In this document: positions 1-64,000 of the stretch, one piece after another | How positions within the stretch are numbered: the stretch's first letter is position 1 | How the letters are laid out: the number at the start of each line of letters is the position of its first letter | Origin: Telopea speciosissima | Taxonomy: Eukaryota > Streptophyta > Magnoliopsida > Proteales > Proteaceae | Length of the DNA stretch: 64,000 nucleotides | Assembly (NCBI RefSeq): GCF_018873765.1 | Contig: NC_057919.1 | Span: forward strand, 61,332,484 to 61,396,483 | Reading direction: 5' to 3' | Made by a program: the position numbers and the translations under genes | Notes under the pieces: generated by a model | Told to the model about the DNA's origin: nothing | The model's input: only the letters and a program-made list of their open reading frames with translations | Database searches by the model: none

Positions 1-1140
1 CAATTACCAAGGCATAGGCTACCTTCTCGATCCTAGTGTACCTAGTCTCTGCATCGATCAGAACATGGCTGACATAGTAGATAGGCCTCTGGACTTTGTC
101 TTCTTCCTTTAGCAGTACTGCGCTGACCGCGACAGGGGTGTCAGCCAGGTAGAGCTGCAACTCTTCGTTAGGTTCTGGTCGCCCAAGCAGTGGTGGGCTC
201 TCTAGGTACTCCTTCAATTCTTCGAATGCCTTCTGGCACTCTTCCGTCCATGTGAAATCTTTAGGGCTTCGAAGGTTCTTCAATGTTTTGAAGAATGGTA
301 AGCACTTATCACCTAATCATGACACGAACCTGGAAAGGGCGGCGACCCTTCCATTCGACCTCTGCACTTCCCTGACCGTCTGAGGAGGTGCCATCTCTTG
401 GATGGCCTTGATCTTGGATGGGTTGGCTTCTATTCCACGTACTGAGACCATGAACCCCAGGAATTTTCCTGACGTTACACCGAATGCGCACTTTGCAGGG
501 TTTAGCTTCATCTGGTTCCTCCTCAGTACTGCGAGTGCTTCCTCTAAGTCGGTCTTTCCTGACGTTACACCGAAGGCGCACTTTGCAGGGTTTAGCTTCA
601 TCTGGTTCCTCCTCAGTACTGCGAATGCTTCCTCTAAGTCGGTCAGGTGTTGGTTGGCATGGATGCTTTTCACGAGCATGTCATCCACATATACCTCCAT
701 GTTGCGCCCGATCTGCTCCTCGAACATCTTGTTGGCCATCCTCTGATAGGTGGCCCCTGCATTCTTCAACCCGAACGGCATGACGTTGTAGCAGTAGTTC
801 TCTTTGTCCGTCCAAAATGCGGTGTAGGACTCATCACCCTCATGCATGAGGATCTGGTTGTATCCGGAGTAGGCATCCATGAAACTGAGCATCTCATGGC
901 CGGCGGTGGCGTCGATCAGTAGGTCGATCTTGGGCAGTGGGTACTCATCTTTTGGGCATACCTTATTCAGGTCGGTGTAGCCGACGCACATCCTCTACTT
1001 CCCACTTGGCTTTGGTACCATAACCACGTTTGCGAGCCAGGTTGGGAACTTCTCCTTTCTGATGAACCCTGATTGGCTTAACTTCTCGATCTCTTCCTTG
1101 ATTGTTGCTTGTCGGTCGAGGGCGAAGTTACGCCGCTTCT
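1..1140 (-). pseudogene. pol: gypsy reverse transcriptase and RNase H start (broken, continues off window)
   Basis: Sequence resumes after the insertion with QKRRNFALDRQ-like residues, then RT landmarks: FMDAYSGYNQI, PFGLKNAGATYQRM and the catalytic YVDDMLV. The frame contains a 30-residue tandem duplication and then ends at a TGA (317-319) that looks like CGA to TGA decay. The translation continues beyond it into RNase H (FTWTEECQKAFEELK, then LPLYLADTP-like residues) up to base 1. Confidence 0.9.
465..644 (-). repeat. 90-bp in-frame tandem duplication within RT
   Basis: 465-554 and 555-644 are direct copies differing at about two bases. Because the unit is 30 codons the frame stays open, so the protein reads TDLEEA...GVTSGK twice. 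Confidence 0.95.
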
Positions 1141-1649
1141 GTTAAATCCGTGCCCAAAATCCAGTTTAAAACTCGGTCTGACCATCGGTCTGGTTTGAAC
1201 CTTTTATGTAGAACCAGGAGCGGAGTACGCTTGTGAAGCGTGGACCATGATACTCAAGCCATCCCACAAGATTGTTGACCGTGACTCGGAGAAGTCATCG
1301 AGGATAGGTACATCGACGAGGTAGGGGAAAGTTTATCTTCGAGGGTGCATTCCTAGCATTTCCTTATTTCGAGGATCCACTGGCCCTCGCCGTGTACCCG
1401 TTCTCACTTGGATGATTGGGAGTAAGTTAATATCCTAATAACTCATGAGTATAAATACTAGAATGGGCTTAGGACCTGATGTTCATTCTAATCATATTAT
1501 GGGCCTAGTAGTATAATGGGCCCAATAACTTAAAATTGACCTAAAGACTTAAGACAACCAAACATGACTTAAGACTAAAGTGAGGTAAATAGGGGTCAAT
1601 CCACTATTCACCTCACAATAGAAAACCTAAATCGTGGAGAGGAAAGGAG

Positions 1650-1750
1650 AGAAGGAAAGAAAGAAGAAGAAGAAAAAGAAGAAGAAAAAGAAGAAGAAGA
1701 AGAAGAAGAAGGAAGAAGGAACGAAAGGTAGAGAAGAAGAAGAAGGAAGA
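1650..1750. repeat. purine-rich GAA/GAAA simple repeat
   Basis: Imperfect (GAA)n and (GAAAA)n run on the plus strand inside the insertion. The Ser/Phe-rich frame on the other strand is an artefact. Confidence 0.9.
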
Positions 1751-2294
1751 GAGGTGGAACCCAAGCTTGCTCTCCTACATTGGTGAGCATTCTCTCTCTC
1801 TCTCACCTCCTAATTTGTAGACCTAGGGTTTGGACTTATGAGCCATGAGTGCTTCATCTACCCTAATGGAAAGGCCATTAATGGCTAATCTTTGAAGCTT
1901 AGTTATAAAGACACCTAATCCTACCTTTCACCCCCTTTCACCCTTTCTCCATTTATGAACCCTAAGTTGGGGATTCACCTCCATTTATGGGTTTCACCAA
2001 CCCTCATGGAAGACCATAGAGGTGTGGTTTGTGGGTTGTTAAATAACATTGATTAAAGACCCTTTCAAAACCCCAATACCCAAACCCATGAGTTTCCTTT
2101 CCATATGTATTTAATGGAGGAAAACCTAATCGATCATGGGGTTTACAAACCCATGTTGGGTGTGTGCTATGGCACCTTGGTTGGGGTTGTTCTCATGGCC
2201 AAAGAGACCCCTAAAAACCCCTAAGAATACCCCATTTTAGCCCAAGACTTTGGGGCTGCAAAACCATTCTCGGAATGGCATGAGCAAGAAGAGC

Positions 2295-2515
2295 GGCACA
2301 TGGACAGGCACATGCAAGTGCCAGTCCCGAGAAACTAGATCCGGTGGGAAGTCCGAGAGGGACAGGCACATGCAAGTGCAGTCCTCGAGAAAGATCTACG
2401 GTGTGAGGTCCGAGAGGGACAGGCACATGGACAGCACATGCAAGTGCCGGTCCCGAGAACCTAGATCTGCGGTGGGAAAGTCCGAGAGGGACAGGCACAT
2501 GGACAGGCACATGAT
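2295..2515. repeat. short tandem repeat, unit about 60-75 bp
   Basis: Three to four imperfect copies of a unit containing GTCCGAGAGGGACAGGCACA and CACATGCAAGTGC with small internal length changes. Confidence 0.85.
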
Positions 2516-4279
2516 ATAGCCTTGCTTGTATGTGCCGGTCCCCTATTTTAGCCTTGTTTGATAACTTATGGGGCCCAACTCTTCTAGCCCTAAGGCACTA
2601 ATCTCTCCCCACGTTGTACACTCTCTTTAGGTTGCCGACCTGGCTGGGCGTATTAGTACGTGGGGACGATGTACTTGGCATCGAACGCCGATTTGAAGAG
2701 CTCCGCATCGACGATTGATCGAGAATCAAGGTGAGTGAGTTAAGCAAACGCCTTAATTTATGGAATGTTTGTGTGTCATGTCTTGCGAATGTCATTCATG
2801 CATGTGTGCTATAATATATAATTATTAGTAAGATATAGGACGATATAAATGTTTAGATGTTGATAGGACTTTACATTCTTGTCTTGCGATATTATTTATT
2901 TTATCGCACTATGGTGCGAATGGTGTTGGATTTAGTTATGGGACTCGGGTGCCGTTGGTGCTGGACTCGAGGATTCCATAATATGGACTCACTCATGGCA
3001 TGTAGATCTAGGGCTTAAAGCGGGATCCAAGTGCCGGTGGGTGCTGGGCTTGAGATTGCCGTACTTGAAATTGCATTAGAGTTGTCCATTGCATTAGGTG
3101 GAAACGGGATGGTGACCGACCGATCGCTTCGGTATTCACATCTCGTACTTGTATACGTACGTATGGGCTAGAGGGGCGAGAGGATAGCCGTGACCGTATT
3201 TCGGTATCTATGGACTCGGCCTCGGCCTATGCACATGCGTACCTCACTCATACAATAGGTGAATGCTGGCTAGGATAAATGTTTACCCAAGCACTATGAC
3301 CCTTACCGAATGGGGTTAGGTGTCGGTCAAATCCGTGGGTTCCGACCGTTATTCGGGTATACCCACCGGGAAGTTCGGCGCCAACCGTATTTTGGGCCGA
3401 ACGCCAGGGACGGGATTTGACTCGGGGTTTGCGTATATCTCTTGGTGGAGACCTGCGGGCTTCAGTAGCGACCGGGTTTGTCATCGCCGTATACCATCCG
3501 TTTATGGTACCGATGTCTGGGATGCTACCTAAGGTGTTGCTATATTAGTACTATACCGACTTAGTTGTGTGTTAGGTGGATAACAATAAAACTATACATC
3601 ATCATTCATTCATGTAGCATGATTGTAAATTGTATGTGATGTACGGTCTACCTTGGTGGTATGGGACACCTTGGTATCCGTCCATCATGTATGGTTTGCA
3701 ATCAACCCCATTCATTATTATTATTGTGTATGCTTGTGTGGCTTAGCCACTCATTGGGCTCGCTTGGAGCTCACTCCTCGAGGAAACATATTTTTAGTTG
3801 ATGCAGTGTACATTCGAGCATGACGGCACGGAGTTCAAGACTCTGATGAAGGTCATGAAGAGTGGTGGACTTGAGTATGAGGATCATGGACCGGAGTGCT
3901 ATGTGAGATGTGTTCCACGAGGGAAGCAGTAATTCTTGGCGGTGGCCATCTTTTGTTACACTTTGATAAACTATTTTTCGATTCAAAGGTGTATTCTTTT
4001 ATTCCTTTCTTGATAAGTGTATTTATTATACAAGTGATAATACATAGATCCCGATTAGAACCCATTGATATGAAGGGGTAAATTTGAATAGACAATATTT
4101 TATATGCTATCACCTAGCTTCGCTAACTCGATGTTATTAATATTAATCCTTTCCTTTTACCTATTATTTGTCGTTGTGAATGAGTTAGTCTTGGATTGCA
4201 TCGTTGATTCTCGTGGTTAGAGAGCGTATTGGCACGCTCCAGTTGCATTCCCGTGGTTCGTGGATGGGGGTGTGGACTA

Positions 4280-5112
4280 CGTTGAATGGGCTTCCTGGTT
4301 GGGTTGACATGTAGTCGGTGCTCTGCTATGGAATGTGGTATTCCCGGCATGTCGGAGGTCGACCATGCAAAGACATCCATGTTCGCTTGGAGGAGGTGTC
4401 CAAGCCCTTCTTTCTGTTCCTTGCTTAGCAGGGAGCCGACCTGAATGACCTTGGAGGGGTCATCTCGGCTGAGGGGCCATGGGATGAGGTCTTCTACTGG
4501 CCTTCCCCTTCTCTCTGTCAGTTCATCTCTCTGGTCACTGGCCATGCTCTCTAGGCAGAGTGCCATTCCACGGGTGTTACCATTGTTCTTTTTCATGAAG
4601 GTGGCGTAGCACTCCCTTGCTTTCTTCTGATCTCCTCGGACTTCGCCTACCCCATTCTCGGTGGGGAACTTCATCTTCAGGTGAAGTGGCGATATGACTC
4701 CTCTAAGGGCTGTCAGTGATGGTCGCCCTAAGAGGCCGTTGAAGGACACCACGGACTTGACTACCATGAAATTCACCATGATGGTCACTTGTCGAGGGTG
4801 TACCCCGAAGGTGACGGGTAGTTCTATGGTACCTCTGATGGAGGCGGTGGCACCTGAGAATCTATGGAGGTAAGTGGGCTCTGGTTTGACCTGATCGTCC
4901 CCGAACCTGAACTGTCAATAGGCGCCCAAGGAGAGTACGTCAATAGACGCCCCTGTGTCTATCAGTACCCTGTGTACAAGCCGGTTGGCAACCTTCACCT
5001 GTGCTACCAGGGCATCTTCATGTGGGACGTTTAGTCCTTCCAGGTCTTCACCCGAGAAGGAGATCACCGCCTCGATCTTGGCTATCTTGCTTAGCTTCTT
5101 TGCCACTCCCAC
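4280..5112 (-). pseudogene. pol: gypsy protease and start of reverse transcriptase (broken)
   Basis: A retropepsin active site, LIDTGAS, is visible near 4945-4965 and continues the gag frame. A TGA stop follows just after (about 4914). The frame then reopens (4788-4280) through GLLGRPSLTALRG and an acidic linker to the RT entry segment HVNPTRKPIQ, where the foreign insertion begins. The remaining codons of that open frame (to 4123) are not retrotransposon-like and belong to the insertion. Confidence 0.85.
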
Positions 5113-5262
5113 GAACCTGGCATGAGCTTTAGCTTTTTTGGTGGACTCTTCCCCCGGTCCTCCAAGTATGGTGAGGATAGGAGGTCCCTTGGTGCCACTA
5201 GGTTCTGTTGCATCTCTCCGCTCTTCTGGGCGGGCTCTCTCTTGATCTGTTCTTCTTTCTTC

Positions 5263-6969
5263 TCATCTCGGTTCCACTCTGTCTCTGTTGCGACCTCTAT
5301 CTCCTTGGCCTGATCGGTTGTCACGTCTCCCCTTCACATACTTGTTCAAGCTTCCTGCTCTTACAAGTTGTTCTATCTCTCTCTTCAATTGATAGCACTC
5401 CTCTGTGTCATGCCCATTCTCTTTGTGGAAGAGACAATACTTGTTAGGGTTTCGCTTCTCTGGTCCTGCTAGCATGGGTCGTGGCCAATGGAGTAGGTCA
5501 CGATCTTGGATCTGCATGAGTATCTGAGACCTGGTAGTGTTTAGTGGTGTGAACTCAGGGGTGCTTGCCCTCTCACTTCTCTCTGGGCGACAGTCTGTCC
5601 TCCCAGATGGGCGGTCGCTCTTCTCTTGTCGACGCTCTGTCCTCGACCTCTTACCCTCTTTGCAATCATCAGGTGTTGACCTCTTGTTGTCCTGTGGCTT
5701 GGCCTCGATTATTTTCGTTCTAGCTTGTATTACCTCGGCCATATTTACAAACTCGTTGCACCGCTCCAGGAGCTCTTTCATAGTCCTGGTCTCATGACAT
5801 GCCAGGTCCTTGATCAGGTCCAGATCCCTGATGCCTCTTACTAGGGCTGCATGCTGTGTCTGGTCGTCCAAGTCTCGAACCTCCAGGGACTCCTTGGTGA
5901 ACCTGCTAACGTACTCTCTGAGAGATTCCCCAGGGTTCTGTACCACATTCAGTAGATTGACGGTGGTCTTCTTCTGCTTGACACTGCTTTGGAAGCGGGT
6001 GACGAAGTGTTCGCATAGCTCTGCGAACGAGCATATAGATCTCGGTCGTAGCCTGGAGAACCATGATGTGGCTGCTCCCTTGAGGGATGCAGGGAATGCT
6101 CGACAGGAGACCACGTCTGACCCACCATACAATGTCATCATGCCATTAAAGTAGTTGATGTGGTCATTAGGGTCAGTGGTACCACTGTAAAGTTCAAAGG
6201 TGGGTAGTCGGAACCTGGAAGGTAGAGTGGCTGACATGATCTCTGTCGAGAATGGGTGTTGTCCAGGTATGGAATGTGTCTCGCCTTTGATCTGCTTCTT
6301 CAACCCTTCTAGCTTCTCATCTAGGTCGTGGAGTCGTCGATCGAGCTCCTCGTCCCGTGTCTATCCCTCACGCCTGGCCGGATGTTCGCTGCGACCCCGT
6401 TCACGCTCTCTCCTGGATGTCCCCTCCTGCCTTGAGTGTTGGCGGGATGGTGAATGGTCACGCCATGATGAACCCTGTCATGAAGGTGAGGGGCTTTCCT
6501 CTCTGTAGGTTCGGCTTCGTCGTGGTATGTGACCTTCTTCAAGTCGTCCGTCGAACACAGACCTTCGGACCGATCTCTGCGGGCTAGGCACCCTCGCCCT
6601 GGGTGTTGGCGTCCTACCACGTTCTGACCGTGGCGAGAGGTCTCTTGTTCTCCTGGGATGCTGGGAAGGCTCCCCCCGCTATGGAGTGGGGGTTGCCCAT
6701 TGCGTAAGTCTCTCTGATCCCACGCCCCTGGGAGATGATCTCTTAGGGTTCGGCTCTTGTCGAGGTACAGACTCCACCCTTACTGATGGCGATGTCCTTC
6801 GGTGGTGAGACGTTGCACGCTGTGTCAGGTATTCTCGAAAGGGTCGTTGTTCATCGAGGATCTGTCGTTGCAGATCGTTGATCTGACCCACAGTGGCTGG
6901 AGCATTGGGGTCAGGTATCACCTCCACCACCACATCGTCTGCCTCGTCATTGTTAGGCTCATCGACCAC
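5263..6969 (-). pseudogene. gag: gypsy gag polyprotein (broken)
   Basis: The stretch 6303-5263 is one open frame of 346 codons with a retrotransposon gag core (region around YSGTTDPNDHINYF and LREYVSRF) followed by a zinc-knuckle-like segment, KYCLFHKENGHDTEEC, and a basic tail. The N-terminal part starts at 6969 (acidic, then Arg/Ser/Pro-rich) and is interrupted at about 6680. The protein would build the virus-like particle. The stop at the lower end separates it from protease in the same frame. Confidence 0.85.
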
Positions 6970-7149
6970 AAACTGGTCATTAAGGGGGATCTTTTCCCCC
7001 AGAGGGACATGGTCCTGGTCATTGGCTCTGCGGCGAGAGCACTCTGGGGGTGGTGATCCATTCCTTGCTCCGTTGTTGGTGGTGGTAGTCTTCCTTCATG
7101 CCATTGAATGAATATGGAATCGAGCTAGTAGCTGTAATGGCTAGCGTCG

Positions 7150-7168
7150 TTCCCACAGACGGCGCCAA
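7150..7168 (-). other. primer-binding site of the gypsy element
   Basis: On the minus strand the bases immediately after the LTR read TTGGCGCCGTCTGTGGGAA. The TGGCGCC core is the common tRNA-Asp-type primer site of plant gypsy elements. It fixes the element's orientation and the LTR edge. Confidence 0.75.
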
Positions 7169-7362
7169 TCTGTTGCGTCAAGAAATCGTCGAGCAGTCCT
7201 ACGAGTGTCGTCATCTGCAAGTGGACCAAGGGGTCAATAGAGAGAACCGGTGTGGTTCTGGCCTAGGGCTCTCTGATGCCAAAGTTAGATCTCTTGAGCA
7301 AACAGATAAATAGTGATTATTCAATATGAGTTTTGATGTCCCTTGATGGGGTTGTGTACCTT

Positions 7363-7373
7363 GCCTTTTATAG
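7363..7373 (-). promoter_or_regulatory. LTR TATA box
   Basis: The minus strand reads CTATAAAAGGC about 190 bp before the LTR end, the expected place for the U3/R promoter of a plant gypsy LTR. Transcription would run leftward into gag. Confidence 0.6.
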
Positions 7374-7694
7374 TAGTGTATGGCGGTGTGGAGAGTCCCA
7401 GTTTGATGGCGATTGTGCCATTGAGTGGATAGAGGCCCTGGGTAACGGGGCTCTATTCTGATTGGCCATCTCCCCGCGGGAGGGAGTGTGCTGGTGGTAT
7501 CAAGATCCTTGGTAGATAGATACCCGCGTGTGGTGATAACGTCACTGGTGCTTGAATCCGTCTGGGTGACGTGACTTCTAAGCGGTGGCCTAGAGTCCTG
7601 GTGGTGACATGAGTCTGTAATGATACGATTGGGTCATAGACGAGTAGCCCCGATGTCCGTGCACATCACGTCTGCGTCCACGATGCCACACCTG

Positions 7695-7895
7695 GGTGTG
7701 GCCGCGCCTAGGTGAGGCCGGGCCTGAGTGGTGGCCGCGCCTGGGTGAGGCCGAGCCTGGGTGGGGCCGCGCCTGGGTGAGAGGCCGCGCCTGGGTGTGG
7801 CCGTGCCTGAGTGGTGGCCGCGCTTGGGTGCAGGCTGCGCCTGGGTGTGGCCGCGCCTGGGTGAGGCCGCGCCTGGGTGCTGGCCGCACCCGGGT
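7695..7895. repeat. GC-rich minisatellite inside the gypsy LTR (U3)
   Basis: About eleven imperfect copies of a 16-19 bp unit close to GGCCGCGCCTGGGTG. It lies 320-530 bp upstream of the LTR TATA box. The apparent long reading frames here on both strands (Arg/Pro/His- or Trp/Gly-rich) are artefacts of the repeat. Confidence 0.9.
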
Positions 7896-8226
7896 GGGAC
7901 CCCCGGTTCGTTCTCCTTGGTTCTGGAGCGGGTTGCCCTGTGACACGTGGCGGCTGCTGATTGGTCTGGTGAATCTTGGATGTATCAAACACGTTAAAGT
8001 ACACATATTTATGTTTGCATCTAATCTCCATTGGGAAAATATACAATACAAAAATCCTAGAACAGATTGCCCAAATCTGTCCATAGTTGAGAACAAATAG
8101 AGTTACTATTAGACTATTGCACAAAGTATAACAATTATAACAAGCACATAAAGAAAATATAATTTATTAATTTAATCAAATTAAATTGAGTTTGATGGAC
8201 ACACATCAAATGCAATAAATTCAACA

Positions 8227-8478
8227 GATCCTCCTTAAATATAGGCAAAATTAAAGGGGAAAAGACTATCTAACTTGGTTAAAAAATACAAACCACACAT
8301 TCAATCTAAAAGTAAACTTTGACACCATTATTAGCGTTGGATCACGGATCAAGGTATCACTATCGTATCAGTATCACTAGTATCCGATACCGATTCAGAT
8401 CAAAAGTATGAAGGCCAAAAAGTGGTGCGTTTTTTAATATACGCCTAATACGGGCTTGTTGTCACTACGACCTGATTT
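8227..8478. other. intergenic, nothing recognised
   Basis: AT-rich sequence followed by GTATCGG-like words (8340-8410) that recur near 20105-20175. No gene or element boundary supported. Confidence 0.5.
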
Positions 8479-9454
8479 GTATTTGTAGGTGCAGCGGACG
8501 GAGGGTCGCTGGCGTGCACCCAGGGGGAAAGAAAGAAAATGGGAAAATAGGAGTCGCCACCTAAATTTAGGGTCTAGGACCCATGAATGAATGGTGTCCC
8601 TCCTTCAGAGAAGGGGCGCTAAATTAACTCCAATGACTCAATGGATGGTCTACCCCAGATCTCTGGGTAAGTGTCAAGTTACGGGCTGGGAAGGTGTTAG
8701 GCACCCAACAACCGCCTGGCCGACAGCCGGTCTTCCTAGACCAAACTATGTTGTGTACTGTTGTGTTATACATGTTACGCACATAATTAAAATAATTTTT
8801 TTTTGTGTTTTATTCAAGTTAGAAAACCTAACTCTATGGTAAAAATAAGGTTAATTGTACAAAAGTGAGTAAGACCCTAATCCTATGATTATATCATGAA
8901 GAATGACAATTACCTAGAGTACAAACTTACTTAAGAGTCGAAATGGCCAAAATTATGAAAATGCCGCTAGAGGGCCAAAATATGTACAAATGCATGAAAT
9001 CATACTTAAATGCTGAAAAGATTAAAACATGATTAAAAATTATTAACAGCATGCATATGAATCAATAGAAACACATAAAATGCTATGGAGATGCAAGGTG
9101 GTGAAAATTACCAAAATGCCCCGGTTAGGGCAAAAATATAAATATGCATGTAAATGCAAGTTTATACTTAAAACATGCTTATGAAAGTTAAAACATGCAA
9201 ATAAAGTGACATAAACCTTTCCAGGGCCCTAAACATGATTCGATCACAAAATGACCAAAATGCCCCTCAAGGGCAAAATGGTAAAAGTACAAGAACATGC
9301 ACTTTCAAGTAATTTTAGGCATTTAATATGTCATTAAACATCCTAAAATTACTAAAATGCCAAATAAGGCTATTGGATGATACATTGGGCCCACGTTTGG
9401 TAAAATTACCAAAATGCCCCTAAGGGCAAGAATGAGCTTTATGCATGGTTATGA

Positions 9455-12400
9455 TAAGGGTGTCAATCAGTTCGCTTTCGGGTATTCGGTCCGGTTTCGG
9501 TTCGATTCCATGCATTGTAGGTGTGACCCGAAACCAAACTGATACCCGACTCGGTTTTGTACTTACAACCGAATCCAAACCCCCTCGGTTCGGTTCGGTC
9601 TCGGTTCTATTTCGGTTTCATAAAACGGTTTTCATTCGGGTCTCATTTGATTTTTACTGCAATATAATTCGGTTCTTGTATATGGTTCCTTTTTTTTTAT
9701 GGAATGACAACACCATCAAACCTTCAAATTGACAATACTACTTTGTTTTTAGTAAATTTCAAAATGCCTTGCCGATTAGACATTTGGATCGTTTGGACTT
9801 AGGAGAAAATGGAACGTTTGAATTTGAAAGAATTGTAAGATTAACTTGAAGTAAAAGAGTAAGACTAAAATAAAAACAATAAAATAGGAAAGGGAATATG
9901 AAAAGCCAATCAGTTAGAGAATTAGAGTTATAGTGATAAACAATTACCAAAAAACAAATACGGTTTTGATTACTTACTTACTTTAAATCTTTAATTACTT
10001 AATTATCTTATTAAATATCTTTTACCCAATTAAAAGAAATAGGGTTTGGGGATTAAATGGATATTCGGTTCGATTTCGGTTCAAACCGACGATTTTGGAC
10101 ATGGAACCGAAACCGAACTGTAAACACCACATTTTGACACCTTGGAAGTGTGTCTAGGCAATGATGGTTAAGGACGTAACTCGTGTTGTGACTGAATGGC
10201 AAGAATTACCAAATTACCCCTACCCCACTTTTTGTAACCAAACTGTCCCAAATAGAGCCTAAACCCCTAACATAGCCGTATTTAACCATTTTAAGTTCAC
10301 ATTTGAAGTTTCACCCAAATCCAACACCTTTCATGAAAATGATCGTTTTACCCCTGGCACGGTTCTTGCTATCTGGACCACCCGATTTAGTTCGAAATAC
10401 TTTGGATGACTTCATTTGGTCATATTAAGCTTTCACGTAAAGTTTCGGCCAAATCGGATAACTTTTATAAAAATGACCGTTTTACCCCTGACATGGTTCT
10501 TGGTACCCGAGCCACCTGATGTGACCTAAAACCATTTGGATAACTTTATTTGGTCATATTGTGCTTACACGTAAATTTCATGTAATTCCGGTATCATTTG
10601 GACCTTGATCGGTGTGAAACACCATTTATGTGCTTTCTTCGGTATCCGTGCCACTTTTAGTCAAAATCTGGCTACATCAGCCACACAGATGAAAAGTACG
10701 TGTTGCGACCTTCACGTCGATATGTGACGTGCAAAAAACGGCCATCTGGATCAAAAAATATTGATGTTTGAATGTGGACCCTTTAAAATGGAATCTTTAA
10801 AAGGTTTATATAAAAATATAAAAAAAGTTTACTGAGCCGAGTCAGACCGGGTTAACCCGACCCGGACCAACCCGGCCTGACCCAGCCCGGCTGGGCCTGT
10901 CGGCAGGCCACAAGGCGCACCATTCCGCACACATGGGCATGGCCCCATGCCCACTTGGCTGCCAAAGTCTTGGCTGCACCGGCCTAGGCATGCACAAGTC
11001 AAGCCCATGTGCGCCCAGCCACTTGCACCTGCCAGCCCCAGCTGCTCACCAGCCTCTTGTCCCCTACCTTCAATGCCCCAGGGCTCATTCAGTCATTTCC
11101 TCGAACACTTTTTTTCCTATAAATAGGAGGTGTTTTAGAGAGGTTAGGGACAGAGGAAAATTAGTGAAAAATTACCTTCACGTAGTCCTTGATCCCCTCT
11201 TTCCATCCATGGGTTTCTTATCCATAGGTTATGCTCCATTACTGATATAAAACTGGAGGCTTTCAGCGACTATTTACGGTCAAAAAAAGGTTACTCAAGC
11301 TGAGCCCAGACACTTCCACGCTTCAAGGGTATTTTTCCATATTTTTTACTTATTTTTAAGTATTTGTTTTGATTTTCTTTACAACAAAGGTTTTTTTTCA
11401 GTTATAAAAATGTTAAAAATAATTCAAGAGTGATAAAAATATGAAATTTTCAGGGATGATGCTTGTCACTATGTTTGACATTCATTAATTTTCTCAAGCT
11501 CCAAATCAATTTTTTGTGATATTTTTGCCCCTGTAAAGGATTTCGGATTATGTAAAATCTGAACATGTGGGTGGGTATTTGGACAAAAGTGTTATGACCA
11601 TGTTAAAGATCATGTTTTTATTAGTGGGAATTGGCTCTGGTTTGATCCAATTCGAATCTGTGATGGGGATTTTGTATTTTTCTTTGTTTTCCCTTCTTTT
11701 TTAGCATTTAAAAAAATATTAAAAATAATATAAATGCATAAAAATTCACAAAAAAATTATGGAATGCATATTTCATCATGCTTGATTTTATGGAATCATT
11801 ATCCACTGACATGCATGTTTGATAGTTTTTATACATTTCCCACCTCATTTAGGGGTATAAATGTCATTTTTCTAATTATAATGAAAAATTCTGGAAAAAT
11901 AGAAAAAAATGTTTTTATGCATGACATGCTGTTTTAGAATGGTTTAGGATGTTTTCATATGCATATGTGACCATCATGCTTGATAGATATGCATACAAAG
12001 TCATTTGCGCCCTCTAGGGGCATTTTGGTAATTTACCAAACGTGGGCCTAGGCTATCATTCTGGAAATATCATTTGGTGTGTTCAGTCATTTTAGGATGT
12101 TTAACATCACTTTCGATGCCTACAATGATTCTAAGTGTCTTTTGACACTTGCCATTTTGCCCTTGGGGGCATTTTGGTCATTTTGTGACCAAACCTTGCT
12201 TAGGACCCCGGAAAGGCTCCTGTTACTTTTGCCGCATGTTTTAACATTTAATAAACATGTTTTAAGCATAAGTCAGCATTTTCATGAATTATCATGCATT
12301 TTCTACATGTTTGCCATAACAGGGGCATTTTGGTAATTTTTACCACCCCACATTTCCTTGCCATTTCATGTGTTCTTGATGATCCAAATGTATGATGTTA

Positions 12401-13194
12401 ATGTTATTTAATCATGTTTTGCTTATTTACAGCATTTAAATATGATTTCATGCCTTTGTACATATTTTGGCCCTTTAGTGGCATTTTCGTAATTTTGGCT
12501 ATTTTGGCCTATAAGCTGTTTTGCTTATCAATATAATTGTCCTTCTCCATGATATAATTAGACTTGGTTTTCTTTTTTACAGTCAACCATGTTTTTTGAC
12601 CATAGTGTTAGGCTTTCTAATTTAGGAAAATCCATTAATTAGCTTAACTATGATGCATAATGTACATAATCATCTAGCCTAATGATAGTAACTAGGATTA
12701 AAACATTAATCTTAATTAGCCTAACTAGGCTCATAAATTTCAATCAAGATAATCAAAAATCTTCAAAAAAATTAGTTTAAGTAAGTGCATAATATGTATA
12801 ACACAACAGGACACAACAGAGTTTGGTCTAGGAAGATCGGCCGTCGGCCGGGCGGTTGCTGGGTGCCTAACACCTTCCCAACCCGTAACTTGACACTTAC
12901 ATAGAGATTTGGGGCAGACCATCCATTGAGTCATTGGAGTTAATTTAGCGCTCCTTCTGCGAAGGAGGGGCACCATTCATGGGTCTTAGACCCTATATCT
13001 AGGTGGCGACTCCCATTTTCCATTTTCTTTCTTTCCCCCTTGGTGCACGCTCAGCGACCCTCCGTCTACTGCACCTACACGAACCGAATTAATATATCCA
13101 ATATTTGAACCGAAACCAAACCGAATTAATTCGGTTCGGCTTGGCTCGGTTAATTCGGCTCGGTTTCGGATTCGGTTAGAAATTGACACCCTTA
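9455..13194. mobile_element. hAT-like non-autonomous element, itself split by an LTR
   Basis: Terminal inverted repeats TAAGGGTGTCAAT (9455) and ATTGACACCCTTA (to 13194), flanked by the 8-bp TSD GGTTATGA (9447-9454 and 13195-13202), the hAT signature. The remaining interior (9468-10118 and 13080-13181) is rich in CGGTTCGG-type repeats and AT-rich filler and carries no transposase. Confidence 0.9.
10119..13079 (+). mobile_element. inner solo-LTR-like element, same family as the outer one, opposite orientation
   Basis: TGTAAACACC...GCACCTACA, 2961 bp, flanked by the perfect 5-bp TSD CGAAC (10114-10118 and 13080-13084). It aligns in reverse to the outer element along its whole length: for example 12830-13075 is the inverted counterpart of 8488-8760, and 10200-10320 of 14800-14950. 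A TATAAATA box lies at 11118-11125. GC-rich CCCGGC runs occur near 10850-10910. No protein domain seen; short open frames here are not conserved between the two copies. Confidence 0.85.
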
Positions 13195-15020
13195 GGTTAT
13201 GATGCATGATGGATATGTATATACATAGGTTTTCTAAAACATCCTAAAACAGCATGTAATTAATAAAAAGTCATTTAAGCATGAAATACAGTAGCTACTG
13301 ACTATAAAATTTAAACATAATATAGAGAACACTGTAATTTTTTTATGATTTTCTTGCATTTCTTTGATTTTCCATGTTTCCTAGAATGTAAAAAACAATG
13401 ACTAAAAAGGAGAAAATACAAAATAAATGTCAAATATCGGAATCAGACCAAACCAAAACAGAGACATATTAATATAAACATGCTCTTCACACCCACCTCA
13501 GTTTCTAAGCATGAATCCTATTTTGTGGGCCCCACTCGTGCAAAACCCCAAAATACTCATAGGGGCAAAAGTGTCACAAAACACATGATTTGGAGCTTAG
13601 GGAAATTAGTGGACATAAAAAACAGTGGGAAACATATTGACTAAAAATTCCAAGATTTTTTTATCAATCTTGTATTATTTTTAATATTTTTGTAACTGAA
13701 AAACAGCCTCTTTATGTAAAGAAAATCAAAGAAAATATATAAAAATACCCTTGAAGCGTGGAAGGGCCTGGGCTCAGCTTGGGTAATCTTGTTTGACCGT
13801 AAATAGTTGCCTGAAACCTCTGAAAGCAGTTCCAAATGTGGTTGCTCAGAATGGCAAGAGTGGTGAGCAAGGGGTATTTATGGAACTTTATATATCTATG
13901 GGAGCATGGTCTCTGGATATATCTAGCATGGATTGAAAGAGGAAAGAACAAGCTTCATGAAGGTAATTTTCTCATGATTTTGTTTTGTCTGTAAATCCTC
14001 CAAAATACAGCCTATTTATAGGCAAAAATGTGTTCGAGGAAATGACTGAATAAGCTCTGGGGCAATAATGCAGGGGACAAGAGGCTGATGGGCTGGCTGG
14101 GCTTGCGTGTGCCTAGGCTTGCTGGGCAGCCTAGGCCGGTGCAGGCCTCCTTGACTTGGCTGGCACACATGCATGTGGGCATGGGTGATGGGCCTTGTGT
14201 GGCTCAGCCTAAATGGCGGGGGTTTGTCCCCTGCCGATAGTCCAGCTGGGCTGGGTCAGACTGGGTTGACCCAATTCGGGTCAACATAGTTTGCCCCATT
14301 TTTTTTAAATTTTTTTTTTTTATATACACCTTTTAAAGATTCCATTTTAAAGGTCCATGTTCAAATGCTAATATCTCCAAAACCGAATGGCCGATTTTGA
14401 CGTGCCACATATTGCCGCAAAGATCAAAACACGTACTTTCCATCCGTGTAGCTGATATAGCCAAATTTTTTTGAAAAGTGGCACGGATATCGAGAAAAGC
14501 ACATAAATGGTGTTTTACGCTGATCAAGGTCCAAATGATACCAGAATTACATGAAATTTTACGTGTAAGCACAATGTGACCAAATAAAGTTATCCAAATG
14601 GTTTTAGGTCACATCGAGTGGCTTGGATACCAAGAACCATGTCAGGGGTAAAATGGTCATTTTCATAAAAGTTATCCGATCTGCCTGAAACTTTACATGA
14701 AAGCTTAATATGACCAAATGAGGTCATCCAAAGTGTTTCAGACTAAATTGGATGGTCAAGATACCGAGAACCGTGTCAGGGGCAAAATGGTCATTTTCAC
14801 AAAGGGTGTTGGATTTGGGTGAAACTTCAAATGTGGACTTAAAATGGTTAAATAAGGCTATGCTAGGGGTTTAGGCTCTATTTAAGACAGTTTGGTTCCA
14901 AAAAAGTGAGGTAAGGGTAATTTGGTAATTCTTGCCATTCAGTCACCACACTAATTACGACCTTGACCATCATTGCCAAGACACACTTCCAAGGTGTCAA
15001 AATGTGGTGTCTACAGTATT

Positions 15021-15796
15021 GTATCAGTAATAGTGCTGCAACCACTGATATCAATACCTAAGCCCAGCCTTGGATGATGGGTTTCAGAGAATAATGAAAA
15101 GTGTTTCAGACCTTCAAAATATAGGGGAAGAGGGAGGTAATAATGACCCTAGATTTGTGGGTGTTTCCTTCGCCTATGGTGTAGGTAAACTTTCTCTTTT
15201 ATTCTTACAAAAAAAAAAAAAAAAAACTTTCTCCTTTAGATTAGGGATTTTCTTATTGACACTTCTTAAAAGTGTCAAATAATTCTAATTTTACATTTTT
15301 ACCCTTTTAATTTAACACTTTTTTTTCAATGTGGGTAAATATTGTCATTTGACATGTATATTAAAAAAATGTGTAAAATAATGACACTCTGACACTCTTT
15401 TTAATACTTAATTAACAATGACACCTTTTGATAATGACATATTTACAATGATAAATCACTTTCAAATTATTTAAAATGATAAATCATTTTCAAATTTATT
15501 TTTCAAAATTTTATTGGGAAAAGGTTGGGTATGCTAGTGGTATACCATAAACTAGCACCGTATGTGTCTCTCTCTCTTCCTCCCTTTGAGGGTTAAGGGA
15601 GTCATTTCAGAGGGGGAGAGAGAAATAGGGATCTTTGTCCCCAACAGATTACACTCCTTATGAAGAGACGTGCCTCTTCAAGTTACAACAACTACCATAA
15701 GGTTGTATAGGAGAGCAAGAGACGAAGCACCTTTCTATGAACAGATAGGCTCTTTGGTGAAGAAGCACCTTTCGGTGAACAAATACATTCTTTGGT
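15021..15796. other. intergenic, AT-rich, nothing recognised
   Basis: Contains a poly(A) run near 15211 and AT-rich low-complexity DNA (15200-15530). A short frame at 15070-15282 has no recognisable features. Confidence 0.5.
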
Positions 15797-17458
15797 GAAA
15801 AGAGGCCTTTTGTGAAGTAACACAATTGTTGAAGGTGACCATTGGAAAACTATATCAGCAATGGTGAAGAACACTGTTTTGGTTATCTTATTCTATTGTA
15901 GAATAATGTTTCTTCTCTCTCCATTGTAATCTATTGGTGATTAGTAATTAAGAGTTTAACGACCAATTCCCTAGTTTGTTATTATTATTGAGTCCATAGT
16001 TAGCAAAAACGGGAATGGCAAGAAAAGGAGTATTATGATATAGGTTTTAAATAGTAAAAACTTACAAACAGTCGATAAAATAAAACTGTCAAAAAAAACA
16101 GAAACCAGACAGTACAGATTTTAAACGTGCATATTTCAAAAAAATTGAACAAAAAAAATGGCACTTTTCTCATATAAATTGGGGAATTTTTATTTAAAAT
16201 ACATGCTTCTAATTTCGATATCCGTGCATTGACCTTGAGTTGAAGTTGATGTCGTGAAAAATGTAGTCATTTGAGTCATCTTTACGTTGGTGAAAGAATC
16301 AGGCCGATCAAAGTTTGGGAGAAAGAGATATGGTCACTTAAGTCTAAGGTCTTAAAAAGCACCAAGAAAACGGAAACGTGTTTTAAACGATTTTTAAATG
16401 GGAACACTAGCCGTTTTTCCCATATATTTGGAAAACATATGGCAAAACGTGTTTAAAACGGTAAACGGGAACGAGCTTTAAACACGTATTTGCTAAGAGA
16501 AATTGAATCAATTCAATTCCATGAGTCCTCTTTGTAACATGAGATCCATGAACGTATGCATGGCTGCAACCTGTTTATCCCAATCACAGCTTTAGGTGAG
16601 AAATTAAGCATATAGAATAGAATAGATGATGAGAAGTAAAGAAAAGCAGATGATCGAAGGCCAAAAGGATTCTGTCCAGCTCCCTGCCCGGGTTGCATGT
16701 GCAGCGCTGGACTTGGTGAGGCGTGAAAAGACCACCTCACCCCTGCTCGGGCAAGGTGCTCAGGCAGGGGTGAGGCGGTCTTTTCCCACTTCACTGTGCC
16801 CGGCGTTGCACATGCAGGCCGGGCAAGGTGCTGGACAGGAGCCTAGTATCATCATAATCAACATCGAGAATAGCCAAGTATCTATCTCATCAAAGGAAGA
16901 AATCAGAATAAGAAAATTAATTAGATGATAATATTGTAAAGTACAAAATCATTCATTCTTAGGTATTAATTTCTGCATTTCGTGTGGTCCATATTGAACG
17001 TAATTTAAGGTCAGACTTGGTATGATTTTTGTTTTGATTTTAGAGTGATTTCATGAAATAGATTTTTGGTCAAGAAATTAAAGTTATTTTGGTTGGTTAT
17101 CTCTTTGGGAGAGGGTGGTGGTGGCGGGGATTTTTATCTCCTCCGGTTCTCATCCCTAGTTCCACCCTAAGAAGATGACACACGTCATGGAGGTATCCAA
17201 CGGTCGATTTTAAGTTTAACATGTTAACTCTGGTTAACCCATAATGATGAATGCTGAGTCGAGGAAGACGAAGAGGGAAATGGAGGGAAAAGTGAAATAT
17301 CATTTGATTTTTCGGATCGGGTTTGGGCACGCGACAAGAAATGGATGAATTTTTTCAAAATCTGGGTTAGGTCTTTACGACCACTGGATCGCTACCTACC
17401 AGGTGTCAACACTCCAGATATCCTTGGGCACTCCCTGGAGACAAGCCGAATCCATATT
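15797..17458 (+). repeat. copy 1 of a ~1.66-kb direct tandem duplication
   Basis: Aligns with 17683-19348 over its whole length at roughly 93-95% by eye. It contains a TTAGCAAA...TTTGCTAA-bounded segment (about 16000-16495), a foldback element (16672-16838) and a G-rich run near 17105-17140. Frames are not preserved between copies, so no gene is supported. Confidence 0.85.
16672..16838. mobile_element. GC-rich foldback element (copy 1)
   Basis: Ends CTGTCCAGC and GCTGGACAG with longer imperfect inverted arms (CCCGGGTTGCATGTGCAGCG against its reversed partner). No TSD recognised because it lies inside a duplicated unit. Confidence 0.65.
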
Positions 17459-17682
17459 CGTATTCCTACTCACGGGAGAAAGTGAAGAGGCTATGGAAGG
17501 CTAAAGGGAAGGAGAAAAGCTTGGGGATCGACTATAGCCGCCATTAAACAAGAAATGTAATTTATGATTATCAGATTATGGTGTTCCAAATCCATGTGGG
17601 CATATATATGATTGATTGGGGTTTCCAAATCCTTACACTCCAACCATCACTTACGATCGAAAATAACACGATTGTTGAAGGT
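17459..17682 (+). mobile_element. LTR-like fragment between the tandem copies
   Basis: Words such as GGCTATGGAAGGCTA, AGCTTGGGGATCGACTA and ATATATGATTGATT match, in order, the LTR-like segment at 41640-41775. It looks like a relic of a related Copia-type LTR. Confidence 0.45.
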
Positions 17683-19348
17683 GAAAAGAGGCCTTTTGTG
17701 AAGTACGTAACACAATTGTTGAAGGTGACCATTGGAAAACTATATAAGCAATGGTGAAGAACATTGTTTTGGTTATCTTATTCTATTGTAGAATATTGTC
17801 TCTTCTCTCTCCATTGTAATCTATTGGTGATTAGTAATTAAGAGTCTAACGACCGATTCCCTAGTTTGTTATTATTATTGAATCCATAGTTAGCAAAAAG
17901 GGGAATGGCAAAAAAATGAGTATTATGATACAGGTTTTAAACGGTAAAAACTTACAAACAGTCGGTAAAATAAAACGGTCAAAAAAATAGAAAACAGACG
18001 GTATAGGTTTTAAACATGCATATTTCAAAAAAATGGAATAAAAAAAAATGACACTTTTCTCATATAAATTGGGAAATTTTTATTTAAAATACATGCTTCT
18101 AATTTCGGTATCCGTGCATTGACCTTGAGTTGAAGGTGATATCCTGAAAAATGTAGTCCCTCGAGTCATCTTTACGTTGATGAAAGAATCAGGCCGATCA
18201 GAGTTTGGCAGAGAGAGATATGGTCACTTAAGTCCAAAGTCTTAAAAAACAAAAAAAAATCGGAAACGTGTTTTAAACGAGTTTTAAACGGGAATGCTAG
18301 CCGTTTTTCCCGTATGTTTGGGAAACATATGGCAAAACGTGTTTAAGATGGTAAACGGGAACGAGTTTTAAACGCATCTTTGCTAAGAGAGATTGAATCA
18401 ATTCAATTCCGTTAGTCCTTTCTGTATCATGAGATCCATGAACGTATGCATGGCTGCAACCTGTTTATCCCAATCATAGCTTCAGGTGAGAAATTAAGCA
18501 CATAGAATAGAATAGATGATGAGAAGTAAAGAAAAGCAGATGATCGAAGGCCAAAAGGATTCTGTCCAGCATCCTGCCCGGGCTGTATGTGCGGCACCGG
18601 ACTTGGTGAGGCGTGAAAAGACCTCCTCACCCTTGCTTGGGCAAGGCGCTCAGGCAAGGATGAGGCAGTCTTTTCACGCCTCACTGCGCCCGGCGCTGCA
18701 CATGCAGCCCGAGCAAGGTGCTGGACAAGAGCCTAGTATCATCATAATCAACATCGAGAATAGCAAAGTATCTATCTCATCAAAGGAAGAAATCAGAATA
18801 AGAAAATTAATTAGATGATAATATTGTGAAGTACAAAATCACTCATTTTTAGATATTAATTTCTGCATTTCGTCTGGTCCACATTGAATGTAATTTAAGG
18901 CCATATTTGGTATGATTTTTGTTTCGATTTTAAAGTGATTTCATGAAATAGGTTTTTGGTCAAGAAATTAAAGTTGTTTTGATTGATTATCTCTTTGGGA
19001 GAGGGTGGTGGTGGCGGGGATTTTTATCTCCTACGGTTCTCATCCTTAGTTCCACCCTGGGAAGACGACACACGTCATGGAGGTATCCAACGATCGATTT
19101 TAAGTTTAACATGTTAACTCTGGTTAACCCATAATGATGAATGCTGAGTCGAGGTAGACGAAGAGGGAAATGGAGGGACAAGTGAAATTTCATTTGATTT
19201 TCGGATCGGGTTTAGGTACGCAACAAGAAGTGGATGAATTTTTTTCAAAATCTGGGTTAGATCTTTACGACCGTTGGATTGCTACTTGCCAAGTGTCAAC
19301 ACTCCATATATCTCTGGGCACTCCTTGGAGATGAGCCGAATCCATATT
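17683..19348 (+). repeat. copy 2 of the ~1.66-kb direct tandem duplication
   Basis: Starts at the same GAAAAGAGGCCTTTTGTGAA word as copy 1 and ends at GAGCCGAATCCATATT. It differs by scattered substitutions and small indels, so this is an older event than the 17.8-kb duplication to the right. Confidence 0.85.
18562..18728. mobile_element. GC-rich foldback element (copy 2)
   Basis: Counterpart of 16672-16838 in the second tandem copy. The same inverted arms, with several substitutions. Confidence 0.65.
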
Positions 19349-20490
19349 ATACAATGTATTTCACCATATAACTGAGCATTTATTATGAATTTTGCAATGC
19401 CTCAAAAACGTAACAGTGCATTGCATAGAGTAGCTTCTATTACTTTTGATCTTGGTACAAATATCACATTGAAAACCCAGTAATCAACACAAAAACACCA
19501 GTTTTGGACCAGCTGATAAGCTACAATTACGTATGCTCTCATTGACCCCCGCAATGGTGCATGGGCTACACAATTACGCAGCAATCTCTTGCCCTTTTTC
19601 TGATAAACAATCCCAACTCCTCTCTCTCTCCTTCGTTTTTTAAAAGTTAATTAAATTCTCATTTTTTTGGATCTTTGGTAAAAATCGGCTGAATAATTCG
19701 TACTATACGATTTGACTCAAATTATTAAAATTTTATTCTGCACTTCCCAATTCATCCCCTCTTGGATTACCTATACAAGTCCTACATATTGCAACTTTTT
19801 TCATCTAAAACTAACTTTTCTTTTGGTTTGATTTCATCCACGGTTATGGGTTTTCTTTTCTTCTGCCTCTGACTTTTCATTGTTTGATCTTCTTCTGTTA
19901 TTTTGAAGTTTTTTTTCTTTTTTTTTTTTCTTTTTCTGTTCATACTTGAATTTTAATTGTAATTCACATGCTTAATTACCATTTTTCATTTCCAGCTCAG
20001 TGACCTTTTTCCCATCAAAGAATATAGAGTAGGAAAAATGAGAGAGATATGACCAACAACACCCTTGTTTCACGGGACAACGCAGTTGAAAGATTTTCTG
20101 ATCTGCTTGGATTGCCGATGTATAGGATCTCGGCCATGGGTCTAAGTATCGGTATTGTATCGATTCGTACCGGTTTCTGAAGAACATAAAACCTCTTATT
20201 CCCAAATTCTAGAAACCAAGATTGATGCTCAGAAGCTAATTTACTGTGCTCCGATCATGTAAGTGGTTGCATTTCTGTTCAAGATCCTATTGTAAAGAGA
20301 TTTTTAGGCCTGAGTTTGTCAAATAGATTGGGCCTTGGGGACTATCGAGATGGAGTTTTGGGTTTTTGGCCATTTACGGGTAAAATTTTCCATTACGTTT
20401 ATCGGAAAAGACGGAGCCTGGTGTAAAATTTTCCGTCATGACAAATATTCAAATGACAAAACAAATAATGGATAATTTGTTTTATCGACT
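19349..20490. other. intergenic, nothing recognised
   Basis: Mostly AT-rich with a poly(T) stretch at 19908-19935. GTATCGGTATTGTATCG-like words at 20140-20165 recall 8340-8400. No gene signal. Confidence 0.5.
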
Positions 20491-20492
20491 AT

Positions 20493-20640
20493 TTTACGTT
20501 GAAACAAACAGAGCCTTAGGGTATTTTTTGGGGTTTTTGGAATCAGTTTCTCTATAGTTTGGAGTCTATGGACATTCTAGTAATCAGACTCACAAAATGT
20601 ACTGTTGGCTACAAAAGCATTCTAAAAATTGAAATACTTT
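20493..20640 (+). repeat. direct repeat flanking the 20.7-21.5 kb nest (copy 1)
   Basis: About 150 bp, from AAACAAACAGAGCCTTAGGG to ATTGAAATACT, repeated at 21495-21650 with roughly 85-90% identity. The pair brackets the miniature elements between them. Confidence 0.7.
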
Positions 20641-20744
20641 TTTACTATCGTCTCTCCAAGTTCATGTCACAATTCAAGTAAGTATGAAAGAAATAGAAGT
20701 TTGATGATCAATGGAAAATTTGATTTTATGGTAAAAAAAATTTG

Positions 20745-21475
20745 GGATGATGTTCTCTGTGCCACAGTGCAACCTGTGCCCATAAACATGGGCCTGCCTA
20801 GGGGTGTCAATGGGCCGGTTCGGGTTTTTCGGTTTCGGTGTGACTTTTATAGAAATCGAAACCAAACCATTAAGAAATGTTCGGTTTCGGTTTCGGTGCG
20901 GTTTGATTTCGTGTCGGTTTCGATTTATGATAACGGGTTGATATCGGTTTGGATTCGGTTTGGTACCGGTTTTATATAACTAGTAAGGTCCGGTTAGTGC
21001 TAATTTTTCTTCTCTTTCTCTTTTATGTACATAAAATATTTCAAATACAATGCATCTTTGTATCCTATGTCCTATGGCCTATGGATACAATTGATTGGGA
21101 AATCACTAACAAAGGATATGAGATAAAGTGAGAAACTATCACAACACATTTAGGGGGCAATGGGGCATTAGGCATTTACTGATTTACTCATTTATCGGGT
21201 TAGATCGGTTCGGTTTGGGTTCGGGCCTAACGGTTCGGGCTACCGGTGCACCGTCGGGCTAGCCCAAACCAAACCAAACCGTTTGCCTTTCTGGATCCAC
21301 AAACCAAACCGAACCATTAAGAGTTTGGTCTGGTGTGGTCCGGACTGGTTCGGGCCGGTTTCATCGATTTAGGTTAGGTATTGACACCTCTAGGCCTGCC
21401 ATTCAGGGGGTAGGGTGGTCATTTCACCCACCCCCATGTGTCTGGGCGCAGACGGCACAGAAAACATTCTCCCAA
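20745..21475. mobile_element. small CACATGGGGGTGGG-type MITE, interrupted by a hAT-like element
   Basis: The outer pieces (20745-20798 and 21393-21475) join into a sequence like the uninterrupted relatives at 27612-27760, 28598-28737 and 46447-46586: near-inverted ends around TGTTCTCTGTGC and CACAGAAAACAT with a C/G-rich centre. The hAT-like element entered at its GGCCTGCC. Confidence 0.7.
20799..21392. mobile_element. hAT-like non-autonomous element, 594 bp
   Basis: TIRs TAGGGGTGTCAAT and ATTGACACCTCTA with a perfect 8-bp TSD GGCCTGCC (20791-20798 and 21393-21400). The ends match the 9455-13194 element, and the interior is again CGGTTCGG/GGTTTCGG-rich. Same family. Confidence 0.92.
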
Positions 21476-21494
21476 TTTTTTTTACCAATTATTT

Positions 21495-21650
21495 TACATG
21501 AAAACAAACAGAGCCTTAGGGTATTCTTTGTGGGGGGGGGGGGGTTGGTTTGGAATTAGTTTCTCCATAATTTGAAGTCTATGAACATTCTAGTAATCAG
21601 ACTCACAAATGTAATCTTGGCTACAAAAGCATCTTGATAATTGAAATACT
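21495..21650 (+). repeat. direct repeat flanking the nest (copy 2)
   Basis: Second copy of the 20493-20640 repeat, containing a 14-base G run (about 21531-21544). Confidence 0.7.
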
Positions 21651-22914
21651 GCTCTGCTATATTTTCTCAAAGTGTCAAGTCTCAACCGTACTGTGAGAGA
21701 GAGAGAGAGCTTTAGAGCTTTATTCTTACATATCCAGCAAAACCTATTTTGTACTTATTAATACAAAATCCATTATAGGTGTCTCCATTATGAAAGCCTA
21801 GCTGATCAAGCAAAGTAATTCAAGCACACTTTGAGTGAAGTAGAAGAAGAGTCCACACTAGTAGTACTCCTTGCATGCAAGCTCAGTACTACATGGGTAT
21901 GGGATCGACAAACAAAGAGGTAATGGGTTCCTTCAACACCTCATTAGGAATAGTGAAACCATCTGTATACAAGTAGAAGTGCTCAGCCATACGAACAAGG
22001 TTGACACAACGTAATAAAACTTGCATTGGGACATCGATCATAGGTTTCATGCACGCTTCATTTATATCTTTCCATGCGTCCACCACTCTTCTCTTTAATT
22101 CATCATTTACTTCTTGTTCCGACACATTATCATATTGCTTCATGTAACACTCCACAACAGAACAAACATGCCCTCTCTCTTGCTCAAACTACAAAAAAAC
22201 ATATATATATACAAGGTTGATGGTGGCAACACTTCAAGGTCATCAGGCAATGTGTGCTAATTAAGTAAGAAAAAGAGAATTAATTTAAACGTAATTTATT
22301 ACCTTGTGAGACATCATATCATCCAAAAGCCTACTAATTAAGTTTGAAGCTTTCATAAGCTTATTATGTTCATTCATTGCCCAATCAAAGGTTTCCTTAG
22401 TCACAATATCTCCCATGCCAACCAAGGAAGTGACTATTATACTTAAACACGGAATGCTTATTGACGCAGTTTGCATATACTCTTCGAATGTTGGAATATA
22501 TCCATCATTAAACCATTTGGCCTCCTGGAAGTAAGCTTTAACTTGTGTTTTCACCTGGAATTATATTGAAACCAAACAAACCCACCAACTGGTCATTAGA
22601 ATTTTAAGTTTTTAATATTTATTTTTGAATTTTGTGTATTAATTGATACCAACTGATTAAACAAAAAATAATAAACTGTTGTTTATGTGTTTGTAAAAAT
22701 TTTGATCATCTTTGAAAAGAGAAACAAATAAAAGATTGAATGACCAAGTAGTAGAGTTTTTAATGACACACATACCGCTTCTTTTGCATAGTTAACACGA
22801 TAAGATTGTCCGTCCTTTCTCAACTCTTCCTCAATTTCATTGTAAACATCTAAAAGTGCCGAGTAGATCACCTTCATGTATTCAGGAATACCATTGATGG
22901 CGCTAAACTCCTAC

Positions 22915-23082
22915 TTGAAAATTAAGCAATATTTCAACAAAAACATGAAGTTCATCTAAATCAGTAATAACAAATGAGTTCACTACCAAAAATCATGGCT
23001 CTATTGGCGGATTTTTACCACCGCTAATTCTTTACTATCATAAATATGCCATTAAATGTGATGCCACAATTGCTATGTGGTG

Positions 23083-23120
<38 letters not shown>

Positions 23121-24693
23121 TTTTTTTGTATATGTATATAATCTTTAGTGACGATTTCTTTTTATCACCACTAAAATAAACCTTTACCGATGGTAATACA
23201 CCATGGTTAAAGGTATTTAGCAAATGCTGGGTGGACTGTCCTCTATGGTGGGAGGGAAACTTGGTCCAAGCTTTAAATAGTTGGGACATGATTATAGTTG
23301 GGAAGAGCGTATTACACCACAAAAAGAGTTAATTACCTATTTCACGTTTAATGGACTCCTATAAAAGAGGGGGAGAGAGAGAGAGGAAAAAAAAAGAAGA
23401 AAATTTTAATAAGAATAATGGAGTTTTCTCTCTTGAATTTGATAGAAAACGTGACATAAAGAGAAGGTAGTTCCAGATAAATCCTCTTTAATATCGTTGG
23501 AGAGGATCCGAACTTTTTATATATCACTTCTAAAGGTTATTATTTAAAAGAATAATCAATTACTTTTACTACCAGTTATTTTAGGTCACTAAAAGTAATT
23601 TGCTTTAAAAAAAACTAATAATCCTACCCTCCACCTCTGCTCGCCCCAGCCCACCCACCGACCCCCTTTGCAACCCATACGCCAATTCTTGGGTTGCAGG
23701 GAGCTAGCTCCGACACACTGGCCCTAATAGTGAAGCCTTGGCAGATGAGGGTCTGGGCGATGCGAATACGTGCTTGACCGGTCTAAAGCATGACCGACAA
23801 CCCTCTCCAACTGCAAGCTCTTCGGTCAGTCAGCGAGGGTGCAAGGTATGTTATTGCTTGTGATGGTGGTGACAATGGTGGTTTTGCCGAGAAGTAAGGG
23901 GTCGAGGGATTTTCATCTTCTCAAGTGCGGTGCATTACCCAATGCATCTTTAAAGTGCATTGGACAGTGACCACTGTACTTGGGAAGATAAAAGTTCAGG
24001 GCACAAGTGAGATGTACCATCCGATGTACTTTAAAGGTGCACTAGGCAATGCCTCGCACTTGAGAGGATAAAAATTCGGGATCGAGCTGCTTTGATTGTC
24101 TTAAAAGATAGCAGCTTGCGGATGTGTTGATGAGGGATCGCGTCGAGCTTGACTAGGTTGGCTCTCTCGGTGGAATCAGGACTCAAGAGTCGTTAATCAT
24201 GGACTCAGGTAATTTATCCATCTTAAGAAGAGGGTGGGGGCCAGGGGTGGGGAAGGGAGAGGCAAAGGTGGGCAGGATCAGTGAGATTCAGAGGGATTGG
24301 ACAGGGTGGGGGAGTTGTAAACGTACAAAGGGAAGGGGAGGTGAAGAGGGAGACAAAGGGAGCAGAGGGAGCTGAGAGGGTGCGAGATTGGCGAGTTGCA
24401 GATGGGCTGGTGGGAGTCGAAGATTATCATCCAATTAAGTGCCGCCTAGTGCACCATATTTTAGAATCCAACTGTAAAAACATGGGCAGTGATGCCTTTT
24501 TATCCTCTCAAATGTTGGGTGGACGATTTGATTCTTAAGTGTACTTGAGAGGATAAATTTCCAGGGGTGAGGATCTCCAGCCATCACTTACGGTCAGAAA
24601 TAACACGATTGGTTGAAAATAACACCTCCAAATTTCTTGTGGTGATCAAGTGAAGAATTAATCTACATGTAGATGTCCATGTAAACATCAAAC
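22915..24693. other. TPS-A intron 4, expanded by repeats
   Basis: The equivalent intron in TPS-B/C is about 280 bp; here it is 1.78 kb. It starts near a CACTA-transposon-like end (CACTACCAAAAATCATGG at about 22981), has a poly(T) run at 23085-23119, and two CTCTCAAGTG-type foldback relics (about 23915-24075 and 24440-24560). Confidence 0.7.
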
Positions 24694-24959
24694 CTCTGAA
24701 TCGCATCAGTGAAGAGCAGGAGTTCTTCGAGGGTACCATAGGCATCATAGGTATCATTAATAACAGTGATAAGGGCTGTAACTTTAGCTACCATCTTTTT
24801 GGCAAGAGCATAATGAGGTTCAAAACACACCCCCATTGCAAAAAAATAGGATTCCACAAGTCGGTCTCTGGCATAAGGTAGCTTTGATGCAAGCCCGAAT
24901 TCTTTCCACCATCTGCAATTTTCACATACCAGATTTTTCAGTTTTGGATTACTACAATA

Positions 24960-25126
24960 AAGGTCGTACCTAGTGCACAAGGCTCCAGCATTTAATTAGT
25001 AGGGTCTTGGGAGGGTCAAATGTACGTAGCCTTACCTCTGTTACCAGAGAGGCTGTTTTCAAGACTTGAACCCGTGACCAAGCGTTCAACAAGTGAGCAC
25101 TTAACCAATGCGCCAAGCACAACCGT
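24960..25126 (-). mobile_element. tRNA-derived SINE in TPS-A intron 3
   Basis: On the minus strand it begins at the A-box-like TGGCGCATTGG, followed by the B-box-like GGGTTCAAGTC, then the plant SINE body (AACAGCCTCTCTGG, GGTAAGGCTACGTACATT, GACCCTCCC, GTGCACTAGG). RNA polymerase III promoter layout is evident. The TSD is not resolved. Confidence 0.8.
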
Positions 25127-25961
25127 CATAGATGAGTTAGAATCATTAGCTTACTTTGAGATTTGGCTTAGCTCCTGCTGGTACATGGACTGTACTAGAT
25201 TGAAATCTACTTTTGCAAGCTTAAGAAGGGATTCATTCTTTGTCTTGTCTTCTTGGTAAATAGAGATGTAGTGCCTACTTCTATCCTTGGCACCCCCGTG
25301 TGGAGGGGTTGTTTCAAGGCATGCTTCACTTGTGTTGCAAGAGAATGAGGTTTTAAACCATCAGTGACTACTATGGAATTAAGTCTAGTGGCTGTGAACT
25401 CAAGGGCTTCATCTAGAATTTCTTCTCCATGTACCCTCAAGTGTGCAGCTTCATACAAGCATAGCATCCCACTCACATCATTAATGAGTTAGTCCTCCTT
25501 CAACTTACCATCAATAGTGTTCTTGAATCTATTGAAAACATCTGCAATTCAAAACCACCCAAAAAGTGATGAACAAATAATCAATAATAAGATGAAGACC
25601 ATATAGAGACCATTAAAGCAAGATTGAGGTCTTAATTTCCACAAGGGATATTATACCCTTGTTGTCTAAGTAAGTGAAACCTCAAAGCCACACTATAAAG
25701 GTTGTCATTGTCATCATCAAAACCATGATGTGGGGCTTCATATATCTCCTTTAGTGCATGCTCAATCTCTCCTTCAAAGTGATATGCCACACCAAGCCTT
25801 TGCAATGAATCAATCAAGTTCAGTTTTTTTAAAGACTCATTAGCATCACCCTCTAGCATCCTCCTCACTTCTTCTTTCAATTCTTCAACTTGTTCATGAC
25901 AAGCTTCATTCATCTGCTACACACACAAAAACATAAAAAATCCCCGTGAGGAGTCACCACT

Positions 25962-26511
25962 AGGGGTGCAAGTTCGGCCCTGTCGGCCCAAACCCACCCT
26001 AGCCCGCTCTGAGCCCGAATAGGGCATGGGCTGAGATATTTGGCCCTGAGGGCGGGTTAGGGTTGAAAATTTCTAGACCTGTGTTAGGGTCGGGTCGGGT
26101 CAGGGTTGAGGCCTTGGGCTAAGCCTGGCCCAAGCCTGGCCCGGCCCCATCCGACCCTGTTTTAAGTTATACTATAAAATATATATTATAAACTTTAAAC
26201 TTCACCCACATTTTATTATATAATATGTTATATATGAAGATAATAAGTGATATAATACATTTTATTATAGTGTTATTTTAAGTAAAATTGATAATTTTCT
26301 CCCCGGTCCATTCTAGCCCATGCATTTCTTTTCCCCTCCCCATGATCAAAGCCAATTAGGGTCAGCCCAACCCAACCCTGAGAGCAGGTCAGGGTTGGAT
26401 TTTTCAGGCCCTGAGTCAGGGTCGGGTCGGGCCTGGACCCAGTTAAGGGGACTTAGGGTTGGGTTAGAGTATTATAAAGCCTGGCCCAACCCGACCTTGT
26501 TGCAGCCCTAA
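25962..26511. mobile_element. hAT-like non-autonomous element in TPS-A intron 1, 550 bp
   Basis: Ends AGGGGTGCAAG and TTGCAGCCCTAA are inverted repeats with a mismatch, flanked by the 8-bp TSD TCACCACT (25954-25961 and 26512-26519). The interior is rich in GGGTCGGGTCGG / CCCAACCCGACC repeats with an AT-rich middle. It resembles but is distinct from the GGGTGTCAAT family. A degenerate relative occurs at 37945-38106. Confidence 0.85.
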
Positions 26512-26519
26512 TCACCACT

Positions 26520-27140
26520 TCCAAGATCAAGAGAATGAAAGAGTTCAAAGAAAGGCTTAACTTCTACTCCAAGGAAAGAGAGTAGAAGTAGCTCATGGAG
26601 AGTATTACTCTAACTATGAAGAAGTGAGCAGATGCAACCCATAGGAAGTCCCACTCACATAAAAAAGAAAAGAAATCAAAAAGTTTGTATTATTCATCCA
26701 TTATTGGAATAAATTTTTATTTTTTTTTAACACTTAATGCGTATTAAACGGACATTGATTTCAATAATACTTTCAAAATTGCGACTTAAGAAAACATACA
26801 TGGCAATAGTAGGGCATGCACTTTATACGTCGTTGTCATGTGATTCCTTCTTAAAAATTTGGGAGCAAATATACGAGTATATTCACCATGCATCAAACAT
26901 GTACGTTATCCATCAAACAAAATAATATCAAAGTACGTATAATATGAATTTATTAAGATCAATGTTAATCTAATTCCGATCCATAAATTGAGGAATTGTG
27001 TTCTTTTCGATCTGTGTACTACACGTAGATTAACGTTAATCTTAACAAATTCATATAAACACTATTTAAGAAGGAATCAATCTACGTAACAGACAGTGCC
27101 TTTCTTGCCAGAGAGTTAGCTATTTTGCTCCCTTGGTACA
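26520..27140. other. TPS-A intron 1, nothing further recognised
   Basis: AT-rich intron sequence. A small inverted pair occurs around 26925-27085 (AATATGAATTTATTAAGAT against ATCTTAACAAATTCATAT). Confidence 0.45.
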
Positions 27141-27149
27141 TAAGAAAAA

Positions 27150-27503
27150 GGGTAAATTACACGTCACCCCCTGGTTTTCAAACGAAACTCAGATCACCCC
27201 CTGGTTTTTGAAAAAACTCAAATCACCCCTGGTTTAGACCCCAATATAACAAATTAGTCCCTACAATTAGTTTTATGCTATTAAGTGATGATGTCAGCTA
27301 GTTAAATAAATTTAAATCCCTAAACTACCCTTGACCAATGTTGAAGATGAAGGAAAGTTAGTATTGTAAATTTAATTCTAATGTTCTAGTACAAGTGTAA
27401 AATAGTCCTTTCACACCAATAACTAACAGTAGACTAACACCGTTACTGTAAAGGGGGTGATTTGAGTTTTTTCAAAAACCAGGGGGTGACGTGTAATTTA
27501 CCT
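27150..27503. mobile_element. Mutator-like MITE, 354 bp
   Basis: TIRs begin GGGTAAATTACACGTCACCC and end with the inverted GTGACGTGTAATTTACCT, flanked by the perfect 9-bp TSD TAAGAAAAA (27141-27149 and 27504-27512). The 9-bp TSD is the Mutator-like signature. Located in TPS-A intron 1. Confidence 0.93.
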
Positions 27504-27611
27504 TAAGAAAAACTACATGAAACAAAGAGAGATGAAAGACACATGATCAGAATTACCATTTGATCTTTTAATATAGTGGAATTTGTTATTTGACCAAAAT
27601 AATTAAAAAAA

Positions 27612-27760
27612 AAAGGCCAAATGTTTTGTGTGCCGGGGGCACAGGTTGTTGTGCCTAGACACATGGGGGTGGGCGAAATGACTACCTTGCCCCCTGAATC
27701 ACAGACCCATGTATCTGGGCGCAAGCTAAGCTGCGATCCACAGAGGACATCAGCCCAAAC
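27612..27760. mobile_element. small CACATGGGGGTGGG-type MITE
   Basis: About 150 bp from GGCCAAATGTTTTGTGTGC to CACAGAGGACATC, an intact relative of the interrupted copy at 20745. It sits about 20 bp inside intron 1 from TPS-A exon 1. Confidence 0.65.
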
Positions 27761-27906
27761 AAAAAAAATCAACTAGTTACCATATCATTACTAGGAGCAT
27801 ATGTGATGAAACGATCACCCCAACAGCTAGGATGGAAATTGGCTAACGGACGAATGATCTTTGTGTTTATATTTGGAGATGCAGCAAAAGAAGATTGGAG
27901 AGACAT

Positions 27907-28062
27907 CTTTCTTAAATTGAAATGGAGAAACAGAACTATGGTTTAGGTTTTGGAAGACAAATGAAAATAAGATGGAAATGTGCAAAACTAAGAAGCAACA
28001 CCTATTTTGCTTCAAATGATAAATATGGAGTGCAAAGGAACAACCTGACTTGCTATTTATAC
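27907..28062 (-). promoter_or_regulatory. TPS-A core promoter with TATA box
   Basis: TATAAATAG on the minus strand at 28053-28061, about 148 bp before the ATG at 27906. The same box and spacing occur before TPS-B and TPS-C. Confidence 0.65.
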
Positions 28063-28124
28063 TTGGTCGATCTATGGCCTTTAGAACACCTTTTTTTCAC
28101 AAAATTGTAGAAAAGTGGGGGATA

Positions 28125-28740
28125 GGGCGTGAAGAGAACATTCCAGTCTGCCGACTAGAGGGTGAGAAACTAACAACCCATTGCATCAATCACTTTTTTA
28201 CACTTGAAAGTCACTTTTTTGCTAGGGCTACTCTGTAGCGCGACAGGGAGTGTAGCCCAAGCACTACAGGCTATTGGATGTGTACTACACTCCTGTTGCG
28301 CTACAGAGGACCCAAATCCCACTTTTTTAGAGCCTCGAAACCCGAATTTTGATCTTCTCAAGTGTGGTATCTGTTCAGTACATCATACTTAAGAATCCAA
28401 TGATAAAAACATAAGCAGTGGAGTCTTTTTATCCTCTCAAGTGTTGGGTAGAAGATTGAATTGGGCAGTACACCACACTTGAAAGGACAAATTTCTGTGT
28501 TGAATTTTAAAGGTGAATAAGTGCAATGTCCACCATCAGATGCACTTTCAGGTACACTGGGCCATCGTGCACTAGACTTTTTACCAAAAAACAAAAAGGG
28601 CCAAATGTTCTCTGTGCTGGGGATGCAGGTTGTGCCCATACACATGGGGGTGGGCAAAATAACCACCCTATCCCCCAGAATGGCAGATCCATGTGTCTTG
28701 ACACAGGTTGTGTTGCGGCACAGAAAACATCGACCCAAAA
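28125..28740. mobile_element. miniature-element cluster in the TPS-A promoter
   Basis: Three pieces are visible: a stem-loop (28229-28312, arms CTCTGTAGCGCGACAGGG and its near-inverse), a CTCTCAAGTG-type foldback (about 28350-28500) and a CACATGGGGGTGGG-type MITE (28598-28737). Most of the cluster is absent from the TPS-C promoter. Confidence 0.7.
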
Positions 28741-29129
28741 AAACAAAAAAAAAACCTGGAATTGAGAGGTGAAAGTTCCAAGACCCATGCTTACCTTGGC
28801 GGTGGATCCAAGACACCTGAGAAATGGATTTCTGCAGCGGCCCCACTGGAATACATTTTTCATATTGTCAGCATATAACGACAGAGCTATGTGATGATGG
28901 TGTTGGGGTCCTCCTATAACGTAGATTGCAAATTTTCAAGACCCATTTGGAATCTTTTCATGGATTGTTTTGGACTTGAGTGGCAGCCGCCGTTAACTGT
29001 ACAAGAGTTTGAGAGACTTTGAAGCCTTATCTTCTAAACTTAACGGCACAATTAACGGTGTATGTCGGACCTTTCCTCGTCCTCGTACAATCGTTTCTTT
29101 AGTCTATTGGTGGCGTCATGCATAATGAA

Positions 29130-29966
29130 GTAACGCGAGGGAGATTGAGAACAGAGAGAAAGAGAAAACACACACAGAATTTTGTGGTTCAGTTTTAAAT
29201 GGACATACGTTCATAATCAAAGAAAACTTTTTGAGAATTATTGTGGTTCAGTTTTAGACGTACGTCCACAGTCAAAAAAATATTTCTAAGAATTATTGTA
29301 GTTCAGTCTTAGATAGACATACGGTCACAATCAAGGACATCTTTCTGAGAATTATTGTGGTTCAGTTTTAACAGACATACGTCCACAGTCAAGAAAATCT
29401 TTCTGAGAATTATTGTGGTTCAGTCTTAGACAGACCTACGTCCACAATCAAGGAAATCTTTCTTATCTCTTTTTGGACAATCCTTATAAAAGAATACTGA
29501 AAAATTCTTTACAGAAATAAGATATTTAATTAAGGAAACAGCCTTGCTATTATTCTCGTGATTATCCTTTTGATTGAGAAATCCCAATTACTGTGATTGA
29601 TACCCTTTCTATAATCGTTGAGATGTGTCTTGATTGATGATCTTGTCTGATTAATTGATTTTTTTCCAATCTTTAGATGATATGAGAATCTCTTGACCCG
29701 ATTACTAGATGATGACTTGAAATCTATACCGTTAACAATGCATATATCTGGTTGAACTAAACTAAATGTGGATGGCTGCTCTCCACGAAATCCGGGGATA
29801 TTGACTGAATCTAGAGATTTCATATTTAATGGAATTTAATATTCGGCTTATCTTCAGCGTAATCTTTCCTACATAGTTGGAGTTTATTATTTTTTTTGTA
29901 AATCTCTTGTATAAATCCTCTCTTTAAAGGTCAATTCTTACAAATAATATAATATTAACTCTGACA
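29130..29966 (+). mobile_element. probable LTR relic with primer-site-like end (unit 1)
   Basis: Ends ...CTCTGACA followed by TAGTATTAGAG, which resembles the TGGTATCAGAGC primer site downstream of Copia-type LTRs. The interior has GTGGTTCAG words typical of plant LTR leaders, and the tandem repeat 29177-29465. The left end is not resolved. An unrecognised 97-codon minus frame (29530-29823) lies inside. Confidence 0.4.
29177..29465 (+). repeat. minisatellite, five copies of a ~58-bp unit (unit 1)
   Basis: The word TTGTGGTTCAG recurs at about 29182, 29241, 29296, 29354 and 29412. Each copy continues with a TACGTCCACA-like word. Identical array in unit 2. Confidence 0.92.
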
Positions 29967-30544
29967 TAGTATTAGAGATGAACAAAGCTCACGTCACCAT
30001 CTCCCTCCCCTCCCCTAGTCGGCTCCTTTCTTTCTTCTTTCTTTCTTTTCCTTTTTTTTTGTATGGAGACCAATACCTCCACCGAAGCTCCCCCCTCCCC
30101 CATTGCCATTGCACTCCTCACTCCCTTATGGCCGAACCCACCATGGCCACTCCCATCGTGGCCACCCCTATGGCCACTCCCCCTGTGGTCGTGCCCTCTT
30201 TGGCCGTCCCCTTGCTGCTTCCTCTCTTCTCTCTACCATTTTTTTTTCCGCTATAAGGTCAGTAATGAATATAAAGAAAACAAGAAAGGTACAAGATTAA
30301 AGTCTAGGCATACCTAAATGGAATACAATACACTGGAAACCCCTAGCTCCACTTTCGGCATGACCATCAACAGAGAGAGGGGAACCCAAGATCAGATTGG
30401 AGATCCACCTTCGGCATGGCATGGTCATCAGCAGAAACCCCAACTCACCCATAAATGACATACAAATATCTAGTATCCTGTACAAAGATTAAAAAAAAAA
30501 AACCCTTCATAATTAAGACAGTTCTTCCCCTAAACTATCCAAAA
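29967..30544. other. low-complexity and unassigned DNA
   Basis: Contains a C/T-rich tract with ATGGCC...CCACTCC repeats (30100-30230) and a poly(T) at 30239-30248. The Pro/Leu/Ser frames here are low complexity, and one differs between the units by a 1-base deletion. No gene supported. Confidence 0.5.
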
Positions 30545-31379
30545 CGATATCTAGACTTTCCATAAGCATCATGAGCAACATGATCTTCTTTCACATATTC
30601 AGGAAACCTCCTCCAAAATAGAGATTTTTCTGGATTTAGCGGCTTGGTTAGCTAGAGAGTAAGAAACTTGATTCACCTCTTTATAACAGTGAGTAATTTT
30701 CATCTAATTGAAGAAAGAAAAACACTTGAGTTTCTCCAAAGATATTCTAAATCCCAAGGAATGGTGACATTTGAAATCGAATCAACTATCGCTTGAGAAT
30801 CACTTTCAAACCAAATGTGTGTATATACTGTTGCTCTTGATCTTTCAATTACATATAGGAAATGCTTGGAATTCCGCAGAAAAACAAGTTTTGATACCCA
30901 CATAGTAAGAGAAAGCTCCCAATGGATAGCCCTCAAAACTCCTAAAATTCCACCAAAACCAGCATGACCAGGATTTCCTAGAGAGCACCCATCAATGTTG
31001 ATTTTAATCCACCCCTCCATTGGTTTAAAAGAACTCTCCCGATGGACACCACTATAGAATTAGAAAAGATAACTCCTAGCTTTTTTGAAATCATAAGATC
31101 CAATACAGATTTAATTTTGCACTTCATCATAGATGCTGTGTCAATTAGATCTCTTTGAACATGTATGAAGACAAATTTGTGATGTTTTCGAAATATATTA
31201 AATCTATACGGGTATTCTTTTCCATCCACATATGAAAAGGGATTAAAATCAAACCCGCCAGCCCAATGCTCTTCAAGTGAACCGCATTTGCTTTTCTTCT
31301 CCACCAGCATCTGTAATCATCAATATTATTAACATTCGGCCAGACAACTTTAAAAACATCCATGAAAATTTTCCACAGG
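30545..31379 (-). pseudogene. LINE ORF2 C-terminal remnant: RNase H-like domain (unit 1)
   Basis: The frame 31020-30700 reads GWIKINIDGCSLGNPGHAGF, the start of the plant LINE RNase H-like domain, with later landmarks FESDSQAIVD; after a stop it continues in the YKEVNQVSYSLANQAA segment to about 30545. Upstream (31310-31030) is the linker from the zinc-finger domain. The upstream half lies across the Copia element at 37384-37657. Multiple stops: a dead copy. Confidence 0.8.
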
Positions 31380-31384
31380 TCTCT

Positions 31385-31602
31385 TGTTAGGGTTTAGGGT
31401 TTAAGCACAAAGTTGCTTAAAGCATTACACCCTGAGTATCTAGTTTGGAATACCCAGACTGCTGCCTCCAGCTAGTATATATAGGAAAACTAGGGTTTAG
31501 GTCAGATGGGCTAATTACTAAATTGCCCCTCACAGCCTGGGCATTAATACAAGTAGGATTATATTAGAACATATAAAGGGATATTACATAAATACCCTTA
31601 CA
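31385..31602 (-). repeat. Copia-1 3' LTR
   Basis: TGTTAGGG...CCCTTACA. Its partner is 37161-37378. Near identity of the pair implies a young insertion. Confidence 0.95.
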
Positions 31603-32464
31603 ATCTCCTCCTATGTTCTACATATATCCATTACACATGTATAGGAACCATTGTTCAATCAGTAATTGAATCAATATAAATTGAATTCAATAATCCAATA
31701 AATCAAATAAGAAATAAGTAAACTTCAAGAAATAAAACAAAGGTTTTAGATCAAAACTAAACCCAACAATAAATCCGAAGTTCCACATGCAAGTGGCTAA
31801 ACCAAAAGAAATAATCAAAAGGAAAAGTCCTTGCAATCCATGTGACTTTACTCATCAAGTAAGTCATCCTCATCGAGATCCAGATTCAACCGTTCTCCTC
31901 CATCTTCGCCATTCTCTGTAATTTGTCAAATATGAATTTCATAAGATATTGTGAATTCAATCATTTGCACAATAGTATCTAGTTCAACAATAAGAACTTA
32001 GTACATTTCATATATGGCTGAAGGTAAATCAAAAAACAATAAGCATCATCATCAAGTTTCTTTACAAGAACTCGATCCTATATAGTCTCTATCATAAGGA
32101 CCATACCATGTTTCCATTTGGAATATCAGTATTCGTCATATCATCATAGATTTATGTTGTATCATCAAATTTGGAATGGTACACCATACTATGAAAGACA
32201 TGTCATCAAATTTGGAATGACATAAAGACTAGCACAATATCATTGAAACATATCAGACATTTTTCATATTCCTTTGTGGAATAACAAAGTAAGGAGACTT
32301 CACATGAAAATTTGCTACACCATCAAGTTTGGAATGGTTTCACAAATCCCCATACTTAGTAACCTAACTAAGTTATCTGAAACATGTAAACTGTCCCGAA
32401 TGCTTACCAAGGCTAGATGAGATTCGAATAATTCAAAATAATATTGGGTTAGGTTAAGACCTGA

Positions 32465-35200
32465 CTAAATGGTCTTTAACCCCATCTCCCCTGTAGTTTT
32501 GAATGTTCGATCTTTGTTCAATCCCTTTGTAAGGGCATCTGCCGTATTATCCTTCGATCTCACATCAATCAAAGTGATAATCCCTTGTTCTGTTCTATAA
32601 TTCAGCATAGCCTGTTTCAGCCTAATGTGTCTCCTCTTACCATTAAAGAGTGAGTTATTCACAATCGTCTTGGTTGCTTGATTATCACAGAATATAGATA
32701 TAGAGTTTAACTTAAAACTCCTCAATGGAATATCCATGATCAGATCCTTTATCCACTCTGCTTCATCTCCCGCAGAAGCTAGAGCATAAAGTTTCGATTC
32801 CATAGATGACAGAGCAATACTAGTCTGTCTTTTGGATTTCCATGCTACTTGCTCCTCCTAGTGTAAATACATAACCACCGGTGGATCTGCTGTCTCCCAA
32901 ATCGAGCACCAAGATGCATCAGAATATCCTTCCAAAGTTGGAGGATGTCCATTATAACATAAAGCATAACCTTGAGTACCCTTAAGGTATCTCATCAGCC
33001 TCGATAGGGCATCCCAATGCTCTTTTTCAGGATTACTAGTGAAACGACTCAGCATGCCTACCGTAAAGGCTATGTCTGGCCTAGTACAACTCATTGCATA
33101 CATGAGACTACCAATCAGTTTAGAATAATCTAACTGATTCACGATGTCACCTGTGTTAGGTTTCAACCGTTTGTTATAGTCATAGGGTGTCTCAATTGGT
33201 TTACAATCACTGTATCCCCAACTAGAAAGTAGCTTCTCAATGTAATGAGTCTGACTAAGGGTGATCCCTTGCTCACTGAAGCTTACTCTCATCCCAAGAA
33301 TGGTGTCTACCACACCAAGATCTTTCATGTCGAATTCTTTGGACAAGATTTCTTTAATGTCACTCACTACAGAGAGATCAGAACCTAGAATCAACATGTC
33401 GTCTACATACAAGCAAATAATCGCGACCTTGTTTGACTCGACAAAAAATAAAGGCACTTATCCGAGTTCTTGGTTTGAAAACCAAAGCTCTTTCTTGTCT
33501 TGTCAAACTTCTCATGTCACAATTTAGGTGCTTGTTTAAGACCATAGAGAGATTTGTTTAATTTACAAACTCTTTTTCGTAACCTTCCATGACAAACCCT
33601 TCAGGTTGGTTCATGTAGATTTCTTCTGTTAGGTCTCCATTAAGGAAAGCCGTTTTTACATCCATTTGATGCACAACATAGTGCTCAATAGATGCTATGG
33701 CAAGAAGAATCCTTATTGTTGCCAAATGGCAGACCGGGGAGTAGATGTCAAAATAATCTATCCCTCTCACCTATTTATAGCCCTTAGCTACTAATCGTGC
33801 TTTATACCTGGCTATAGACCCATCCGGATTAAGTTTCTTCTTCAGTACCCACTTACACCCTATTGTCTTGGCCCCTCTAGGCAGATCAACAAGGTGCCAG
33901 GTCTCATTCTGCATTAAAGAGCTCATTTCCTCATCAATGGCTTCTTTCCATAACAGGGAGTCCCTAGATCTCATCGCTTCCTTATAGGTGGATGGATCAG
34001 CCTCTAAATGGTAGGTCACAAAATCCTCACCAAAATTCTTGGGTACTCGATCTCTAGTAGATACTCTTCTAGATTCTGATTCAAGGAGCATTGTGGGAGT
34101 AGTGTCAGAAACAATTGGTTCAGATTCCAAAGGTGATTCTGTAACCACTTCAGTCAAACCAGGCAAGGTCAGGCCTTTATCTCTAAGGAATTTATCCTCA
34201 AAGAATATAGCATCCCTAGATTCTATCACCACATTGGTTGATAGATCCAAAAATTGGTCTGCAGCACTGTCTTCTGCACAACCTAGATATACACAAGTGT
34301 TTGTTCTAGTTCCCACCTTAGGTCTCCTAGGGTCTTATATCCTAACATAAGCTATACAGCCCCAAACCTTAAGAGTGTCATATCTACAGGGATGATTATG
34401 CCATAGTTCATAAGGTGTAGAAGTCAGTTTTGAATGTGGTAGTCTATTTAGAATGTGATTTGCGTGCACAACTGCTTCTCCCCAATAGCAAGAGGGCATA
34501 CTACCATGTCAATAACATGGAGTTTAACATCTCTGTTAACGTCCCTGTTCTTTCTTTCAGCTATGCCATTTGATTGAGGTGAGTAAGGAGCGATGAGTTT
34601 CAAGGATTATGCTCGCAGAGGCACGAATTCCTTGAACTCTGTCAATTTGTATTCTCCTCCCTATCACTTCTAAATCTTTTAATTTTCAAGTTCAACGATT
34701 TTCTACCCTATTCTTGAAAATTTTAAATTTTTCAAAAGCTTCATCTTTAGATTTTAACGGTATAAATGACAGTATCTAGAAAAATCGTCTATAAATGTTA
34801 TCAAATACTTCCGACCTCCTCTAGTTGTGTAGCTTTTAAAGTCACAAATGTCAGAATGTATAAGTTCAAGAAGTTGAGTGCTCCTAGAAACCGGTCTGAA
34901 CGGTTTTCTAGTTATTTTAGTTTGAGCACACACTTCACATCTGTTAAATCTAATTGAAGTGTCTAATGGTAAATTATGAGTTTTAGCTAGTTTGAGCATT
35001 TTCCTATAGTTCACATGTCCTAACCTACAATGTAGTATTTTGGGATCAAGTGAATTATGGTTAACCTGGTTTATTGTCTCATTAGCTAAACTCAACCTAA
35101 ACATACCATTCAAATTATAAGCACATCCAAAATAAAAGGAGTTAAGAGACAATGTTACTCTACCACTACTAAAAGTAATAGACATTCCAAGATCAAGCAA
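32465..35200 (-). pseudogene. pol: Copia-1 integrase, reverse transcriptase and RNase H (frameshifted)
   Basis: Integrase: HCRLGHVNYRKM and CEVCAQTK (zinc-binding part), then IHSDICD with the first catalytic Asp (35200-34754); its core is broken between about 34754 and 34350. RT: GCKWVLKKKLNPDGSIARYK (34316-33771), QMDVKTAFLNGDL (33770-33558) and catalytic YVDDMLILG (33457-32858). RNase H: ESKLYALASAGDEAEW and DNQATKTIV (32803-32465). Confidence 0.9.
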
Positions 35201-35266
35201 AATTCCAATGGAAATTAAATTCTTTTCAAAATCGGAAAGATTTTAACATTTTTCAAAGTTAATATT

Positions 35267-36334
35267 TTACCTCGATGATAGAACCAGGTTCGCTGTCCCT
35301 TGTTGAGCCACTTCCACGACGTCTCCATTTGCAACAGTGACAGTCTCTGCTACTTGAACAACATCAGTGAGCAGGTCCTTGCTATTGCAAACATGACAAG
35401 TCGCTCCAGAGTCTAACCACCAATCTGAAGATGTACTGGCCAACCCCTTACCCTTGCCAACCATGGCAACAAAGTTAGTAGGCTCAGTCTTGTCCACCAG
35501 CATGTGAACTTCCTTCTGTGGTGTGTCAGTGTTCCCTTTCTTAGGACCCCTACACTCAGATGCATAGTGACCCCACTTTCCACAGTGCGGCACTTGCCCC
35601 TCTTTTTAAAATTAGTCTTTTTGGCCTCCAACTGTTGGGGTTCTTTCTTAGGTGGCTTGGACTGCCTAGGATATTTCTTGGGTTGTGAAACCAAATTGGC
35701 AGATGCCTGTTGTTGTTTCACCATCTCCAAGTTATTCCTGGCTCTGTTCTCATCTTCGATTCTAATGAACCGTTTGAGATCATCCAGCCCCACTTGTGTT
35801 TTCTTTCTGTGCATCTCAGTTTTAAAGGAATGCCAGGTAGAGGGTAACTTAAAGATAATTGCACCCACTAAGAATGCATCAACAACGAGGATGTTTTCTT
35901 GGTTCAATTTTGTTCTCAAAGTCTGTTACTTGTGGAAGTATCTCCTTATCTTCTTGAAACTTGAAGTCCATAAACTTGTCAACCAAGTGAGTTTTTGATA
36001 GGTCCTCCTCCTTTTTGAATTGGGCTTCTAGGTTTTCCCAAATCTCTTTTGCAGTCTCATATTTACTATAGGTCTCTGCCAGCCTATCTGACAGGCAGTT
36101 CAATAGGTAGTCTTTGCAAAAGTCTTCGTCACTTATCCATTGGGCTTCAGTTAGGTCCGTACAATCAGAAAATTTATTTACTACAGTGTAGAAAATATTG
36201 AGGTACTTCAGTCCAAACTGAGTCCTCCTTTTCCAAGAACTGAACTCAGAGCCACTAAAGCTTTCCAATTTGATCATCTCAATTGGAACAGCGTGTTTCT
36301 CCATATTAAGTGATTTGTTTATATGCCCAAACAA
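35267..36334 (-). pseudogene. gag: Copia-1 gag and protease (frameshifted)
   Basis: Three overlapping frames cover one protein: 36334-35879 (gag core, IKLESFSGSEFSSWKRR), 35919-35413 (gag C-terminus, basic linker) and 35593-35267 (zinc knuckle GKWGHYASEC, then the protease active site WWLDSGATCH). Frame changes near 35900 and 35590 prevent a single product as sequenced; they may be partly sequence error (see findings). Confidence 0.85.
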
Positions 36335-36750
36335 AAGATCAAATAAAAAAATAAATGCTCAAGGAACAGTCACACCTGAGATGGAGAACCCTGGATTTAG
36401 ATGAAGGAGGAAAAGATCGCGACGGTGCAGCGGTATCGACACTTGTAATGTACACGCTAATGCAGGCTGCTAGCGCGGATGTTGGCTGCTCGCAGATAAT
36501 GGCCGAACCCAAAAAGATTTGATAAATTAAATCAAAAGTGTCCTTTTTTTTTTTTCAATGAAGGACAGTCAATTCAATGCCTTGAAAACGACTTTGAGTA
36601 AAGAGCTTGCTGCCAAGTGCCAGCGATCAAATCAATGCTGATTTTTTTTTTTTTTTTAATAAGGCACCAACACCATAAAGCTTCTTTAGCTTTTGTCAAA
36701 AAAGTTTCTGACAAAACAGAAACGAAGACTACAGAAAGCTTCACTGTTTG

Positions 36751-36788
<38 letters not shown>

Positions 36789-37160
36789 TCAAAAACAAAC
36801 TTTCAACTCCTTTTGTCTCATTCACCTTTAATCAATCAAATCAAACTACTATTCTTTTGAATGATAAATCAAAAAATAATGCAATCAAGGCCAAAGTCGA
36901 TTACACATATGGGCCCAGCATCGTGACGATCTAAGAAATCCTGCAGGTGAATGAAGACATCGAAGCTGAAGCCGATCTCAGAATTCTACAAAACCCACGA
37001 TCAACAAAGCCAATTAACAAAGCCGATCTCTCAATTGAGGAGAAAAATTCTGCAAAAACCCACGATCAAACAGAGCCGATCTCTCAAAAATAAATTGTGA
37101 ATTCGAAAATTCAAAGCCGATCTTGATTGCAGAGAAACAAAAATTCTAATGCTTTAAGAT

Positions 37161-37378
37161 TGTTAGGGTTTAGGGTTTAAGCACAAAGTTGCTTAAAGCA
37201 TTACACCCTGAGTATCTAGTTTGGAATACCCAGACTACTGCCTCCAGCTAGTATATATAGGAAAACTAGGGTTTAGGTCAGATGGGCTAATTACTAAATT
37301 GCCCCTCACAGCCTGGGCATTAATACAAGTAGGATTATATTAGAACATATAAAGGGATATTACATAAATACCCTTACA
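37161..37378 (-). repeat. Copia-1 5' LTR
   Basis: Same ends and length as 31385-31602; one difference seen (GACTAC against GACTGC). Confidence 0.95.
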
Positions 37379-37383
37379 TCTCT

Positions 37384-37657
37384 TGCATACTTACAATCGA
37401 GAAATAGATGAACCAGTGATTCCTCCTCCTTTAAACATTGCTCACATCTTGATACAAGGTAGGTATTCTTCTTCCCGCCATTTTGGTTTCACATCTACTG
37501 CAAACGGTGAGGAATGTCCACAACTAGCTGAAAATTTTGGTTTCATAAATATCTTTTCTTTCTCACAAATTGAATGTATGCCCATGCAAAACATTAGTGG
37601 TGAATCGTGACAAGAGTGCGAAAAGGGTCTAAAATTGTGGTTTGATCCAAACCCCAA
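37384..37657 (-). pseudogene. LINE ORF2 zinc-finger (zf-RVT) remnant, other side of the Copia (unit 1)
   Basis: The minus strand encodes RCEQCLKEEESLVHLFLDC followed by KYA, a C-x2-C...H...C zinc-finger pattern typical of plant LINEs, up to the Copia TSD. The reading resumes across the Copia at 31379 with LWKIFMDVFKVVWP, showing where the LINE was cut. Confidence 0.75.
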
Positions 37658-38933
37658 TCTTCTATTAACGTTATAGGTGTTGGGTAATTGTATTACAATT
37701 TCTTACAAACAATTGATATATCACAAGATGCAATACAATAGCTTAAGCAGTAGAAACTAGGTTGTTGTTATTTGACCTTTGGCTGAAACATGAAGAACAA
37801 ATCTTGAATTCGATGTTGAGTCACACCGCAAGAACTTAAACAAACTGCAAACAGAATTAAGTATTAAATAAACCAATACCCAATCACATGTTTCTCACTT
37901 TTTTAGTGCATAGGATGAAGTAAATAGAAAAAAAGCAAGGTCAATTAGGGCCAACCGAGCCCAGCCCGATCAGGGTCAATCAGGGCAGGGCTGAACTGGG
38001 CTGAGATAATTGAGCCAGACCTAGGGCCGGGCTGGGCTTGGGTTGAGCTAAGAGGACTTAGGGTTGGCTAGGGTTTTAAAAAACCCGGTCCTGTTTCAAC
38101 CCTACTCCTATTGCATACAAAAGCATCCATCAAATAAAGTCACATTACTCTTGTCTTTTAAATCAACCCCAAAGGAACCATTTTAATCTATGTAATCCAT
38201 AAGTCATTTAATAACTAAATAGTTAATCAAAATGAAATAATAATAATTACATACTAATTAACATCTCTATTACTAATATCCCTCTTAATATACCATAACC
38301 ACTTAATTAAAGTAGTTTTAAGTATCATTAGGTTAGATCAAATTGATCCGAACCAAACCGATTCAATCAACTACACTTACTTTAATCCTAAAGTGTCATT
38401 TATATTTATTAATTAATAAATAATTATTATAAATAAATTAATGCCAGTAGTGAAGTCCATAAAAATATGTTCTTGCAAAGGATTTCAACTTATGTTTAAA
38501 TTATAAACCTCTCTTTAAGTTGTGTCTAGTTTTTTTTCTTCCAATTCCAAGATGGTTGGGGAGAAGTTTAACTAAGAGTTGATCATCATGATGGTTCATG
38601 GTTTTAAAACTTGAAATCAAAAGACTTGATTCAAATCGGAATCAACTGCTCTCGATCCCATGAATGCATTTGGATCCTCATTTTGGGCTATTTTCCTCTT
38701 CTTTAGTACCAACATAGTATAATCAATGAAAATTACCTCTTATAGAAAAAATTTACAAGTGTTTTCGATAGAAAATTTTTAAAACCCATAGATTTGAGGG
38801 AATCCTTACTTCCTCTACCCGTTCTCAATTTTTTGGGGCTTAGAACAATTTAGGCGGATTTCTATCAGAATCGATAGAGGTTAATTTTGGGTTTTAAACC
38901 TTGTGATGTTTATCTTGTTCAAAATATTTACAC
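37658..38933. other. intergenic, AT-rich, with a hAT-like relic
   Basis: Contains a degenerate AGGGCCAACCGAGCCC...CAACCCTA segment (about 37945-38106) related to the 25962 element, with no TSD found. The remainder is AT-rich with no gene signal. The counterpart in unit 2 is about 55443-56715. Confidence 0.55.
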
Positions 38934-39108
38934 GGAAAATTATCACCTCAATTTACCTGTCCGTCAATTTCCTCAGTTCCCTCTAATAAAGGGAGGTGGA
39001 CCTCACCTGGGCAATGTGTTCGGGCAGGGGTAGGGTGGTTATTTTCACCCCCTATTAGATGGAATTGAGGAAATTGAGGGGCAAGTAAATTGAGGGGATA
39101 AAGATCCC
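38934..39108. mobile_element. Mutator-like MITE of the TTATCCTCTCAA family (unit 1)
   Basis: Near-palindromic 175 bp with arms containing CCTCAATTTACCTG...CAATTTCCTCA and their inverse, ending GGGGATAAAGATCC. Flanked by ATTTACAC on both sides (38926-38933, 39109-39116). Confidence 0.75.
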
Positions 39109-39116
39109 ATTTACAC

Positions 39117-39779
39117 CGTGTGCCAGCTAAAAAAAAATTGAGAGAACATGGAGAGAGGTGAGGGTAACTGAAAAAATAAAACAATGAAACTCGTACTGGG
39201 CTAACTTTATTTAAGAAATAAAGATACTCACAAATAAGGACAATTGAAATGGATATAATATTTAGGAAAAAAGATCTCTATTTGTTGGTATTTCCTACGC
39301 CCTCTCACTAGGCACCATGAGATGACGCCTCTGCCCCTTAGTTAGATGCCGGCGTGGTCACCAATTGGCCCAAATGCTTGTGTAGATACCATGTGATCAA
39401 GTAGAGATCAATTGTCCTATTTATTTAAGTCGTCATAGTAATATTTTCCTTGCGATTTGGTCTCTCAACTCAATAATAGCACATAACAGATTTATAGGCA
39501 TGTAAATAATTATTGTCCATTGAAACAAATTATACATAGAATCTTGATCATTGATTGGATGTAAAATCACTTAAAAAATCCTCTAAATGAGTGCGAAAAT
39601 TATTTAAAAAATATGACACCAAGCTTGAAATTTTTGTCCAATTATAATCGGATATCTCTTTCATTCTCAAACATACATTATAAATAGGCTTTTTCTCAAC
39701 TGCCCTCCTTAAAATGCCCATTTGTCCAAATGCACCCTTACAACTTTACAATTTATATGTGTCCCCCACTTCCAAAACA
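39117..39779. other. intergenic, nothing recognised
   Basis: AT-rich DNA with no gene signal; its counterpart in unit 2 is about 56899-57561. Confidence 0.5.
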
Positions 39780-40761
39780 TTGTGACACTTAGTCTAGTCC
39801 ATTAGTCTGGGACATTAGACGTTAGTTTCAGAAAATCTAATGACCAAAATACCCTTGTGACAAAAACCCACCAAAATTAAAGAGTAAAGTGACAAAATTG
39901 CCTTCATCTTCCCCAAATCGTTTAGGAAGAATCAAATCACAAAATCAGGGTAACCAAACAGTTATTCAAGAAGATTCATGTTACAGAATCAGGAGAACCA
40001 AACAGTTTATTTTTTCCGAAATATGAATTCACAGAAAGTCCGTCTAGAGATCCCCATTCAAAATCAATATATGCTCCCACAAATTTATGCAACCAAACAC
40101 AATGTAAACCATTTGAGAAGGATGAACCCTAAAATCAATGAATCTATCTTGCCTCTTTCTTTCCTCCTCTTGTTGCTCCCTTCAAGGGCTCTGTTTTTCC
40201 ACTTATATAGGAGCAGCAATATGATGTAGTTGCCAAACAGATCTCCAAAATCATTGACTGCAGCTGGGATCTCACATTGGATTGACATTACAAGTATGCA
40301 ACTAGAAAAGCATGTGGATCTGGTATTTTTTTTACTGGATTTAAGATGGAGGCTACCACTTGCTAGGTTTTGTACTTTTGCTGTGTTTTATTAACATGCA
40401 TGAATCCATTAAGATGTGCTTGAAATTACCTGTTTTGATTTATTAGGGGGGAAGAGAGAAAAAGTACATCTAGTGGTTTCTATCATTGTTGATTCAACAT
40501 CGTCTGTTACAATTTGAGAAAGAGACAGCAAGGATCAAATTCATGTTAGTGACTGATGGATCAATCACTTGGACGGAAGATGAGGGCAATTTGGACTGGA
40601 TAGATTCATTGATTTTAGGGTTCATTTTGGGAAGATGAGGGTAATTTGGTCACTTTAGTCTTTAATTTTGGTGAGTTTCTATCACAAGGGTATTTGGTCA
40701 TTAGATTTCCTGAAACTAACGTCTAATGTTTCAGACTAACGGACTGGACTAAAGTGTTACA
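39780..40761. mobile_element. TIR element with ~140-bp arms, about 0.98 kb (unit 1)
   Basis: The left arm (39780-39920: TGTGACACTTAGTCTAGTCC, then TTAGACGTTAGTTTCAG) is the inverse of the right arm (about 40620-40761). The interior has no transposase; short frames at 39978-40288 are not gene-like. TSD not resolved. Probably a non-autonomous DNA transposon. Confidence 0.7.
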
Positions 40762-41430
40762 AATAATAAACTAATATTAAGAGATAATACTTGGGTCGGG
40801 GTATTACATTTGATACGTTTGTTTAGTGGGAGTCTGTTTTCCCCCTTTTTGGCTATTATTTGAGCTCTTTATTTGGCCAGTGGTTTTTGTATTCTTTTGT
40901 CGTCTTAATACATTTACTGGTTATGATTTCATTATTTATTCTTATATGACATTTCTTACGAAATGGTGATTAGCCATAGGCGGTATTTAGCCAAGGATTC
41001 TAAAATGGTGGTTAGCCATAAGCAGTATTTAGCCAAAAATTCTAAAATGATGGTAAATCATGGACGGTGAGCCAAAGTATGGTATTAATTCAAGTTCATG
41101 ATGGTTTTGCCCAAGTATGAGTTAATGTCAAAGTGTACTACCTGTGAGGATTTTTAAGGTAGAGGACCAACAAGGAAAGAACATTTACTTGGTGATCACT
41201 TGTTATGCTCCTATTTCCTTGTTTATACATATATCCAAAGCAGCTCGCGTTAATAGATCATTTGTGACTGTGATGACAGAAAGTTGTATGTCGTATGTTG
41301 AGGCATGTTTTCTCATTGCCGTTCGACACAAGTGGCTATTAACAAAATCAAAGTAATTTTGAGTGGGAGATTGGGACTCTGGCCAAATCTAATAAAAGAT
41401 ATGTGTATTAATTTTGCCTAAGTGGGAGAT
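40762..41430 (+). mobile_element. probable 3' end of a decayed LTR retrotransposon (unit 1)
   Basis: No intact frame. The segment ends with GTGGGAGATTG words at about 41363 and 41421; the second, AAGTGGGAGAT, is the standard polypurine tract just before a TGTTG LTR start. TAGCCATA...GGTATTTAGCCA words are repeated at 40970-41040. Confidence 0.45.
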
Positions 41431-41792
41431 TGTTGGGTTCTTGGGCTACATTAATACACACTTCCTTTATTGGGTCCATGAATTAGTTAGCCACTCTAGG
41501 TTTTAAGTTAGGGGTATTTCTAACCTAACACATTGTGGGAGTGTGTGAGGGTCATGTTGAATAGTATATATTCAACCCAAGGTCCCCACAACCGTCACTT
41601 GATTTTTACTAATTTTCCTACTCTCGGGAGATTTAAGAGAAAGCTTATGGAAGGCTATTGGGAGCTGTAAAAGCTTAGGGATCGACTACAGCTATCAACC
41701 AAAAAGATATGTCATTTATTCCTTTGTTTATTCATTGTCTTCCAAACCTGTATGGGATTCTATATGATTGATTAGTGATCTAAATCACAACA
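41431..41792 (+). mobile_element. LTR (362 bp) downstream of TPS-B
   Basis: Starts TGTTGGGTTC directly after a polypurine tract and ends CAACA. The inside resembles the relic at 17459-17682. No matching second LTR was found. Confidence 0.55.
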
Positions 41793-42538
41793 CACCACTG
41801 CTTGTCAATAGAGCTAAGAGCAAGCACTTGAGTAAAGAAACAAAAAGGAGAAGACTAAGAAGAGAAAAGAATAGAGTGAGAGAAGTGTTGAGAAAACAAT
41901 GCCCAAAAGTAGTGATTGACAGAAGAAATACAAAAAACAGAGAAGAACAAACACACAGGTTTTACGTGGTTCACCCCCAAGATGGAAGCAACATCCACGG
42001 TCGAGCAATAGAACGAATTTTACTATTCTCTTGAAATGTTACAAACCCTCACTTACGGCCCTCGCAGAGATATATAGAGAGAAGCCCTAACCCAAGAAAG
42101 TACAAAAATGCCCCTGGACCCAGAAATTGTCAAATCGGACAGGATCGGACCAAAACATAACATATATCCCAAAGTATACCGTTTTGAAGGTCTCGACGAG
42201 CCAAACACAACGCACAGCCTATGGCGGTGATGTACGTCGTTTTTCGGCAATCCGAGATTGTTTCGAGGGTGAAATGGCCCTCCAAAGATCTCAACTGCAC
42301 ATTCTAGACCGAAATCAAGCTTCACCAATAACTAGAAGTATGAACCAGTGATAGATCCAAAATAATCGATCCTATCACTTATTAGTATAATTTTATTTAT
42401 AATAAACTATAATATAATCCAAACCCGGTACAATCAAACAACCAAAATAGGAAAGTGTCCTAAACAACAACTAAGACTACTAACTAACATAAAAATAAGA
42501 CTCTCTCACAATAGGGAGTCACAAGTAGCTCAGTACTA
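41793..42538. other. TPS-B 3' flank with LTR-leader-like sequence
   Basis: Contains TTTTACGTGGTTCACCCCC and CATCCACGG, words typical of plant LTR leaders (41955-42000), so part is probably another LTR relic. Frames on both strands are small. The TPS-B 3' end lies in the last 200 bp. Confidence 0.5.
42392..42397 (-). terminator. candidate poly(A) signal of TPS-B
   Basis: AATAAA on the minus strand about 140 bases beyond the stop codon. The same hexamer is at 60173-60178 for TPS-C. Confidence 0.5.
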
Positions 42539-45117
42539 CTAGTACATGGGTATGGGATCGACAAACAATGAGGTGATGAGCTCCTTCAATATTTCATTAG
42601 CAAAAGTGAAACCATCTTTATACTTGTAGAGCACATCAATATTACGATCATAGTTAACAAACACTGATAGAACTGACCTTGGGACAGCTGCAGTAGTCAT
42701 CATAGGTTTCATGCACGCTTCATTTACATCTTTCCATGCGTCCACCAATCTTCTATTAAATTCATCATATACCTCTTGTTCTGACACATCATATTGCTTC
42801 ATGTAGCACTCCACAGCCGAACAAACATGCCCTCTCTCTTGCTCAAACTTCAAAATAATATTCAAATTTATACTAGCTTAATTTAATGATGTACTAATTA
42901 AGTAAGAAAAAAAAATCTTTGAAATTAATTAATTAATGTACCTTATGGGCCTTCATATCATCCATGAGTCTGAAAATTAAGCTTGAAGCCTTCATAAGCT
43001 TTGGATTATTCATTGCCCAAACAAAGGTTTCCTTTGTCACAAAATCTCCCATGCCAACCAAAGAATAGACTATTAGCAAGATATACGCAATGCTGGTTGA
43101 TGCATTTTGCATATACACTTCGAATGTTGGAATATATCCATCCTTCAACCATTTGGCCTCCATGAAGTAGCTTCTAACTTGTGTTTTCATCTGGAATGAA
43201 ACCAATTAAACAAACCCAACTGGTCATTAATTATTAGAATTTTAAGTAGTTTTTAACATTTTTTCACTTGTCTACTTGAGATACCAACAAATAAATCAAA
43301 ACTAGCTAAAAACTCTTGTTTTATGTGTTTCTAAAATCTCATCATCTTTGAGAAGAGAAACAGATAAAAGAATAGTAACCCAATAGTAGATCCAGTTATT
43401 GGTGATCACACACCGCTTCTTTTGCATAGTAAACACGATAAGATTGTCCATCCTTTCCAAACTCTTCCTCGATTTCATTGTAAAAATCTAGGAGTGCCAA
43501 GTAGATAACTTTCATGTATTCAAGGAGTCCATCCATGGCGCTATGCTCCGACCTGAAAATTAAGCAATATATTCAACGAAAACATGAAGTTCGCGTAAAT
43601 CAGCAAAGTCACAAACGGGCCAAGAAAAAATTAATATTATAGAATGGATCCTCTGCACGTATGTTCACCTGCATGTACATGTTAGGTGCCAACATCTATC
43701 CCTATGCTTCCATGTATACCCTTTTTCATCTTTTAAATGGTAAGAAGTGGGATAGATGTTGGCACCTCACGTGTATGTGCAGGTAAACGTACGTGCAGAG
43801 GAACTCTCCTTGATATGTCACCGATAATGTCAAACCTCTCAACTGCATCTGTGAAGAGCTGGAGTTCTTCGAAGGTACCATACGCATCGTATGTATCATC
43901 TATAATCGTGATCAGGGCTGTAACTTTGGTTATCATCTTTCTAGCAAGAGCATACTGAGGCTCAAAACACAACCCCATTGCAACAAAATATGTCTCCACA
44001 AGTCTGTCTCTAGCATAAGGTAGCTTTGATACAAAGTCCAATTCTTTCCACCATCTGCAATTAATTATACATGTATGAATATAAATATCATTATACATCA
44101 TTATAATTATTCAGATATATGATAGATAGATGAGTTAGAATTATTAGGTTACTTTGAGAGTTGGCTTAGCTCCTGCTGGTGGATGGACTGCAGTAGATTG
44201 AAATCTAGTTTTGCAAGCTTAAGAAGAGATTCATTCTTTGTATTGTAGTCTTCTTGGTAAATAGAGATGTAGTCCCTAGCTTCTATCCTTGGCGGGTTCT
44301 TGTGAAAGGGTTGTTTCAAGGCATGCATCACTTGTGTTGCAAGAGGATGAGGTTTTAAACCATCAGTGACTATGGAATTAAGTCTAGTGGTTGTGAACTC
44401 TAGGGCTTCATCTAGAATATCTTCTCCATGTACCCTCAAATGTGTAGCTTCATACAAGCATAGCATCCCACTCACATCATTAATGAAGTCCTCTTCCTTG
44501 AATCTTTTGAAAACATCTGCAATATAATTCACCACACCACCCAAATGGTGATGACCAAATGATCAATAATCTAAGTTGAAGACCATAGAGACATGGCCAA
44601 CAAAGTATAAGAATGACCAAGCAAGCAAGATTGAGTTAGCTACCTATCTAGATAGGGACTTACCACAAGAGACATTATACCCTTGCTGTCTCAGTAAGCG
44701 AAATCGCAAAGCCACGGTATAAAGATCATCATTGTCATCATCAAAACCATGATCTGGGACTTCATGTATCTGCTCCAGTATCTCCTCAATCTCTTCTTCA
44801 AAGTGATATGCCACACCAAGCCTTTGCAATGAATCAATCAAGCTCAGTTTCTTTAAAGACTCATTATTAGCATCACCCACTAGCATCCTTCTCACTTCTT
44901 CTTTCAATTCATCAACTTGTTTGAGACAAGCCTCATACATCTGCTAAAACAAATATTTTCTGTCTTTAATTAGTACAATGCAAAATATTGCTATAATAAA
45001 CACAATATAGCAACTTTAGTAACTCATTGTAGCCAAGTAAAAATAATAAGTAAATTCTTTCATTGTTGCAGAAACTGACAAAAGAAAAAGAGGGATTTTA
45101 TTAAATATAGTTGTAGA

Positions 45118-45169
<52 letters not shown>

Positions 45170-45755
45170 TTAAAGATTGCAACTTTGAAAATAATATAAT
45201 GAGAGAAGGTGTCTACTTTTAGTTTACAATTTTGGAATTTTTATCCTCTCAATTACACTGCCCGTACTTGACCTCAAGTACATCTAATAGAAGGAGGTGG
45301 ACCTCATGTGAACCCCACCTCGGGCAGGGGGTAGGATAGTCATTTCTACCTCCTCTATTAGATGTACTTGAGGTCAAGTACGGGCAGTGTAATTGAGAGG
45401 ATAAAGATCCACAATTTTGAGGTAGGTAAACCCTAACATCCCCTACACATGTCAAATTTCTATCCTACAAGTGGATTTGAATTTAGGTCTGAAATTTGAC
45501 ACGTGGTTAATCTAGACCCATGTCTTAGGTATTCAATGGTACATTTACCATTTGATCCTTCTTTTTGACATGGTGAAATTAGGGTATCCAACCATAAAAT
45601 TTAAAGAACAAAAAAAATTAAATAATTACCACATCATCAAGAGGAGCATATGTGATGAAACGATCACCCCAACAGCTAGGATGGAAATTGGCTAACGGAC
45701 GAATTATCTTTGTGTTTATATTTGGAGATGCAGCAAAAGAAGATTGGAGAGACAT
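42539..45755 (-). CDS. TPS-B: TPS-a type terpene (sesquiterpene) synthase, chimeric
   Basis: Exons: 45630-45755, 44664-44943, 44153-44516, 43836-44054, 43414-43552, 42942-43190, 42539-42847; GT-AG borders and phases join into 561 residues, normal for the family, with the seven-exon plan of angiosperm TPS genes. No transit peptide; RP-x8-W at residues 19-29 suggests a cytosolic farnesyl-diphosphate cyclase. Catalytic landmarks: RDR 272-274, DDTYD 309-313. The second metal motif reads DDMKAHKFE (453-461), with Ala457 where Ser/Thr is expected. At the exon 4/5 join it reads R-S-E where TPS-C has R-W-D, and L-L-E-Y where TPS-C has L-P-E-Y. Exon 1 matches TPS-A, the rest TPS-C. Product unknown; activity uncertain. 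Confidence 0.9.
45120..45166. repeat. (CT)n microsatellite in TPS-B intron 1
   Basis: About 23 CT repeats, absent from the TPS-C intron, which has a short local duplication instead. Confidence 0.95.
45235..45410. mobile_element. Mutator-like MITE in TPS-B intron 1, 176 bp
   Basis: Nearly perfect inverted repeat: ends GAATTTTTATCCTCTCAA and TTGAGAGGATAAAGATCC, with arms of over 50 bp. Flanked by a perfect 9-bp TSD ACAATTTTG (45226-45234 and 45411-45419). The TPS-C intron has the unoccupied site, CTACAATTTTGGGGTAGG at about 63058-63075. Confidence 0.95.
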
Positions 45756-45910
45756 CTTTCTTAAATTGAAATGGAGAAACAGAACTATGGTTTAGGTTTT
45801 GGAAGACAAATGAAAATAAGATGGAAATGTGCAAAACTAAGAAGCAACACCTATTTTGCTTCAAATGATAAATATGGAGTGCAAAGGAACAACCTGACTT
45901 GCTATTTATA
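45756..45910 (-). promoter_or_regulatory. TPS-B core promoter with TATA box
   Basis: TATAAATAG on minus at 45902-45910, 147 bp before the ATG. The 5' leader and proximal promoter match those of TPS-A almost base for base. Confidence 0.65.
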
Positions 45911-46040
45911 CTTGGTCGATCTATGGCCTTTAGAACACCTTTTTTTCACAAAATTGTAGAAAAGTGGGGGATAGGGCGTGAAGAGCACATTCCAGTCTGC
46001 CGACTAGAGGGTGAGAAACTAACAACCCATTGCATCAATC

Positions 46041-46590
46041 ACTTTTTTACATTTGAAAGTCACTTTTTTGCTAGGGCTACTCTGTAGCGCGACAGGGAGT
46101 GTAGCCCAAGCACTACAGGCTATTGGATGTGTACTACACTCCTGTTGTGCTACAAAGGACCCAAATCCCACTTTTTTAGAGCCTCGAAACCCGAATTTTG
46201 ATCTTCTCAAGTGTGGTATCTGTTCAGTACATCATACTTAAGAATCCAATGATAAAAACATAGGCAGTGGAGTCTTTTTATCCTCTCAAGTGTTGGGTAG
46301 AAGATTGAATTGGGCACTACACCACACTTGAAAGGACAAATTTCTGTGTTAGATTTTAAAGGTGAATAAGTGCAATGTCCAGCATCAGATGCACTTTAAG
46401 GTTACATTGGGCCATCGTGCACTAGACTTTTTACCAAAAAACAAAAAGGACCAAATGTTCTTTGTGCTGGGGATGCAGGTTGTGCCCAGACACATGGGGG
46501 TGGGCAAAATAACCACCCTATCCCCCAGAATGGCAGATCCATGTGTCTTGACACAGGTTGCGTTGCAACGTAGAAAACATCGACCCAAAA
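46041..46590. mobile_element. miniature-element cluster in the TPS-B promoter
   Basis: Same three pieces as 28125-28740 (stem-loop, CTCTCAAGTG foldback, CACATGGGGGTGGG MITE at 46447-46586), differing from unit 1 at about 2% of positions. At this position TPS-C has only CATCAATCACAAAAAAAC (about 63635-63652). Confidence 0.7.
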
Positions 46591-46978
46591 AAACAAAAAA
46601 AAAACCTGGAATTGAGAGGTGAAAGTTCCAAGACCCATGCTTACCTTGGCGGTGGATCCAAGACACCTGAGAAATGGATTTCTGCAGCGGCCCCACTGGA
46701 ATACATTTTTCATATTGTCAGCATATAACGACAGAGCTATGTGATGATGGTGTTGGGGTCCTCCTATAACGTAGATTGCAAATTTTCAAGACCCATTTGG
46801 AATCTTTTCATGGATTGTTTTGGACTTGAGTGGCAGCCGCCGTTAACTGTACAAGAGTTTGAGAGACTTTGAAGCCTTATCTTCTAAACTTAACGGCACA
46901 ATTAACGGTGTATGTCGGACCTTTCCTCGTCCTCGTACAATCGTTTCTTTAGTCTATTGGTGGCGTCATGCATAATGA

Positions 46979-47816
46979 AGTAACGCGAGGGAGATTGAGA
47001 ACAGAGAGAAAGAGAAAACACACACAGAATTTTGTGGTTCAGTTTTAAATGGACATACGTTCATAATCAAAGAAAACTTTTTGAGAATTATTGTGGTTCA
47101 GTTTTAGACGTACGTCCACAGTCAAAAAAATATTTCTAAGAATTATTGTAGTTCAGTCTTAGATAGACATACGGTCACAATCAAGGACATCTTTCTGAGA
47201 ATTATTGTGGTTCAGTTTTAACAGACATACGTCCACAGTCAAGAAAATCTTTCTGAGAATTATTGTGGTTCAGTCTTAGACAGACCTACGTCCACAATCA
47301 AGGAAATCTTTCTTATCTCTTTTTGGACAATCCTTATAAAAGAATACTGAAAAATTCTTTACAGAAATAAGATATTTAATTAAGGAAACAGCCTTGCTAT
47401 TATTCTCGTGATTATCCTTTTGATTGAGAAATCCCAATTACTGTGATTGATACCCTTTCTATAATCGTTGAGATGTGTCTTGATTGATGATCTTGTCTGA
47501 TTAATTGATTTTTTTCCAATCTTTAGATGATATGAGAATCTCTTGACCCGATTACTAGATGATGACTTGAAATCTATACCGTTAACAATGCATATATCTG
47601 GTTGAACTAAACTAAATGTGGATGGCTGCTCTCCACGAAATCCGGGGATATTGACTGAATCTAGAGATTTCATATTTAATGGAATTTAATATTCGGCTTA
47701 TCTTCAGCGTAATCTTTCCTACATAGTTGGAGTTTATTATTTTTTTTGTAAATCTCTTGTATAAATCCTCTCTTTAAAGGTCAATTCTTACAAATAATAT
47801 AATATTAACTCTGACA
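46979..47816 (+). mobile_element. probable LTR relic (unit 2)
   Basis: Counterpart of 29130-29966, essentially identical. Confidence 0.4.
47026..47314 (+). repeat. minisatellite, five copies of a ~58-bp unit (unit 2)
   Basis: Counterpart of 29177-29465, with no copy-number change between the units. Confidence 0.92.
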
Positions 47817-48393
47817 TAGTATTAGAGATGAACAAAGCTCACGTCACCATCTCCCTCCCCTCCCCTAGTCGGCTCCTTTCTTTCTTCTTTCTTTCTTTTC
47901 CTTTTTTTTTGTATGGAGACCAATACCTCCACCGAAGCTCCCCCCTCCCCCATTGCCATTGCACTCCTCACTCCCTTATGGCCGAACCCACCATGGCCAC
48001 TCCCATCGTGGCCACCCCTATGGCCACTCCCCTGTGGTCGTGCCCTCTTTGGCCGTCCCCTTGCTGCTTCCTCTCTTCTCTCTACCATTTTTTTTTCCGC
48101 TATAAGGTCAGTAATGAATATAAAGAAAACAAGAAAGGTACAAGATTAAAGTCTAGGCATACCTAAATGGAATACAATACACTGGAAACCCCTAGCTCCA
48201 CTTTCGGCATGACCATCAACAGAGAGAGGGGAACCCAAGATCAGATTGGAGATCCACCTTCGGCATGGCATGGTCATCAGCAGAAACCCCAACTCACCCA
48301 TAAATGACATACAAATATCTAGTATCCTGTACAAAGATTAAAAAAAAAAAAACCCTTCATAATTAAGACAGTTCTTCCCCTAAACTATCCAAA

Positions 48394-49228
48394 ACGATAT
48401 CTAGACTTTCCATAAGCATCATGAGCAACATGATCTTCTTTCACATATTCAGGAAACCTCCTCCAAAATAGAGATTTTTCTGGATTTAGCGGCTTGGTTA
48501 GCTAGAGAGTAAGAAACTTGATTCACCTCTTTATAACAGTGAGTAATTTTCATCTAATTGAAGAAAGAAAAACACTTGAGTTTCTCCAAAGATATTCTAA
48601 ATCCCAAGGAATGGTGACATTTGAAATCGAATCAACTATCGCTTGAGAATCACTTTCAAACCAAATGTGTGTATATACTGTTGCTCTTGATCTTTCAATT
48701 ACATATAGGAAATGCTTGGAATTCCGCAGAAAAACAAGTTTTGATACCCACATAGTAAGAGAAAGCTCCCAATGGATAGCCCTCAAAACTCCTAAAATTC
48801 CACCAAAACCAGCATGACCAGGATTTCCTAGAGAGCACCCATCAATGTTGATTTTAATCCACCCCTCCATTGGTTTAAAAGAACTCTCCCGATGGACACC
48901 ACTATAGAATTAGAAAAGATAACTCCTAGCTTTTTTGAAATCATAAGATCCAATACAGATTTAATTTTGCACTTCATCATAGATGCTGTGTCAATTAGAT
49001 CTCTTTGAACATGTATGAAGACAAATTTGTGATGTTTTCGAAATATATTAAATCTATACGGGTATTCTTTTCCATCCACATATGAAAAGGGATTAAAATC
49101 AAACCCGCCAGCCCAATGCTCTTCAAGTGAACCGCATTTGCTTTTCTTCTCCACCAGCATCTGTAATCATCAATATTATTAACATTCGGCCGACAACTTT
49201 AAAAACATCCATGAAAATTTTCCACAGG
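48394..49228 (-). pseudogene. LINE ORF2 RNase H-like remnant (unit 2)
   Basis: Counterpart of 30545-31379. One difference close to the Copia edge is CCAGAC to CCGAC. Confidence 0.8.
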
Positions 49229-49233
49229 TCTCT

Positions 49234-52200
49234 TGTTAGGGTTTAGGGTTTAAGCACAAAGCAGTTGCTTAAAGCATTACACCCTGAGTATCTAGTTTGG
49301 AATACCGCATCGCTGCCTCCACTAGTATATATAGGAAAACTAGGGTTTAGGTCGGATGGGCTAATTACTAAATTGCCCTCACATACTGGCATTAATACAA
49401 GTAGGATTATATTAGAACATATAAAGGGATATTACATAAATACCCTTACAATCTCCTCCTATGTTCTACATATATCCATTACACATGTATAGGAACCATT
49501 GTTCAATCAGTAATTGAATCAATATAAATTGAATTCAATAATCCAATAAATCAAATAAGAAATAAGTAAACTTCAAGAAATAAAACAAAGGTTTTAGATC
49601 AAAACTAAACCCAACAATAAATCCGAAGTTCCACATGCAAGTGGCTAAACCAAAAGAAATAATCAAAAGGAAAAGTCCTTGCAATCCATGTGACTTTACT
49701 CATCAAGTAAGTCATCCTCATCGAGATCCAGATTCAACCGTTCTCCTCCATCTTCGCCATTCTCTCGTAATTTGTCAAATATGAATTTCATAAGATATTG
49801 TGAATTCAATCATTTGCACAATAGTATCTAGTTCAACAATAAGAACTTAGTACATTTCATATATGGTGAAGGTAAATCAAAAAACAATAAGCATCATCAT
49901 CAAGTTTCTTTACAAGAACTCGATCCTATATAGTCTCTATCATAAGGACCATACCATGTTTCCATTTGGAATCTTGTATTCGTCATATCAGTCATAGATT
50001 TATGTTGTATCATCAAATTTGGAATGGTACACCATACTATGAAAGACATGTCATCAAATTTGGAATGACATAAAGACTAGCACAATATCATTGAAACATA
50101 TCGGACATTTTTCATATTCCTTTGTGGAATAACAAAGTAAGGAGACTTCACATGAAAATTTGCTACACCATCAAGTTTGGAATGGTTTCACAAATCCCCA
50201 TACTTAGTAACCTAACTAAGTTATCGAAACATGTAAATCGTCCCGAATGCTTACCAAGGCTAGATGAGATTCGAATAATTCAAAATAATATTGGGTTAGG
50301 TTAAGACCGACTAAATGGTCTTTAACCCCATCTCCCCGTAGTTTTGAATGTTCGATCTTTGTTCAATCCCTTTGTAAGGGCATCGCCGTATTATCCTTCG
50401 ATCTCACATCAATCAAAGTGATAATCCCTTGTTACGTTCTATAATTCAGCATAGCCTTGTTTCACCTAATGTGTCTCCTCTTACCATTAAAGAGTGAGTT
50501 ATTCACAATCGTCTTGGTTGCTTGATTATCACAGAATATAGATATAGAGTTTAACTTAAAACTCCTCAATGGAATATCCATGATCGATCCTTTATCCACT
50601 CGCTTCATCTCCTGAAGCTAGAGCATAAAGTTTCGATTCCATAGATGAGAGCAATACTAGTCTGTCTTTTGGATTTCCATGCTACTTTGCTCCTCCTAGT
50701 GTAAATACATAACCACCTGGTGGATCTGCTTGTCTCCCAAATCGAGCACCAAGATGCATCGAATATCCTTCCAAAGTTGGAGGATGTCCATTATAACATA
50801 AAGCATAACCTTGAGTACCCTTAAGGTATCTCATCAGCCTCGATAGGGCATCCCAATGCTCTTTTTCAGATTACTAGTGAAACGACTAAGATGCCTACCG
50901 TAAAGGCTATGTCCGGCCTAGTACAACTCATTGCATACATGAGACTACCAATCGGTTTAGAATAATCTAACCGATTCACGATGTCACCCGTGTTAGGTTT
51001 CAACCGTTTGTTATAGTCATAGGGTGTCTCAATTGGTTTACAATCACTTGTATCCCCAACTAGAAAGTAGCTTCTCAATGTAATGAGTCCGACTAAGGGT
51101 GATCCCTTGCTCACTGAAGCTTACTCTCATCCCAAGAATGGTGTCTACCACACCAAGATCTTTCATGTCGAATTCTTTGGACAAGATTTCTTTAATGTCA
51201 CTCACTACGAGAGAGATCGAACCTAGAATCAACATGTCGTCTACATACAAGCAAATAATCGCGACCTTGTTTGACTCGCATAAAAATAAAGGCACTTATC
51301 CGAGTTCTTTGGTTTGAAAACCAAAGCTCTTTCTTGTCTTGTCAAACTTCTCATGTCACAATTTAGGTGCTTGTTTAAGACCATAGAGAGATTTGTTTAA
51401 TTTACAAACTCTTTTTCGAACCTTCCATGACAAACCCTTCAGGTTGGTTCATGTAGATTTCTTCCGTTAGGTCTCCATTAAGGAAAGCCGTTTTTACATC
51501 CATTTGATGCACAACATAGTGCTCAATAGATGCTATGGCAAGAAGAATCCTTATTGTTGCCAAATGGCGACGGGAGTAGATGTCAAAATAATCTATCCCT
51601 CTCACCTATTTATAGCCCTTAGCTACTAATCGTGCTTTATACCTGGCTATAGACCCATCCGGATTAAGTTTCTTCTTCGTACCCACTTACACCCTATTGT
51701 CTTGGCCCCTCTAGGCAGATCAACAAGGTGCCAGGTCTCATTCTCGCATTAAAGAGCTCATTTCCTCATCAATGGCTTCTTTCCATAACAGGGAGTCCCT
51801 AGATCTCATCGCTTCCTTATAGGTGGATGGATCAGCCTCTAAATGGTAGGTCACAAAATCCTCACCAAAATTCTTGGGTACTGATCTCTAGTAGATACTC
51901 TTCTAGATTCCGATTCAAGGAGCATTGTGGGAGTAGTGTCGTAAACAATTGGTTCGATTCCAAAGGTGATTCTCAGAACCACTTCACCAAACCAGCAAGG
52001 TGGGCCTTTATCTCTAAGGAATTTATCCTCAAAGAATATAGCATCCCTAGATTCTATCACCACATTGGTTGATAGATCCAAAAATTGGTCTGGCAAAGAT
52101 GTCTTTCGCACAACCTAGATATACACAAGTGTTTGTTCTAGTTCCCACCTTAGGTCTCCTAGGGTCTTATATCCTAACATAAGCTATCATGACCCCAAAC

Positions 52201-54542
52201 CTTAAGAGTGTCATATCTACGGGATGATTATGCCATAGTTCATAAGGTGTAGAAGTCGGTTTTGAATGTGGTAGTCTATTTAGAATGTGATTTGCGCTAA
52301 CATCGCTTCTCCCCAATAGCAAGAGGGCATACCATTTGTCAATAACATGGAGTTTAACATCTCTCGTTAACGTCCCTGTTCTTTCTTTCGGCTATGCCAT
52401 TTGATTGAGGTGAGTAAGGAGCGATAGTTTCAAGGATTATGCTGCAGAGGCACAATTCCTTGAACTCTGTCAATTTGTATTCTCCTCCCTATCACTTCTA
52501 AATCTTTTAATTTTCAAGTTCAACTGATTTTCTACCCTATTCTTGAAAATTTTAAATTTTTCAAAAGCTTCATCTTTAGATTTTAACAGGTATAAATGAC
52601 AGTATCTAGAAAAATCGTCTATAAATGTTATCAAATACTTCCACCTCCTCTAGTTGTGTAGCTTTTAAAGTCACAAATGTCGAATGTATAAGTTCAAGAA
52701 GTTGAGTGCTCCTAGAAACCGGTCGAACGGTTTTCTAGTTATTTTAGTTTGAGCACACACTTCACATCTGTTAAATCTAATTGAAGTGTCTAATGGTAAA
52801 TTATGAGTTTTAACTAGTTTGAGCATTTTCCTATAGTTCACATGTCCTAACCTACAATGTAGTATTTTGGGATCAAGTGAATTATGGTTAACCTGGTTTA
52901 TTGTCTCATTAGCTAAACTCAACCTAAACATACCATTCAAATTATAAGCACATCCAAAATAAAAGGAGTTAACAGACAATGTTACTCTACCACTACTAAA
53001 AGTAATAGACATTCCAAGATCAAGCAAAATTCCAATGGAAATTAAATTTTTTCAAAACCAGGAAAGATTTTAACATTTTTCAAAGTTAATATTTTACCCG
53101 ATGATAGAACCAGTTCTTGTCCCTTGTTGAGCCACTTCCACGCGTCTCCATTTTGCAACATGGCAGTCCCGCTTACTTGAACAACATCGGTGAGCGGTCC
53201 TTGCTATTGCAAACATGACAAGTCGCTCGAGTCTAACCACCAATCGAAGATGTCTGGCCAACCCCTTACCCTTGCCAACCATGGCAACAAAGTTAGTAGG
53301 CTCGATCTTGTCCACCAAAGCATGTGAACTTCCTTCGTGGTGTGTCGGTGTTCCCTTTCTTAGGACCCCTACACTCGGATGCATAGTGACCCCACTTTCC
53401 AGCCGATTGCACTTGCCCCTCTTTTTAAAATTAGTCTTTTTGGCCTCCAACTGTTGGGGTTCTTTCTTAGGTGGCTTGGACTGCCTAGGATATTTCTTGG
53501 GTTGTGAAACCAAATTGGCGATGCCTCGTTGTTGTTTCACCATCTCCAAGTTATTCTGCTCTGTTCTCATCTTCGATTCTAATGAACCGTTTGAGATCAT
53601 CCAGCCCCACTTGTGTTTTCTTCTGTGCATCTCGTTTTAAAGGAATGCCGGTAGAGGGTAACTTAAAGATAATTGCACCCACTAAGAATGCATCAACAAC
53701 GAGGATGTTTTCTTGGTTCAATTTTGTTCTCAAAGTCCTTACTTGTGGAAGTATCTCCTTATCTTCTTGAAACTTGAAGTCCATAAACTTGTCAACCAAG
53801 TGAGTTTTTGATAGGTCCTCCTCCTTTTTGAATTGGGCTTCTAGGTTTTCCCAAATCTCTTTTTGCGTCTCATATTTACTATAGGTCTCTGACCTATCGT
53901 GACGTAGTTCAATAGGTAGTCTTTGCAAAAGTCTTCGTCACTTATCCATTGGGCTTGTTAGGTCCGTACAATCGGAAAATTTATTTACTACAAGTGTAGA
54001 AAATATTGAGGTACTTGAGTCCAAACTGAGTCCTCCTTTTCCAAGAATCGAACTCGAGCCACTAAAGCTTTCCAATTTGATCATCTCAATTGGAACAGCG
54101 TGTTTTCTCCATATTAAGTGATTTGTTTATATGCCCAAACAAAAGATCAAATAAAAAAATAAATGCTCAAGGAATAGTCACACCGAGATGGAGAACCCTG
54201 GATTTAGATGAAGGAGGAAAAGATCGCGACGGTGCGCGGTATCGACACTTGTAATGTACACGCTAATGCAGGCTGCTAGCGGATGTTGGCTGCTCGCAGA
54301 TAATGGCCGAACCCAAAAGATTTGATAAATTAAATCAAAAGTGTCCTTTTTTTTTCAATGAAGGACAGTCAATTCAATGCCTGAAAACGACTTTGAGTAA
54401 AGAGCTTGCTGCCAAGTGCCGGATCAAATCAATGCTGATTTTTTTTTTTTTTTAATAAGGCACCAACACCATAAAGCTTCTTTAGCTTTTGTCAAAAAGT
54501 TTCGACAAAACAGAAGCGAAGACTACTGAAAGCTTCACTTTG

Positions 54543-54574
<32 letters not shown>

Positions 54575-55162
54575 TTAATCAAAAACAAACTTTCAACTCC
54601 TTTTGTCTCATTCACCTTTAATCAATCAAATCAAACTACTATTCTTTTGAATGATAAATCAAAAAATAATGCAATCAAGGCCAAAGTCGATTACACATAT
54701 GGGCCCGAGATCGTGACGATCTAAGAAATCCCCGCAGTGAATGAAGACATCGGTAAGCCGATCTCGAAATTCTACAAAACCCACGATCAACAAAGCCAAT
54801 TAACAAAGCCGATCTCTCAATTGAGGAGAAAAATTCTGCAAAAACCCACGATCAAACAGAGCCGATCTCTCAAAAATAAATTGTGAATTCGAAAATTCAA
54901 AGCCGATCTTGATTGCAGAGAAACAAAAATTCTAATGCTTTAAGATTGTTAGGGTTTAGGGTTTAAGCACAAAGTTGCTTAAAGCATTACACCTGAGTAT
55001 CTAGTTTGGAATACCAGGACTCATCGCCTCCCCTAGTATATATAGGAAAACTAGGGTTTAGGTCAGATGGGCTAATTACTAAATTGCCCCTCACGCCTGG
55101 GCATTAATACAAGTAGGATTATATTAGAACATATAAAGGGATATTACATAAATACCCTTACA
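49234..55162 (-). mobile_element. Copia-2: duplicated copy of Copia-1
   Basis: LTRs at 49234-49450 (approximately) and 54947-55162; same TCTCT TSD (49229-49233, 55163-55167) and the same LINE insertion point as Copia-1, so it arose by duplication of the region, not by new insertion. Same gene order on minus: gag 53928-53094, integrase zinc part 53027-52671, RT 52111-50866 and an RNase H region to about 50340. Frames are much more broken than in Copia-1, with dozens of 1-2 base indels, mostly at CAG/CTG. No standalone gene is supported. Confidence 0.93.
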
Positions 55163-55167
55163 TCTCT

Positions 55168-55442
55168 TGCATACTTACAATCGAGAAATAGATGAACCAG
55201 TTGATTCCTCCTCCTTTAAACATTGCTCACATCTTGATACAAGGTAGGTATTCTTCTTCCCGCCATTTTGGTTTCACATCTACTGCAAACGGTGAGGAAT
55301 GTCCACAACTAGCTGAAAATTTTGGTTTCATAAATATCTTTTCTTTCTCACAAATTGAATGTATGCCCATGCAAAACATTAGTGGTGAATCGTGACAAGA
55401 GTGCGAAAAGGGTCTAAAATTGTGGTTTGATCCAAACCCCAA
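55168..55442 (-). pseudogene. LINE ORF2 zinc-finger remnant (unit 2)
   Basis: Counterpart of 37384-37657, beyond the second Copia copy. Confidence 0.75.
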
Positions 55443-56715
55443 TCTTCTATTAACGTTATAGGTGTTGGGTAATTGTATTACAATTTCTTACAAACAATTG
55501 ATATATCACAAGATGCAATACAATAGCTTAAGCAGTAGAAACTAGGTTGTTGTTATTTGACCTTTGGCTGAAACATGAAGAACAAATCTTGAATTCGATG
55601 TTGAGTCACACCGCAAGAACTTAAACAAACTGCAAACAGAATTAAGTATTAAATAAACCAATACCCAATCACATGTTTCTCACTTTTTTTAGTGCATAGG
55701 ATGAAGTAAATAGAAAAAAGCAAGGTCAATTAGGGTTAACTGAGCCCAGCCCGATCGGGTCAATCGGCAGGTGGCTGAACTGGCTGAGATAATTGAGCCG
55801 ACCTAGGGCCGGGCTGGGCTTGGGTTGAGCTAAGAGGACTTAGGGTTGGCTAGGGTTTTAAAAAACCCGGTCCTGTTTCAACCCTACTCCTATTGCATAC
55901 AAAAGCATCCATCAAATAAAGTCACATTACTCTTGTCTTTTAAATCAACCCCAAAGGAACCATTTTAATCTATGTAATCCATAAGTCATTTAATAACTAA
56001 ATAGTTAATCAAAATGAAATAATAATAATTACATACTAATTAACATCTCTATTACTAATATCCCTCTTAATATACCATAACCACTTAATTAAAGTAGTTT
56101 TAAGTATCATTAGGTTAGATCAAATTGATCCGAACCAAACCGATTCAATCAACTACACTTACTTTAATCCTAAAGTGTCATTTATATTTATTAATTAATA
56201 AATAATTATTATAAATAAATTAATGCCAGTAGTGAAGTCCATAAAAATATGTTCTTGCAAAGGATTTCAACTTATGTTTAAATTATAAACCTCTCTTTAA
56301 GTTGTGTCTAGTTTTTTTTCTTCCAATTCCAAGATGGTTGGGGAGAAGTTTAACTAAGAGTTGATCATCATGATGGTTCATGGTTTTAAAACTTGAAATC
56401 AAAAGACTTGATTCAAATCGGAATCAACTGCTCTCGATCCCATGAATGCATTTGGATCCTCATTTTGGGCTATTTTCCTCTTCTTTAGTACCAACATAGT
56501 ATAATCAATGAAAATTACCTCTTATAGAAAAAATTTACAAGTGTTTTCGATAGAAAATTTTTAAAACCCATAGATTTGAGGGAATCCTTACTTCCTCTAC
56601 CCGTTCTCAATTTTTTGGGGCTTAGAACAATTTAGGCGGATTTCTATCAGAATCGATAGAGGTTAATTTTGGGTTTTAAACCTTGTGATGTTTATCTTGT
56701 TCAAAATATTTACAC

Positions 56716-56890
56716 GGAAAATTATCACCTCAATTTACCTGTCCGTCAATTTCCTCAGTTCCCTCTAATAAAGGGAGGTGGACCTCACCTGGGCAATGTG
56801 TTCGGGCAGGGGTAGGGTGGTTATTTTCACCCCCTATTAGATGGAATTGAGGAAATTGAGGGGCAAGTAAATTGAGGGGATAAAGATCCC
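56716..56890. mobile_element. Mutator-like MITE of the TTATCCTCTCAA family (unit 2)
   Basis: Counterpart of 38934-39108 at the same position in the second unit, essentially identical. Confidence 0.75.
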
Positions 56891-57561
56891 ATTTACACCG
56901 TGTGCCAGCTAAAAAAAAATTGAGAGAACATGGAGAGAGGTGAGGGTAACTGAAAAAATAAAACAATGAAACTCGTACTGGGCTAACTTTATTTAAGAAA
57001 TAAAGATACTCACAAATAAGGACAATTGAAATGGATATAATATTTAGGAAAAAAGATCTCTATTTGTTGGTATTTCCTACGCCCTCTCACTAGGCACCAT
57101 GAGATGACGCCTCTGCCCCTTAGTTAGATGCCGGCGTGGTCACCAATTGGCCCAAATGCTTGTGTAGATACCATGTGATCAAGTAGAGATCAATTGTCCT
57201 ATTTATTTAAGTCGTCATAGTAATATTTTCCTTGCGATTTGGTCTCTCAACTCAATAATAGCACATAACAGATTTATAGGCATGTAAATAATTATTGTCC
57301 ATTGAAACAAATTATACATAGAATCTTGATCATTGATTGGATGTAAAATCACTTAAAAAATCCTCTAAATGAGTGCGAAAATTATTTAAAAAATATGACA
57401 CCAAGCTTGAAATTTTTGTCCAATTATAATCGGATATCTCTTTCATTCTCAAACATACATTATAAATAGGCTTTTTCTCAACTGCCCTCCTTAAAATGCC
57501 CATTTGTCCAAATGCACCCTTACAACTTTACAATTTATATGTGTCCCCCACTTCCAAAACA

Positions 57562-58543
57562 TTGTGACACTTAGTCTAGTCCATTAGTCTGGGACATTAG
57601 ACGTTAGTTTCAGAAAATCTAATGACCAAAATACCCTTGTGACAAAAACCCACCAAAATTAAAGAGTAAAGTGACAAAATTGCCTTCATCTTCCCCAAAT
57701 CGTTTAGGAAGAATCAAATCACAAAATCAGGGTAACCAAACAGTTATTCAAGAAGATTCATGTTACAGAATCAGGAGAACCAAACAGTTTATTTTTTCCG
57801 AAATATGAATTCACAGAAAGTCCATCTAGAGATCCCCATTCAAAATCAATATATGCTCCCACAAATTTATGCAACCAAACACAATGTAAACCATTTGAGA
57901 AGGATGAACCCTAAAATCAATGAATCTATCCTGCCTCTTTCTTTCCTCCTCTTGTTGCTCCCTTCAAGGACTCTGTTTTCCCACTTATATAGGAGCAGCA
58001 ATATGATGTAGTTGCCAAACAGATCTCCAAAATCATTGACTGCAGCTGGGATCTCACATTGGATTGACATTACAAGTATGCAACTAGAAAAGCATGTGGA
58101 TCTGGTATTTTTTTTACTGGATTTAAGATGGAGGCTACCACTTGCTAGGTTTTGTACTTTTGCTGTGCTTTATTAACATGCATGAATCCATTAAGATGTG
58201 CTTGAAATTACCTGTTTTGATTTATTAGGGGGGAAGAGAGAAAAAGTACATCTAGTGGTTTCTATCATTGTTGATTCAACATCGTCTGTTACAATTTGAG
58301 AAAGAGGCAGCAAGGATCAAATTCATGTTAGTGACTGATGGATCAATCACTTGGACGGAAGATGAGGAAAATTTGGACTGGATAGATTCATTGATTTTAG
58401 GGTTCATTTTGGGAAGATGAGGGTAATTTGGTCACTTTAGTCTTTAATTTTGGTGAGTTTCTATCACAAGGGTATTTGGTCATTAGATTTCCTGAAACTA
58501 ACGTCTAATGTTTCAGACTAACGGACTGGACTAAAGTGTTACA
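57562..58543. mobile_element. TIR element with ~140-bp arms (unit 2)
   Basis: Counterpart of 39780-40761 with about six to eight substitutions. Confidence 0.7.
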
Positions 58544-59211
58544 AATAATAAACTAATATTAAGAGATAATACTTGGGTCGGGGTATTACATTTGATACGT
58601 TTGTTTAGTGGGAGTTTGTTTTCCCCCTTTTTGGCTATTATTTGAGCTCTTTATTTGGCCAGTGGTTTTTGTATTCTTTTGTCGTCTTAATACATTTACT
58701 GGTTATGGTTTCATTATTTATTCTTATATGACATTTCTTACGAAATGGTGATTAGCCATAGGCGGTATTTAGCCAAGGATTCTAAAATGGTGGTTAGCCA
58801 TAAGCAGTATTTAGCCAAAAATTCTAAAATGATGGTAAATCATGGACGGTGAGCCAAAGTATGGTATTAATTCAAGTTCATGATGGTTTTGCCCAAGTAT
58901 GAGTTAATGTCAAAGTGTACTACCTGTGAGGATTTTTAAGGTAGAGGACCAACAAGGAAAGAACATTTACTTGGTGATCACTTGTTATGCTCCTATTTCC
59001 TTGTTTATACATATATCCAAAGCAGCTCGCGTTAATAGATCATTTGTGACTGTGATGACAGAAAGTTGTATGTCGTATGTTGAGGCATGTTTTCTGCTGT
59101 CGTTCGACACAAGTGGCTATTAACAGAATCAAAGTAATTTTGAGTGGGAGATTGGGACTCTGGCCAAATCTAATAAAAGATATGTGTATTAATTTTGCCT
59201 AAATGGGAGAT

Positions 59212-59573
59212 TGTTGGGTTCTTGGGCTACAATAATACACACTTCCTTTATTGGGTCCATGAATTAGTTAGCCACTCCAGGTTTTAAGTTAGGGGTATTT
59301 CTAACCTAACACATTGTGGGAGTGTGTGAGGGTCATGTTGAATAGTATATATTCAATTCAAGGTCCCCACAACCGTCACTTGATTTTTACTAATTTTCCT
59401 ACTCTCGGGAGATTTAAGAGAAAGCTTATGGAAGGCTATTGGGAGCTGTAAAAGCTTAGGGATCGACTACAGCTATCAACCAAAAAGGTATGTCATTTAT
59501 TCCTTTGTTTATTCATTGTCTTCCAAACCTGTATGGGATTCTATATGATTGATTAGTGATCTAAATCACAACA
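59212..59573 (+). mobile_element. LTR (362 bp) downstream of TPS-C
   Basis: Counterpart of 41431-41792 in unit 2. Confidence 0.55.
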
Positions 59574-60172
59574 CACCACTGCTTGTCAATAGAGCTAAGA
59601 GCAAGCACTTGAGTAAAGAAACAAAAAGGAGAAGACTAAGAAGAGAAAAGAATAGAGTGAGAGAAGTGTTGAGAAAACAATGCCCAAAAGTAGTGATTGA
59701 CAGAAGAAATACGAAAAACAGAGAAGAACAAACACACAGGTTTTACGTGGTTCACCCCCAAGATGGAAGCAACATCCACGGTCGAGCAATAGAACGAATT
59801 TTACTATTCTCTTGAAATGTTACAAACCCTCACTTACGGCTCTCTCAAAGATATATAGAGAGAAGCCCTAACCCAAGAAAGTACAAAAATGCCCCTGGAC
59901 CCAAAAATTGTCAAATCGGACAGGATCGGACCAAAACATAACATATATCCCAAAGTATACCGTTTTGAAGGTCTCGACGAGCCAAACACAACGCACAGCC
60001 TATGGCGGTGATGTACGTCGTTTTTCGGCAATCCGAGATTGTTTCGAGGGTGAAATGGCCCTCCAAAGATCTCAACCGCACATTCTAGATCGAAATCAAG
60101 CTTCACCAATAACTAGAAGTATGAACCAGTGATAGATCCAGAATAATCGATCCTATCACTTATTAGTATAAT

Positions 60173-60178
60173 TTTATT
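60173..60178 (-). terminator. candidate poly(A) signal of TPS-C
   Basis: AATAAA on the minus strand about 140 bases beyond the TPS-C stop, at the same place as in TPS-B. Confidence 0.5.
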
Positions 60179-60319
60179 TATAATAAACTATAATATAATC
60201 CAAACCCGGTACAATCAAACAACCAAAATAGGAAAGTGTCCTAAACAACAACTAAGACTACTAACTAACATAAAAATAAGACTCTCTCACAATAGGGAGT
60301 CACAAGTAGCTCAGTACTT

Positions 60320-63300
60320 CTAGTACATGGGTATGGGATCGACAAACAATGAGGTGATGAGGTCCTTCAATATTTCATTAGTAAAAGTGAAACCATCTTT
60401 ATACTTGTAGAGCACATCAATATTACGATCATAGTTAACAAACATTGATAGAACTGGCCTTGGGACAGCTGCAGTAGTCATCATAGGTTTCATGCACGCT
60501 TCATTTACATCTTTCCATGAGTCCACCAATCTTCTATTAAATTCATCATATACCTCTTGTTCTGACACATCATATTGCTTCATGTAGCACTCCACAGCCG
60601 AACAAACATGCCCTCTCTCTTGCTCAAACTTCAAAATAATATTCAAATTTATACTAGCTTAATTTAATGATGTACTAATTAAGTAAGAAAAAAAAATCTT
60701 TGAAATTAATTAATTAATGTACCTTATGGGCCTTCATATCATCCATGAGTCTGAAAATTAAGCTTGAAGCCTTCATAAGCTTTGGATTATTCATTGCCCA
60801 AACAAAGGTTTCCTTTGTCACAAAATCTCCCATGCCAACCAAAGAATAGACTATTAGCAAGATATACGCAATGCTGGTTGATGCATTTTGCATATACACT
60901 TCGAATGTTGGAATATATCCATCCTTCAACCATTTGGCCTCCATGAAGTAGCTTCTAACTTGTGTTTTCATCTGGAATGAAACCAATTAAACAAACCCAA
61001 CTGGTCATTAATTATTAGAATTTTAAGTAGTTTTTAACATTTTTTCACTTGTCTACTTGGGATACCAACAAATAAATCAAAACTAGCTAAAAACTCTTGT
61101 TTTATGTGTTTCTAAAATCTCATCATCTTTGAGAAGAGAAACAGATAAAAGAATAGTAACCCAATAGTAGATCCAGTTATTGGTGATCACACACCGCTTC
61201 TTTTGCATAGTAAACACGATAAGATTGTCCATCCTTTCCAAACTCTTCCTCGATTTCATTGTAAAAATCTAGGAGTGCCAAGTAGATAACTTTCATGTAT
61301 TCAGGGAGTCCATCCATGGCGCTATGGTCCCACCTGGAAATTAAGCAATATATTCAAAGAAAACATGAAGTTCGCCTAAATCAGCAGAGTTACAAACGGG
61401 CCAAGAAAAAATTAATATTACAGAATGGATCCTCTGCACGTATGTTCACCTGCTTTACATGTTAGGTGTCAACATCTATCCCTATGCTTCCATTTATACC
61501 CCTTTACATCTTTTAAATGGTAAGCAGTGGGATAGATGTTGGCACCTCACGTGCATGTGCAGGTAAACATATGTGCAGAGGAACTCTCCTTGATATGTCC
61601 CGGATAATGTCAAACCTCTCAACTGCATCTGTGAAGAGCTGGAGTTCTTCGAAGGTACCATACGCATCGTATGTATCATCTATAATCGTGATCAGGGCTG
61701 CAACTTTGGTTATCATCTTTCTAGCAAGAGCATACTGAGGCTCAAAACACAACCCCATTGCAACAAAATATGACTCCACAAGTCTGTCTCTAGCATAAGG
61801 TAGCTTTGATACAAAGTCCAATTCTTTCCACCATCTGCAATTAATTATACATGTATGAATATAAATATCATTATATATCATTATAATTATTCAGATATAT
61901 GATAGATAGATGAGTTAGAGTTAATAGGTTACTTTGAGAGTTGGCTTAGCTCCTGCTGGTGGATGGACTGTAATAGATTGAAATCTAGTTTTGCAAGCTT
62001 AAGAAGAGATTCATTATTTGTCTTGTAGTCTTCTTGGTAAATAGAGATGTAGTCCCTAGCTTCTATCCTTGGCAGGTTCTTGTGAAAGGGTTGTTTCAAG
62101 GCATGCATCACTTGTGTTGCAAGAGGATGAGGTTTTAAACCATCAGTTACTATGGAATTAAGTCTAGTGGTTGTGAACTCTAGGGCTTCATCTAGAATAT
62201 CTTCTCCATGTACCCTCAAATGTGTAGCTTCATACAAGCATAGCATCCCACTCACATCATTAATGAAGTCCTCTTCCTTGAATCTTTTGAAAACATCTGC
62301 AACATAATTCACCACACCACCCAAATGGTGATGACCAAATGATCAATAATCTAAGTTGAAGACCATAGAGACATGGCCAACAAAGTATAAGAATGACCAA
62401 GCAAGCAAGATTGAGTTAGCTATCTATCTAGATAGGGACTTACCACAAGAGACATTATACCCTTGCTGTCTCAGTAAGCGAAATCGCAAAGCCACGGTAT
62501 AAAGATCATCATTGTCATCATCAAAACCATGATCTGGGGCTTCATGTATCTGCTCCAGTATCTCCTCAATCTCTTCTTCAAAGTGATATGCCACACCAAG
62601 CCTTTGCAATGAATCAATCAAGCTCAGTTTCTTTAAAGACTCATTATTAGCATCACCCACTAGCATCCTTCTCACTTCTTCTTTAAATTCATCAACTTGT
62701 TTAAGACAAGACTCATACATCTGCTAAAACAAATATTTTCGGTCTTTAATTAGTACAATGCAAAATATTGCTATAATAAACACAATATAGCAACTTTAGT
62801 AACTCATTGTAGCCAAGTAAAAATAATAAGTAAATTCTTTCATTGTTGCAGAAACTGAAAAAAGAAAAAGTGGGATTTAGTAAAAATAATAACAAGTAAA
62901 TTCTTTCATTGTTGTAGAAACTGAAAAAAGAAAAAGAGGGATTTGATTAAATATAGCTGTCTTAAACATTGCAACTTTGAAAATAATATAATGAGAGAAG
63001 GTTTTTGATCTGGCAGTCCATATAACCAAGCAATATTGGTTAGGTGTCTACTTTTAGTCTACAATTTTGGGGTAGGTAAATCATAACATCCTCTACACAT
63101 GTCAATTTCTGTCCTACAAGTGGATTTGAATTTAGGTCTGAAATTTGACACGTAGTTAATCTAGTCTTAGGTATTCAATGGTACATTTACCATTTGATCT
63201 TTCTTTTTGACATGGTGAAATTAGGGTATCCAATCATAAAATTTAAAGAACAAAAAAAATTAAATAATTACCATATCATTAGGAGGAGCATATGTGATGA

Positions 63301-63397
63301 AGTGATCACCCCAAAAGCTAGGTTGGAAATTGGCTAACGGGCGAATGATCTTTGTGTTTATATTTGGAGATGCAGCAAAAGAAGATTGGAGAGACAT
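60320..63397 (-). CDS. TPS-C: TPS-a type terpene (sesquiterpene) synthase
   Basis: Exons: 63272-63397, 62444-62723, 61933-62296, 61616-61834, 61195-61333, 60723-60971, 60320-60628; 561 residues, GT-AG borders and consistent phases. RP-x8-W (residues 19-29; here [10 protein letters not shown], the more usual TPS-a form), RDR 272-274, DDTYD 309-313 and R-W-D at 330-332 are present. As in TPS-B, the second metal motif is DDMKAHKFE with Ala457 in place of Ser/Thr. Lacks the intron-1 MITE and (CT)n of TPS-B. It probably converts farnesyl diphosphate to a sesquiterpene in the cytosol; the product cannot be predicted. Best candidate for the functional gene in the cluster. Confidence 0.92.
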
Positions 63398-63559
63398 CTT
63401 TCTAAAATTGAAATGGAGATCGAAACAGAACTATGGTTTAGGTTTTGGAAGACAAATGAAAATAAGATGGAAATGAGCACAACTATGAAGCAACACCTAT
63501 TTTGCTTCAAATGATAACATGGAGTACGTGCAAAGGAACAACCTGACTTGCTATTTATA
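63398..63559 (-). promoter_or_regulatory. TPS-C core promoter with TATA box
   Basis: TATAAATAG on minus at 63551-63559, 154 bp before the ATG. The leader is similar to TPS-A/B with small indels. Confidence 0.65.
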
Positions 63560-64000
63560 CTTGGTCGATCTATGGCCTTTAGAACACCTTTTTTTTCACA
63601 AAATTGAAGAAAAGTAACAACCAACTCCATTGCATCAATCACAAAAAAACAAAAAAAAAAACAGGACTTGAGAGGTGAAAGATCCAAGACTCATGCTTAC
63701 CCTTAGTGGTGGATCCAAGACACCTGAGAAATGGATTTTAGCAGCAGCCCTTGTGGAATACATTTTTCACATTGTGAGCATATAACGACAGAGGTATGTG
63801 ATGATGGTGTTGGATGGGGTCCTCCTTTAACGTAGAACGCAAATTTTCAAGACCCATTTGGAATCTTTTCGTGGGTTGTTTTGGACTTGATTGGCAGCCG
63901 CCGTTAACTATACAAGAGTTTGAGAGACTTTGAAGCCTTATCTTCTAAATTTAACGTTACAAGAAATTGGTGCAGCCGCGGCACTTTGGGTTGAACTATT
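63560..64000. other. TPS-C upstream region, partly homologous to the TPS-A/B promoters
   Basis: Alignment to 45911-46890 continues, with a ~46-bp and a ~545-bp gap, up to about 63957 (TTTAACG). Beyond that the sequence differs (TTACAAGAAATTGGTGCAGC), so the shared promoter block ends there; the new sequence may be a transposon end (ACAAGAAATTGG recalls CACTA elements) but the window stops. Confidence 0.55.

Follow-up and report, generated by a model that had tools for sequence, protein, structure and literature searches.

Unequal crossing-over in register between neighbouring paralogues is well documented for the human anti-Lepore globin genes and the CYP11B1/CYP11B2 fusions, which are single events with known effects on expression; a CYP11B2/CYP11B1 chimera has reportedly been described in a case report. 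Here we describe TPS-B, the middle one of three terpene synthase (TPS) genes in a 64,000-nucleotide stretch of the Telopea speciosissima genome (the window). TPS-B is a chimera whose promoter and first exon are of TPS-A type and whose remainder is of TPS-C type. Like the human fusions, it is flanked by both parental-type genes, a broken TPS-A on one side and TPS-C on the other, and carries the 5′ end of one and the 3′ end of the other. Unlike the human cases, its two arms have diverged unequally and its product looks impaired.

In plants, a similar layout is found at the cucumber Femaleness (F) locus, where, in the sections of PMC7072070 available to us, CsACS1G is an extra copy with a recombinant promoter in a 30.2 kb tandem repeat, an arrangement that the authors ascribe to recombination of adjacent genes and regard as very recent. 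As described there, the cucumber junction falls within the distal promoter and joins the unrelated genes CsBCAT and CsACS1, and the locus controls a trait, whereas the TPS-B junction lies in homologous exons of paralogues and is known from sequence alone. Recurrent exchange between HBD and HBB has homogenised exon 1 and intron 1 in anthropoids, and unequal crossing-over has produced a hybrid HBD/HBB pseudogene in lemurs (PMC4390247, in the portion accessible); there, as in the TPS array, neighbouring paralogues were homogenised, across many species in HBD/HBB and in one assembly for TPS-B. Same-subfamily tandem arrays of Eucalyptus TPS genes have been credited to unequal crossing-over by their within-cluster similarity; in the parts of PMC4464248 at hand the process was inferred without a junction, whereas for TPS-B the junction is located, and the main text of that paper has no word beginning with 'chimeri'. 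No title that we found in the terpene synthase literature on unequal crossing-over or gene conversion in tandem genes referred to a junction like that of TPS-B. We regard the mechanism itself as already known, well known in other gene families and represented by one plant locus, cucumber F.

The minus strand of the window carries all three TPS genes (Table 1). In TPS-B as in TPS-C, seven exons make up an open frame, and every intron is bounded by GT...AG. A candidate exon 4/5 frameshift that would break both genes was rejected, since in the alignment GAGAG is followed by a GT donor and the acceptor is CAG, which leaves both open. TPS-A carries a frameshift and a stop in exon 3, lacks the exon-2 splice donor, has Asn in place of the first DDxxD Asp, and shows CAA at the exon-5 acceptor together with a stop codon. 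Exon 1 of TPS-C spans 63397-63272 (minus strand). The exon 1 proteins read HPSCWGDRF...YAPLDDV in TPS-B, HPSCWGDRF...YAPSNDM in TPS-A and QPSFWGDHF...YAPPNDM in TPS-C. Self-comparison gave a direct repeat, 27758-45109 / 45607-62888 (98%), with the switch marking the ends of its units; measured between start codons, the period is 17,849 bp for TPS-A to TPS-B and 17,642 bp for TPS-B to TPS-C. Each unit holds a retrotransposon, presumably Copia-like as named by its encoded protein pieces. Elsewhere in the window we noted large imperfect inverted repeats at 8484-15017 (arms about 75-90% alike) and a tandem pair of ~1.7-kb repeats at 15794-17458 and 17680-19348 (91.7% identical, each with an inner palindrome).

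Table 1. Coordinates of the TPS genes, the switch, the repeat units and the insertions in the window.
Feature	Position	Strand	Remark
TPS-A exon 1	27781..27906	-	donor-type sequence for TPS-B exon 1
TPS-A body	21889..25913	-	broken copy
TPS-B exon 1	45630..45755	-	42 codons; A-type over the first 96 bp (differing from A at 1 site and from C at 6)
TPS-B exons 2-7	42539..44940	-	C-type body; open, 560 residues including exon 1
TPS-B exons 2-7 singly	44940-44664, 44516-44153, 44054-43836, 43552-43414, 43190-42942, 42847-42539	-	
TPS-C	60320..63397	-	seven exons, 560 residues, open; donor-type for TPS-B body
Switch interval	45642..45659	-	A-type upstream, C-type downstream in gene direction; no difference among the three genes over these 18 bp
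Repeat unit 1	27793..45641		from switch-equivalent point in TPS-A to switch in TPS-B
Repeat unit 2	45642..63283		from switch in TPS-B to equivalent point in TPS-C
Part of unit 1 that is 1.46% apart from unit 2	40042..45060		second boundary at 40042 (unit 2: 57824)
~620-bp repeat insertion upstream of TPS-A	28117..28735		second copy before TPS-B (about 45966-46585), none before TPS-C
Palindromic MITE-like insertion, TPS-B intron 1	45228..45416		9-bp target duplication CAAAATTGT; TPS-C intron 1 is an empty site
Retrotransposon inside unit 1	31384..37382	-	terminal repeats of ~224 bp; unit 2 carries a homologous copy at 49233-55166

At the informative sites 5′ of the switch (TPS-A ≠ TPS-C), TPS-B was A-type in 32/32 and C-type in none, with one B-private site. 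By contrast, 3′ of the switch it was C-type in 207/213 and A-type in 6, with a further 17 sites that were B-private or three-state. The best breakpoint fell late in exon 1, in 18 bp that read TTCATCACATATGCTCCT in TPS-A, TPS-B and TPS-C; 45660 is the last A-type site in TPS-B and 45641 the first C-type site. Over the ungapped three-way columns (B 45598-45965, 46586-46743 and exons 2-7 only), a two-segment likelihood gained 156.8 units of 2dLL, a gain reached by 0/2000 permutations, and the runner-up breakpoint was 7 units of 2dLL worse. A test of the neighbourhood only (B 45590-45965, 23 informative sites) gave a permutation p of 1.2e-4, with site 45592 being A-type on the C side, where the TPS-A intron is no longer homologous. 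This intron enters repeat sequence ~40 bp past the exon, hence the comparison farther 3′ relies on exons 2-7. Insertions tell the same two sides apart: the ~620-bp insertion on the A-like side is common to TPS-B and TPS-A and absent from TPS-C, and 12 bp on the C-like side are common to TPS-B and TPS-C and absent from TPS-A; the intron on that side is likewise common to TPS-B and TPS-C. Since the similarity of A to B ends, and that of B to C starts, within the same 18 bp, one junction explains both, and two independent events would not. The 18 identical bp lie at equivalent codons of the three genes, and a junction that keeps register within two homologous exons speaks for exchange by homology. 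The junction is almost certainly real in the assembled sequence.

These results bear out much of the preliminary description of this locus, which had proposed a chimera near the end of exon 1, with the switch within ~30 bp at the ends of the 17.8-kb units. The exon 1 peptides that it had contrasted, HPSCWGDRF in TPS-A and TPS-B and QPSFWGDHF in TPS-C, were as read from the exons, and the intron-1 string that it had quoted matches TPS-C and not TPS-A. Sliding identity agreed: 60-column windows wholly upstream of the switch were 98.3-100% identical between TPS-B and TPS-A, as against 85-100% between TPS-B and TPS-C. It had also been said that codons 38-42 of TPS-B (PLDDV) match neither parent, which was confirmed by the private bases at 45640, 45638 and 45632, directly beside the switch.

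The last 12 bp of TPS-B exon 1 are C-like apart from these three private bases. They fall within 9 bp (45632-45640) and might reflect a third donor, error-prone repair or chance; in simulation, such a cluster anywhere in the compared columns had a p of ~0.03. One of the residues in codons 38-42, Asp40, is also found in the paralogue P0001, and in 72 of the 119 homologues listed (120 listed of 3314 found, minus P0002, which is TPS-B itself).

Next, we compared the divergence of the two arms. From the switch to 40041, the A/B arm with the spacer showed 1/4993 mismatches with repeats and an error-like cluster excluded, or 10/5625 with the cluster included, whereas the B/C arm showed 73/5017 (p = 6e-21, or 7e-15 with the cluster). 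Excluded from this comparison were the 620-bp repeat (19/619), the retrotransposon (153/5913) and intron 1 beyond 45060, and from the stricter count also the error-like cluster up to 38018 (9 mismatches). The unique spacer at 28736-31383 had 0/2646 mismatches and three one-base indels; 38019-40041 had no mismatch in 2023 and no indel; 40042-45060 had two one-base indels. The anatomy would fit a single unequal crossover, whether sister chromatids or identical homologues were paired, that made everything at once. A single exchange of that kind, however, predicts one age and hence equal divergence of the arms, so that unlike homologues or a later conversion are needed, and we consider the one-step event highly improbable. 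The preliminary description had mispairing at exon 1 create the whole duplication: homologous exchange stands as part of that account, and a single event between identical chromatids is disfavoured. The B/C divergence, at 1.46%, amounts to less than twice the heterozygosity of 0.76% quoted for T. speciosissima in the part of PMC13080361 available.

Upon closer inspection, the divergence between TPS-B and TPS-C is a mosaic, with 12/224 differences in the 5′ part of intron 1, 17/282 in intron 4 and 1/566 across introns 5-6 and exon 6 (heterogeneity p = 1e-12). The 3′ part of intron 1 gave 9/173 (~5%), a value that depends on the alignment, another alignment giving 1/120 for 44941-45060; because of this the test was rerun with intron 1 dropped altogether (p = 1e-8). 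Such a mosaic requires at least two events, or conversion. We also noted that 43546-43835, which covers TPS-B intron 4 and the start of exon 5, differs from TPS-C far above its neighbouring parts and holds two of the three damaging changes in TPS-B; from its sequence, it looks like a separate conversion tract or a hypervariable allele.

Conversion could also account for the arms themselves. An older tandem duplication might have been followed by a recent gene-conversion or break-induced-replication tract of ~12 kb, which copied the A-side exon 1, promoter and spacer over their counterpart upstream of TPS-B and ended at the 18-bp switch and at the 40042/57824 boundary. One stroke would then cover both the mismatch-free unique spacer and the 1.46% between the bodies, with two sharp boundaries, and the mosaic shows that a conversion-like patchwork is present here. 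Yet this sequence of events requires a prior duplication whose own junction left no trace, and in plants a gene-conversion tract of 12 kb would be a long one; we rate this scenario as doubtful.

The quality of the sequence is uneven in places. Between unit 1 and unit 2, 83 indels separate the two copies of the retrotransposon (66 of one base and 65 missing in unit 2), and their mismatches are clustered in runs. The unit 2 copy looks like unpolished long-read sequence, and because it is full of short indels, dating by the terminal repeats of the retrotransposon was abandoned. This unevenness keeps alive the idea of a mis-assembly, in which the spacer would be single or the order different, two allelic C copies and a collapsed spacer having been laid in tandem. 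The mismatch-free copies of the unique spacer, beside flanking gene copies that differ like alleles, would also suit such an effect, as would the NCBI protein for TPS-B, P0002, which lacks exons 1-2 and takes its first 13 residues from the unit-2 retrotransposon (53151, minus strand); this start would reflect either a faulty annotation or a transcript driven by the retrotransposon. Nevertheless, reads joining a C-type intron to an A-type exon would still be required, and assemblers seldom make joins through a few hundred bp of imperfect homology. Moreover, the MITE-like insertion with its clean target duplication marks intron 1 of TPS-B as distinct from that of TPS-C, indicating that the TPS-B intron has its own history, although it could be that of an allele. 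Taken together, we consider an assembly effect unlikely.

We therefore favour, with a probability of roughly 55%, the reading that an unequal homologous exchange produced TPS-B as its join product; in this reading, the partners were probably unlike homologues, or conversion came afterwards. For it speaks the single in-register switch (32:0 versus 6:207 sites) at the ends of a direct repeat, as do the near-identity of the A/B arm and a B/C divergence less than twice the quoted heterozygosity; the three private bases adjoining the switch count against it. In this exchange, a chromosome with the order A-spacer-C would have mispaired with its homologue, TPS-A exon 1 against TPS-C exon 1, and strands would have been exchanged inside the shared 18 bp where the junction is seen. 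The product would keep a complete TPS-A and TPS-C at its ends and gain a second copy of the 17.8-kb unit and a new middle gene, with the promoter, 5′ UTR and most of exon 1 of TPS-A on the body of TPS-C. Unlike homologues, or a later conversion, are probable in that the copies of the A side and spacer are virtually identical and the C-type bodies differ like alleles or old copies. It counts against the inter-homologue version that the two homologues must have resembled each other throughout the spacer and differed by ~1.5% within the gene, the transition at 40042 being sharp. Mispairing may have been enabled by a 5′ block that TPS-A and TPS-C already had in common from an older exchange. The MITE-like element would then have entered intron 1 of TPS-B, and conserved residues would have been lost, leaving a gene that is probably weak or dead.

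The case for an older exchange comes from the comparison of TPS-A with TPS-C. Their 5′ non-coding flanks differ by 7.0% (37/525, ~93% identity), as against 29.7% (120/404, ~70% identity) in introns 2, 5 and 6, the three introns compared (flank versus introns, p = 6e-20), and this suggests an earlier exchange of the same 5′ block. Likewise, exon 1 differs by 5.6% (7/126) and exons 2-7 by 14.1% (216/1537; p = 0.006). The body of P0001 is closer to TPS-C than that of TPS-A is (49/517 versus 111/480), and its exon 1 is not (7/42 versus 4/42); this discordance concerns distances only, the body tree placing TPS-A with weak support. From these comparisons, the 5′ blocks of TPS-A and TPS-C seem to have a younger common ancestor than their bodies. 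A step in the divergence of TPS-A from TPS-C at the very point of the switch did not reach significance (32/481 versus 5/34, p = 0.09). Selective constraint on the promoter could contribute to the 5′ likeness, but is less likely to be the whole reason given 26/315 differences in the far upstream stretch; the TPS-A body, a pseudogene, may have evolved faster.

The likeness of the two flanks also bears on what TPS-B gained. A new promoter and N-terminus, as the preliminary description put it, overstates the change: the flanks of TPS-A and TPS-C were already similar, a TATAAATA box precedes the ATG in all three genes (by 155 bp in TPS-A and TPS-B and by 162 bp in TPS-C), and the A-derived stretch of TPS-B exon 1 brings three residue changes relative to TPS-C (H25, C28 and R32).

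Sesquiterpene synthases of the TPS-a type are recognised by a DDxxD motif, seven exons and the absence of a plastid transit peptide. TPS-B and TPS-C have a DDTYD motif and seven exons, and, judging from the short N-terminus alone, may lack a transit peptide. Both proteins scanned, TPS-B and P0001, matched PF01397 (Terpene_synth) and PF03936 (Terpene_synth_C), and among solved structures (+)-delta-cadinene synthase is the nearest in sequence. A T. speciosissima database protein of 433 residues is 100% identical to TPS-B over 75% of the query. In TPS-B, Ser, Glu and Leu replace Trp330, Asp331 and Pro339, which are kept by 115, 110 and 117 of the 119 homologues listed (of 3314 found). These losses, together with the MITE-like insertion in intron 1, suggest that TPS-B is probably degenerate, a putative enzyme that is impaired, and that the gene is probably weak or dead. 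Over exons 2-7, TPS-B and TPS-C have a dN of 0.0130 and a dS of 0.0129 (20 of 1554 bases differing), which, on these few sites, gives little indication of constraint. When polarised by P0001, 6 of 16 body differences fell in TPS-B and 10 in TPS-C, so that TPS-C too may be relaxed.

Separately, TPS-B, TPS-C and P0001 read DDMKAHKFE or NDMKAHKFE at a site (42942-42965 and 60723-60746 in the window) that we take to be the second metal-binding motif. Its Ala is Ser in 13 of the 14 other Proteaceae proteins matched and Thr in one, P0014 being unmatched. Judging from this residue, the clade may be altered in metal binding.

Unequal crossing-over in plant TPS arrays is invoked, as for Eucalyptus, from cluster similarity; here, the junction is placed within 18 bp. 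Comparing the two arms then serves as a test of the parsimonious one-step story, which fails in its simplest form. We tentatively suggest that the end of exon 1 might be a repeatedly used recombination seam, and that a cassette of promoter and exon 1 may have moved between neighbours at least twice, first between the lineages of A and C, in the older exchange, and then from A to B. The promoter and the enzyme body would then evolve as separable modules, even when the promoter comes from a dead gene. If the exon-1 block was exchanged repeatedly, whole-gene TPS trees would mix two histories, and a pseudogene could still act as a promoter donor.
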